Of a stretch of 64,000 bases of DNA, positions 1 through 64,000 are shown piece after piece. The first letter of the stretch is position 1, and the number at the start of each line of letters is the position of its first letter. This DNA comes from Cinnamomum chago. Lineage: Eukaryota > Streptophyta > Magnoliopsida > Laurales > Lauraceae. The stretch lies in assembly GCA_038049695.1 (NCBI GenBank), contig CP142458.1:44917001-44981000 (forward strand), written 5' to 3'. The notes under the pieces were generated by a model. It saw only the letters and a program-made list of their open reading frames with translations, did not search any database and was not told the origin of the DNA. The position numbers and the translations under genes are program-made.

Positions 1-1848
1 AATTTGATCAAAACTAATTCTTCCTATGAAGGTTTACACTCCCCCTCAATCCATTCTCTCCTTTTGTCAAACTTTTGACAAAGATTTAACTATTAGGTGC
101 AAGAAGAAGATGGTTTAACCAAATGAGGGTCAACTTCAAGGAAAGGATTAGTTTCATTTAACTATAAAGCTCAATATGATCAAATTACCAAAAGAGAGCA
201 AGGTCAATGGGAAAAGCAATCATGGATACCAATTGGAAAAACAAAGAATACCAATTGAGATTTAAGGATAAGACTTTTAAACACAATCACTCTAAAATGG
301 ATTTAAAAATATAACTATTAGGAAAAACCCAAATTAGAGCTATCCATGATGAAATGGGGTTTATAAATCATAGCATCAAATAATTTAACTATGAAGAACA
401 TATGCTATGAAGGTTTTGAAAATCATTTCATTCAATCAATAAATATGACTTATTAAAGTGCAAGATGAGTGAAATGAGATTCAACCATGAAGCCAACCTC
501 AACTAATAACCAACCAAGATTATGAACACATAAACAAGGTGGTCAAGAGATATACCTATATGAGCAAGGAAGGTGGTGGCAACATGAAAATTATGATGCT
601 AATGGTGTGTGACATGGAACAAATATATAACTATCAAGTTCAAACCAATGTACACATGGTCTATCACATTCACAAGAAATCAAATCAATCGAAAATTTTA
701 CCAATTGAAACCAATTGAATTTGACAACATGAAAAAGAGCAAGAATGTGGCAAACACAAAGTTCCATCAAGCATCATAAAAGCATATTCATCACTTTTAA
801 AGATATGACTAATGAGCATAGTGATGAACAAGAGAAATTGCAATGCAAAATGATATAACTTTGAAATGCATGCAATTTTCAAAGTGACTAAATCATATGA
901 ATTCAACATCTAAGATATCCATCAAACATATAGAAATATGAGGAATGGATTTCAAAGAGTTTCATATGATCAAGATCACTACTATGAAGTTGAAACATGT
1001 ATAAGGATGATATCACTTAGAGAAAATACATGAATCAACATCATAACCATCCAAAAAAAAAAGACTAGAAAGCATAGAGGATGGATTTGAGTTCTAGTAT
1101 GGTTTCTACAAATATAATAAATAACACAACCATACATAGAACAACTTGACATTTGCATAGAGATGATCAATCAACACTCAAGATCTAACTCATACCATAT
1201 CATCAATAAAAATATAACTTTGTAATCACAAGAAGGTATGAGGTTAAAAGGAATCAATCTATCATGCAACATCTCCACTCTTAGCAAATGTACTAAGCTT
1301 ACATGCTAAGGATACAACACATCATAGGTTAACATGCTACTAAAGATTTATCAAAGATAAAACAAAACATGAAAACATATGATTTGTAAAGAAGTTGAAT
1401 CCAAAACATAAGATAGTTTTGAAAGTGATTTTCTTATGTTGGAAAACAACAACCAAAGATTCAAAAAAGTATATGGATCATGTTACATCTAATTTCAAAG
1501 ATGTTTCCATTAACATGATCTACTTAAATTTACCAAAGATAAAGTACTACTTGGATTGAATCAATGGTGATGTATCCAAAACAATAAATCAATTCAAAAC
1601 ATAAAATATGTTAAGGACACAACACAACATAGTTTATCATGCTACAAATGATTTACCAAAAATAAAATAAAGCATGAAAACATATGATTAAGGAAAGTAG
1701 AGCCTACTTGGTGATTTAACTTCATTAATCCAAGCTTTAGCTTTCCTAATGATCCCCTTCATCCCTTAGTTCATTTCCCTTTGATTTGCCTCAAAACCCC
1801 TCAAGGAGGGCCTTAAAATTCCCAACATTTGGCAAAGGAAAGAACTCA

Positions 1849-1856
1849 TATTTATA
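1849..1856 (-). promoter_or_regulatory. TATA box of the SIRE-like LTR
   Basis: On the minus strand this reads TATAAATA. It sits just downstream of the GGTCGACC palindromes, the same arrangement as in the second SIRE LTR near 26820. Position and sequence fit a retroelement core promoter; activity is not known. Confidence 0.45.
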
Positions 1857-1879
1857 GCAAAAAGTGCCCAACGGCTAGT

Positions 1880-2013
1880 CCCCGGTCGACTTGCAAACAG
1901 GTCTCGGTCGACCGGGAACACACAGCGGTCAGAAATATGACCGTTGGTGCCCCAGGGCATTTTCTGCCTGCAGTGTTCCCGGTCGACCGGGACCCCTGGG
2001 CCGGTCGACCGGC
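1880..2013. repeat. GGTCGACC palindrome array in the SIRE LTR
   Basis: Four copies or near copies of CCGGTCGACCGG are spaced over about 130 bp in otherwise AT-rich DNA. A matching array occurs at the same place in the LTR at 25756-27388. Confidence 0.75.
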
Positions 2014-2404
2014 CACACTGCTGGGGCCAAAAATTTCAACTTTGCATTTTTCAAAGATATTCTTTGTGGAACTTTTTAGGCCACTAAATCAAGCTTGAAT
2101 ACATGTTTTAAATCATTCTAAGGGGTTTAAAAACATGAAACACACAAAGCCTAAAATGATTCAAAACTTTAAAACCAAAGGCTAGCTTGATTTCTAAAAC
2201 TCTTTTAAAAAACAAATGCATCCAAGTTTTAAAAGCAAATCATGCATAAATTGATACTTTTACAATTCTTAAAAGCAATGCATGAATAAAACAAGATTTC
2301 AAGTTTAACTAAAACAATGCAAGAGTGTAAATCAATTGATGCTAGAATGAAAATGCATCCATCAAATTGCAATCTACAAAATCCCTAACATCTCCATCAA
2401 GTGT

Positions 2405-2797
2405 ATTTTAGACACTACTTAGAGAGATAACCAACCTTTTGGTTGAAGAGTTTATTGCTTAGCCTATGAAAAGCATAATGTAGAGGTTATTGCTTAGCAT
2501 TGAAAACATATTGTAAAGGTTATTGCTTAGCCTATTGAAAAGCATAAATAGTGGAAATCCGGTGGGGTGTTGGATCACAAGCCGGTAGTGGATGTAGGCA
2601 TTGAGGCCGAACCACTATAAATCCTTGTGTGATGGTGCATGCTTTGTGGTGATTGTTTTTGTAAGCTTCCGCATTTATTTACTTAATCACCACTTGTGAC
2701 TAGTTTATTTTAAAGAAGTTAAAATTGGTTAAAATTGGTCATAATTGAAGCTCACCCTATTCACCCCCCCTCTAGGGTTCGGATCCCCGGACTTTCA
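2405..2797 (+). mobile_element. SIRE-like LTR 3' end, opposite orientation
   Basis: This stretch matches the reverse complement of about 25756-26190: repeated GCTTAGCCT...AAAGCATA, then AACCACTATAA, then CACCCTATTCACC and the end GACTTTCA. It is therefore the U5 end of a SIRE LTR reading plus, next to a minus-reading LTR start ending at 2392. The following bases CTTCT (2798-2802) belong to a copia LTR that it interrupts. Confidence 0.65.
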
Positions 2798-3944
2798 CTT
2801 CTCATGGTCCTTCAATACATCCAATGTACCAGCACTATGATCAAGAACCTTATATTCTGATGATCGAGACAAATCACACTATCTCATAGTGATCCAAGTG
2901 CTGCAACCTTGTCAGATGAGATGCCCAAACTCATCACTCGTTGTGAAGATATTTAAGTATAAGATTTGTGACACATGTCTCCTGTATATAGAACTCATCC
3001 ATATACATATATCACATCTAATATACTAATGGGCCCCGGTTCATCTCATGAACCATTATGTCATATGTATTGGTCATGTACATTAATTAATTAAAACACC
3101 ATTCATCTCTTGAAAGGAAAGAATGATTACATTGATAAATAAAGAAATTAATCAATTTATTACATCAACTGATGGCTTGAGACCATACAATCTAACAATC
3201 TCCCACTTGGGCTCAATGCCAGTCAGGGTTGCATCTCATGCCCATCCCGTCTACATGCTGCTCAAAGACTTTGGTAGTCAAAGGCTTAGTAAAGGGATCT
3301 GCCAGATTGTCTGCAGAGGCTATCTTGGTGATTGTAATATCACCTCTCTGCACAATCTCTCTGACCATGTGTTACTACCTCTGTACATGCTTTTGGCTCC
3401 TAGGTTCCTTGGACTTAACGACTGCCCTGTTGTTATCATAGTAAACTATGAGCGGCTGTCTTGCCAAAAGTACCACTCCAAGTTCCATAAGGAATCTTTT
3501 GAGCCAATCTGCTTCCTTAGCTGCTTCTAAAGTAGCTACAACATAAACATATACCCAGAAGTTGATTTCCTAGAATCCTTATCTGACTTGAAGTTAGTAT
3601 CTGTGTATCTGACTGGAATCAGCTCATCACTGCTATAAATCAACATGTAATCTCTAGTCCTTCTCAAGTATTTGAAAATACACTTTAAACAGTCCAATGT
3701 TCAGGTCCTGGATTAGATTGATATCGTTGACTAGGCCCATTGCGTGACAGATATCCGGTCTAGTACATAGCATAGCATACATGAGGCTACCAACAACCGA
3801 AGCGTATGGTATCGACCTCATCTGCTCCTTTTCCTCAGGTGTCTTGGGACACTTGTCTTTGGAAAGGTGCACTCCATGCCTGAAAGGTGTAATACCTTTC
3901 TTGGAGTCTTGCATAGCAAACCGTACCAGTGCCTTATCTATGTA
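2798..3944 (-). mobile_element. Ty1/copia fragment A: LTR piece plus RNase H end
   Basis: Minus-strand copia. The LTR part is 2798-3197 (TGTTAGATTG start at 3197), followed by the polypurine tract (complement of CTCCCACTTGG at 3199-3210) and the end of pol. Peptide text such as MQDSKKGITPF and LCTRPDICHA near 3740-3914 is the RT/RNase H connection of this family. The copy is partial and decayed, with several breaks. It is interrupted on the left by a SIRE LTR and on the right by a 3-kb unit starting at 3945. Confidence 0.85.
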
Positions 3945-5338
3945 TGTAAGATCCCGACCCGAGTGACCTAGATTAGTATTGATTAAGTCGTGTTTTAGTT
4001 CTAAGCGTGATTAGTGATTTTGATTAGTTGGGATTAGAATAACTTTTGCTATAGCTTCGGGAGATTTCGAGTGCCCTTGTGTAAAGGGGCCCTTTGGGGG
4101 TTCCTTTTTTGACTTTGTGCTTGCTTGAGAGACTTTCTAGGATTCTTGTGATTTGCATTTTAACCCTGTTTTACTCATCTTGTTAATCTCAACAACTTTT
4201 ATGTTGATTCCGGTCCCGTTCGGAATCCTGAAACTTGACTTTCGTAGCATTGATGGCAAAACAGTCTTTTCACACTAAATCTGTACCCAAATTTGATATT
4301 TCCAAAACCCTTATAACATATACTTTTTGGAAACTAGATATTTCGGCGATCACTTTTCTCTTCTTTGTCGAATTCATCCGAGGACCCAAAAACCATGATT
4401 TCAGCCCCACAAGAATTCCAAGTGGTGGAGCCCATCTCAATTGCTATAAGAAGGAAATCCATTCCACTTTACCTTTCTTCTTGACTAAAAATGTGGGAGA
4501 GAAGTGGCAGGGGCTGTCTAGGGTTTCTTCTTGCCATTTCTTCTCCTTCTTCTTACTCTCCCATCTCCCAATCTCCACTAAAACCTTGCCAATGGGAAAA
4601 TGCATGTTATCTTTTTCTTCCTCTCTTTGAGAACTCTCTTTCGATACCATTTGTGGAGAAAACCTCATTTTCCAAGATCCTCATTGAGATAGTCTTGCCC
4701 ATTTGGAGAACCTAAATGTAAGCAATCCCCTTCATCTTCTAGATTTGTGTTCTTATGGCCCTAGAGGAACTCCATCTCCATTATTGGAAGTTCCCTCTTT
4801 CTATTCCATTGTTTTAACCCTTTTAGGGTTTGTTTTGGGGATTTTTGTATAGCTTGGAGATCTTCGCTTGGAAGAGTGATTAGGAACTTGCTTTTGATTA
4901 GCTAGAGACCTAAGGCAAGTGGATGAATGGATAGTTTGAGTATTAAATGTTTTCATGAGAAATGTGGTTGATTTGTCATTCATGTTTAACCATTTGCATT
5001 GATTTGAAATAAATGCTCATCAATGCATCTTGCTAGTTCATTTAATGTTTTAGAAACATAGATTTTAACCTTTCTTTATTACTTGTTGATAGCTTAAATG
5101 AGTCATTGTGATTGGTGGTTTTATTTTTCTCTTCTCTTGTGATTGAATGGGTTGAAGAAGGAAGTGATTGGATGAATGTTTATAGGAGAAGTGTTAAATG
5201 ATGAGTTGGAGGAGCTTGTAGCTCATTTTATTGCAGGAAATGAATAAGAAGTAGGGATAATGGTTTTGAGGTAGAAAAGGGCTCAAATCTGAACACAGTG
5301 GGATCTTCCCACACCTGACGGTTAGCTGACGGTCACCT
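3945..5338 (+). mobile_element. 3-kb unit, start portion (unit 1)
   Basis: Begins TGTAAGATCCCGACCCGAG and follows the unit order: GGGGCCCTTTGGGGGTTCC, the CTTCTTTGTCGAATTCAT block, the donor-like GTAAGC near 4718, and the start of the GGTTAGC palindrome zone at 5318. It then switches at about 5338 to a position much earlier in the unit, so it is an incomplete copy joined to another. Confidence 0.8.
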
Positions 5339-6156
5339 TTCTCTTCTTCGTCGAATTCATTAGAAGCCCCGAAAACCATGATTTCAGCCCAATTAGATTA
5401 TTAGTAGTGGAGCCCACTACCCACTTGCTTATAAGGAAACCCTTCTCCCACATTTCCCTTTTCCAGCACAAATTTTAGCTAGGGTTTCCCTTTTTCCTTT
5501 TCTTCTTCTCCTTCTTGCTCTCTTCACCTCAATCTCCTACCAAACTTGCACCAACATCAAAAGGGACTTCACCATTCTCTTCCTCATCTTGAAGGCTACC
5601 TATTGATGTCATTTTGAGAGAAAACCTCCCATTCCAAGATCTTCATTGAGCTTACTCTTGCCATTGGAGGACCTTACAAGTAAGGGATCATCCCCATCTT
5701 CTAGATTTGCATTCTTCTAATCCTAGAGGAGCTCCATTTTTATTATTGAGAGTTCTCTCCTTCTATTTCTTGGTTTGACCCATTTTAGGGTTTGTTTTGG
5801 GGGTTTTTGTTTGTGCTTGTAGGATTCTTGAGAGAGTTTATTAGAGACCAAAGGCAAGTGGATGACTTGATTTTTATAAGCTTTCAATGGTTTTGGTAAT
5901 TTCCACTCATGCCTATTTATTGCATTGATTTGAAATAAATGTCCATGATAGAGCTTTGATAGTGCATTTATGTCATAGAAATGTATTGGTGCATGGCATT
6001 TAATTTCTTCTTGTTTTGTCCCGGATGTACTCATATGTGTAATGGTTTCCTTCCTTCTTTCTTTGTATTGGATGTGATGTGGATGGAGGAGAATGGAATG
6101 GATATTATGAGAGATTTGATGTTGTTTGAATGAAGTTTTAGACTCCCCATTGGATG

Positions 6157-6164
6157 TATAAAAG
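6157..6164 (+). promoter_or_regulatory. TATA box upstream of palindrome array
   Basis: TATAAAAG about 75 bp before the first CTCGAGCG palindrome of this unit. The same spacing is seen at 19598-19610, and a TATAAATA lies ahead of the array at 62629. Confidence 0.4.
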
Positions 6165-6236
6165 AAGCTAGAAAGAGTTTGTAGAAGGAAGAGATAGAGA
6201 GGAGCTGAACTGTCCCGGAATTAGTTTCTAGATAGT

Positions 6237-6519
6237 TCTCTCGAGCGAACATGACACTTCGCTCGAGCAAAGTGTCCATAAAAGGGTTCGGAGCATTCTA
6301 GTAGGCAGTTCGCTCGAGCGGACCCCTTGGTCGATCGAGCGAACATCCCAGAACTCGTTCCAGAGTGTGGTTAGTTCGAGCGAACCAATACTTCGCTCCA
6401 GCCAACCACCTACTGGATGAGTTCGCTCAAGCGACCTCAACTTCGCTCGAGCGAACCCACCCAGACAACCATTCCAGACAGCTAACCACTCGAGCGAACC
6501 TCCAGTCTGCTCAAGCGAT
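6237..6519. repeat. CGCTCGAGCG palindrome array (unit 2)
   Basis: About ten copies of TTCGCTCGAGCGAAC or close variants over 280 bp, each built around the palindrome CGCTCGAGCG. Confidence 0.85.
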
Positions 6520-9500
6520 GTGTACTGTTCACCTGGGACTGTTTTGGGAGCATAAATAAAATGTTTATATATTTGAGAGAGGTTTGTTGGGAACTCCATT
6601 GTATTGAGAAGAACCGTTCATATGATTTGACATCCGTTTGAGAAAGAAACCACGTCACGAAGATTTCATTTGAAGTTGAAAAATTCGAAGTGTATAAGGA
6701 CCCTGGGATGTCCCCAAACTCAAGGAGTACCAAACCTTTATCTAATTAGACATACGGGACCTCGATTCACTTTGACCAATTTTGAACCCGAAACTCCGAT
6801 TATTTATTGTACTTTACTGATCCCGAGATTTATACTACATGCCTTGTTTTCCCGAATGAGTAATGTGTGTAAACGAAAAGTTAAGGTGATAGGGTAGTCT
6901 TTCTGATTTTATATGTCGATGACATCCTACTCCTTGGGAAAGATGTGGGAATGTAATCAACGGTAAAAGTTTGGTTGGCCAAGACTTTTGATATTAAGGA
7001 CTTGGGAGAAGCTAGCTACATCCTAAGAATCAAACTCCATCGAGACCGGAAAAATAGGATGATTGGCTTATCCCAAGCTGCATACATAGATAAGGTACTA
7101 GTACGGTTTGCTATGCAAGACTCCAAGAACGGTATTACACCTTTCAAGCATGGAGTGCACCTTTCCAAGGATCGGTGTCCTAAGATACCTGAGGAAAAAT
7201 AACAGATGAGGTCGATACCATACGCCCAACAACCTCATGTATGCTATGCTATGTACTAGACCGGATATCTGTCATGCAGTGGGCCTAGTCAGCAGATATT
7301 AGTCTAACCCAGGACTTGAACATTGGACTGCTGTAAAGTGTATTCTCAAATACTTGAGAAGGACTAGAGATTACATGTTAATTTATGGCAATGATGAGCT
7401 GATTCCAGTTGGATACACAGATTCTGACTTCATGTCAGATAAGGATTCCAAAAAATCCACCTCTGGTTATGTATTTATGCTTGGTGGCGGAGCTATCAGC
7501 TAGAGGAGTATAAAACAGGAATGTACCGCTAATTCCACCTCGGAGGCTGAATATGTAGCGGCTTGTGAAGCAGCTAAGGAAGCAGTATGGCTCAAGAGAT
7601 TCCTTATGGAACTCGGGGTGGTACCTTTGCCACGACAGCCGCTCACAGTTTACTGTGGTAGCAGCAGGGCAGTCGCTTAGTCCAAGGAGCCCAGAAGCCA
7701 TAAAAGACAAAAGCATGTACAAAGGAAATATCATTTAGTCAGAGAGATTGTGCAGAGAGGTGATATTGGTATTACCAAGATAGCCTCTGCAGACAATCTG
7801 GTAGATCCCTTTACTACCAAAGTCTTTGAGCAGCATGTTGACGAGATGGGCATGAGATGCAACCCTGACTGGAATTGAGCCAAAGTGGGAGATTGTTAGA
7901 TTGTATGGACTCAATCCATCAGTTGATGTAATAAACTGATTAATTTCTTTATTTATCAATAAAATCATGCTTTCCTTTCATGAGATGAATGATATTTTAT
8001 TACTTAATGCACATAACCAAGACATATGACATGATGGTTCATGAGATGAACCGAGTCCCATTAGTATATTAGATGTGATATATGTATGTGGATGAGATCC
8101 ACATACGGGAGACATGTGTCACAAATCTTATACTTAAAAATATCTTCACAACCAGTGATGAGACTAGGCATCTCATCTGATAAGGTTGCAGCACTTTGAT
8201 TACTATGTGATTTGTCTCGATCATTAGAATGTAAGATTCTGGATCATAGTGCTGGTACATTGGATGTATTGAAGGACCATGAGAAGTACCTTATGAAATA
8301 ATGTCTCGATTTAAGGACTGCTCTCATAATTCCCTAGCAATAGGCTCTTAATCCTGAGACATTGATGAACTCAAGTTTCTATCTATTCATTTGCTTTGAG
8401 TCACCAATGAGTGAGGCCAACTGTAGGTCAACACCTCGGTGTCTTGGGTACGTGGTAGTAGGACTGTGGGAACATCCAATGGTCAATATGGAATCTATCT
8501 ACATTCTCCCCTTGTGCCAATTAATGAATTTATCATTAGTAAGTGCGCATCCATCTCGATTAAGAGTTAATTGGATGGTACTGATGATCACTGTAATTAA
8601 TTGAGGCTCAAGGATAATAAGATGTGGATCTAAGATTGGATGAGACAGATTTATTCCAATTGATCCATGGATAATAATAAAGGGTCCCACTTGTGGTAAT
8701 TGGGAAGTTTAGGGTCTTCATTGTAATTTATTCCTAAGACTGGAGTGCAATTGCATTTATATAGTGGTGTTATTTGCAATTAACTATTAGACCCCGACCC
8801 AGGCCAATTCGATTAGTGTGCGATTAGTGTGTGTTTAGTCCTAAGTGGGTTTAGTTGTTGTTGGGTTAGAAATGATTAGTTTAGTCTTGAACATAGCTTT
8901 GGGGATTTTGAGAACGTTTAGTATTTTTTAGACACACTCGGAAAGGTCCGAGTGCACGTGTAAGTTTGGGGAAGATCGTATTGATTTCCATGTGAAGGTG
9001 ATTTTGATTCCATTTGAATGATGTTTCGACGTGTTACAACTTTCGTTTGAAGGCCATTCTTGTTTGAAGCCCAAAAACCCATGTTTTGGCCCAAAGAGGG
9101 TAAAATTGTCTCTTGCACAAATCTGGGCACAATTTTTGAGATCTCAAAACCATGTCAAAAATATACTTTTTGGGAACTAGATATTTCGGTGATCGTTTTA
9201 TCCTCCTTCGTCGAAGTCATCCGAGGCCCACAAGTTTGTGTTTTGGCCATTTCAAGTTCAAGTCATTTGGGGGCCCATTTCCTTCACTAAAGCCCTTCTT
9301 CCTCTCATTCCATTCATTTCCCCCAATTCCTGCAATTGTTCTTGACCTAGAGTGTGAAACCCCTCTTTCTCTTCCATCTCTATTTCCCTTGCATGCTTTG
9401 GCTAGAGAGCTCCAAAAAGAATTTCAAAGTCACCATCTTCTTCATCTCCTTGCAAGCTCTCTATCAATACAAGTTTCTTGGGACTTCTTGTGAGACAAGC

Positions 9501-10524
9501 TCTTCATCTTCTTCATCTTCTTCATCTCTTCTTGTTTGGCCATTGTTAGGTAAGATATTCAACCCATAATTTTCATGGAGTTATTTTGGTTCCTTAAGAT
9601 CTTGTTTTTCATTTGAAAACCCCTTTTTATGAAAATGGGTTCTTTGCTTTCATTGTGTTAAGTTTGGTATGGTTTTCTCTTGGGTTCTTGTAGTGTTGGA
9701 TTAGCTTGAGAGAAGTGCTTGAGAAGAGTTTTAGCATTGGTCAAGGCAAGTAATCTCTATAGGATTGATGCATGTTTATTTTGATTTCATTGCTATTTTA
9801 GAAATTGTGCAAATAAACTTGTTTATGAACTTCATGAATCTTGTTTCTTGTGGATTAAATGTTTGAAATGATGAGAAATGAACCCTCGGTGAGCATGAAG
9901 GCTCAAGGGATTTCATGTGGTTGATGGATGAGAAGAAGGAGAGAAACGTAGTGGAAGTTGTGCAAAAGGAAGGAAGTTTCCGCACTAAGCGAGCACAAGC
10001 AGCAGCTTGTTCGCTCGAGCGACCCCTGGGTCCGCTCGAGCGACCAAGCCTCTGTTTGGTCCGAGTGCAGACAGAGAGCTGTCCGCTCGAGCGACCCTAT
10101 GGTCCGCTTGTCGCGACCCCGGACCGGGAAATCCCAATCCGGGATCGGGACACATTAGATAGTGGTGATGATTGAAGGGTCTATATCCACAATATACAAT
10201 TTATTTAATTTCCCACAGGTGTCCGCGGTGAGGATATCACAACAATCAATGAATATTTCTTCTTGAGTGCGGAAGCATGTAGTAAATCAAATAGTCCAAC
10301 TATCATTAGTCATGAAGACCATAACAATAAGTATAATTACTGTATCAGAATGAGCAATGATATATATATAGCAAGTTTCCCCAAGTTGTCAAAGTTAAAC
10401 AAAATATCAGTTAGTTACATTCCCAACAATAGAGGCCAACAAAGGCCAATACTACAAAAGAATAACCCAAAAGAATAGTAAATAAGTTCCCTCCAAAATG
10501 TTACGCCTCTTGGCAACCCGATGT

Positions 10525-10616
10525 CTACATGACATCGTCAGCACGCCACTCAACTAGAGGTTGCAGCTCACCTACTGCCTCCTCCGGCTCCTCCTCAAGG
10601 AAACCAGCAACGGGAC
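10525..10616 (-). other. Conserved 92-bp terminal reading block (unit 4)
   Basis: From the acceptor-like TACTCAG to a stop: two bases complete a split codon, then 29 codons. The peptide starts PVAGFLEEEPEEAVGE and ends VEWRADDVM. It is followed by CATCGGGTTGC, as in the other common-subfamily copies. Confidence 0.6.
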
Positions 10617-10842
10617 CTGAGTACCAAAGCAAATGGGTCAGACACGACGGTCTGGCAAGAGAATGAAAAGATGCAACAATATATAATAGATGAAATCTCT
10701 TGAAAAGCATAGAAATCTGTTTAAACAAGAACTCTCATAAAACAGGTAAATCATTTGCTATAAAACAAGTAAACAAGATAAAACTCATGGGGTATCCAAG
10801 GGATCGGGAACAAGCAAGATGGCGACCACACGAAGCTAAGTC

Positions 10843-10864
10843 CTCTATCACTAAGGTGATAGAG
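10843..10864 (-). repeat. Conserved hairpin, 9-bp stem (unit 4)
   Basis: CTCTATCAC and GTGATAGAG flank a 4-base loop, a perfect 9-bp inverted repeat just before GACTTAGCTT (reading minus). Other copies carry TGTCAC/GTGACA here, so the paired positions change together. Confidence 0.6.
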
Positions 10865-11812
10865 CAATAACTAGGCCCTGATCTCAGTCACTCAAGGTGA
10901 GGAGAAACAGGGGATCTCATATAAATACATATACTATACATGACCACGGTAGCGAGCCGGGCATCGGGGACCACAGTAGCAATCTGCTGTATCGGGACAA
11001 GACCACGGTAATGACCGGGTAGCGGGATCCAAACTGCAGCTGGCGGGACAAGAGGGGGATCTCCAAGTCGGTGGATCAAACCAACGAGGTTATCCAAGCT
11101 TAGTGGTGCCGACTCATAGGTCAAATACAATCGAGACAATGCAAATAAATCAAGTACAAATATATATAATCAAGCGGGCAAGACGGGGGTGCTCAAGGGC
11201 ACACAGACATATCATGTGGTGCAATGCACTCCGGGTCAAGTAACCATTTCAAGAGTACACAATGCTTTCGGGGAAAACAAGTCATGTAATGTAAAACTTG
11301 GAAATGAAGAATATAATGAACTATACCAAATCGGGAAAGATCATGATTTTTAAGATCTATTTGAGTGAATAGGGGTCCCGTATGTCGATGATAGGAATGA
11401 CTTGGTACTCCTTGAGTTTGAAGACATTCCGGGCTCCTTATCCACTTCTACGATTTTCAAAACTTAAATTGAGCTTATGGTTATAACTAGATGTTATGAT
11501 AGAAAATCAATACTATAAACGGTCCATCCTAAGTATGATGTTAATTCGGAGACATCGAGCCACCTACTCAGTCATCGAAAGGAATAGAATTCGCGATAAC
11601 TAAGGAAAAAGTCTTGTATTTAGATATAAAGAAGATATCGCGTCATTCCGTCCCGTTCAAGATTGAATGAAGTGAACATCGATGTTACCAAACCAACCGT
11701 GAGGAGCATCGGCTCAAGACGTCCTCACATATAGTCAAGTGAGTCCAAGGAGGGTAGCCAAGGTCCCACCTAGAACCAAGAAAATAAAAATCTCAAAATC
11801 CACTGGACTCAA

Positions 11813-12012
11813 ACTCGAGCGAATTTTTGTACCCGCGTATTAAAATAGTTCAGGCAGACCGCATCGCTCGAGCGAATGTAAGAGTTCGCTCGAGCGAACT
11901 CATCGGTCGAGCGGTTATTAAAAATGCGTTCGAGCGACCAAACTACTGGAATTCCCGAATCCTTTTCTGGGCAGGTCGCTCGAGCGAACTGTCATGGTCG
12001 CTCGAGCGAACT
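11813..12012. repeat. CGCTCGAGCG palindrome array (unit 4)
   Basis: Six or so CTCGAGCG motifs over 200 bp, at the same relative place as the arrays in other units. Confidence 0.8.
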
Positions 12013-14449
12013 GTCCAGAAATGGGTTCCGGACCAGTTCAGCTGTCCTCTTTCTCTTCCTTTTTACAACCTTCCTCTAACCCTTCATATGCATCGTAAGA
12101 GGGGTCTATTTCTCCCTTCAAACTACAACAAATCCTCCATCAAATCCATCATAATCTCTTCCATCAACCATGCATTCAACACAAGGAGAAAGGAGAAGGG
12201 AACCATTTCACAATCTATATAAACATTTGCAATAGAACAAGGAGACATTCAATGCCATAAACCACTACTTCTCCAAGATTATAAATGTGTCATTAATACT
12301 TATCATGAGCATTCATTTCAAAACAAAGCAATAAATGCACATTAATGGAAAATGTCCAAAATCCATGAAAGCTTAGGAAAATCATTCATTCACTTGCCTT
12401 AGGTCTTCTAACAAAGAAATCAAGCTCTATCAAGTCTTCCAAGACAATAGTCCAAGCTACAAGGCAAAATCCCCAAATAAAACCCTAAAATGGTCAAACA
12501 ATGAAATCACAAAGAAACCTTCCAATAATGAAGGTGAAGCTCCTATAGGGTTAGAGGAACACCAATCTAGGAGATGAAGGGGGTTACTTACTTGCAAGGT
12601 CCTCTAATGGCAGTGGTGAGCTCAAAGAAGGTCTTGTGATGAATGCTTTTCTCTAACAATGGTGTCAATGGAGAGCTAAGGTGATGAGGAAGAAGATGAT
12701 GATCTCTAATCTTCTCTTGGTGCAAGCTTGGGGTTGGATTGAGTGATGGGAAGCAAGAAGAAGAAGAGTTCCTCCCAAAGCCCTAGTTTTCTCTTTTGAG
12801 CTGGAAAAGAAGAATGGAGAAGAAGGGAAATGGCTTCCCTTGTTAACAATGAGTTGGGTTGGGTAGGTCCCACAACTTAAGAAGCTAAATGGGCTGAAAT
12901 CATCTCTCTCGGGTCCACGGATGAATTCGACGAAGAAGGAAGAAATGTTCGTCAAAATACCTAGTTTCCAAAAAGTGTATGTTTCGCGGGTTTCGAGAAT
13001 ATTAAGTTTTGGGTACAGATTTGGTGTGCAATGACTGTTTTGCGCTCAAGGCCAAGAATTCGGGTTTCGGGATCTCAAACGAAAACAGGATCAACATAAA
13101 AGTTGTAGGGATCATCAAAGCGAGTAAAACGGGATTAAAATCATGAATGTAAAAACCTCCGATAAATCCTCAAACATATGCAATGTCATGAAAAGGAACC
13201 CCCAAAGGGCCCTACTAACACAAAGCCAATCAAAATCCCCAAAACTATATCAGAAGCTATTCCAACCCAACTTAGTCAAAATCACTAATCGTGCTTAGTA
13301 CTAACACGCAACTAAATTAGTACTAATCGGCCTCACTCGGGTCGGGGTCTTACACCGCTCGAGCGAACTGCCCTCTGTATTAACTGGAACAAGGCAGAGA
13401 GCTGTTCGTTCGAGCGCACCTTATATTCGCTCGAGCTACCATCTCGCTCGAGCGAAGTGTCAACGCCTTATCAGGGCCGCTCGAGCGAAGTGTCTCGCTC
13501 GAGCGAAGTGTCATCACCTTGTAAAGTTCGCTCGAGCGAACTTGCTAGATTCAGGAAGGAGAATTATTTCATTTCTGTAATTTCTCGAGGGTTGGAAAAC
13601 TAGACTATGTTAAGGGTTTTGACTTGACATTGTGTAAATGAGATTTTGAAATGCAACCCAACTTCGGGGACGCCAACTCTTGTACATTCTGACATTTGGA
13701 ATCTCAATTTCACAAAGGTCAATTAGTAGCCTTAACACATGCTTGTTAGATTTCGTGTTTGAACTCAGTTTTGAGTACGTTAAGTACTATCGTGTACTCG
13801 TTTCAGATTTCAAGTATAAGCTTGTTTTGAAGTTTTGTTTCAAGAAAAAGGGGACCACTTCCTAAGCGTGTTATGCATAATTATTATGCCTCTTACTAGT
13901 CGTGCTCGTCGTGTTTTGATAAGTGATTCCCCCCCTTTTTCTATCTCGACATGCTTTGATCGTGTTTCACGTGTTTTGTGCATTCATGAATTAAGTAAAC
14001 ACCACTGAGCTTAGATTGCCCTTTCGGTTTGATCCACTGTCTGGGGATCTTTAAACATGTGGACTGTCTGCAGACTGGTCGTGTATTTATTACATATCGT
14101 GCGTGTCCGGTTCCGCGGCCGGAAATCCCCGTATATGTGGGAATCGTGTCGTGCTTATATTATGTATATCGTGCTTGTCGTGCGTGCTTGCTCTTTTCAT
14201 TATATAAATGATAGAGAAAGGATGGGCTCTTTGTGGATTGTAATTATTCATGATATAGATTATGTACTCATGCTAGTTTGTTTTGATATCTCAGCTTTGT
14301 CCGCATTCTTGAAAATGTACTTCAGTTTTGATAGCATTTCATATCAAAGATTTGCTTACATGTTTTCTCTAAAAGTTATTGTTCATGTTCATGCCTAAAT
14401 TGATTACCTGCCAAACCGTCGTGTTTAACCCTTGCTTGTTGGTGCCCAG

Positions 14450-14541
14450 GTACTGGAGACGTTGCCTTTGAGGAGGAGCGTCAGGAGGAGGCTTGTGAGC
14501 CAACCCCTGTGAGAGAGTGGCAGCCCGATGATGTCATTTAG
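14450..14541 (+). other. Conserved 92-bp terminal reading block (unit 3)
   Basis: The same 92-bp length in the divergent subfamily, after GGTGCCCAG. The peptide starts TGDVAFEEERQEEA and ends VREWQPDDVI. The DNA differs at many sites from the common subfamily, but the acidic run, the EW and the DDV end are kept. Confidence 0.6.
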
Positions 14542-16497
14542 ACGTTGGGCGGGTTCTCGAGTTTCGTCACCTTTTTGTCTTGGGGTTTCTTTTGTTTATT
14601 TTGGAGTAGTGTATTGGCCTCTGTTGGCCTCTCTTGGAATTGTAACAAAACTTAACTTGTTTTTGTGTTAGTCTTATAACTTGAACATTAATGGGAATGC
14701 CTTGTTAGCTTCTTCCTTTGATACTATGCCTTGATATTAATTGTTAGAGCACTTAAAGATTTATGGGGGCTCATCTTGATGTGTTTTGCTACACGCTTCC
14801 GCATACTTGTACGCGTGAGTCAGATTCCGCGTGTCTTTGGGAATCCTCACCGCGGGAACCTGTGGGAAAGTATATCTCCAAAAATTTAAAGTATCATCTA
14901 CTGCGTCGCGGGCCCGGGATCCGTTCCGGGGTCGTGACATTAACTGTCGGCCCGGATTACACATGAGATGTGGGGTCGCGTATCCCAGTTGGAGCCAGCT
15001 TTCTAAGGAATCTCTAGTGGTCTCCACGCTAGCCTAAGTATTAGAAATATTCTATTCTTATTTAAACTCTAAAAGGAAGGAATTAGAAAGTTACCATTTC
15101 TATTTGAAGTGGGACTTCTAATATTGGTAATAGTAAGCTACTAATCTGTGTGGAAGTGTGACTTCTAATACAAATTAGTAAGAGAGATAAGAGAGGAGAC
15201 TTGATGGCTATTTAAAGGGGAATACACCCCTTGGACGTCCATTCCATAATACCCACGCCCAAGAGCCTCTAGTGCAAGTGTTGCACAGCTCTTCTTCTCC
15301 TCTTCTCTCTTCTAGTTACCTTCTAGTTTGTTAGAGTTTCTAGTACAATGTTCTCTTGAAGATCCCACACATCTTCTTGAGAAAAGAGATCTGATAGAGG
15401 GTCATAGCGTGGAAGACAACAAGGTCTTGGAGATCTCTAATTGGTTCGAGAAGAGTTCTTGTTCTAGTTGGTTGTCTTCTCCTCGATTAGAGTATTATCG
15501 GGCTTCAAAGGTATAATATGCTTCTTTACTTGTTGTAGATTATTTTGTTGCATGTAGTTGCTGATTTCTATCTTCTAGATAGGTTATATTGCTGTACATG
15601 ATTGATAAGAAAGAGGGATTGCATCCTGGATGTGGTTTATGGCTTTCTAGATACTTGATCTCTGAGTCAAGTGAGTCAAAAGTTTTGAAAATCTATCCAC
15701 GAGGTCCACCTACTTCCAACAGTTTCCTCTTATATAAGCAAGTGAGAATGGGTCCTACCACTAGAAAATCTCTTTGGGCTGAAATCATGGTTTTCGGGAC
15801 TTCAAATGAATTTGACGAAGAAGGAAGAAATGATCGTCGAAATATCTAGTTTCCAAAAAGTATATGTTTCATGGGTTTCGGGGATATCAAGTTTTGGGTA
15901 CAGATTTGGTGTAAAATGACTGTTTTGCCCTCAAGGCTAGGAAAGTCAAGTTTCGAGGTCTCGAATGGGGACGGGATCAACATGGAAGTTGTCGGGATTA
16001 CTGAGACAGATGAAACGGGATAAAAACACAAATCAAAACAATTTCAAAAAATCCCACAAGTAAACGCAAAGTCATAAAGTGTTGTGACCCCGGACCGGGG
16101 ATCCGAATCCGGGATCGGGACATTAATGGATAATGAATAATGATGATTGAAGGGTCTACATCCACAATATATAACTTATTTAATTTCCCACAGGTGTCCG
16201 CGGTGAGGATATCACAACCTTGCATGAATGTTTCTTTTGAGTGCGGAAGCGTATAGCAAATCAAATAGTAGACTATCTATAGTCATGCAAATATTAATAT
16301 TAAATATCAAAACTGTATCAGAATGAGCAATGATCTATAGCATGTTTCCCAAAAGTTGTTAAAGTTAGACAAAATATCATTTAGTTACATTCCCCAAAAT
16401 TAGAGGCCAACAAAGGCCAATATTACAAAATAATAACCCAAAAGAATGGTTAATAAGTTCTCCCCAAAATGTTACGCCTTTTGTAGCAACCCGATGT

Positions 16498-16589
16498 CTA
16501 CATGACATCGTCAGCTCGCCACTCAAATAGAGGTTGCGGCTCACCTACCGCCTCCTCTGGCTCCTCCTCAAGGAAACCGGCAACGGGAC
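16498..16589 (-). other. Conserved 92-bp terminal reading block (unit 6)
   Basis: Peptide begins PVAGFLEEEPEEAVGEPQ and ends FEWRADDVM before the stop. The block starts directly after TACTCAG. Confidence 0.6.
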
Positions 16590-16816
16590 CTGAGTACCAA
16601 AGCAAAGGATCAGACACGACGGTCTGGCAAGAGAGTGAGAAGATACAACACATATAATAGATGAAATATCTCGAAAAGCAAGGAAATCTGTTTAAGCAAG
16701 AACTCTCATAAAATAGATAAATCATTTGCTAGAAAACATGTAAACAAGATAAAACATATGAGGTAACCAAGGGATCGGGAACTCACGAGATGACAATCAC
16801 ATAAAGCTAAGTCCTC

Positions 16817-16832
16817 TGTCACTAAAGTGACA
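16817..16832 (-). repeat. Conserved hairpin (unit 6)
   Basis: Six-base perfect inverted repeat, TGTCAC/GTGACA with a 4-base loop, ahead of GACTTAGCTT (reading minus). Confidence 0.55.
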
Positions 16833-17672
16833 ACAGTATCACGGGATGTTGTTCTCAGTCACACGAGGTGAGGAGAAACAACGCAAATCATATATACAAT
16901 ATAAATATACGGGAACGGGACCACGGTAGCGAACCGGGTATCGGGACGGGACCACGGTAATGACCGGGTATCGGGATCCAAACTACAGCTGGCGGGACGG
17001 GAGAAGGATTTCCAAGTCGGTGGATCAAACCGACAAGGTATCCAAGCTTAGTGATGCCGACACATAGGTTAAATAACACATCGATACATATGCAAGTAAA
17101 TCAAGTACAAGTAAATCAATGAATGGGCAAGAATATTCAAAAGTATAACTTTCATTTCATATCGGGCAATACTCTTCGGGACAAGTCCATGTTACTAGTG
17201 TAACCATCAAGCTTTCGGGAAAACAGATCATGTAAAGTAAATTTTGGAAATGAAGAATAAAATGAACTATTAAAACTCCAGGAAGATATTGATGTCAAGA
17301 TCTATTTAAGTGAATAGGGGTCCCGTATGTCGATTATTGAAATGATTTGGTACTCTTTGAGTTCGAAGACATTCCGGGCTCCTTATGCACTTTTACTATT
17401 TTTCAAAACTTTAAATGAGCTCATGGACTAGATGCTATGATAGAAAAATCAAGACTATAAACGGTCCATCCTAAGTATGATGTCAACCCGGAACCATCGA
17501 GCAACCTACTCAGTCACCGAAAGGAATAGAATTCGCGATACCCAAGGAAATAGACTTTGTATTTAGGTATGAAGAAGGTATCGTGTCGTTCCATCCCGTT
17601 CAAGATTGAAATAGATTGAACTTCGATGCCTCCGAACCAACCGTGAAGAGCATCGGCTCAAGACGTCCTCAC

Positions 17673-17752
17673 ATCGGCCGATTGATCGGCTCAAAAAGCC
17701 TTACAGTTAAAGACAGACCGATCGATCGGCCTGTAGGTCCGATCGATCGGAC
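17673..17752. repeat. CCGATCGATCGG palindrome array (unit 6)
   Basis: Three copies or variants of TCCGATCGATCGGA within 80 bp, occupying the slot where other units carry CTCGAGCG or GGTTAGCC arrays. Confidence 0.8.
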
Positions 17753-18279
17753 CTGGGCGTGCAGTAGGTCCGGGACACTTGACTTTTCTTCCCTTTTTCC
17801 TTTCCTTCCAACACCTCAACAACCACATAGAACTATAATCAAGATGGCTTAAACACATGTTTTTCAAGACATTAAATGAGGCTATCAAGATGTATAAGGA
17901 TCATTTATTTCAGTCATGAAACATCAATAAAAGCAATCAATGAAAGCATGAAAACCATAAATGCTTCACCAAACCATTTCAAACTTAAAAACATCCAAAC
18001 ATTCACTTGCCTCAAGTCCAAGCTAGCTGAAAACAAGCCTCTATTCACCTCTATTGCTCAAAGCCAAGCTACAATAAAAAACCCCCCAAAACAACCCTAA
18101 AATGGGTTACACAAAGATTGAAAAATGAAAGAACCAACAATAATGCAAATGTAGCTTCTCAAGGGCTAGAGGAACACTAATCTAGGAGATGGGGATGATC
18201 ACTTACCTTTAAGGTCCTCTAATGGCAAGAGTAAGCTCAATGGAGGTCTTGGAATGGAGGGTTTTCACCACAAATGGTA

Positions 18280-18324
18280 TCAATAGGGAGCCATGGTGAA
18301 GAGGAAGAAGAAGATGATCTCCAT
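18280..18324 (-). other. Conserved 15-codon mini-ORF (unit 6)
   Basis: ATG to stop in 45 bp, peptide MEIIFFFLFTMAPY. It lies between the TATA-like box and the donor-like site, at the same place as MEVIILFPTLQASF at 50196. Confidence 0.4.
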
Positions 18325-19680
18325 TTCTTGGTTGATGCAAGTTTGGTGTGGATTGGAGATGGAGAAGCAAGAAGAAGAAGAGAAAAGCAAGGAAACCCTA
18401 GGCTCTCCTCTTGTGCTGGAATATGAAGAATGAAATGAATGAGAAATGGCTTCCCTTGTTAACAAGTGAGTTGGGTTGGGTTGGGTCCCACAACTAAAGG
18501 AACTACTTGGCTGAAATCATCTCTCTCGGGTCCTCGGATGAATTCGACGAAGAAGAAGGAAGAAATGTTCGTCGAAATATCTAGTTTCTAAAAAGTGTAT
18601 GTTTCGCGGGTTTCGAGAATATTAAGTTTTGGGTACAGATTTGGTGTGTAATGACTGTTTTACCCTCAAGGCTATGAAATCGGGTTTCGGGATCTCAAAC
18701 GAGGACGGGATCAACATGAAAGTTGTAGGATTCCTCAAGATGAATGCAACGGGCCAAAAACACAATTCACAACAAATCGGAAAAATTTCTCAAGAAAACG
18801 CAAAGCCGAAAAGGGAACCCCCAAAGGGCCCCACTAGCTATCAAAACACTCAAAGTAGCCCAAAACTAGAATCAAGGTTATTCTAAACCCAACTTAACCA
18901 AAAACACTAATCAAACTTAGCACTAACACGCAACTTAATTAGCACTAATCGGGTTCACTCGGGTCGGAGTCTTACATAAAGGGAACCCCCAAAGGGCCCC
19001 ACTAGTCACCAAGGCACTCAAAATTCCCCAAAACTATATCAAAAGTTATTCCAAACCCAACTTAGTCAAAAATTACTAATCACGCTTAAGTCTAACACAA
19101 GACTCAATTAACACTAATCGAGTTCACTCGGGTCGGGGTTTCACAATCTTGAAGAGGTTTCATTCTCATTATTGTAAGGTTTCCCTTTCTATTTCTTGTT
19201 TTGACTCTTTTAGGGTTTTATTTTGGGGTTTTTGCTTGTAGCTTGGATTCTTGGCTTGGAGGAGTGTTAGAGCTTATTATTGTTTAGCTTGGACCCAAGG
19301 CAAATGGATGACTTGATTTTTATAAGCTTTCAATGGTTTTGGTATTTTCCACTCATGCCTATTTATTGCATTGATTTGAAATAAATGTTCATGATAGAGC
19401 ATTCATAGTGCATTTATGTCATAGAAAGGTATTGGTGCATGGCATTTAGTCTCTTCTTGTTTTGTCTCAAATGCACTCTTATGTGAAATGGTTTCCTTCC
19501 TTATTTCTTTGTATTGGATGTGATGTTGACGGAGGAGAATGGAATGTATATTGTAATAGATTTGATGTTGTTTGAATGAAGTTTTGGACTCCTCATTAGA
19601 TGTATAAAAGAGGCTAGAAAGAGGTTGTAGAAGGAAGAGATAAAGAGGAGCTGAACTTCCTAGAATCAGTTTCTGGACAG

Positions 19681-19968
19681 TTCGCTCGAGTGAACATGAC
19701 ACTTCGCTCGAGTAAAGTGTCCAGAAAAGGGTTCGGAGCATTCCGGCCAGTAGGCAGTTCGCTTGAGCGGACCCCTTGGTCGCTCGAGCGAACATCCCAG
19801 AACTCGTTCCAGAGAGTGGTTAGTTCGAGCGAACCAATACTTCACTCGAGCCAACCACCTACTGGATGAGTTCGCTTGAGCGACCTCAACTTCGCTCGAG
19901 CGAACCCACCCAGACAACCATTCTAGAGAGCTCCTTACTCGACCGAACTCTCCGGTTCGCTCGAGCGA
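19681..19968. repeat. CGCTCGAGCG palindrome array (unit 7)
   Basis: About ten TTCGCTCGAGCGAAC-type motifs over 290 bp. Very similar in order and text to 6237-6519, so units 2 and 7 share a recent parent. Confidence 0.85.
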
Positions 19969-20727
19969 TGAGCTTTGTTGGTCAAAGGCTATGTTTGGGA
20001 CAGTGATGAATTGTTTAAACATTTTGAGACTATTCATCGAGAACCCCTCTATGTCAGGGGGATTTACTACGCAATGTATGAGGCCATTTGAGAAAGAAAC
20101 CACATCACGAAGATTTCATTTGAAGTTTTAAAACTTCAAAGTGTATAAGGAGTCCGGAATGTCCCCAAACTCAAAGAGTATCAAATTGTTATTAGATCGA
20201 CATACGTGATCCTTATTCACTTCAAATAAATCTTGAACCCGGTACTTTTCTCGAAATTTCAATTGTTTATTGTATTTCACTGTTCTCGAGATATATACTA
20301 CATGATTTATTATTCCAGAAAGCATTGAAATTGTACTTGTATTAATTGCTAGCCTCGAAATGCATTGCTCGACATTATGTGACAGTTGTGCCTTTGAGCA
20401 CCCCCGTCCCGTTTATTTATGTACTTGCAATTGATGTATTTCATACGTGTTTTAATCTTGCCATTTGACCTATGAGTCGGTACCACTAAGCTTGGATAAC
20501 CCTGTTGGTCTGATCCATCGACTTGGAGATCCCCCTCTTGTCCCACCAGCTGCAGTTTGGATCCCACTACCCGGTTATTACCGTGGTCTTGTCCCGATGC
20601 CGCATATTGCTACTGTGGTTCCCGATGCCCGGCTCGCTACCGTGGTCATGTATATTATATGTATATGTATTTATAAGATCCACCGTTTCTCCTCACTTCG
20701 AGTGACTGAGATCAGTGGTAGTTATTG

Positions 20728-20749
20728 CTCTGTCACTCTAGTGATAGAG
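20728..20749 (+). repeat. Conserved hairpin (unit 7)
   Basis: CTCTGTCAC and GTGATAGAG around a 4-base loop. One position is a G-T (G-U in RNA) pair, intermediate between the two fully paired versions seen elsewhere. Confidence 0.55.
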
Positions 20750-20978
20750 GACTTAGCTTCGTGTGATTGTCATCTTGCTTGTTTATCGATTCCTTGGTTA
20801 CCTTTACATGTTTTTACAATGCCTACTTGTATTTGAATAAATGTTTTATCTTGTTTATAGAAATTGTTATTTAAACAGGTTTAAATGTTTTTGAAGGTAA
20901 ATTCATTTATTATTATATTGTCATGGTATTTTACCCATTTGCCAAACCGTCGTATTTGACCCACTCTTTGGTACTCAG

Positions 20979-21070
20979 GTCCGGACATTGTCTATCCCGA
21001 GACGGAGCTTGAGGATGCGGTCGGTGAACCGCAACGTCTAGTCGAGTGGAATGCTGATGATGTCATTTAG
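20979..21070 (+). other. Conserved 92-bp terminal reading block (unit 7)
   Basis: Peptide begins PDIVYPETELEDAVGEPQ and ends VEWNADDVI. Its N-terminal half differs from the common form while the EW...DDVI end is kept. Confidence 0.6.
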
Positions 21071-21456
21071 ACATTGGATTGCTAGAGAGAGATAACATTT
21101 GGGAAAAACTTTTAACCATTCTTTCGGGGATTGGTATTTTATTTATATTGACCTTTGTTGGCCTCTATTTTTGGAAATGTAATTAAATGATCTTTTGTAT
21201 AAACTTTAACTTACTTTTGGGAAACATGCTATTGATCATTGCTCAGTCTGATACTTGATTATACATGTGATTTATCTGTGATTATAAATGAATTATCATT
21301 TGATTTGCTACACGCTTCCGCATTTAAACAACATTTATTATATTGATGTGATATCCTCAACGTGGACACATGTGGGAAATTAAATAAATAAAGATAAATG
21401 TTCACACACATCATCAATGCGTCCCGATCTCGGATTCCAGGTCCGGGGTCGCGACA

Positions 21457-21806
21457 CCTTACATGTCTTATATTGCTTATTTGTTTTCCAGTAAATGACT
21501 TATTTCTTTTAGGAAAGTTATTGCTTAAACAGATTTTAATGTGTTCCAAGGTATTTCGTTTATTATATGTTGTTATGTCTTTTCACCCGTTTGCCAAACC
21601 ATCGTGTTTGATCCATTTCTTTGGTACTCAGGTTCCGTTGCCGGTTACCTTGAGGAGGAGCCAAAGGAGGCGGTCGGTGAACCGCAACGCCTAGTTGAGT
21701 GGCACGCTGATGATGTCATTTAGATATTTGGTTCCTACGAGAGACGTAACATTTTGGAAAACTGTTTAACCATTCTTTTGGGTTATTGTATTGTTTATAT
21801 TGGCCT
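21457..21806 (+). mobile_element. 3-kb unit 8, 3' fragment
   Basis: Starts CCTTACATG, where unit 7 interrupts it, carries the 92-bp block, and stops at about 21806 within TTGGCCTTG, where a copia LTR in minus orientation begins. Confidence 0.75.
21632..21723 (+). other. Conserved 92-bp terminal reading block (unit 8)
   Basis: Peptide begins SVAGYLEEEPKEAVGEPQ and ends VEWHADDVI before TAG. Confidence 0.6.
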
Positions 21807-22094
21807 TGTCAGATGAGATGTCCAAACTCATCACTGGTTGTGAAGATATTTAAGTATAAGATTTGTGACACAAGTCTCCTGTATATGGATCTCATCCATA
21901 TACATATATCACATCTAATATACTAATGGGACCCGGTTCATCTCATGAACCATTATGTCATATGTATTGGTCATGTGCATTAAGTAATTAAAATACCATT
22001 CATCTCATGAAAGGAAAGCATGATTATATTGATAAATAAAGAAATTAATCAATTTATTACATCAATTGATGGATTGAGACCATACAATCTAACA
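21807..22094 (-). mobile_element. Ty1/copia fragment C: first 290 bp of an LTR
   Basis: Reading minus it starts TGTTAGATTGTATGG at 22094 and follows the copia LTR text to GATGAGATG..., then stops at 21807. The junction with unit 8 falls in a shared CCTTG(T), suggesting a deletion joined at a short identity. Confidence 0.8.
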
Positions 22095-22484
22095 AAATCG
22101 ACATACGAGTTCCCTATTCACTTTGAGCTATCTTGAATCCCGATATTTTTCCTGAAATTTTGAAAATCCAATTGTACTCCACGGTTTCTCGAATTTTGAT
22201 ATGCACTCCCGAAACTTGTGATTTATGATTTGTCATTCCTGAAAGTACTGAAAATGTAATTGTAGCATTTTGCTAGCCCCAATGTGCATCTCCCGAATTG
22301 AAGTGATACTTATGCCTTTGAGCACCCCGTCCCGCTTGTTTATGTAGTTGCACTTGACGTATTTTATACATGTCCCGATTTCTGTTATTTGACCTATGAG
22401 TCGGCACCAGTAAGCTTGGACGACCTTGTTGGTTTGATCCACCAACTTGGAAGTCCCCCTCCTGTCTCGCCAGCTACAGTTTGG

Positions 22485-22610
22485 ATCCCGATGCCCTGTT
22501 TATTACCGCGGTCATGTCCCGATACCCCGGCTTGCTACCATGGTTCCCAATACTCGGCTCACCACCGTGGTTCCCGATGCCCGGCTCGCTACCGTGGTCA
22601 TGTTCCATAT
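22485..22610 (+). repeat. Tandem repeat of about 30 bp (CCCGATGCCCGG...TACCGTGGT)
   Basis: Four to five degenerate copies of CCCGATNCCCGG followed by CTNCCGTGGT. Other units have two or three copies at the matching place (20565-20650, 32855-32925, 42150-42215, 51890-51975, 63595-63680). Confidence 0.6.
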
Positions 22611-22931
22611 TATTATATGTATATGTATATTTCGTTGAATCTCCTCACTTCGTGTGACTGAGATCAACGCCCAGATATGCTCTTGTCACTTTGGTGATAG
22701 AGGACTTAGCTTCGTGTGGTTGCCATCTTGCTTGTTTCCTGATTACTTGGATACATTCTCATGCTTTTATATTGCATACATGTTTTGAATAAATGTTTAT
22801 TCCTTTCATAGAATTTATTATTCAAACAGGTATAAGTTTTTTTCCAAGGTAAATCTAATTATTGTTATATTGTTATATCCTTTCACCCACCTGCCAAACC
22901 ATTATATTTGACCCTTTGTTTTGGTACTCAG

Positions 22932-23023
22932 GTCCAGTTGCCGGTTATCTTGAGGAGGAGCCTAAGGAGGCGGTCGGTGAACCGCAGTGCTTAGTTGAGT
23001 GGCATGCCAATGATGTCGTCTAG
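22932..23023 (+). other. Conserved 92-bp terminal reading block (unit 9)
   Basis: Peptide begins PVAGYLEEEPKEAVGEPQ and ends VEWHANDVV. Confidence 0.6.
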
Positions 23024-23506
23024 ACATTCGGTTGCTTGAATTATGACACATTTTGGGGATCGTGTTTAATCATTCTTTTGGGTTATTGTTTTGAGATGTA
23101 TTTGCCTTTATTCTTTTGGGGAGCGAAAAACTAATTGATCTTTTTGTTTAAACTTTAATGATTACTTTTGGGGAAAGTACTAATGATCATTGCTCACTCT
23201 GATATTATGTTATATAAATGTGTTATCAGTCTTGCTATTTTGGATATGAATATGTGAATTAGATTTGCTACACGCTTCCGCACTTAACAAAAATATATTA
23301 TGTTGATATGATATCCTCACCGCGGACACCTGTGGGAAATCGTGTGTATAGGTAGTATCAATTATTCAATGACCTCTGTACGTAAAGGCCAAAATAAATA
23401 CACTTATGTTATATGTACAATGGCAATCCATCATTCATCATCTTATTCCTTTTAATGCAGTCCCGATCCCGGATTAGGTCGGTATGCCCGGTCCGGGGTT
23501 GCGACA

Positions 23507-23865
23507 GTGACATTGAATTTTGTGTCTAGATTTGGAGTAAAAATATTGTTTTGCCCTCAAAGTTGGAAAAGTCAGGTTTTGGGGCCTCGAACGGGAACAG
23601 AGTCAACATTAAAGTTGTAGAGGTTAACGAGATAAGTCAAACAGAGTTAAAACACGAATTATCGGAATCTCGAATAATCCCCCACATTCACAGTCACTAA
23701 AAGAACCCCCAAAAGGTCCCACTAAATAAAAAAGGCCCTCAAAATTCCCCAAATCTATATAAAAGTTATTCTAATCCAAACTTAACCAAAATCCATTAAT
23801 CTCATTTAGAACTAACACACGACTTAATTAGTGCTAATCGCGGTCACTCGGGTCAGGGTCTTACA
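23507..23865 (-). mobile_element. 3-kb unit 10, start fragment, inverted
   Basis: Reading minus it starts TGTAAGACCCTGACCCGAG at 23865 and runs about 355 bp until unit 9 ends at 23506. The following 56 bp (23866-23921) are unassigned. Confidence 0.75.
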
Positions 23866-23921
23866 ACTTTGCTCGGACAACCTTTATGAGAGCTGTTGCA
23901 TTTGTGCCGCTATCTAATCAT

Positions 23922-25755
23922 TGTTGGAAGTAGGTGGGCCTTGTGGATAGGTTTTCAAAACTTTTGACCCATTTGACTCAGGGATCAAGTACCCATAAGG
24001 CCATAAACCACATCCAGGATCCAAGACCTCAATCTCATCAATCATAATCAGTATAACACTATCTCCAAGATAGAAAATAGCAGCCAACAAGCAACCACAA
24101 AATCCATAACATATAAGGAAGTAGATTATACCTTTGAAACTTGGTTGTGCTCTAATGGAGAAGATGACAACTTGCTTGATGAAGAAATCTTTCTTAGTAG
24201 CAAATTAGGATCTCCAACACTTTGTTGTCTTCCACCCTATGACCCGTATCAGATCTCTTTTCTCAAGAAGAATGATGGAATCTCCAAAAGAAAACCAATT
24301 AGAAGCTCTAAAGAAAGTAGAAGAAGGAGAAAAAGAAGTGGCGTGTGCAACTCTTGCACATGGGCGTGGATTCCAAGGGATGGGTGTCCAACCCCTTATC
24401 TCCCTTATTTATTGCTCTAAGCCACCTCTTCTTACTAATTAATAATAGAAGTCTCACTTCCATAAGAATTTGTAACTTTCTCTTCTTACTATTACTACTA
24501 TTAGAAGTCTCATTTCCAATAGAAGTAGTAACTTTCTACTTCCTTTCCTTTTGAGTTCAAGTAAAATTAGTATTGATCTAATAATTGGGCTAGCATGGGG
24601 ACCACTAGGGATTCCATAGAAAGCTCGCTCCAACTGAGACACCCTGACCCCACATCTCATGTGCAATCTGGGCCCATAGTAAATTGCAAATAACTCCATT
24701 ATATAAATGTAACTGCACTCCAGTCTTAGGAATAAATTACAAGACGACCCTAAACTTCTCTATCACCATAAGTAGGCCCCTCCATCAATATCGATGGATC
24801 AATTGGATAAAACATGTCCCACCAACTCAGATGCATATCTTATTATTCTTGAGACTCAATTAATCACAATGATCATCAGTACCATCCAATTAAGTCTTAA
24901 TTGAGATTGGTGCGCACTTACCAATGATAAATCCATTAATTGGCACAAGGGGATAATGAAGATAGATTTAATCTTGACCATTGAATGTTCCCACAGTCCT
25001 ACTACCATATGCCCAAGACACCGAGGTGTTGTCCTACTGTTGGCCTCACTCATTGGTGACTCAAAGCAAATGAATAGATAGAAACTTGAGTTCATTAATG
25101 TCTCAGTATTAAGGGCCTATTACTAGGCAATTATGAGAGCAGACCTTAAAGTAAAGACAGTGTTTCATAAGGTTCTTCTCATGGTCCTTCAATACATCCA
25201 ATGTACCAACACAATAATCAAGAGTCTTATACTCTGATGATCGAGACAAATCACACTATCTCATTGTGATCAAAGTGTTGCAACCTTGTCAGATGAGATA
25301 CCCAATCTCATCGCTGGTTGTGAATCAATTTAAGTATAAGATTTGCGACAAATGTCTCCCGTATGTGGATCTCATCCATACACATGTATTACATCTAGTA
25401 TACTTGTGGACTCCGGTTCATCTCATGAACAATCATGTCATTCTTATTGGTTATGTGCAAGTAAGTAATAAAACACCATTCATCTTATGAAAGGAAAGCA
25501 TGATTATATTGATAAATAAAGAAATAAATCAATTTATTAGATCATCCACTGGATTAAGACCTTATAATCTAACAACCTCCCACTTGGACTCAATGCTAGT
25601 CTGGGTTACATCTCATGCTCATCCCGTCTACATGTTGCTCAAAGACTTTGGTGGTCAAAGGCTTAGTAAAGGGATCTGCCAGATTGTCCGCAGTTGCTAT
25701 CTTGGTGATTGCAATGTCACCTCTCTGCACAATCTCTCTAACCAAATGATATTTC
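23922..25755 (-). mobile_element. Ty1/copia element D: complete 3' LTR plus RNase H end
   Basis: The LTR on the minus strand runs from TGTTAGATTATAAGG at 25574 to CCAACA at 23922 (1,653 bp). The polypurine complement CTCCCACTTGG follows, then about 170 bp of the end of pol (text matching TSLADNLADPFTK-type RNase H tail). Interrupted at 25756 by a SIRE LTR. The rest is missing. Confidence 0.85.
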
Positions 25756-25780
25756 TGAAAGTCCAAGAACGAATCCTAGA

Positions 25781-25796
25781 GGGGGGGGGGGGGGGG
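25781..25796 (+). repeat. Run of 16 G
   Basis: Homopolymer near the U5 end of the SIRE LTR. The other LTR end has seven C at the matching place (2764-2770 region). Such runs are length-unstable and hard to read. Confidence 0.9.
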
Positions 25797-26850
25797 CGTG
25801 GATAGGGTGAGCTCTAAGAACCTATACCAATATTAAATCACTTAGCTTTTAAGTCAATTATACTTTGATGAAGATTAATTATCTTGTGATAAAGAGGAGT
25901 CTCTAAGTTAAGCATACACAAGGAATAAGCAACTACAATCTTCATTCAACATAAGAACATCATCCATATAAAGAAACCAAGAGATCAATCACCATAACAC
26001 ACATATTTATAGTGGTTCGGCCAACGTGCCTACATCCACTCCCTATAACCCTACCGGATTTCCACTAATTCAAATTAAGGTTTAGGATCACCTTAAACCT
26101 TACAAATACATCACTATGCTTTTCAAGGCTAAGCATAAACCTTTGCAACATAAAGTATGCTTTTCAAGGCTAAGCACCAACCTTAACAACAAGAGGTTTC
26201 TCTCTTAAATGAAATGCCTATTAATGCATGGATAAGAGAACAATTAAGTGCAATTTAGTGCCTCTAAAAAGGCTGAATAGAAAATGAAAACTTAACTTCT
26301 AGAAGCATGCATATGAATGACAAATTTTATGAATAATGCATATACTAGAAATCACTCTATCTCTTTTTAGAAAGATGAAACTTTAAATGATGCAAAGATG
26401 ATAACCATATGTATGAGAAAGAGTTGTTTGACAAACACATGGTTTTCCAAAAAGATCAAACTTGAATAGAAAATGTACAATCTTAAGATTAACAAGTTAG
26501 ATTTGAAAACAAAGATTCATAACTCATGTGAATGATAAATCATATGTTAAGATATTTTAAAGTTCAAAGCATGTTATGAAACACAACATCTCAAGAAGAA
26601 AGCCAACTATTTGATCATGCTTAAAAGAAAAACAAAGATTTAGAAACTAAGCATGAAATAGAACTTGAGATTTAGGAAGCACACCCATTTGATGATCAAT
26701 GGTTTAATAAATGGAATGGCTTCATAATCCCTTCACAAATGCTCTTGAAAAGTTGCTCTTCCTTGACCTCAAAAGTCCTCTAAAATTCAGCAACTTTTTT
26801 TTTTATTTAAAAAACCACTTTTTATAAAGAAAAAATTCCCAACGGCTAGT

Positions 26851-26972
26851 GCCCGGTCGACCTGGTACAGGGCCGGGTCGACCGGGTACACACAACGGCT
26901 ATAAAAATGTCTGTTGGAGAGGCTAACGGCCATTTCTCCCTGTCAACCCGCAGTGTGCCCGGTCGACTGGGC
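26851..26972. repeat. GGTCGACC palindrome array in the SIRE LTR
   Basis: Three to four CCGGTCGAC(C/T)GG motifs mixed with AACGGCTA and CTAACGGCC, matching 1880-2013. Confidence 0.75.
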
Positions 26973-27388
26973 CACATAGGCAGGTCATCCTGGAGATTGC
27001 CCTGATTTCTGAAAGTTAAGAAAGTTGAAATAAAAAGGGTTGCTTTCCCAGGGGACTTGAGGCACAGAAATCAAGCTTGGATTCATGATTGAAAAGGATG
27101 AAAACTGATTTTCTAAAGACATGAAACTTTCAAACTAAAATATGGATTTAAAGAAGAAAACTTTGGAAATCTTGAAATGATTTTTGAACTTAAGGATTAA
27201 ACACTTGGAGGCTTGAAACTTAAGAGACATAACGAATTTGAAAACCGTGCATAACATATGATAAAAACAAAGATTATGAATGAGAAATATTTATGAAGAT
27301 CCTAAGATTAAGAACATGAAAGAATGAGAGGTCAAGCTATGAAAATGAATGCATCCTATCAAATTGCAACAAAATAAAAACTCTAACA

Positions 27389-29256
27389 ATCTCCCCTTTT
27401 GCAATTTGATGGCAACTCTAGAAGCTTGAACTCTCTTTTTAAAATCCTTGAAACTTGAACACCAACTTTGGAGCTTTGGATGATTTGGAGAATTTGGATA
27501 TTTTGGAGCTTTGGATTTTCCTTGCGAGAGCAACGGTAGGTAAAGCTTCTCCCCCTCAAGAAGATAACCCTTGAATCTCCTCCCCCTCAATTGGAGACCA
27601 CATGATATTTCTCTCCCCCTTTGACATCTAATTGCAAAGGAGCATGCCCATCAACGAGAAAAATACAAAACCTTGTTAGTAGCACCTGTTTATATGATAA
27701 ATAAAATGAGGAAATAGGTGATTAGCCAATAAAAATTTAGAATTCAGGGCAAGGGCCAATGCCCAATTGATGTCTCAATTTCATGAACCGATCATTTCCA
27801 AGGGGTTTAGTAAGTAAGTCAGCCAATTGAGAATCTGTTGGAACAAAAATTAATTCAATAGTGCCTTGATCAGCATGATCACGCAAAAAATGATAGTGAA
27901 TATCAATGTGTTTAGTGCGAGAGTGCTGAACAGGATTTTTAGAAATGCTAATGGCACTAGAATTGTCACACATGATAGGCATACATTGCTGTGGAACATT
28001 ATAATCTAACAAAGTTTGCTTCATCCACAACAGTTGGGCACAACAGCTACATGCAGTAATATATTCAGCTTCTGCAGTAGACAAGGATACAAAATTTTGC
28101 TTTTTGCTATGCCAAGCTACTAGGCTGTTTCCTATGAAATAACAGCAGCCACTAGTGCTTTTCCTATCGTCTATTGACCCTGCCCAATCTGCATCACTGT
28201 ATCCAATCAATTGTAATGAGGAATCACAAGGATACCAGATGCCATAATGAGATGTCCCATTGATATATTTGATAATACGTTTGACAGCTTTAAGATGGGA
28301 CTCACGAGGATCTGATTGATACCTAGCACAAATTCCAACACTAAAGGATAGATCCGGTCTGCTAGCTGTAAGGTAGAGGAGGCTACCTATCATACTTCTA
28401 TAGAGTTTTTGGTCTACCTTTTTACCATGTGGGTCACTAGAAAGTTTTGATGTAGATCCCATGGGGCTGCAGTTAATTTTAGAGTTTTCTAGACCAAACT
28501 TCTTAATAATTTCTAGAGCAAATTTGGGTTGACTAAGAAAAATTCCTTTCTCCATTTGGTTAACTTGAAGACCAAGGAAAAATTGCAGGGGACCGACCAG
28601 ACTCATCTCAAAAGTGAAACTCATTAATTCTGAAAATCCTTGAGCAAGTTTCTCTGAAGTAGATCCAAAAACTATATCATCAACGTAAATTTGAGCAACA
28701 AGAATGTCTTGATCCATTTTCTTGATAAATAGGGTCTTATCAACCTTCCCACGATCAAAGTTATTTTCGAGTAAATGATTTGTAAGCTTTTCATACCAAG
28801 CCCTAGGTGCTTGTTTTAATACATATAGAGCTTTCTTAAGTTTGTAAACATATTCAGGATGATAAGGATCTTCAAAGCCCTCTGGTTGGGTAACATACAT
28901 ATCTTCCTCAATTTCTCTATTTCAGAAAGCACTTTTGACATCCATCTGAAATAATTTGATTCTCACGTTACTAGCATATCCCAATAAAATTCGTATGAAT
29001 TCTAAATAAACTACATGAGTAAAAATTTCTTCAAAGTCAATTCCTTCTATTTGAGCATATCCTTTTGCTACAAGTCTTGCCTTGTTCCTCACAACATTGC
29101 CAGATTCATCTGATTTGTTCTTATAAATCCATTTTGTGCCAATAGGATTTTTCTCGGTGGGTAAAGGGACAAGATCCCAAACATCGTTCTTTTTAAATTG
29201 ATTCAATTCTTCTTGCATTGCTTCCATCCATTCAGATTTAGATTCAACCTCAGAAA
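27389..29256 (-). mobile_element. SIRE-like copia internal region: 3' leader, RNase H and reverse transcriptase
   Basis: The long reading frame 27737-28900 (minus) shows the copia RT/RNase H order: KLKKALYVLKQAPRAWY, the catalytic YVDD in AQIYVDDIVFGS, SRPDLSFSVGICARYQSD, DWAGSIDDRKSTSG, STAEAEY and SRTKHIDIHYHFLRDH. The frame upstream (28922-29227) covers the start of RT (KNDVWDLVPLPTEKNPIGTK). 27389-27736 is a 3' leader with several CTCCCCCT polypurine tracts, typical of SIRE/Maximus. The 5' part of the element is missing at about 29256, so this is a partial, lightly broken copy. Confidence 0.85.
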
Positions 29257-29500
29257 AATTCTTGAGCTCGAGAACGAGTGAAACTTACAACATCTCTCTT
29301 TACCTGTTCAACAAACATCTGGTGGAAGACAGTCAGGGAAGAATACAGAACCATGACAGATGCAGTTGCTTGGGTAAACTTCAAGAAACAGTTTGGAGAC
29401 AAATATGTGCCCACCTTGTTAAGAGACAGAAGGCAGTAGAGTTCCAACAACTTGTACAAGGAAACATGACAGTCTTCGAATACCTCACTAAGTTCGAAAG
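29257..29500 (+). mobile_element. Ty3/gypsy-type gag fragment, left part
   Basis: Text such as DAVAWVNFKKQFG and EFQQLVQGNMTVFEYLTKFE is the retrotransposon gag domain of plant gypsy elements. It is cut at 29500 by unit 11, whose GAAAG TSD is shared with 47784. Upstream it abuts the truncated SIRE element. Confidence 0.75.
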
Positions 29501-31491
29501 TGTCAGACCCTGACCCAAGTTTAGTATGATCAATTATTGTTTTTTTAGCCATGATTAGTCTCTAAGTGGGATTAGAGGATGATTAGTGTGATTTTAAAGC
29601 TAGATTAAACTTTTGAATAGCTGTGGGGAATTTTGAGAGGCGTTGGACTTAGTTTGACACGGGCCCGGGCGCCCGTGTGACGCGTGTTGATTTGGTAGAA
29701 CTTATTCTTGATTTCGAAGAATTCAAAATTTTACTCTTTTTTATTTGTTTTATGGATCTTAACAACTTTCATGTTTTATCCGTTTGGATTTGAAGTTCAA
29801 AAATCACGTTTTTCGAGAAAAAAGGCAAAAATAACTTTTCACAATAAATCTATGCATAAATTTCAAAATTTGCAAATCATGAGGAAAATATACTTTTTGG
29901 AAACTAGATATTTTGACGATCAATTTTGTCTTCTTCGTCGATCTCATTCGGGACACACAAATGATAGATCCAGCCATGGTAAGATTTGAGGGCCAATGGA
30001 GCCCACTTCCTCAACTTAAAACCCAAAACCCACGTTGGGTTCTCTTCTTCAGTCCCATTTCCTACAACAGCTGATCTAAGAGAGTTCTTCTTCTTCCCCC
30101 TTCTTCCAGCCACTTCTTTCCTCTTGCATGTATCCTTCTTGAATGCCATTTGGAGAGAAAACTGTTAGTTTTATGGTCTTAATACCAGTATATGATGAAT
30201 AAATTGATTAATTTCTTTATTTATCAATACAATCATGTTTTTCTTTCATGAGATGAATGGTGTTTAATTATATACTTGCACATAACCAATACGAATGACA
30301 TAATGGTTCATGAGATGAACCAGAGTCCACAAGTATACTAGATGTAATACATGTGTGTGGATGAGATCCACATACAGGAGATATGTATTTCAAATCTTAT
30401 ACTTAAATATCTTCACAACCAGTGATGAGATTGGGCATCTCATCTGACAAGGTTGCAGCACTTTGATCACTATGAGATAGTGTGATTTGTCTCGATCATC
30501 GGAATGTAAGATTCTGGATCATGTGCTGGTACATTGGATGTATTGAAGGACCATGAGAAGCACCTTATATACACTGTCTTTATTTTAAGGTCTGCTCTCA
30601 TAATTCCCTAGCAATAGGCTCATAATCCTGAGATATTAATGAACTCAAGTTTCTATCTATTCATTTTGCTTTGAGTCACCAATGAGTGAGGCCAATTGTA
30701 GGTCAACACCTCGGTGATTTGGGTATGTGGTAGTTGTAAGACCCCGATCCGAGTGAACCCGATTAGTACTAATTAAGTTGCGTGTTAATGCTAAGCTTGA
30801 TTAGTGATTTTGGCTAAGTTGGGCTTGGAATAGCTTTGGTTCTAGTTTTGGGCTACTTTGAATGCTTTGGTAACTAGTAGGACCCTTTGGGGGTTCCTTT
30901 TCATGACATTGCACATGTTTGGGGATTTATCGGAGATTTTTACATTCATGGTTTTAATCCCATTTTATTGGTATTGTTATTTCATTCAACTTTCATGTTG
31001 ATCCCGTGTCCATTTGAGATCCCGAAACCCGATTTCATAGCCTTGAGGGCAAAACAGTCATTGCACACAAAATCTGTACCCAAAACTTGATATTCCCGAA
31101 ACCCGTGAAACATATACTTTTTGGAAACTAAATATTTCGGCGATCATTTCTTTCTTCTTCGTCGAATTCATTAGAAGCCCGAAAGAGATGATTTCAGCCC
31201 AATTAGATTGGTTAGTGGTGGAGCCTACTCCCTACTTGTTTATAAGGAGAGCCTTTCCCTTCCATTTCCTTTTTTTCCAGCACAAAAAGAACTTAGGATT
31301 TGCTTTTGGCAACTTTTCTTCTTCTTCTTACTTCTTCATCCTCAATCCACTCCCAAGCTTGCACCAATAGGAGAGTTGAGGTCATCTTCTTCTTCACCTC
31401 CTTGAGAGCTTCCTCTTGATAGTTTTGTGGAGACAACCCTCCATTCCAAGACTTTCTTTGAGCTTGCCATTGCCATTAGAGGACCTTGCAA

Positions 31492-31497
31492 GTAAGT
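31492..31497 (+). other. Splice-donor-like GTAAGT (unit 12)
   Basis: GGACCTTGCAAGTAAGT is kept in several units (40653, 50314, and complement at 12586), about 760 bp from the unit start and upstream of the acceptor-like TACTCAG at 33250. Inference only. Confidence 0.4.
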
Positions 31498-32080
31498 ATT
31501 CCCCTTCATCTTCTAGATTTGTGTTCCTTTGGCCTTAGAGAAGCTTCACCTTCATTATTGTAAGGTTTCCTTGTTATTTCATTGTTTGACCATTTTAGGG
31601 TTGTGTGTTTAGGGTTTTTGCTCATAGTTTGGATTCCTTTCTTGGAAGAGTATTAGAGTTTGATTTCATTGTTAGAAGACCCAAGGCAAGTGGATGTTTT
31701 GATTTTTATAAGCTTTCAATGATTTTGGTATTTTCCACTCATGCCTATTTATTGCATTGGTTTGAAATAAATGTCCATACTAGAGTTTGGTAGTGCATTT
31801 ATGACTTATAAGTGTATTGGTGAATGTCATTTAATTCTCTTCTTGTTTGTACTAAATGTACTCTATTGTGAAATGGTTTCCTTCTTCCTTTGTATGGAAT
31901 GGAATGTGGATGGAAGAAGTGATGGAGTGAACACATAATGGGGTTTTGGAGAAGTGTAGATAGAGGCATTGGAGGAGCTCTTAGCTCAATTTTATTGCAG
32001 GGACCAAGTGGAAGTGGGGAGAATGGTTTTGAGGAGGAGAAAGGGCTTAAATCTGAACACAGTGGGTGATTCCCGCACCT

Positions 32081-32432
32081 GGCGGTCAGCCTGCGGTCAC
32101 CCGGCGGCTAGCCGCCTGGTGACTGGCGGCTAACCGCCAGCTAGCCGAAATGTCACGGTTGCTTTTCTAGAGAGCACACTTCTCCACCTGAAAACTCGGT
32201 CAACTCCACGGTTAGCCAGCGGCTAACCGCCGAACCCATCGGCGGTTAACCGCCAGCTAACAGCACCTTGGCGGTTAGCTTTCCAGTAAGCTGCATTTTG
32301 GCAGCCCGCCGCGGTCAGCTGCGCGGTCAACCAGCGGCTAGCTGCCCATCCCAGCGGCCGCCAGGTGACCGAAACTTCCCAGGTTTCGGAGAGCTCCTCG
32401 CTCGAGCGAACTCTCGGTTCGCTCGAGCGCTG
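32081..32432. repeat. Mixed palindrome array: GGCGGTTAGCCGCC then CGCTCGAGCG (unit 12)
   Basis: A dozen variants of GGCGGCTAGCCGCC / GGCGGTTAACCGCC followed by two CGCTCGAGCG motifs, so both palindrome types occur in one unit. Confidence 0.85.
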
Positions 32433-33001
32433 AGCTTTGTCGGTCAAAGGAGATTCACTAGGCATTGTATGAGGCCATTCGAGAAAGAAACCATATCACG
32501 AAGATGTCATTCGAAGTTTTGAAAATTCAAAGTGTATAAGGAGCCCGGAATGTCTTCAAACTCAAGGAGTACCAAGTTATCATTACAATCGACATACGGG
32601 ACCCCTATTCACCTTAAAAAAATCTTGAAACCAGTATTTTAACCGAAATTGTTATAGTTCATTGTTTCACTTCATTCCAAGATTTGTATTATATGATTTG
32701 TTTTCCCGAAAGCATGATAGTTACACTAGTAACAGTTTTTTGTCCCGAAATGTATTGCCCGACATGAAATGACAGTGTGCCCTTGAGCTTGGATACCTTG
32801 TCGGTTTGATCCACCGAGTTGGAGATCCCTCTCCCGTCCCGCCAGCTGCAGTTTGGATCCCGATACCCGGTCTATTACCGTGGTCCCGTCCCGATACCCG
32901 GTTAGCTACCGTGGTCCCGTCCCGTATATTTATATTGTATATATGATTTACGTTGGATCTCCTCACCTTGAGTGACTGAGATCAACGTTCCGTTATACTA
33001 T

Positions 33002-33017
33002 TGTCACTTTAGTGACA
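33002..33017 (+). repeat. Conserved hairpin (unit 12)
   Basis: TGTCAC-TTTA-GTGACA followed by GAGGACTTAGCTT. Confidence 0.55.
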
Positions 33018-33250
33018 GAGGACTTAGCTTTATGTGATTGCAATCTTGTTAGTTCCCGATTCCTTGGTTACCTTATATGGTTTTACCTTATTTACCTATT
33101 TTCTAACAAGTGATTTATCTACTTTATGAGAGTTCTTGTTTAATCAGATTTCTATGCTTTTCAAGGTATTCCCTTTATTATTATATGTTGTTGTATCTTC
33201 TCATTCTCTTGCCAGACCGTCGTGTCTGACCCAATTGCTTTGGTACTCAG

Positions 33251-33342
33251 GTCCTGTTGCCGGTTTCCTTGAGGAGGAGCCAGAGGAGGCGGTAGGTGAG
33301 CCGCAACCTCTAGTCGAGTGGCGCGCTGACGATGTCATGTAG
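33251..33342 (+). other. Conserved 92-bp terminal reading block (unit 12)
   Basis: Starts after TGGTACTCAG. Peptide begins PVAGFLEEEPEEAVGEPQ and ends VEWRADDVM before TAG. This is taken as the reference form because the unit is uninterrupted. Confidence 0.6.
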
Positions 33343-34954
33343 ACATCGGGTTGCTAAAAGAGGCGTAACATTTTGAGGGGAACTATTTAACCATTCATTG
33401 GGTTATTGTTTTGTTTATATTGGCCTTTGTTGGCCTCTAATCTTGGGAAATGTAATTAAATGATCTTTTGTTAAAACTTGAACTACTTTTGGGAAACATT
33501 TTATTGGTCATTGCTCATTCTGATACAGTAATGATACTTGATGTTATTGTCTTCATGACTAAGGATAGTCTGACTATTTGATTTGCTACATGCTTCCGCA
33601 CTTTATAGAAATGTTCATTTATGGTTGTGATATCCTCACCGTGGACACCTGTGAGAAATTAAATAAACGTATGTTATCATTTTAACAGATGTAATATGGA
33701 ATTCAGTTAGTCCCGATCCCGGATCGGTTCCTTCATGGATTCCCGGTCCGGGGTCGCGACAGTAGTAGAGCTGTGGGAACATTCAATGGTCAAGATGAAA
33801 TCTCTCTTTAATATCCCCTTGTGCCAATTAATGGATTTATCATTTGTAAGTGCGCACCCATTCCAATTAAGAGTTAATTGGATCGGTACCAAATGATCAT
33901 TATAATTAATTGGGGCTTAATGATAATAAGATATGGATCTAATTTGGTGGATAGGTCCAATTGATCCATGGATATAGATGGAGGGGCCTGCTTGTGGTAA
34001 TGTGGAAGTTTAGGGTCTTCATTGTAATTTATTCCTAAGACTGGAGTGCAAATACATTTATATAGTGGAGTTATTTGCAATTAACTGTGGGCCCGGATTG
34101 CCCATGAGATGTGGGGTCGCGTGTCCCAGTTGGAGCAAGCTTTCTAAGGAATCCCTAGTAGTCTCCACGCTAGCCCAAGTTATTAGAAAGATACTAATTA
34201 TAGTAGACCTCTAAAAGGAAATAGAAAGTTACTATTTCTATTTAAAGTGAGACTTCTAATAGTGGTAATAGTAAGTTACTAATTATTAATGGAAGTAGGA
34301 CTTCTATTTTAATTAGAAAGGAGAAAGCTACTAATTGTTGTGGAAGTGAGACTTCTATGACAATTAGCAAGGGAGAAGGTTACTATTTTGTAATGGGAGT
34401 CAAACTTCTATTTCAAATAGGAAAAGAGGTGGGTTTGAGGGCTATATAAAGAGGAATTAACCACTCTTGGACGTCCTCTATGTAGTGATTTAGGCCCAGC
34501 CCATTCAATTGTGCAAGAGTTGCACACCTCTCTTCCTCTCCCTCTTCTAGTTTCTATTCTAGTTTCCTTTAGGGTTTTTCTCTTGGAGATTCCACCATCT
34601 TCTTGAGAAAAGAGAATCTGATATGGGTCATAGTGTAGAAGATCAAAAGGTGTTGGAGATTCTAATTTGATTAGTGAAGGTGTTCATCATCAAAGAAAGA
34701 ATTCAAATTCTCCATTAGAGCACAACCAAGCTCCAAAGGTATAAACTACATCCTTGTATGTTGTGGATTTCGTGGTTGCATATTTAGGTGTTGTTTTCTA
34801 TCTTCTAGATATGTTATATTGCTGTACATGATTTATGAGTTTGAGGGATTGCATCCTGGATTGGGTTTATGGCCTTTTAGATAGTTAATCCTGGCATCAA
34901 GTGGGTCAAATTTTTTTGAAATCTATCTGAATGACCCACCTATTTTCCAACAAT

Positions 34955-34968
34955 TGGTATCAGAGTCA
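34955..34968 (+). other. Primer binding site of copia E (initiator Met tRNA type)
   Basis: TGGTATCAGAG two bases after the 5' LTR end matches the 3' end complement of plant initiator methionine tRNA, the usual copia primer. Confidence 0.9.
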
Positions 34969-36750
34969 TACCTCATCTCTAATCATGTTAGATAAGCGAT
35001 CTGGATCTAATCTTTGCATGAGATGCGAAGAGGATGACCTAGGGCTATGTAAGGATCAATTATGATTGAGTTTGTTTACTTTATGTAGTAAATCCATGTT
35101 TGGATAGTCACAAAAGGGTTTAATTATGATGGAAGGATGGTAGGATGCCATTGAAAGCCTTTAAAAGTGTTTTGGAGGTGTTTGGACTCGAATTGAGAAA
35201 ACCCAATTTTTTGCCTTCGTCAGGTGGGTCGACCTGGCCTCGTACTCGGTCGACCAGGTACCTGTAGGGTTCGTCAACTGAGCCCTCTGGGCTGTCGACC
35301 GGGAACATAGGAACACAGGAACACAGCTCGACCACTGCCAGGGGACACCCCCGGACCCCCTCTGCGAAGTGCATGTATTAAAAGGGTGGCTGCTTTTGAC
35401 ATCTTATTTTTCCATTATGGTTTGGTAACCTGGTTTTGTGAGATGCTTTGTTGTATGAGATACTAACTTGCAGATGATCATGTCCTCTCCATATGGCCCA
35501 CAAATCTTTTGCTTTCTATTTATGGTTATTGGTTTATTTGAGGCTAAATGTAAAGGGCATCATGGTTTCTCGTGAGAGGGCAAGGCATGATGAATTTCCT
35601 TATAGCCCTTTTATTTCCATGTTTAGATTACCATGTAAGTCTCATAATTGAGGCATAAGAATTTGTGTAATTTTTCTAAATTTGTAAATTCTGGCGATGC
35701 CCGAGACGAAGAAGGAAAGCGATGTTGGACTCCTAATCAAAGAGCTTGAAGATTACCAAAAGAGTTTTGGAGTTGCCCAAAGAGTTTGACGAATTTCAAA
35801 GTTTTGGAAAGTCTAAAAGTCCAAGAAGTCTATTCCGCTAGGGCCATGTAGAGGAGATGACTAGTTTCTAATTTTAGCACTTTTATATTTATGGATGCAT
35901 GCTTAATTTAGATTATTTCCAAATCTGATCCAAACATAGCAAGTTACTAAAATTGGTCAAATCAAATTAATTTTTTGAAAGAGTTCTAATTAGTGTTGAT
36001 GACCCATGAGATGGACACATTGGCAACACAAATTTAAGAAACTAGACTTTCCTAAAAATAACTTGACTTGGAACCAATCTTTGATCATATCATGAGATGA
36101 TTTGATGTTCATATATATATGTGGGCCCTAATACCTTACAAGGAAATCCTCAATTATAAAATATTAAGTGGGAGCGGGGCATTTACATTTAAAAATCTCC
36201 ATGGTTTTCCACCATAGGTCCATTGTAAGGAAGGTATTAGCCTCGCGCCATCTTGAGAATGGCCGTTTCCCACGGAGGGCTTTTACTTGTCTGGTTACTA
36301 GATATGGATTTCCTATGGATAGTGTTGGTGAGATGGGGCGGGGGCCCACTCCCCGAGGAGGAGCTGCTCGCAACGGTTGTCATGCATGCTAGTTGGTGGG
36401 TCACACTTAACTAAATAATGATGTAGTATCCCTAAGGATTTGCCTCATTTATTTTAGAAACCGAAGCTAATCGGGAGTCATTCATTATTTGGTATGAGAT
36501 ACCTAGATAATAATGAATGAAGGGGATCATGGAAAGTTAGTCTTAATCCTAATTTTGAACAACTTTGATCCGCACCAATCTAGGTGGTATTCACACTCCC
36601 CAACGAGGCATACCCCGGAGATTGGGATTTCGATGTATTCTGAATATAGTGGTTATGAGGATTCCCACATAAATTTGGTAGAATACTAAATCCTAATGTC
36701 ATTTAAATTCATTAATTGAATGTATGGTTATGTGCTACAGTTTTTTCAAG
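34969..36750 (+). other. Untranslated leader of copia E
   Basis: About 1.8 kb between primer site and gag without a convincing gene. It holds a GGTCGACC cluster (35225-35305) and an expanse of AT-rich sequence with scattered short frames. Confidence 0.6.
35225..35305. repeat. GGTCGACC palindromes in the copia E leader
   Basis: GGGTCGACCTGG, TCGGTCGACCAGG and CTGTCGACCGGG within 80 bp, the same motif as in the unrelated SIRE LTRs. Confidence 0.7.
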
Positions 36751-37587
36751 CATGAATTCAAGTACTTTCAATCCACTTGCGACCATCCTCAACCAAAATA
36801 GGTTGATGGAATCCAACTTTATAGACTGGAAAAGGACCCTGGATATTATCCTGACAACTTCAGGATGCAGATATGTCCTTACCATAACCCCCCCCTTCCT
36901 GAGCCTGAGCTTCATGCACCTCAGTATGAAAAGGACCTTTACACCAAATGGACAAAAGACAATGAGGTAGCTAGATGTTTTATACAGGTATCCATGTCTA
37001 GTGTTTTACAACACCAACATCAATCCTATAAGTCAGTATACGATATTATATCGAACTTAAAAAAGATGTTTGCGGACCAGGTTAGACCTGCTAGGCAAGC
37101 TGCTATGAAGGTGCTGATAAACACTAAGATGACTGAGGAAACCCCAGTACAAAAACATTTGTTGAAGATGAGTCTTGCACTAAATGAGTTAGATGTACTG
37201 GGTGTTACGATTGATAAAGAATCGCAGATCGACATGATCCTTCAGTCACTACTGGATTCTTTCAATCATTTCGAGATCAATTATAATAAATTGGAAATGA
37301 CCATTGCTGAGCTGTCTCGCCAGCTGGTAGTGACTGAGGAAATCATGAAGAAAGAGCAAAATTCCCTCATGACAAAAAAGTCATTTGCTAGGACCAAGCC
37401 GAAAGGCAAAGACCGAGATAGCAAGAAGAAATCAGTCATCATGGGTCCTAAGGTGGAGAATGACTCTACTTGTAGTATGGCCAAGGCTAAGGGTACGGGA
37501 GTAAAAGGAAAGTGTTTCCATTGTGGTAAGACATGACATTGGAAAAGGAATTGTCCAGAATATCTGTCTAAGAAGAAGACCTCAGGT
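36751..37587 (+). pseudogene. Copia E gag region
   Basis: Gag text begins near 36751 (NPLATILNQNRLM) and the main frame spans 36865-37536. It contains SVLQHQHQSYKSVYDI, lysine-rich KPKGKDRDSKKK and the start of a CCHC zinc knuckle (KGKCFHCGKT), the nucleic-acid-binding part of gag. It is a fossil with a few breaks. The knuckle and spacing to integrase place it firmly in Ty1/copia. Confidence 0.8.
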
Positions 37588-39871
37588 ATGATTGAGTCAC
37601 TTATCTCTGAAGTTAGTTTTGCAACTGGTACTTCAGAATCTTGGTGTATGGACTCCAGTGCAACTGATCACATATGTAATTCGTTGCAGGGGTTCAGGAA
37701 AATCAGGAGGTTCAGTGACGGAGAAATCATTGTCAACCTAGGATCTGATGCTAAGGCAGATGCTGTTTTAGTGAGAGTTATTACATTATGTTTAACAAAT
37801 GATAAATTGGTTTTGTCAGACACGTTATATGTACCGTCTTTACGGCGGAATTCAATTTCAGTTTCTGGCTTGGTGAATAAGAGTTATTCTATTACTCTTG
37901 GTACTGAAATTGTCATAAAGAGATATGGTACTTTTATGTATTCTGACAAGGTAATCAATGGAATTTATTTGTTAATCCCACAATGTATGAGATACATGAT
38001 ACTGAAACAACTAATAGAACATCATTAAAGAGGAAATCAGCTTCATCTGATCCAACAAAACTTTGGCACTTGAGGCTAGGTCATATAAACCTAAATAGGA
38101 TTGACAGGCTAGTGAAAGATGGTATCTTGCCTTCATTGGTTATAGAACCAATGCCTGTCTGTGAGTCCTGTCTGGAAGGTAAAATGAACAAAAGGGCCCT
38201 TTTCATCAAAGGGCAATAGGGCCAAAGATTTGTTAGAATTAGTGTATACTGATGTCTGTTGACCTATTAATGTCAGGGCCAGAGGAGGATATCTCTTCGC
38301 TGATTTTATGGGATACTTATCAGAAAATGGGATTTTATCCCAATTGTTTGCTCCTGGTATGCCTCAACAGAATGGAGTAGCAGAAAGAAGGAACCAGACT
38401 CTTTTAGATATGATTAGGTCTATGTTGAGTTTCTCAGGGTTACCTATATCCTTTTGGGGATATGCCTTGGATACTGCGATGTACATACTAAACCTCGTAC
38501 CATCTAAGTCTGTACCGAAGACTCCCCGAGAGTTATGGTCTGGGCGAAAACCTAGTCTACAACATTTACACATTTGGGGTTGTCCGGCACATGTGCTAAA
38601 GGTTAAGACGGATCAGTTGGAGGCGAAGTCGGAAGTATGCACGTTTATAGGATATCCTAAATGAACTAAAGGTTGGTTATTCTATAATCCCAGAGAGTAG
38701 AAAGTGATGGTGAGCACTAATGCGGTTTTTCTGGAGGAAGATTATATGATAGACTGGAAACCTTTAGAAAAAGGTGATCTTGGAAGAAATTCAAGAGCAA
38801 ACGATTCCAAATCCTAGTATGACCGAACCTAAGGAAGAAACGCCCTTACCGGACCCAGTAGTTACACCAGTGCCTCGTCGTAGTGGGAGGATTGTCAGAC
38901 CCCCTGACAGGTTCTCGTTCTTCGGAGAGTCTTACGAGGCAGTCCCGGAAGAACCGGAACAAGATCGCTGTAACTATGATGAAGCAATTAATGACATAGA
39001 TTCGGGACGTTGGCAAGATGCTATGAAAGCTGAGATGGAGTCTATGTACTCTAATCAGGTCTGGATACTTGTGGACTTGCCTGCCAATATCAAACTTATT
39101 GGGTGCAAGTGAGTCTACAAGAGAAACAGAGGACCAGATGGAAGAGTTGAGACCTTTAAAGGTCAGGCTTGTTGCGAAAGGATATACTCAGAAAGAAGAT
39201 ATCGATTATGAGGAAACCTTCTCGCCGGTAGCCATGCTCAAGTCCATCCGGATACTCTTATCCATAGCGGCTCATCTCGATTATGAGATTTGAAAAATGG
39301 ATGTCAAGACAACGTTTCTCAACGGCCATCTTGACGAAGACATCTATATGATGCAGCCAGACGATTTTATAGCTAAACAACCAAGAGCAAAGAGTTTGCA
39401 ACATGCAGATGTCCATTTATGGACTGAAGCAGGCATCCCGAAGTTGGAACATTTGTTTTGACTAAGGAATCAATTTAGTTGATTTTTGTTAAAATCCGGA
39501 TGAGTCATGAGTGTACATGAAAAGTAAAGGAGGCAGGGTAATTTTTCTAGTCGACGACATCCTTCTCCTAGAGAGTGGTATGTGGATGTTGTCAACAGTA
39601 AACGGTTTAGTTGGCTAAGACTTTTGATATGAATGACTTGGGAGAAGCCAGCCACATCCTAGGGATCAAACTCCATTGAGACCGGATAAATAGGATGATA
39701 GGATTATCCCAATATGCGTACACAGATAAGGTGCTGGTACGGTTTGCTATGCAAGACTCCAGGAAGGGTATTACACCTTTCAGGCATGGAGTGTACCTTT
39801 CTAAGGATCAGTGTCCCAAGACACCTGAGGAAAATGAGCAGATGAGGTCGATACCATACGTTTCGGGTGTT
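37588..39871 (+). pseudogene. Copia E protease, integrase and reverse transcriptase regions
   Basis: In order: a protease-like stretch (SWCMDSSATDHICN near 37640, the copia aspartic protease region), the integrase zinc domain (LWHLRLGHINLNRI, then CESCLEGKM), the integrase core end ([19 protein letters not shown] near 38357), a linker (RRSGRIVRPPDRFSF) and RT start ([20 protein letters not shown] near 39160). The order protease-integrase-RT-RNase H defines copia. The region is decayed with several breaks and is cut by unit 13. Confidence 0.85.
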
Positions 39872-41239
39872 GGTAGTGTAAGACCCCGACCCGAGTGAAC
39901 CCAATTAGTGCTAATTAAGTTGCATGTTAGTACTAAGCCCGATTAGTGATTTTGACTAAGTTGAGTTTGGATTAGCTTTGATTATAGTTTTGGGCTAATT
40001 TGAATGTCTTGATTTACTTTGTGTTAATGGGGCCCTTTGGGGGTTCCTCTTTATGACAGTTCATTTGATTGAAGATTTATCGAAAGTGTTTGCGTTCATG
40101 ATTTTAATTCCGTTTTACTCGCTTTGATGATCCCTACAACTTTCATGTTGATCCCGTTTTCGTTTGAGATCCCGAAACCCGAATTCTTGGCCTTGAGGGC
40201 AAAACAGTCATTTCACACCAAATTTGTACCCAAAACTTAATATTCTCGAAACCCGCGAAACATACACTTTTTGGAAACTAGATATTTCGACGAACATTTC
40301 TTCCTTCTTCGTCGAATTCATCCGAGGACCCGAGAGAGATGATTTCAGCCAATGTAGCTTCTTTAGTTGTGGGACCTAACCCAACCCAACTCATTTGTTA
40401 ACAAGAGAAGCCATTTTCCTTCTTCTTCATTCTTCTTTTCCAGCACAAGAGAGAAAGCTAGGGCTTTGTGAGGAACTCTTCTTCTTCTTGCTTCTCCATC
40501 TCAAATCCACTCCCAAACTTGCACCAGGAGGAGATTGGAGGCCACCATCTTCTTCATCTCCTTGAGAGCTTCTTTTCAATAGCTTTTGTGGAGCAAATCA
40601 TCCATTTCAAGACCTCCTTTGAGCCTACCATTGCCATTAGAGGACCTTGCAAGTAAGTAATCCCCTTCATCTCCAAGATTAGTGTTCCTCTAGCTCTTGA
40701 TAAGCCCCATTTACATTATTGAAAGTCCTTTCAATTTCATTCTTGGTGTAACCCATTTTAGGGTTTTATTTTTGGGGTTTTGCCTTGTAGCTTGGATTCA
40801 TTGTCTTGGAAGACTTGATAGAGCTTGATTTCATTGTTAGAAGACCTAAGGCAAGTGGATAAATGATTTTCCTAAGCTTCCATTAATTTTGGGATATTCT
40901 CCATTAATGTACATTTAATGCTTTATTTTAAATGGATGCCCATGATAGAGTATTAATGACACATTTATGATCTTTGAGAAGTAGTAGTTTATGGCATTGA
41001 ATGTCTCCTTGTTTTATTGCAAATGTATATAAATATTGTGAAATGGTTTCCTCCTCCCCTTTTTCCTTATGTTGAGTGCATGGTTGATGGAGGAGAATAT
41101 GATGGATTAGAGGAGGGATTGGATGTAGTTTGAGTGGAGAAATAGACTCCTCATTTGATGCATATGAAGGGCTGGAGGAAGGTTGAAAAAGGGAAGAGAA
41201 AGAGGACAACTGAACTGGTCCGGAATCCATTTCTGGACC

Positions 41240-41390
41240 GTTCGCTCGAGCGACCATGACACTTCGCTCGAGTGACCTGTCCAGGAAAGGATTCGGGCAT
41301 TTCCAGTAGCTTGGTCACTCGACCGCATTTTAATAATCGCTCGACAGATGAGTTCGCTCGAGCGAACTCTTCGACTCGCTCGAGCAATGC
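41240..41390. repeat. CGCTCGAGCG palindrome array (unit 13)
   Basis: Six or so TTCGCTCGAGCGA motifs or variants in 150 bp. Confidence 0.8.
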
Positions 41391-42293
41391 GGTCTGCCTG
41401 GCATAGGCCACGTTGGGATAACGTTGAACTGTTTTAATGCACTGGGGCAAAATTTCGTCTTGAGCCGATGCTCTTCATGGTTGGTTCGGAATGCATCGAA
41501 GTTCAATCTACTCCATCTTGAACGGGATGGAACGACACGATATCTCCTTCATACCTAAATGCAAAGTCTATTTCCTTGGGTATCGCGAATTCTATTCCTT
41601 TCGGTGACTGAGTAGGTTGCTCGATGGTTCCGAGTTGACATCATACTTAGGATGGACCGTATATTGTCTTGATCTTCTATGGTAATACCTAGTTCTAACC
41701 ATAAGCTCATGTTAAGTTTTAAAAATAGTAAAAGTGCATAAGGAGCCCGGAATGTCTTCAAACTCAAGAGTACCAAATCATTTCCATAATCGACATACGG
41801 GACCCCTATTCACTTAAATAGATCTTGAAATCAATATTTTTCCCGAAAATTGTTATAGTTCATGTTATTTCTTCATTTCCAAGATTTACTTTACATGATC
41901 TGTTTTCCCGAAAGCTTGATGGTTACACTAGTAACATTGACCTGTCCCGAAGAGTATTGCCCGACATGAAATAAAAGTTATACATTTGGATATTCTTGCC
42001 CGTTCATTGATTTACTGATATTTGATTTACTTGCTTATGTATCGATGTGTTATTTAACCTATGTGTCGGCATCACTAAGCTTGGATACCTGGTCGGTTTG
42101 ATCCACCGACTTGGAAATCCCTCTCCCGTCCGGCCAGCTGCAGTTTGGATCCCGATACCCGGTCATTACCGTGGTCCCGTCTCGATACCCGGTTCGCTAC
42201 CGTGGTCCCGTTCCCGTATATTTATATTGTATATATGATTTGCTTTGAATCTCCTCACCTTGGGTGACTGAGATCAACATCCCGTGATACTGT

Positions 42294-42309
42294 TGTCACT
42301 TTAGTGACA
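42294..42309 (+). repeat. Conserved hairpin (unit 13)
   Basis: TGTCAC-TTTA-GTGACA, followed by GAGGACTTAGC. Confidence 0.55.
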
Positions 42310-42537
42310 GAGGACTTAGCTTTATGTGATTGCCATCTTGTGAGTTCCCGATCCCTTGGTTACCTCATATGTTTTATCTTGTTTACATGTTTTCTAGCAA
42401 ATGATTTATCTATTTTATGAGAGTTCTTGCTTAAATAGATTTCCTTGCTTTTCGAGATATTTCATCTATTTTATGTTGTTGCATCTTCTCACTCTCTTGC
42501 CAGACCGTCGTGTCTGATCCTTTGCTTTGGTACTCAG

Positions 42538-42629
42538 GTCCCGTTGCCGGTTTCCTTGAGGAGGAGCCGGAGGAGACGGTAGGTGAGCTGCAACCTCTAG
42601 TTGAGTGGCGCGCTGATGATGTCATGTAG
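42538..42629 (+). other. Conserved 92-bp terminal reading block (unit 13)
   Basis: Peptide begins PVAGFLEEEPEETVGELQ and ends VEWRADDVM before TAG. Confidence 0.6.
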
Positions 42630-43040
42630 ACATCGGGTTGCTACAAGAGGCGTAATTTTGGGGATAACTTATTAACCATTCTTTTGGGTTATTATTTTGT
42701 TATATTGGCCTTGTTGGCCTCTAATTTTGGGGAATGTAACTAAATGATATTTTGTCTAACTTTAACAACTTTTGGGAAACTTGCTATAGATCATTGCTCA
42801 TTCTGATACAGTTTTGATATTTGATGTTAATGCTTGTATGACTAGAGATAGTCTACTATTTGATTTGCTACACGCTTCCGCACTCAAAAGAAATATTCAT
42901 GCAAGGTTGTGATATCCTCACCGCGGACACCTGTGGGAAATTAAATAAATTGTATATTATGGATGTAGACCCTTTAATCATCATCTACTAATGTCCCGAT
43001 CCCGGATTCGGATTTCTCGGTCCGGGGTCACGACAGGTAG

Positions 43041-43607
43041 CCTCATGTATACTATGCTATATTCTAGACCGGATATCTGTCATGCATTGGGCTTAGTCAG
43101 CAGATATCAGTCTAACCCAGGTCCTAACCAATGGACTGTTGTAAGATGTGTTCTCAAATCCTTGAGAAGGACTAAATATCACATATTGATTTACGACAGT
43201 AATGAGTTGGTTACATAGATACTGACTTCCAGTCAGATAAGGATTCCAAGAAATCAACTTCTGAGTATGTGTATATGCTGTAGCTGCTTGAGAAGCAGCC
43301 AAAGAAGCAGATTGACTCAATAGATTCCTTATGGAACATGGAGTGGTGCTTTTGGCAGGACAACCGCTCATAGTTTACTGTGATAACAGCAGGGCAGTCG
43401 ATAAGTCCAAGAAACCTAGGAGCCAAAAGCATGTACAGAGGTTATAACAAATGGTCAGAGAGATTGGGCAGAGAGGTGATACTGTTATCACCTAGATAGA
43501 CTCTGCAGACAATCTGGGAGATTCCTTTACTAAGCCTTTGAGTACCAAAGTCTTTGGGAAATAAGTAGAGGGGATCTGCATGAGCTGCAACCTTGACTGG
43601 CATTGAG
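43041..43607 (+). pseudogene. Copia E RNase H region
   Basis: Resumes after unit 13 with text from the LCTRPDICHA zone and continues through the RNase H area to the end of pol just before the polypurine tract. Decayed, with several breaks. Confidence 0.8.
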
Positions 43608-43621
43608 CCCAAGTGGGAGAT
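43608..43621 (+). other. Polypurine tract of copia E
   Basis: CCCAAGTGGGAGAT directly before the 3' LTR. The same tract precedes the LTR at 7894 and, inverted, follows those at 3197 and 25574. Confidence 0.85.
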
Positions 43622-45384
43622 TGTTAGTTTTATGGTCTCAATACCGGTATATGATGAATAAATTGATTAATTTCTTTATTTATCAATACAATCATGTTTT
43701 CCTTTCATGAGATGAATGATGTTTAATTATATACTTGCACATAACCAATACGAATGATATAATGGTTCATGGTTCATGAGATGAACCGGAGTCCATAAGT
43801 ATACTAGATGTAATACATGTGTGTGGATGAGATCCACATACAGGGGATATGTATTGCAAATCTTATACTTAAATATCTTCACAACCAGTGATGAGATTGG
43901 GCATCTCATCTGACAAGGTTGCAGCACTTTGATCACTATGAGATAGTGTGATTTGTCTCGATCATCGGAATGTAAGATTCTGGATCATGGTGCTGGTACA
44001 TTGGATATATTGAAGGACCATGAGAAGCACCTTATATACATTGTCTTTATTTTAAGGTCTGCTCTCATAATTTCCTAGCAATAGGCTCATAATCCTGAGA
44101 CATTAATGAACTCAAGTTTTTATCTATTCATTTGCTTTGAGTCACCAATGAGTGAGGTCAATTGTAGGTCAACACCTCGGTGATTTGGGTATGTGGTAGT
44201 AGAGTTGTGGGAACATTCAATGCTCAAGATGGAATCTATCTTTAATATCCCCTTGTGCCAATTAATGAATTTATCATTGGTAAGTGCACACCCATTCCAA
44301 TTAAGAGTTAATTGGATCGGTACCAAATGATCATTATAATTAATTGGGGCTCAAGGATAATAAGATATGGATCTAATTTGGTGGACAAGTCCAATTGATC
44401 CATGGATATAGATGGAGGGGCCTGCTTGTGGTAATGTGGAAGTTTAGGGTCTTCATTGTAATTTATTCCTAAGACTGGAGTGCAATTGCATTTATATAGT
44501 GGAGTTATTTGCAATTAACTGTGGGCCCGGATTGCCCATGAGATGTGGGGTCGCGTATCCCAGTTGGAGCAAGCTTTCTAAGGAATCCCTAGTAGTCTCC
44601 ACGCTAGCCCAAGTTATTAGAAAGATACTAATTATAGTAGAACTCTAAAAGGAAATAGAAAGTTACTATTTCTATTTGAAGTGAGACTTCTAATAGTGGT
44701 AATAGTAAGTTACTAATTATTAATGGAAGTAGGACTTCTATTTTAATTAGAAAGGAGAAAGCTACTAATTGTTGTGGAAGTGAGACTTCTATGACAATTA
44801 GCAAGGGAGAAGGTTACTATTTTGTAATGGGAGTCAAACTTCTATTTCAAATAGGAAAAGAGGTGGGTTTGAGGGCTATATAAAGCGGAATTATCCCCTC
44901 TTGGACGTCCTCTATGTTACTCCATATAGTGATTCACGCCCAGCCCATTCAATTGTGCAAGAGTTGCACACCTCTTTTCCTCTCCCTCTTCTAGTTTCCT
45001 TTAGGGTTTTTCTCTTGGAGATTCCACCATCTTCTTGAGAAAAGAGAATCTGATATGGGTCATAGCGTGGAAGATCAAAAGGTGTTGGAGATTCTAATTT
45101 GATTAGTGAAGGTGTTCATCATCAAAGAAAGAATTCAAATTCTCCATTAGAGCACAACCAAGCTCCAAAGGTATAAACTACATCCTTGTATGTTGTGGAT
45201 TTCATGGTCGCATGTTTATATGCTGTTTTCTATCTTCTAGATAGGTTATATTGCTGTACATGATTTATGAGTTTGAGGGATTGCATCCTGGATTGGGTTT
45301 ATTGCCTTTTAGATGGTTGATCCCTGCATCAAGTGGGTCAAAAGTTTTTGAAACCTATTTGAATGGCCCACCTATTTTCCAACA
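43622..45384 (+). repeat. 3' LTR of copia E
   Basis: TGTTAGTTTTATGG to CCAACA, 1,763 bp, uninterrupted. TATATAAAG lies at 44877-44885. It provides the pre-insertion version of the site occupied by unit 12 in the 5' LTR. Confidence 0.93.
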
Positions 45385-46159
45385 AAAACTTCACCAATCT
45401 CTCCATCTTCCTCTTGGCTTTCCATTGATCCCAATTTCAAAGGAATCTCAGCTGGACCTTCTTCTTCTTCAAGCTCTCCTTCTTGTTTGGATCACCTAGA
45501 GGTTAGCATTGATTCCCATTTCAAATTTTATTGTTTTTATGGACCCTTTAGAACCTTTCTATCATGCATGCAAAGGAGTTCTTGGAGAGCTCTTTCTCTT
45601 TTCAAAATATGATGTTTTGAGTGTTTTTCATGGGGGTCTTTGGTGTAGATTGGAGCAGCTGAGATAGGGGTTTCTTAGAGTGATTTGTGGAACCCTTCTT
45701 GCACTTGAGGTAAGTAAATATATGATAAACGAATACATGCATATCAATGATCTATTTTGTTTAAAAATCTGTATTCTTGTTTCAGTTATAGATTTGCTTT
45801 CTTTTACAACTTGATGGTTGTTTTCTCAAATGTATTTTAGTGGATATTTAATGTTATACTTCCACATATTGAGGTTACAGCTATATGAATATTTCTCCCT
45901 AAAATTCTGTTTTGTTTAAGAAGTGTTAGAATACATTTCAAAAGTCATGTCATTTGTGATTCTATTATGTAAAAATTTGATTTGGATTACTTGAATGAAT
46001 GTAATGTGTGATGGTGGAATGGAGATTCTCAAATGTATGGGAAAGAAGCTGGGGATTTAAAAGGAAATAAGGAAGGAAAGGAAAAACAGAAGAGAGGCAA
46101 AAAAAGAAAAAGAAAAAATCAGGTGCAAACCTGCATTGAACGCACAGGGCAGAGCCCAT

Positions 46160-46278
46160 TCCGCTCGATTGAACCCATGGGTCGCTCGAGCAGACCAGGC
46201 CTTGTCTGATCTGGAGAGAACCAGAGATTGGTCTGCTCGAGCGACCCAACCTCTGGATGGGCCTCGCTCGAGCGGACC
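46160..46278. repeat. CGCTCGAGC palindrome array (unit 11)
   Basis: Four CTCGAGC motifs within 120 bp in the divergent subfamily. Confidence 0.75.
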
Positions 46279-47275
46279 CTGGGTTTTGTCAGGCCCACTT
46301 TCTAGCCCATTTTTCTCCCTTTGTTTGATGTGTATGGTTCCCTTATATATTCATGTTTGCTAAGGAAAGGTAATATTGAATGAAAACATCTTGTATTGTG
46401 TAAATCTCATGGGACAAATGAAAGGAAAGTTTGGTATTGGAATTACTGAGGGAATTATTTTAAATCTTGATGTACATTTTGCGTCCTCAATTGTCGGAGA
46501 TCTTCAGTGGCATCAAACCTCTTGCTCATAAACTGATTTGAGGGACTAAATGTCAATCGAGGTGACCTTTGGTAAGTCATTGAACCATTACACACTACTT
46601 TATTCCAAGTTTGTAAAATTTGCATGTTCTTCTATAAATTGATTTGAATTAGATTTGAGTGGTTCGTCACATCTGAAAATATCGGTAAGGCTACTCATTT
46701 AATTCGTCTGAATTTGTCCGTCTGTATTTGTTCAGGAGTAGTCCTTTTGTAGATTTTGGAAATGTATTATTATGATTTGATTTGTATTAATTCAGATTTT
46801 GGTTTTGAAAGGCACCACTAAGTTAGGTCACCTTGTCGGGCTGATCACCAGGCTTGAGATCCTTAAATTATCTGCCAACTGTAGTTTGGACTTTGTCTGC
46901 TCCGGCCATGGCAACGATTCTATTTTTTCGGTCCCACGGGTAGTTGCAACGGCTCTGTATTCCGTCTCACTTTATGTGGTAGCGGCTCTGTTTTTTCGGT
47001 CCCACGGGTAGTGGCTACGGTTTCTATTTGCTCTTATTACTTCGGTAATAAGAGTATATAGCTAAATGTGGATTGCCAGTATTTTTACTCAGTTTGTTAT
47101 GTTACTTTAAATTATCAACGATTTAGAAATGTTTTCTCTATTTCATCGATACTTACTGTTTAGACTAACAAACATTTGATAGATGTTTTATAATGTTTTA
47201 TAATTATTGTCACTCCTTTATCTGTTTATTTGCTTGCCAAACCGTTGTGTCTGATACTCTTTTGTTTGGTGCCAG

Positions 47276-47367
47276 ATATCGACCTCGCTCCCTTCGAGGC
47301 GGAGTACGAGGAGGAGGCGGTAGCACCGCCGGATGGACGTGAGTGGAAGCCCAACGATGTCATATAG
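47276..47367 (+). other. Conserved 92-bp terminal reading block (unit 11)
   Basis: Starts after TGGTGCCAG. Peptide begins IDLAPFEAEYEEEAVAP and ends REWKPNDVI. This is the most divergent copy, yet exactly the same length and with the same EW...DVI end. Confidence 0.6.
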
Positions 47368-47783
47368 ACGTCGGGTTGGGTGTTGAGACATATCACATTT
47401 TGGGAAATTATAATGTTTATTTTGGGAACTTCTTACTATAGCCTTTGTTGGCTTTTATCTTTATGTTGGGATTGTAAAACTTAAATCACTTTTGATATTG
47501 TAACTTAAACTAACTATGGGCTTGCTATGATATATTTCTCACTTCAGATGCTCAGGTTGAATTGTCCATTTTATTTTATTGACCGGACTAAGTGTTTGCT
47601 ACATCGCTTCCGCACATTTTGTACATTGTGAATATGATTTATGTATCGTGATGGATCGGTTTTGGGATCCTCACCGCAGAAACCTGTGGGAAATTAGAGT
47701 GTGCGAGCGAAATTTTCTGGCCCGCCGCGCCGCAGCCTCGGATTAGGGACATGTTTGTTAGGTCTCGGTTCGAGGGCGTGACA

Positions 47784-48120
47784 GAAAGATTGTCTAGATA
47801 TGCCCCAAAGTTAGTGGACACTGTCGAAAAGAAGATTGCTAAGTTCCTTGAAAGACTTAACCCTATCATAGAAAGAGATGTTACGGGAGTAGTGCCACCT
47901 GCAACATTTGAAGAGGCTGTCAAAAGGGCTTACAAATTTGAGAACTTTCACAACAAAATCCTCAGAGTACAAGGAAAAGGGCAAGCTCATTAGCATAACT
48001 ACCAGCAGAAAGTCTTGCTTTCTTGGATGGAAACATTATACAGGCGTTCCCTGCTCTCATCGAAAGTGATGACAAGAGAATTCATGATTGATTTGCAACA
48101 TACGCAAAGAAAGCCAACAA
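47784..48120 (+). mobile_element. Ty3/gypsy-type gag fragment, right part
   Basis: Resumes after unit 11's TSD. Text such as RYAPKLVDTVEKKIAKFLE and EEAVKRAYKFENF is typical of plant gypsy gag. Beyond 47993 the frame is lost. The fragment is a fossil with no downstream pol in the window. Confidence 0.75.
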
Positions 48121-49255
48121 TGAATGAATGATAGGAGAGCGTATTTACTTGCTCAATCTCATATCAATCTATTTCATTTTCTATTTCTATGTATTTTGTA
48201 CATGTGCTATCGAAAAATGGGCAGCACTGCAGTACAGTAAACATAGCCCCCCCAAAAAGAGTGAGAAAATGACATGTGATCCAATCATATCCATGGTGAT
48301 GTATTTGGATTTTGGCCCACATACACCAATGAACTCACTAATTAGGATCTTGTCAAGTTTCATAGGCCATAAGCAGGGCAATCAATGCTCACTACCGACC
48401 GAATGAAACCGACTTTAGATTGAGCATTATGGACTTATGAATAGAGACTACTTCACAAGGAAGAGTCTTATTAGCCATATTACTTGTGACTTGTTCAATT
48501 CATGCCACCATTTTTCAATTCTTCATTTCATACTATTTAGGAGAGTCTTGGGTTCTGTACAATGAGTATCCAGCCAGCATAAAGGCTTAGAATTCCATGA
48601 CAGGACATCCAAGAAAAGAAAAATGTAAAAAGTCCAGCGGCCACTTGTTTCTGTGGACTGGCCGGTGAAGGCTGCTGGTGTTTGGCGAAGGAGATTAATA
48701 GCGTTGGCCGTTGAGAGTCAAGCTCTTCAAGCTGACTGCGTTGACTTTGCAACTCATGGTCATGTAGCACTAGATGTCTTAAGTGTGTAATCCACCGGCC
48801 GTGAGACTTAGTCAATCGCTATGGCCCCTCTTTTTTTTTTGATGTGATCACTTTATAGAAATTGGCCGGTCATAACGAGCTCTCTGTCATAGCAACTGCT
48901 AGACACGCAGCAGGGCGTAGACGGGCGGCTAACTCCATAGTTTATACCTGCTATGTCCTGTCTGCATTGGCCGCCCGACAAATGCGGGTAGTGGAACAAG
49001 AGTGACCGGCCGACACAGACTTCTATGGCCGCCGTATCCTTTCTACATTGGCCGCTGGGCGTTGTGCATCTTCTCCATTTTGTCTCTATCAGCTTTTCCT
49101 TTGATCTATTTTTTTTTTTTGCTTAGAATAGCAGAAACTGAGGAACTCTTTGTTTGTTTTCTCTATTTTTGCTTAGAATAACAACAACTGAGAGACTCTC
49201 TTCAAGCTCCTCTCAAATATTTCAATCAACAAAGCATTACTGATGTAATGTAACT
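48121..49255. other. Unassigned stretch, possibly Tat/Ogre-like leader
   Basis: No convincing gene. 48640-49065 is rich in GGCCG/GGCCGCC motifs resembling the GGCCAGTG motifs at 56345-56600. 49110-49205 contains a near-duplicate segment around TTTTTGCTTAGAATA. It lies on the internal side of the primer site at 49256, so it may be the leader of a minus-strand gypsy element. Confidence 0.35.
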
Positions 49256-49273
49256 CCCCACAGACGGTGCCAA
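49256..49273 (-). other. Primer-site-like sequence of a Tat/Ogre-type element
   Basis: On the minus strand TTGGCACCGTCTGTGGGG, close to the TGGCGCCGTCTGTGGG primer sites of Tat-lineage gypsy elements. It is five bases inside an LTR end ...GTGAAACA at 49279. Confidence 0.5.
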
Positions 49274-50063
49274 TCTTCTGTTTCACCCTAGAGAAAGGAA
49301 GGGGGAATGTAAAACGAAGGCTTTGGTGTTGATACTTCTTTTATTCCATCCTTTGAACGTTATAGAAAAATGTGAAGACGACTCTCGCGAATGTTTGCTT
49401 GCGTAAGAGGAATTGTCCCCACTTTTATTTACACGGGTTCTTCATTGCTTCACCTTCTGAGTGCAGGTTGTTTACAATGTTTCATACAACCCCCTCGTCA
49501 GGCTTAGGAGATCAAAGTAAAGGAGATATACATCGAAGGGAGAGAAGGGGAGTCTGCTATTGTAAGACCCCGACTCGAGCGAACTCGATTAGTACTAATT
49601 AAGTCCTGTGTTAGTTCTAAGCTTGATTAGTGATTTTGGCTAAGCTGGGTTTGGAATAGCTTTTGAAATAGTTTTGGGGAATTTTGATTGCTTTGTGATT
49701 AGTGGGGCCCTTTGGGGGTTCCTTTTTATGACCTTGCATGCGCTTGAGGATTTATCGGAGATTTTGCATTCATTGTCTTAATCCCGTTTTAGTTGTATTG
49801 TTAACCCCTACAACTTTCATGTTGATCCCGTCCCCGTTCGAGATCCCGAAACCCGATTTCATAGCCTTGAGGGCAAAACCGTCATTGCACATAAAATCTG
49901 TACCCAAAACTTGATATTCCTGAAACCCGCGAAACATGTACTTTTGAAAAACTATATATGTCGAAGATTACTTTTCTCTTCTTCATCGAATTCATTAGAA
50001 GCCCCGAAAGCCAAGATTTCAACCCTTGAATGTCTTAAGTAGTGGGACCCATCTCCATTTGCT

Positions 50064-50070
50064 TATATAA
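50064..50070 (+). promoter_or_regulatory. TATA box candidate in unit 14
   Basis: TATATAA in GCTTATATAAGGAGACC, 504 bp from the unit start. Related TTATAAGGAG or TTATAAAGAAACC sequences occupy this place at 31240, 5430 and 57807. It would put the mini-ORF at 50196 and GTAAGT at 50314 in the first transcribed segment. Confidence 0.4.
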
Positions 50071-50195
50071 GGAGACCCATCTTCCCCATTTCCCTTTTTC
50101 CAGTACAAAGAGAGTCTAGGGTTTGTTTGGCAACTTTTCTTCTTCTTTTTGCTCTCTCCACCTCCAATCCACACCAAACTTGCATCAATCAAGAA

Positions 50196-50240
50196 ATGGA
50201 GGTTATCATTCTCTTCCCCACCTTACAAGCTTCCTTTTGA
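50196..50240 (+). other. Conserved 15-codon mini-ORF (unit 14)
   Basis: ATG to TGA in 45 bp, peptide MEVIILFPTLQASF. Hydrophobic, with the same length and related residues in units 6, 15 and 17. Confidence 0.4.
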
Positions 50241-50313
50241 TACCATTTGTGAAGAAAACCCTCCATTCCAAGATCTTCATTGAGCTTACTCTTGCCATTA
50301 GAGGACCTTACAA

Positions 50314-50319
50314 GTAAGT
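50314..50319 (+). other. Splice-donor-like GTAAGT (unit 14)
   Basis: In ACCTTACAAGTAAGTAA, 74 bp after the mini-ORF stop. Confidence 0.4.
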
Positions 50320-50908
50320 AATCCTTCTCATCTTCTAAATTTGTATTCTTCTAGCCTTAGAGAAGCTTCATTTTCATTATTGTAAGGTTTCCTTTTCTAT
50401 TTCATCGTTTGACCATTTTAGGGTTTGTTTGTTTTGGGGATTTTGTTCATAGCTTGAATCTTTGGCTTGGAAGAGTATAAGAGTTTGATTTACTCATTAG
50501 AAGACCCAAGGCAAGTGGATGATTTGATTTTTATAAACTTTCAATAATTTTGGTATTTTTCCACTCATCCCTATTTATTGCATTGGTTTGAAATAAATGT
50601 TCATGATAGAGTTTGGTAGTGCATTTATGTCTTATAAGTGTATTGGTGAATGGCATTTATTTTCTTCTTGCTTGTACCAAATGTACTCTATTGTGAAATG
50701 GTCTCTTTCTTTCTTTCTTGGTATTGAATGGGATGTTGATGGAAGAAGTGATGGTATGAACACACTTTGGGGTTTTGGAGAAGTGTAGATAGATGTATTG
50801 GAGGAGCTTTTAGCTCATTTTTATTATAGGAAACGAATGAGAAGTGTGGAGAGTGGTTTTGAGGAGGAAAGGGCTCAAATCTGAACACAGTGGGTGTTTC
50901 CCGCACCT

Positions 50909-51372
50909 GGCGGTCAGCCAGCGGTCACCTGTCGGCTAACCGTCTGGTGACTGGTGGCTAACCGCCAGCTAGCCGAACAGTCGCGGTTACCTTTCCAGAG
51001 AGCAACATTTTCCTCCTGAAAACATGGTCAGCCTCACGGTTAGCTAGCGACTAACCGTCGAACCCATCGACGGCTAACCGCCAGCCAACCGACCCATTCG
51101 GTTGCTTTTACAGAGAGCAACATTTTCTCCTGAAAATACGGTCAGCCTCACGGTTAGCCAGTGGCTAACCGCCGAACCCATCGGCGGCTAACCGCCAGCG
51201 AACCGAACCATTTCGGTTACAATTCCAGTAACCTGTCTTTCTGTCAGGCCAACCGCGGTCAACCGTGCGGTCAGGCAGCGGCTAACCGCCGAATCCAACG
51301 GTGGCTAACCGCCATCTGACCGCAAGGTAACCGAAATTACCCAGACAACCATTCCGGTTCGCTCGAGCGCTG
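50909..51372. repeat. GGCGGTTAGCCGCC palindrome array (unit 14)
   Basis: About 18 variants of GGCGGCTAACCGCC over 460 bp, arranged as repeating groups of about 110 bp, closed by one GGTTCGCTCGAGCGC. Confidence 0.85.
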
Positions 51373-52771
51373 AGCTTTGTCTGTCAAAGGAGATCCACTA
51401 GGCATTGTATGAGGCCATCCGAGAAAGAAACCATATCACGAAGATGTCATTCTAAGTTTTGAAAATTCAAAGTGTATAAGGACCCCGAAGTGTCCCCAAA
51501 CTCAAGGAGTACCAAGTTTTATATATATTGACATACGAGATCCCTATTCACCTTGAACTAGTCTTGAACCTCGATACTTGTCCTGAGATTTCAAAAGCTC
51601 TATAGTATTTCATTGTTCCCGAGATTTATACTACATGCCTTGTTTTCCCGAAAGTATTGAATTACACTCGAAATTGTTACTTGTCTTGAAGTGCATTGCA
51701 TCACATGAAACGACAGTGTGCCCTTGAGCACCCTCGTCTTGCCCGTTTATTTATTGTACTTGATTTACTTGCATATGTCTCGATTTGTTATTTGACCTAT
51801 TAGTCGGCACTACTAAGCTTGGATAACCCTGTTGGTCTGATCCACCGACTTGAAGATCCCCCTCTTGTCCCGCCAGCTTCAGTTTGGATTCCGCTACCCG
51901 GTTATTACCGTGGTCTTGTCCCGATGCCGCAGATTGCTACTGTGGTTCCCGATGCCCGGCTCGCTACCGTGGTTATGTATAGTATATGTATATGTATTTA
52001 TAAGATCCACTGTTTCTCCTCACCTCGAGTGACTAAGATCAGTGCTTAGTTATTGCTGTGTCACTTTAGTAATAGAGGACTTAGCTTCGTGTGGTTGCCA
52101 TCTTGCTTGTTTCCCGTTTCCTTGGTTACCTTACATGTTTTATAATGCACACTCGTATTTGAATAAATATTTTATGTCGTTTATAGAAATTGTTATTTAA
52201 ACATGTTTAAATGCTTTTGAAGGTAAATTCATTTATTATCATATTGTCATTGTATTTTACCATTTGTCAAACCGTTATGTTTGACCCACTCTTTGGTACT
52301 CAGGTCCCGTTGTTGGTTATCCCGAGGAGGAGCTCGAGGAGGCGGTCGGAGAACCGCAACAGTTAGTTGAGTGGTGTCGCGACCCCGGATCGGGCCCCCA
52401 CGAAGGAAACAATCCGGGATCGGGACTAAATGATGATCCACATTACATTTATCTAATTTCCCACAGGTGTCCGTGGTGAGGATATCACAACCATCAATGA
52501 ATATTTCTTTTAAGTGCGGAAGCATGTAGCAAATCAATAGTTGGACTATTTCTAGTCATGAAGGCATTAACATCAAGTCTAAAGTACTGTATCAGAATGA
52601 GCAATGAACATTAGCATGTTACCCAAAGTAGGTTAAAGTTTATGCAAATATCATTTAATTACATTTCCCAAAATTAGAGACCAACAAAGGCCAATATAAC
52701 AAAATGATAACCCAAAAGAATGGTTAAGTAGTTCTCCTCAAAATGTTACGCCTCTCTTAGCAACCCGATGT

Positions 52772-52863
52772 CTACATGACATCGTCCGCGCGCCACTCGA
52801 CTAGAGGTTGCGGTTCACCTACCGCCTCCTCCGACTCCTCCTCAAGGAAACTGGTGACGGGAC
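52772..52863 (-). other. Conserved 92-bp terminal reading block (unit 15)
   Basis: Peptide begins PVTSFLEEESEEAVGEPQ and ends VEWRADDVM. Confidence 0.6.
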
Positions 52864-53756
52864 CTGAGTACCAAAGCAAATGGGTCAGACACGACGGTCT
52901 GGCAAGAGGATGAGAAGATACAACAACATATAATAAAGGAAATACCTTGAAAAGCATAGAAATCTGTTTAAACAAGAACTCTCATAGAATAGATAAATCA
53001 CTTGTTAGAAAACAGGTAAATCCATATAAGGTAACCAAGGAATCGGGAACTAACAAGATGACAATCACATAAAGCTAAGTCCTCTGTTACTAAAGTGACA
53101 ACAGTATAACGGGACGTTGATCTCAGTCACACAAGGTGAGGAGAATCAACGCAAATCATATATACAATATAAATATACGGGACGGGACCACGGTAGCGAA
53201 CCGGGTATCGGGACGGGACCACGGTATTAGACCGGGTATCGGGATCCAAACTGCAGCTGGCGGGACGGGAGAGGGATCTCCAAGTCGGTGGATCAAACCG
53301 ACAAGGTATCCAAGCTTAGTGATGCCGACTCATAGGTCAAATAACAAATTGAGACATATGCAAGTAAATCAAGTACAATAAATAAACGAGCAAGACGGGG
53401 GTGCTCAAGGGCACACTGTCATTTCATGTCGGGCAATACATTTCGGGACAAATAACTGTTACTAGTGTAACTATCATGCTTTCGGGAAAACAAATCATAT
53501 AATACAAATCTTGGAATGAAGTGAAACAATGAACTATAACAATTTCTGTTAAAATACTGGTTTCAAGATTTGTTTAAGGTGAATAGGGGTCCCGTATGTC
53601 GATTGTAATGATAACTTGGTACTCCTTGAGTTTGAAGACATTCCGGGCTCCTTATACACTTTGAATTTTCAAAACTTCGAATGACATCTTCGTAATATGG
53701 TTTCTTTCTCGAATGGCCCCATACAATGCCTAGTAAATCTCCTTTGACTGACAAAG

Positions 53757-54100
53757 CTCAGCGCTCGAGCGAGGAGCTTTTTGAAACCTGGGAAATTACG
53801 GTCACCTGGTGGTTAGCCGCCGCTGGGATGGGCGGCTAGCCGCTGGATGACCGTGCAGCTGACCGCGGCTGGGCTGCAGAAATGCAGCTTACTGGAAAAC
53901 TAACCGCCAATGTGAGGTTAGTTGGCGGTTAGCCGCCAATGGGTTCGGCGGTTAGCCGCTAGCTAACCGTGGAGTTGACCGATTTTTCAGTGGAGAAGTG
54001 TGCTCTCTGGAAAAGCAACCATGACATTTCGGCTAGCTGGCGGTTAGCCGCCAGTCACCAGGCGGCTAGTCGCCGGGTGACCGTAGGCTGACCGCCAGGT
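53757..54100. repeat. GGCGGTTAGCCGCC array with one CGCTCGAGCG (unit 15)
   Basis: A dozen GGTTAGCCGCC variants. The single AGCGCTCGAGCG lies at the 3' side in unit orientation, as in units 12 and 14. Confidence 0.85.
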
Positions 54101-54769
54101 GCGGAAAACACCCACTGTGTTTAGATTTGAGCCATTTCTCCTCCTCAAAACCATTCTCCCCACTTCCACTTAGTCCCTGCAATATAACTGAGCTAGGGGC
54201 TCCTCCAGTGCATCTATTTATATTTCCCCAAAACTCCAATATGTGTTCATTCATCTCTTTCACTCTTCCACATCAAGTGCAATACAAAGGAAGGAGGAAG
54301 GAAACCATTTCACAAACATTCATTTAGGATATACACAAAAGACAATAAATGCTAATCTAACATGTTTACAAAACATTAAATGAGGCTATCAATATGCAAA
54401 AAGGGCATTTATTTCGACCATAAACACATTAATGAAAGCATGAAAATCCATAAATGCTTCACCAAAATATTTAAAACTTAAAACACTTCATCATTCACTT
54501 GCCTCAAGTCCAAGCTAGCTGTACCAAGCCTCAAGTTACCTCTATAGCTCAAATCCAAGCTACAATAAAAAAAACCCCCAAAACAACCCTAAAATGGGTT
54601 ACACAAAGAATGAAAATGATAGAACTTTCAATAATGCAAATGTAGCTTCCCTAGGGCTGAAAGAACACTAATCTAGAAGATGGGAATGATTACTCACTTG
54701 GATGACCTTCAAAAAAGAGAGCTAGCTCAAAAAAGATCTTAAGGCTGGGAGATTTCTCCAAAAACAGTA

Positions 54770-54814
54770 TCAAGATGAAGCTTGCAAGTTGAGGAAGAGG
54801 ATGGTGAGTTCCAT
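54770..54814 (-). other. Conserved 15-codon mini-ORF (unit 15)
   Basis: 45 bp, peptide MELTILFLNLQASS. Confidence 0.4.
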
Positions 54815-56727
54815 TTAGATGTTGGTGCAAGATTGGTGTGGATTAGAGATGAAGAAGCAAGAAGAAGAAGTTGCAAGAAAAACCCTAGGTTCAATAGTTT
54901 GTACTGGAACAAGGGATTGGAATGGGGAAATGAAGAAGGGGGGTTTCCCTTTGTTAACAAATGGGATTGGGTCCCACAACTAAAGAAACTTGGGTGGCTG
55001 AAATCATCTCTTTCGGGACCTCAGATGGATTCGACAAAGAAGGAAGAAATGATCGTCGAAATATCTAGTTTCTAAAAAGTATATGTTTCGCGGGTTTCGG
55101 AAATATCAAGTTTTGGGTACAGATTTTGTGTGAAATGACTGTTTTGTCCTCAAGGCTATGAAATCGGGTTTCGGGATCTCAAATGGACACGGGATCAACA
55201 TGAAAGTTGAATGAAATAACAATACCAATAAAACGGGATTAAAACCATGAATGCAAAAATCTCCGATAGATCCCCAAACATGTGCAATGTCATGAAAAGG
55301 AACCCCCAAGGGTCCTACTAGTTACCAAAGCATTCAAAGTGGCCCAAAACTAGAATCAAAGCTATTCCAAGCCCAACTTAGCCAAAATCACTAATCAAGC
55401 TTAGCACTAACACGCAACTTAATTAGTACTAATTGGGTTCTCTCGGGTCGGGGTCTTACAAGTGGCGCGCCGATGATGTCATTTAGACATTCGGTCGTGT
55501 TGAGATGCGATTCATTTTGGGAGTTGTGGATGACTCATTCTTTTGGGATTATATTTTGAGATGTATTGGCCTTTGTTGGCCTCTATTTTTGGGGAATGTA
55601 ACTAACTGATCTTTTGTTTAAACTTTAACTTAGTTTTGGGGTAACATGCTAATGATCATTGCTCATTCTGATACGGTACTAGACTTGTGTTATTATCTTT
55701 ATGATTTGAGATGGATTGAATATTTGATTTGCTACACGCTTCCACACTTAATAGAAATATTCATATATGGTTGTGATATCCTCACCGCGGACACCTGTGG
55801 GAAATTAAATAAATGTGTGCACCTTGCTGACACACTCTACATATTAACCATTCAATCACCGCACCATCATCCTTAGTGTCCCGATCCCGGATTAGTCCTT
55901 CGGGCCCGGTCCGGGGTCGCGACAGCTATTTTCAAGAGTTCGCTGGAGATGGAATTGGAGAAGTCTACAATTTGGCTTCTTTGGGCAGTCTCTGTAGTTC
56001 ACCACCATTATTAAGGAAAAAAGATTAATCAGAGAAGTCTGCTTCAAAACAACATAGACAATCTCCGTCCTTCCTCTATGGTGGGAGGAACAAAGACTGC
56101 CTTTCGGAAGCCGTCGTCCAGGTCCAAAGAGAAGCGTCCACTACTGCCTGATTCTCACCTTGTTGATGAAGCTTGTTGATGAAGGAGGAGAGTGTCTTGA
56201 AAATGACAGTGTCTAGGCTTTCTTGCGCTTGAGTTCAAGGGGGGGGGTTCACGCTCTCCCAAGTCTTCCTTTTATATCTTTTGGAGGAGCCATAACTGCT
56301 GGAGATCATGGAGGAGTGGAGGTGGTTTCAAAACCATCTTCAGTGGGAGACATTGCAAGTTCAGTGGCCATGAGAAGAAGGAACTGGCCAGTTCGTGGGA
56401 GATCATGGGCATCCAACGGCCAATGCAGAAAGAAGTGCGGTGGCTAGTGCGCATGACGTCCAGCGGTCACTTCTTGATTGGAGCCCAGCGGCTGCTTCAT
56501 TGCTTTGAGCGGCCAGTGTGTATGACGTTCAACGGTCACTTCTTGACTGGAGACCAGTGGCTGCTTCATTGCTTTAAGCGGCCAGTGTGTTCAAGGGTTG
56601 CAACGGCCAATGGGCCTTGTAATCAGTACCCCCTGAGGGGTTCTCGTGTTGTGGCCGGCCAGACTTTAATATCATCAGTTCCTTTATGGAGAAATGAGTA
56701 ATTTGCCTTAGGGAAGGTTATGTACAG

Positions 56728-57305
56728 GCAGATGGGTTTTTTGTATGGCAATAATCTTAAATGTCGAACAACTTCCAGGGCACCAAATTCGTTATCATCA
56801 TCCAACATTTGGGTTTTAAGTGCTCATTGAGATGACCTGGGTAAGCCACTTAACCATAATTAATAATCCCATTCCAGATTTGAAAACTTGCATTTTTCTC
56901 ATAGAATGGTTTACGGAAAATTATGAGTCGTTCGCCAAGACATGAACAATCTTTAAAAAGGTTTTGATTTGTAAAAGTATTGGTTTGAAAATGTTTCGAT
57001 TTGTAAATGTTTTGATTCGTAAAGGGATTGGTTTGCAAAGGTTTGGATTTGTAAAGGTTTTGATTCATAAAGGTATTGGTTTATAAAGGTTTGGTCTTAA
57101 CAAGAATTTGACCCTATGTCAAGTGTAGATTTGAGTGGTTCGCCACGTTGAAAAATATGGGTAAGGCTACTCGTTTGATCTACTTCGTATTTATTCGTTT
57201 GTACTTTGTTCAAAGTAATCCTTTTATCGATTTGAAATGTGTTCCGATGATTTGATTTGTATCGATTCAGGTTTTGGTCGGCACCACTAAGCTTGGGTCG
57301 CCTAG
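56728..57305 (+). mobile_element. Fragment resembling unit 11 (divergent subfamily)
   Basis: From about 56740 the text follows 46440-46850 of unit 11: GAGATGACC...GGTAAG, GTTCGCCAC, GGTAAGGCTACTC, then GGCACCACTAAG. It is interrupted at 57306 by unit 17; CCTAG at 57301-57305 is the probable left TSD. Confidence 0.6.
56961..57094 (+). repeat. 16-bp minisatellite, about 8 copies
   Basis: GTTTTGATTTGTAAAG and close variants repeat head to tail at an exact 16-bp period. The matching place in unit 11 (near 46640) has no expansion. Confidence 0.85.
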
Positions 57306-57947
57306 TGTAAGACCCCGACCCGAGTGAACTCGATTAGTGTTAATTAAGTTGCGTGTTAGTGCTAAGCTTGATTAGTGATTCTGGCTAAGTTGGGTTTGGA
57401 ATAGCTTTTGTACTAGTTTTGGGGAATTTTGATTGCTTTGGGTTAGTAGGGCCCTTTGGGGGTTCCTTCTCATGACATTGCATATGTTTGAGGATTTATC
57501 GGAGATTTTTGCATTCATTGTTTTAATCTCATTTTATTCGTATTGATAATCCCTACAACTTTCATATTGATCCCGTCCCCGTTCGAGATCCCGAAACCCG
57601 ATTTCATAGCCTTGAGGGCAAAACAGTCATTGTGCACATAATCTGTACCCAAAACTTGATGTTCCCGAAACCCGCGAAACATATACTTTTTGGAAACTAG
57701 ATATTTCGATGATCATTTCTTCCTTCTTCGTCGAATTCATTCGAGGTCCCGAAAGAGATGATTTCAGCCCAATTAGATTTCTAGTGGTGGAGCCCACTCC
57801 CTACTTGTTTATAAAGAAACCTTTCCCTTGCATTTCCTTTTTCCAGTACAAAAAAAAAAAAGAACCTAGGGTTTGCTTTTAGCAACTTTTCTTCTTCTTC
57901 TTGCTTTCTCCATCTCCAATCCACATCAATCTTGCACCAACATCAAA

Positions 57948-57992
57948 ATGGAGGTTGTCATTCTCTTCCTCATCTTCATAGCTCTCTATTAG
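57948..57992 (+). other. Conserved 15-codon mini-ORF (unit 17)
   Basis: 45 bp, peptide MEVVILFLIFIALY. Confidence 0.4.
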
Positions 57993-58462
57993 TACCATTT
58001 GTGAAGAAAACCCTCCATTCCAAGATCTTCATTGAGTTTACTCTTGCCATTAGAGGACCTTTGTCACGCCCCCGAACCAGAACCTCGGGGGCGGGAATGG
58101 GATTAAGCATAAATATATTTTACTTCTCCCAGGATCCGCGTGTGTGAAGACAACACATTCTGAATATTTTTGCGGAAGCTTTTGTGGTGTTGCGACCCGA
58201 AGTCCGTGGCCATCGGATTCCGCATCGCACTCAACCTTTAGCATATAGCTATCATATCAAGAATCATATCAGACTGGAGTAAACCGTCACAATAAATTAC
58301 AGAGCTGACAGTAACAGGATATTTCATTCCCAAATATGTTCAAGTTACAATTATCAATGTACATTAATTAAGAATCCCAAGAAAAAGGCTAATCAAGCCA
58401 TACAACAATAAGCTATGATCACTACCCCAAATATGACGTAGCTCTGATGTCAAGCTCAATGT

Positions 58463-58548
58463 CTACATGACATAGCCGACAAAACAACCTGCAAAACATG
58501 GCTCCACAGCCAACTCAAGCACTCGACTCGGGACGAAGCAATCTGAAC
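58463..58548 (-). other. Terminal reading block of unit 18, 86 bp
   Basis: Six bases (two codons) shorter than the other eleven and much diverged in the middle. It still starts after TACTCAG, stays in frame and ends YVM before TAG. Confidence 0.45.
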
Positions 58549-58744
58549 CTGAGTACCAAAAGTAGTGGGTCAGACACGACGGTCTGGCAGGTGGATGAAA
58601 AGATCACAATATAGCGAATAATAATACAATTGATAAATCCTGCTATTTGCTCAAAATGCTGTATATAATTAAACGGGTGAAAACTCATGAATCTTGGACA
58701 AAACATGTACTCTTTTCAAACATGGTTAAAACATGAAGACCTAA

Positions 58745-59345
58745 TAGAGCATATGTTCATTTACATCATCTATAAAAGCATAGATATTTGACAATCGGGT
58801 GTTCGTCTAAAACATGTATAAATATAGCGGTATGGCAAAACAACTTCATTTGAAACTTAAGTAAAAACATAAGTATACAACAAGCCAGATATTCATAGCA
58901 GTCTAGCAAAACCAATGTCCATTTGAAACCTTTGTAAAAATACGGATATTTAACAAATCGGGTATTCATTTAAACGGGTGTAACCAAAGAAATCTGACAA
59001 AACTAGTGTTCATTTAAACATATTTCAACGCATGGATATTTAACAAATCGGGTGTCGTTTAAAACAAGTATAAACGGGGGGATCTGGAAACAAGTGTCAT
59101 TTGAAACATATTTCAAAGCATGGATATTTATCAATCGGGTAATCATTTAAAACAGGTATAAACATAGGAATCTCACAAACCAAATGTCATTTAAAACAAG
59201 GCACGGATATTTAACAACTCGGGAATTCCTTTAAACCATGTGTAATCATATAAATCTAGTAAAACCATTGATCATTTGAAACATATGTAAAAGCATGGGT
59301 ATCCACCCAACTAGCGTTCATTTAAAACATATACGTGTACAAGAA
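58745..59345 (-). repeat. Minisatellite of about 83-91 bp, 7 copies
   Basis: GGATATTTAACAAATCGGG recurs at 58943, 59034, 59122 (variant) and 59205, with degraded copies on both sides. Each unit also holds CATTTGAAACATAT and TATAAAC. Present only in unit 18. Confidence 0.8.
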
Positions 59346-59523
59346 CAGAAAACAATATAATAATAACTGAATTTACAACGGAGAATATGAACACTTGTTT
59401 AAATAACAACTTTCATAAAGTAAACGAATCATTTATCGGAAAGCAAGTAAGCAATATAAAACATGTCGGGTATCCAAGGGATCGGGAACTGGCAAGATGG
59501 CAATCACATAAAGCTAAGTCCTC

Positions 59524-59539
59524 TGTCACTAAAGTGACA
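59524..59539 (-). repeat. Conserved hairpin (unit 18)
   Basis: TGTCAC/GTGACA inverted repeat with a 4-base loop next to the GACTTAGCTT motif (reading minus). Confidence 0.55.
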
Positions 59540-60561
59540 ACAGTATCACGGGACGTTGATCTCAGTCACACAAGGTAAGGAGAAACAACGTAAATCATAT
59601 ATACAATATAAATATACGGGAACGGGACCACGGTAGCGAACCGGGTATCTGGACGGGACCACGGTGATAAACCGGGCATCGGGATCCAAACTGCAGCTGG
59701 CGGGACGGGAGAGGGATTTCCAAGTCAGTGGATCAGACTGACAAGGTATCCAAGCTTAGTGATGCCGACTCATAGGATAAAACCAATCGAGACACATGCG
59801 AGCAATCAAGTACAGTAATTAAACGGGTAAAACGGGGGTGCTCAAGGGCACACTGTCATTTCATGTCGGGCAATACATTTCGGGGCAAATAACTGTTACT
59901 AATGTAACTTCAATGCTTTCGGGAAAACAAGTCATGTGATGCAAATCTCGGGAAATGAGGTGAAACAATGAACTATAACAATTTCGGGTAAAAGTATTAA
60001 TTTCAAGATCTATTTAAGTGAATAGGGGTCCCGTATGTCGATTATAATCATTACTTGGTACTCCTTGAGTTTGAAGACATTCCGGGCTCCTTATGCACTT
60101 TTACTATTTCCAAAACTTAACATGAGCTTATGGGTAGTACTAGATGTTACAATAGCAAGAATCAAGATTATAAACGGTTCATCCTAGGCATGACATTAAT
60201 CCGGAAACATCGAGCAACCTATTCAGTCACCGAAGGAAATAGAATTAGCGATAACCAAGGAAATAGACTTGTGTTTAGATATAAAGAAGATATCGCGTCG
60301 TTCCATCCCGTTCAAGATTGAAATGGATTAACTTCGATGCCACCGAACCAACCGTGAGGCGTGTCGGCTCAAGACATTCTCACGCATGGTCCAAACAGTC
60401 CAGAAAGGGTAAGGGTCCCACCTAAAACCAAGAATTAGTGCCTAGATCATCACCATTCTTTTCTTTTAGTTCCCTAGTCTTAAAGACCTTAGATTAGGGC
60501 ATAATTGGTCTTAGCACTAAGGTATGCACCCCTGGGACTCATAGAAAGCCCAAAGGTTTCC

Positions 60562-60585
60562 AAAAAAAAAAAAAAAAAAAAAAAA
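60562..60585 (+). repeat. Run of 24 A
   Basis: Homopolymer inside unit 18, close to the palindrome array, absent from unit 6. Confidence 0.85.
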
Positions 60586-60605
60586 CACAATATCAAATTT
60601 CACCG

Positions 60606-60726
60606 GTCCGATCGATCGGCCGAAATTTCTGTACCAGTTTTACACAGGGTCCGATCGATCGGCCCAAAAAGCCTTACAGTTACTGACAGTCCGATCGATC
60701 AGCCTGTAGGTCCGATCGATCGGACC
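60606..60726. repeat. CCGATCGATCGG palindrome array (unit 18)
   Basis: Four TCCGATCGATCGG motifs in 120 bp. The right part (AAAAAGCCTTACAGTTA onward) is nearly identical to 17695-17752 of unit 6. Confidence 0.8.
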
Positions 60727-62628
60727 TGGGTACAGCAGGTCCGGGAAAGCTGATTTTTCTTCCTTTTTCCTTTCCTTTCCAACAATTAAACCACTAGCAT
60801 TTCTCTTCCATAATCACTTCAAAACCTCTTTAAAACTCCAATGAACAATCAAATTCAAACACCTCTTTAAACGGGTATCAATTTCAAGTCAAAGTGACTT
60901 ATAAATATAACCATGAATAGCCAATCCAACCTCATTCCTTTAAAAACCATATGAACAAACTTGATCAAATGAAAGCACATTTTTCCAAGAGATTAACAAG
61001 AGAGAAACCACCATTAATATGCAAATTTCGAAATCAATAGAAATATGACAAGAAGCATGTGTAGAAACATATATTACATTATCAAGAACAAGCAATAAAA
61101 CTTAGGTTTTTCTCATAAAACTTAATAATACTCAAACCATCCATTCATCCACTTGCCTTTGACTCAAATCAAGCAAATCCAAGCTCCTAATCACCTCTCA
61201 AGCTCAAGATCCACAATCTCTACAAAAACCCCCAAAACAAGCCCTAAAATGGGTTAAACAATGAAATGACAAGGAAACCTCTCAATAATCAAGGTGGAGC
61301 TTCTCTAAGGCTAGAAGATTACAAATCTAGAAGATGAAGAAGAACACTTACTTGGATGACTTTCAAATGAGAAGAACAAGCTCAAGGAAGGTCTCAATGT
61401 TGATGGATTTCTCTTCTAATGGTATCCAAGGAAAGCTTGCAAGGTGGAGAAGAGAATGGTGATCTCCATTTCTAGTTTGGTGCAAGATTGGTGTGGCTTG
61501 GAGATGAAGAGAGCAAGAAGAAGGAGAGAACCACAAGGAAAGCCCCAGGTTGCTGGTTTGGGCTGGGAAATGGAGAATGAAGTGAATGAAGGAGATGGGT
61601 TCCTCTTATGTTAACAAAGGAGGTTGGGTCCCACAACTTAAAGAACTTGGGTGGCTGAAATCATCTAATTCGGGACCTCGGATGGATTCGACGAAGAAGG
61701 AAGAAATGATCGTCGAAATATCTAGTTTCCAAAAAGTATATGTTTCGTGGGTTTCGGGAATATCAAGTTTTGGGTACAGATTTGGTGTGAAAAGACTATT
61801 TTGCCCTCAAGGCCAAGAAATCAGTTTTCGGGTTCTCAAATGGATACGGGATCAATACGAAAGTTGTAGGATCCCTCAAGATGAATGCAATGGGCCAAAA
61901 ACGCAATACAAAACAAATCGGGAAAATCTCACAAGAAAATGCAAAGCCGAAAAGGGAACCCCCCAAAGGGCCCCACAAGCTACCAAAGCACTCAAAAGCC
62001 CAAAACTAGAAGAAAAACCATTCTAGCTCACAAACTCAACCCAACAAATACTAATCCCACTAAAAGAAACTAATCCACAAAGAAACAACACTAATCCAAG
62101 AGATTAGGGGTCGGGTTCTCACAACCTTAAAAGTAAGTAATCATTCCCTTCTTCTAGATGTGTATTCTTTTAGCCTTAGAGAAGCTTCATCTTCATTATT
62201 GCAAAGTTTCCCCTTTCTATTTCATTGTTTGACTTTTTTAGGGCTTGTTTTTTTTTTTTGGGATTTTTTTTCATAACTTGGATCTTTGGCTTGGAAGAGT
62301 ATTAGAGCTTGTTTTCCTTGATTAGAGACACAAGGCAAGTGGATGATTTGATTTTTATGAGCTTTCAATGGTTTTCATGAGGAATGTAGTTGACTTGTCA
62401 TTTCACTCATATTTATTAGCTTGCATTTATTTTTGAAATGAATGCTTGAAGGCATATTGGTTAAGTCATTTAATGTTTTTGTAAACATGTTGGTTTAGCA
62501 TTTATTGTCTTTTGGTTATATCCTAAATGAATGTTTGTGAAATGGTTTCCTTCCTCCTTCATTTGTATTGGACTTGATGTTGAAGAATGAGATGATGGAT
62601 GAACATATATTGGAGTTTTGGGAGAAGT

Positions 62629-62636
62629 ATAAATAG
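62629..62636 (+). promoter_or_regulatory. TATA box candidate in unit 17
   Basis: TATAAATA in GAAGTATAAATAGATGCATGG, about 120 bp before the palindrome array. A matching AATATAAATAGATG lies in unit 15 (minus, near 54215). Confidence 0.4.
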
Positions 62637-62753
62637 ATGCATGGGAGGAACTCCTACCTCAGTTTTATTGCAGGGACCAAGTGGAAGTGGGGAGAATGGT
62701 TTTGAGGAGGAGAAATGACTCAAATCTGAACACAGTGGGTGATTCCCGCACCT

Positions 62754-63060
62754 GGCGGTCAGCCTGCGGTCACCCAGCGGCTAGCCGCCTGGTGACTGGC
62801 GACTAACCGCCAGCTAGCCGAAATGTCACGGTTGCTTTTCCAGAGAGCACACTTCTCCACCTGAAACCTCGGTCAGCTCCACGGTTAGCCAGCGGCTAAC
62901 CGCCGAACCCATCGGTAGCTAACCGCCAGCTAACCGCACCTTGGCGGTTAGCTTTCCAGTAAGCTGCATTTCTGCAGCCCAGCCACAGTCAGCCAGCAGC
63001 TAGCCGCCCATCCCAGCGGCGGCTAACCGCCAGCTGACCGCAAGGTAACCGAAATTCCCC
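62754..63060. repeat. GGCGGTTAGCCGCC palindrome array (unit 17)
   Basis: A dozen variants of GGCGGCTAGCCGCC over 300 bp. The text closely parallels 32081-32390. Confidence 0.85.
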
Positions 63061-63767
63061 AGGTTTCGGAGAGCGTTGAGCTTTGTCAATCGAAGGGGAT
63101 TCACTAGGCATTGCATGAGGCCATCCGAGAAAGAAACCATATCACAAGGATGTCATTTGAAGTTTTGAAAAATCAAAGTGTATAAGGAGCCCAGAATGTC
63201 CCCAAACTCAAGTGTACCAAATCATTATTAGATTGACATAAGGGATCCCTATTCACTTCGAATATATCTTGAACCGATGCTTTACCCGAAATTTCGATTG
63301 TTTATGGTACTTTATCGATCCCGAGATTTATACTACATGCCTTGTTCTCCCGAAAGTATTGAATTACACTTGAAATAGTTACTTGTCTTGAAGTGCATTG
63401 CACCACATGATATGACAGCGTGCCCTTGAGCACCCCCGTCTTGCCCGTTTGTTTATGTATTTGTACTCGATTTACTTGCATATGTCTCGATTGTATTTGA
63501 CATATGAGTCGGCACCACTAAGCTTGGATAACCATGTTGGTCTGATCCATCGACTTGGAGATCCCCCTTTTGTCCCGCCAGCTCCAGTTTGGATCCCGCT
63601 ACCCGGCTATTACCGTGGTCTTGTCCCGATGCCGCAGATTGCTACTGTGGCCTCCGATGCCCGGCTCGCTACCGTGGTCATGTATAGTATTTTATATGTA
63701 TATGTATTTATATGAGATCCACTGTTTCTGCTCACCTCGAGTGACTGAGACCAGTGCTTAGTTATTG

Positions 63768-63789
63768 CTCTATCGCTTTAGTGATAGAG
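63768..63789 (+). repeat. Conserved hairpin (unit 17)
   Basis: CTCTATCGC and GTGATAGAG around a short loop, pairing kept with one G-T position. Confidence 0.5.
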
Positions 63790-64000
63790 GACTTAGCTTC
63801 ATGTGGTTGCCATCTTGCTTGTTTCCCGTTTCCTTGGTCACCTTACATGTTTTGCATTGCATACGTGTATTTGGAAATATATGTTTTATCTTGTTTAGAG
63901 AAATTGTTATTTAAACAGGTTTACATGTTTTGAAGGTAAATTCATTTATTTTCATATTGTATTGTGTTTTACTCCATTTGCCAAACCGTCGTGTTTGACC

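What the first reader, a model, noticed from the sequence alone, without database searches (positions are those of the whole stretch)
33251..33342. A 92-bp reading block of constant length in every 3-kb unit, from splice-acceptor-like TACTCAG to stop
Twelve blocks are visible (10525, 14450, 16498, 20979, 21632, 22932, 33251, 42538, 47276, 52304/55466, 52772, 58463). Eleven are exactly 92 bp (one of them counted across an insertion); the twelfth differs by two whole codons. The DNA between subfamilies differs at many sites, but the frame stays open and the acidic run, the EW and the final D-V-(I/M/V)-stop persist. Flanking sequence is full of length changes. This is the pattern of a coding exon (phase: two bases complete a split codon), not of a passive LTR. 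I do not recognise the peptide from any family.
Basis: partly seen in the sequence, partly recalled or inferred. Interest (0 to 1): 0.85.

Follow-up and report, generated by a model that had tools for sequence, protein, structure and literature searches.

The report
Hidden protein exon inside retrotransposon LTRs
A short stretch inside the long terminal repeats of an abundant plant retrotransposon evolves like real protein-coding sequence and is most likely a spliced last exon that gives the element's integrase an alternative acidic tail.

Summary
The block is real. The 3-kb units are long terminal repeats (LTRs; the five checked here are solo) of a Ty3/gypsy chromovirus family with thousands of candidate copies in a 1.06-Gb plant genome. 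In a six-frame scan of the whole LTR the block has the lowest pN/pS. Coding constraint is significant only from nucleotide 24 (window 33274), directly after a pyrimidine stretch and an AG. In full-length elements coding constraint stops just after the chromodomain, at a GT donor in phase 0, which matches the LTR exon. Best explanation: some transcripts are spliced from the end of pol, across the polypurine tract and most of the 3' LTR (about 2.6 kb), into this exon, giving integrase a tail ending EW..(D/N)DV(I/M)-stop. Coding is well supported. The splice is inferred: no RNA was available, and a better-looking acceptor at TACTCAG is out of phase. A group of copies with a closed frame, lacking gag where the interior could be read, keeps the flanking RNA hairpins. 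The nearest precedent is CRM group A, whose integrase reads directly into its LTR.

The parts
30735..33761 (+). Solo LTR of the Tekay-like chromovirus family that carries the block; 5-bp target-site duplication GTAGT at 30730-30734 and 33762-33766
   Evidence: termini and duplication; full-length relative with two such LTRs
33213..33228 (+). Conserved hairpin CAGAC-CGTCGT-GTCTG just upstream of the block; GC to AT covariation at one pair; followed by a branchpoint-like CTGAY
   Evidence: 574 of 615 pair cells formed in 123 rows; third pair formed in 109 rows against 93.6 in shuffles, 0 of 1000 shuffles reach it
33244..33250 (+).
   Evidence: AG in 107 of 125 rows, C or T before it in 123 of 125; also present in the closed-frame rows L056, L061, L064
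33267..33273 (+). Pyrimidine stretch plus AG(2), candidate in-phase 3' splice site (YYYYGAG|G)
   Evidence: over 100 rows nt 17, 18 and 20 are pyrimidine in 100 and nt 19 in 95; AG in 112 of 125 rows
33274..33342 (+). Coding exon: 22 codons plus stop, EEPEEAVGEPQPLVEWRADDVM-stop
   Evidence: pN/pS 0.447, 0 of 2000 shuffles (45 DNA-selected rows); 0 of 1000 (100 rows); LTR-wide minimum
33330..33348 (+). Second hairpin with the stop codon at its loop (CGATGTC-ATNTA-GACRTCG); mostly invariant or wobble pairs
   Evidence: 814 of 854 pair cells formed in 122 rows; one of seven pairs clearly exceeds shuffles (5 of 1000)
10525..10593 (-). Coding exon in LTR 13354-10109 (family A)
14473..14541 (+). 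Coding exon, family B
16498..16566 (-). Coding exon in LTR 18976-16080 (family A)
21002..21070 (+). Coding exon, divergent family A
21655..21723 (+). Coding exon, family A
22955..23023 (+). Coding exon, family A
42561..42629 (+). Coding exon in LTR 39877-43035 (family A)
47299..47367 (+). Coding exon, family C
52327..52374 (+). First part of a coding exon split by insertion of LTR 52375-55460; second part 55466-55486
52772..52840 (-). Coding exon in LTR 55460-52375 (family A)
58463..58548 (-). 86-nt homologous block without the acidic run or EW; its LTR 3' part resembles that of the closed-frame copy L056

Best explanation
The block is the last coding exon of the element's own gag-pol gene, placed inside the LTR. 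Transcription from the 5' LTR gives a full-length RNA. Unspliced, it is the genomic RNA and its pol frame ends at or just past the polypurine tract. In a subset of transcripts a donor directly after the integrase chromodomain is joined to an AG inside the 3' LTR (window equivalent 33273|33274). This removes the old pol end, the polypurine tract, U3 and part of R. It appends about 22 residues rich in Glu/Asp that end in EW..(D/N)DV(I/M)-stop. The result is an integrase with a second kind of C-terminus, made from an RNA that can be translated but not reverse transcribed. Because LTRs are copied to both ends, LTRs in general, solo ones included, carry the exon. Shown: LTR identity, coding selection on nt 24-92, where coding constraint ends in pol, phase agreement. 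Inferred: that splicing occurs, that AG(2) is the acceptor, and what the tail does (targeting, tethering or control of integration, by analogy with other chromovirus tails).
For: Lowest pN/pS of the whole LTR: 0.355 (windows running just past the stop codon), 0.378-0.425 with 0 stops in 224 codons for windows inside the frame, against a median of 0.88 over 5880 window-frames; nine LTRs, eight of which reach the block. Peptide frame dN/dS 0.21-0.35, other frames 0.67-1.06. Coding signal in nt 24-89 (0 of 2000 shuffles) but not, pooled, in nt 3-23. No other LTR stretch is both open and as constrained, so the partner exon should lie in the internal region. In pol, the 60 nt before the donor are strongly constrained (pN/pS 0.136, 0 of 2000 shuffles, 20 rows) and the 27 nt after it are not (0.789, 766 of 2000, 13 C-type rows). 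Donor GTTAGT in 12, GTGAGT in 7 and GTTAAT in 1 of the 20 rows that my search pattern caught out of 21; the pattern itself asked for GTNA in all but one form. GTAAAT beside L002, GTAATT in family B. The donor lies 2 codons after the Chromo match. Its phase is 0, the phase of an exon starting at nt 24. The pyrimidine stretch before AG(2) varies only between C and T at three of four positions. Eight copies (grouped by this very feature) share a closed frame; the 2 of them with a recognisable primer-binding site have no gag match behind it, and the 3 of them in the hairpin table keep the hairpins, one with a mismatch.
Against: No RNA data. AG(1) at TACTCAG is the better-looking acceptor (C or T at -3 in 123 of 125 rows; branchpoint-like CTGAY and a U-rich stretch before it), is about as conserved as AG(2) (107 against 112 of 125), and lies between that branchpoint and AG(2); joined to the pol donor it gives the wrong frame. 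AG(2) has G at -3, which is unusual (recalled). In family A taken alone nt 3-23 look coding (27 of 2000, 5 rows; 72 of 1500, 9 rows); C and others lean the same way (122 of 1500). nt 1-23 keep their length in 118 of 125 rows. Family B's donor is weak (not listed at a score of 3 or more on my recalled matrix), and similar or stronger single donors exist elsewhere (L135:1516, 6.9; L072:290, 5.1). The family C example L072 has an earlier stop in pol. A gapped-pattern search for an intronless copy found one match, which is an LTR with a deletion. The pol-end rows were chosen by a protein query that covered both sides of the donor.
Confidence: 0.58

Rival explanations
1. A different 5' exon is joined at AG(1) in phase 1, giving a separate small accessory protein (comparable in genome position to retroviral proteins encoded in the LTR).
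For: AG(1) looks like a good plant acceptor and is kept in 107 of 125 rows; nt 1-23 are 23 long in 118 of 125 rows. In family A alone nt 3-23 look coding in the peptide frame (27 of 2000 shuffles, 5 rows).
Against: The only phase-1 donor found in more than one family at a score of 3 or more lies in an RT motif that I recall as general to Ty3/gypsy. nt 3-23 show the opposite of coding in the DNA-selected set (pN/pS 1.575). AG(1) is also present in closed-frame copies, so its conservation need not reflect this exon.
Confidence: 0.17
2. A small peptide gene wholly inside the LTR: in family A a mini-exon ATG NNN NNN (A/G)AG|GTA lies about 85 nt upstream of AG(1), in phase 0 with nt 24; solo LTRs would then be tiny genes.
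For: Present in 4 of the 5 family A sequences inspected by eye (w33251, w20979, w21632, L009); the phase fits AG(2).
Against: ATG is absent in w22932; no such donor is seen in the family B and C rows, and it is mutated in L137, although their exon is equally constrained.
Confidence: 0.08
3. The stretch is only a conserved RNA element (hairpins, packaging or dimer signal) and the open frame is a by-product.
For: Two conserved hairpins flank or overlap it; conservation continues about 8-12 nt past the stop; closed-frame copies keep the hairpins.
Against: The codon pattern is strongest in nt 45-68, outside both hairpins (0 of 1000 shuffles); third positions vary most in nt 24-89 (0.57, 0.73, 1.00 bits over 100 rows).
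Confidence: 0.07
4. Ordinary remnant: a once-coding piece inherited by dead LTRs, no longer used by any element.
For: 20 of 100 length-92 rows have internal stops and 25 of 125 aligned rows were set aside for indels.
Against: Selection between lineages is strong, and a full-length copy with 99.2% identical LTR parts (908 nt compared) keeps the frame in both LTRs.
Confidence: 0.1

Closest known systems
CRM group A centromeric chromoviruses (PMC3059260, passages seen)
   Same: Chromovirus whose integrase C-terminus is encoded inside the 3' LTR; there the LTR-encoded CR motif is tied to centromere targeting.
   Different: In CRM the polyprotein frame extends into the 3' LTR. Here the pol frame stops at or just past the LTR start, and the LTR exon lies about 2.6 kb further, near the 3' end of the LTR, so splicing is needed. 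The tail was not compared with the CR motif.
Tekay/Del chromoviruses (PMC6317226, passages seen)
   Same: Chromovirus of the long-LTR kind with one gag-pol frame (features of the clade recalled).
   Different: I found no mention of an LTR exon or splicing for this clade in the passages seen; my searches are listed in Tried and rejected.
Spliced plant elements: Ogre, EVADE shGAG, BARE1, sunflower Tyran and Varan (PMC6317226, PMC12786077 and PMC7730604, passages; PMC3735527, search listing and start of abstract)
   Same: Splicing of only part of the transcripts sets apart RNAs for different proteins or controls pol.
   Different: In the passages seen those introns lie between or within gag and pol parts or shorten gag; here the intron would run from the pol end to an acceptor inside the 3' LTR and remove the polypurine tract and U3.
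Retroviral proteins encoded in the LTR (nef, MMTV sag; recalled)
   Same: Coding sequence placed in the LTR and reached by splicing.
   Different: Here it would be a short tail of pol, not a separate protein.

Membership tests
LTR of an LTR retrotransposon | TG..CA termini with short target-site duplication | tested here: met
   5 of 5 units checked
LTR of an LTR retrotransposon | Two LTRs flanking primer-binding site, gag-pol and polypurine tract | tested here: met
   C3 copy, L009 and L010; PBS of the tRNA-Met kind (identity recalled); polypurine tract before the 3' LTR
Chromovirus (Ty3/gypsy) | RT-RNaseH-integrase order with C-terminal chromodomain | tested here: met
   Pfam RVT_1, RT_RNaseH, Integrase_H2C2, rve, SH3_Tf2-1, Chromo in five separate pieces; rve (28.1 against 32.6) and Chromo (21.7 against 25.1) are below their curated cut-offs
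Tekay/Del clade | RT phylogenetic placement with Tekay | not tested
   Named from long LTRs and a single gag-pol frame only
CRM group A | Polyprotein frame reads without interruption into the 3' LTR and encodes the tail there | tested here: not met
   The pol frame ends at MP-stop (A copy L010) or a few codons into the LTR (several C rows); the exon is 2.6 kb downstream
Protein-coding exon | Purifying selection in one frame, stop kept | tested here: met
   terminal stop kept in 94 of 100 rows, no internal stop in 80 of 100
Protein-coding exon | Splice junction in RNA | not testable with these tools
   No transcript data held
Separate LTR-encoded accessory gene | Own start codon or dedicated first exon conserved in all families | tested here: not met
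   No shared in-frame ATG upstream seen in the listed frames and alignment; the family A mini-exon is not seen in the B and C rows

The most novel reading that the evidence does not exclude
An abundant chromovirus keeps the last exon of its integrase inside its own LTR and reaches it by splicing out the polypurine tract and U3. One splice thus both gives integrase a second, acidic targeting-type tail and sets that RNA aside for translation only, and the many solo LTRs carry ready-made coding exons through the host genome.
Probability: 0.5. Interest if true: 0.75.

Novelty: new variant of a known kind. Interest (0 to 1): 0.62.

Why it matters
How LTR retrotransposons divide one RNA between translation and replication, and how chromoviruses choose insertion sites, are open questions. 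An exon hidden in the LTR that can be joined only by destroying the replicability of the RNA would answer part of the first, and a swappable integrase tail bears on the second. It would also mean that annotation which treats LTRs as non-coding misses part of pol, and that solo LTRs spread splice acceptors and coding exons through the host genome.

Tried and rejected
Direct reading from the 5' LTR or a solo LTR: no shared in-frame ATG seen; the spacing upstream of TACTCAG varies between families and the frame there is closed at different points. AG(1) as start of the coding exon: disfavoured by phase and by the pooled substitution pattern, though family A alone points the other way. The TTGCCAG acceptor at 33216: its spacing to AG(1) varies, in phase for L009 but not for most, and the AG is missing in the family B rows. 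A second coding block in U3 (31050-31170): low pN/pS but 12 stops in 252 codons, so not coding in that frame. Intronless genomic copy as sign of splicing: one pattern match, an LTR deletion; a negative with low power. Homologues outside this genome: only the plasmid collection was searched, near mode (no match); the pol end was also compared with solved structures (best Ty3 Gag-Pol, E 0.0012). Literature: searches (listings and starts of abstracts) and passages of four papers gave no LTR exon of a Tekay element; the library holds only open-licence papers.

Full report
WHERE. The window lies in a 1.06-Gb assembly of 14 contigs (C8:44917001-44981000), by its repeats a plant. It is a nest of retrotransposons. 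The 3-kb units are LTRs. Five checked (30735-33761, 39877-43035, 13354-10109, 18976-16080, 55460-52375) have TG..CA ends and matching 5-bp target-site duplications, so they are solo LTRs; the last one sits inside the block of another LTR. A full-length relative (C3:80734558-80745685, L009 and L010) has two such LTRs around one gag-pol frame with gag, protease, RT, RNase H, integrase and a chromodomain at the very end. I call it Tekay-like; its place in a tree was not tested.

THE OBSERVATION. The block is as described, 92 nt in 11 of 12 places and 86 nt in the twelfth, which lacks the acidic run and EW. Copies are probably in the thousands: the first look of the genome searches gave 3920, 2881 and 606 candidates for three starting copies, possibly overlapping, of which 40 each were scored.

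IS IT CODING. Windows of 87 nt in all six frames were scored for pN/pS across nine LTRs, eight of which reach the block. The lowest values of the whole LTR fall on the block in the peptide frame: 0.355 for windows running just past the stop, 0.378-0.425 with 0 stops in 224 codons for windows inside the frame, against a median of 0.88 over 5880 window-frames. In 55 gap-free copies of 65 aligned, dN/dS is 0.21 (family A, 5 rows), 0.31 (C and others, 46 rows) and 0.35 (20 representatives); the other frames give 0.67-1.06. Forty of the 65 rows had been picked by a protein search, so I fetched 60 more out of 121 rows listed by three DNA searches (their three query copies came from the protein search). 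Fifteen were set aside because their block length was not 92 (78-93 nt). In the other 45, nt 24-89 give pN/pS 0.447 and none of 2000 column shuffles does as well; nt 3-23 give 1.575 and 1949 of 2000 shuffles do as well or better. With all 100 rows together: 0 of 1000 and 667 of 1000. Family A alone points the other way in nt 3-23 (27 of 2000 with 5 rows; 72 of 1500 with 9 rows), and C with others leans so too (122 of 1500). The terminal stop is kept in 94 of 100 rows and no internal stop is present in 80; the other two frames are open in 41 and 0.

WHERE THE EXON STARTS. The coding signal begins where an AG (nt 22-23; AG in 112 of 125 rows) follows four positions that are pyrimidine in 100, 100, 95 and 100 of 100 rows. 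This is what a polypyrimidine tract and a 3' splice site would leave, although G at -3 is unusual. The AG at TACTCAG is kept in 107 of 125 rows with C or T before it in 123 and looks better as an acceptor. It is preceded by a hairpin (CAGAC..GTCTG, with one covarying pair) ending in a branchpoint-like CTGAY, at a spacing that varies. But this upstream part is also kept in copies whose frame is closed, so its conservation need not belong to the exon.

WHAT IT IS JOINED TO. No other LTR stretch is both open and as constrained, so the partner should lie inside the element. On a recalled donor matrix the best-scoring site shared by families A and C is at the end of pol, right after the chromodomain: LLPE|GTGAGT (5.0) and LLPE|GTTAGT (5.2). 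Similar or higher single sites exist but are not shared (L135:1516, L072:290). Of 21 pol ends (19 fetched of 150 listed, plus two held), 20 were caught by my pattern: 12 GTTAGT, 7 GTGAGT, 1 GTTAAT; the missed one, L117, also reads GTTAGT in the alignment. A copy beside L002 has GTAAAT and family B has the weaker GTAATT. Coding constraint is strong up to this point (60 nt before: pN/pS 0.136, 0 of 2000 shuffles, 20 rows) and not detectable after it (27 nt after: 0.789, 766 of 2000; 13 rows), where families differ by 6-7 nt and end at different stops. The stretch after the donor varies little, so that test has low power. The donor is in phase 0, and so is an exon beginning at nt 24. In the C3 copy the intron would be L010:555-3198, 2644 nt, taking out the polypurine tract, U3 and part of R.

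A NATURAL CONTROL. Eight copies (L056, L059, L061, L062, L063, L064, L068, L070), grouped by this feature, have the frame closed by a stop 19 codons before its end. Two of them show a primer-binding site, and neither has a gag match behind it within about 1 kb, whereas four of five other copies with a primer-binding site do (19 copies examined). The three of the eight that are in the hairpin table keep both hairpins, one with a mismatch. So the cis-acting RNA parts appear to be needed by copies without gag, and the coding part does not.

HOW IT MAY WORK. The spliced RNA could be translated but not replicated, and would give integrase an acidic tail in place of the unspliced end. A role in target choice or in control of integration is a guess from CRM group A, where an LTR-encoded tail is tied to centromere targeting (PMC3059260, passages), and from other integrase tails. 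No RNA, peptide or other-species data were available, so the splice and the function remain inferred.

Noticed in passing
L009:3800-3830, L071:1060-1096 and copies: Just before the gag ATG, copies of families A, B and C share an acceptor-like string (CTAAC...TTTTRCAG, ATG 4 nt on), suggesting a leader intron; the donor is uncertain (perhaps GAGGATYC|GTNAG). By eye it is not in the two copies without gag (L064, L068).
   Followed up: partly
33242-33256 and homologues: TTTGGTRCYCAG upstream of the exon resembles the primer-binding site TTGGTATCAGAGC and is present even in closed-frame copies.
   Followed up: no
31050-31170 (U3 of LTR 30735): About 120 bp conserved between families A and C (76% identity) with low pN/pS but stops; a possible regulatory element. 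A related open frame runs antisense to an LTR at 61586-62026 (by eye).
   Followed up: partly
G000:C6:26777530-26786532 and G000:C3:41048991-41085789: Regular head-to-tail series of block matches at about 1800-bp and about 5250-bp spacing: LTR-derived tandem arrays.
   Followed up: no
27737-28921 (-) and 36802-38664 (+): Ty1/copia remnants: RVT_2, Retrotran_gag_2 and SH3_retrovirus matches.
   Followed up: no
52375-55460 inside the LTR starting at 49561: One LTR has inserted into the coding exon of another, with CCACT duplication.
   Followed up: yes
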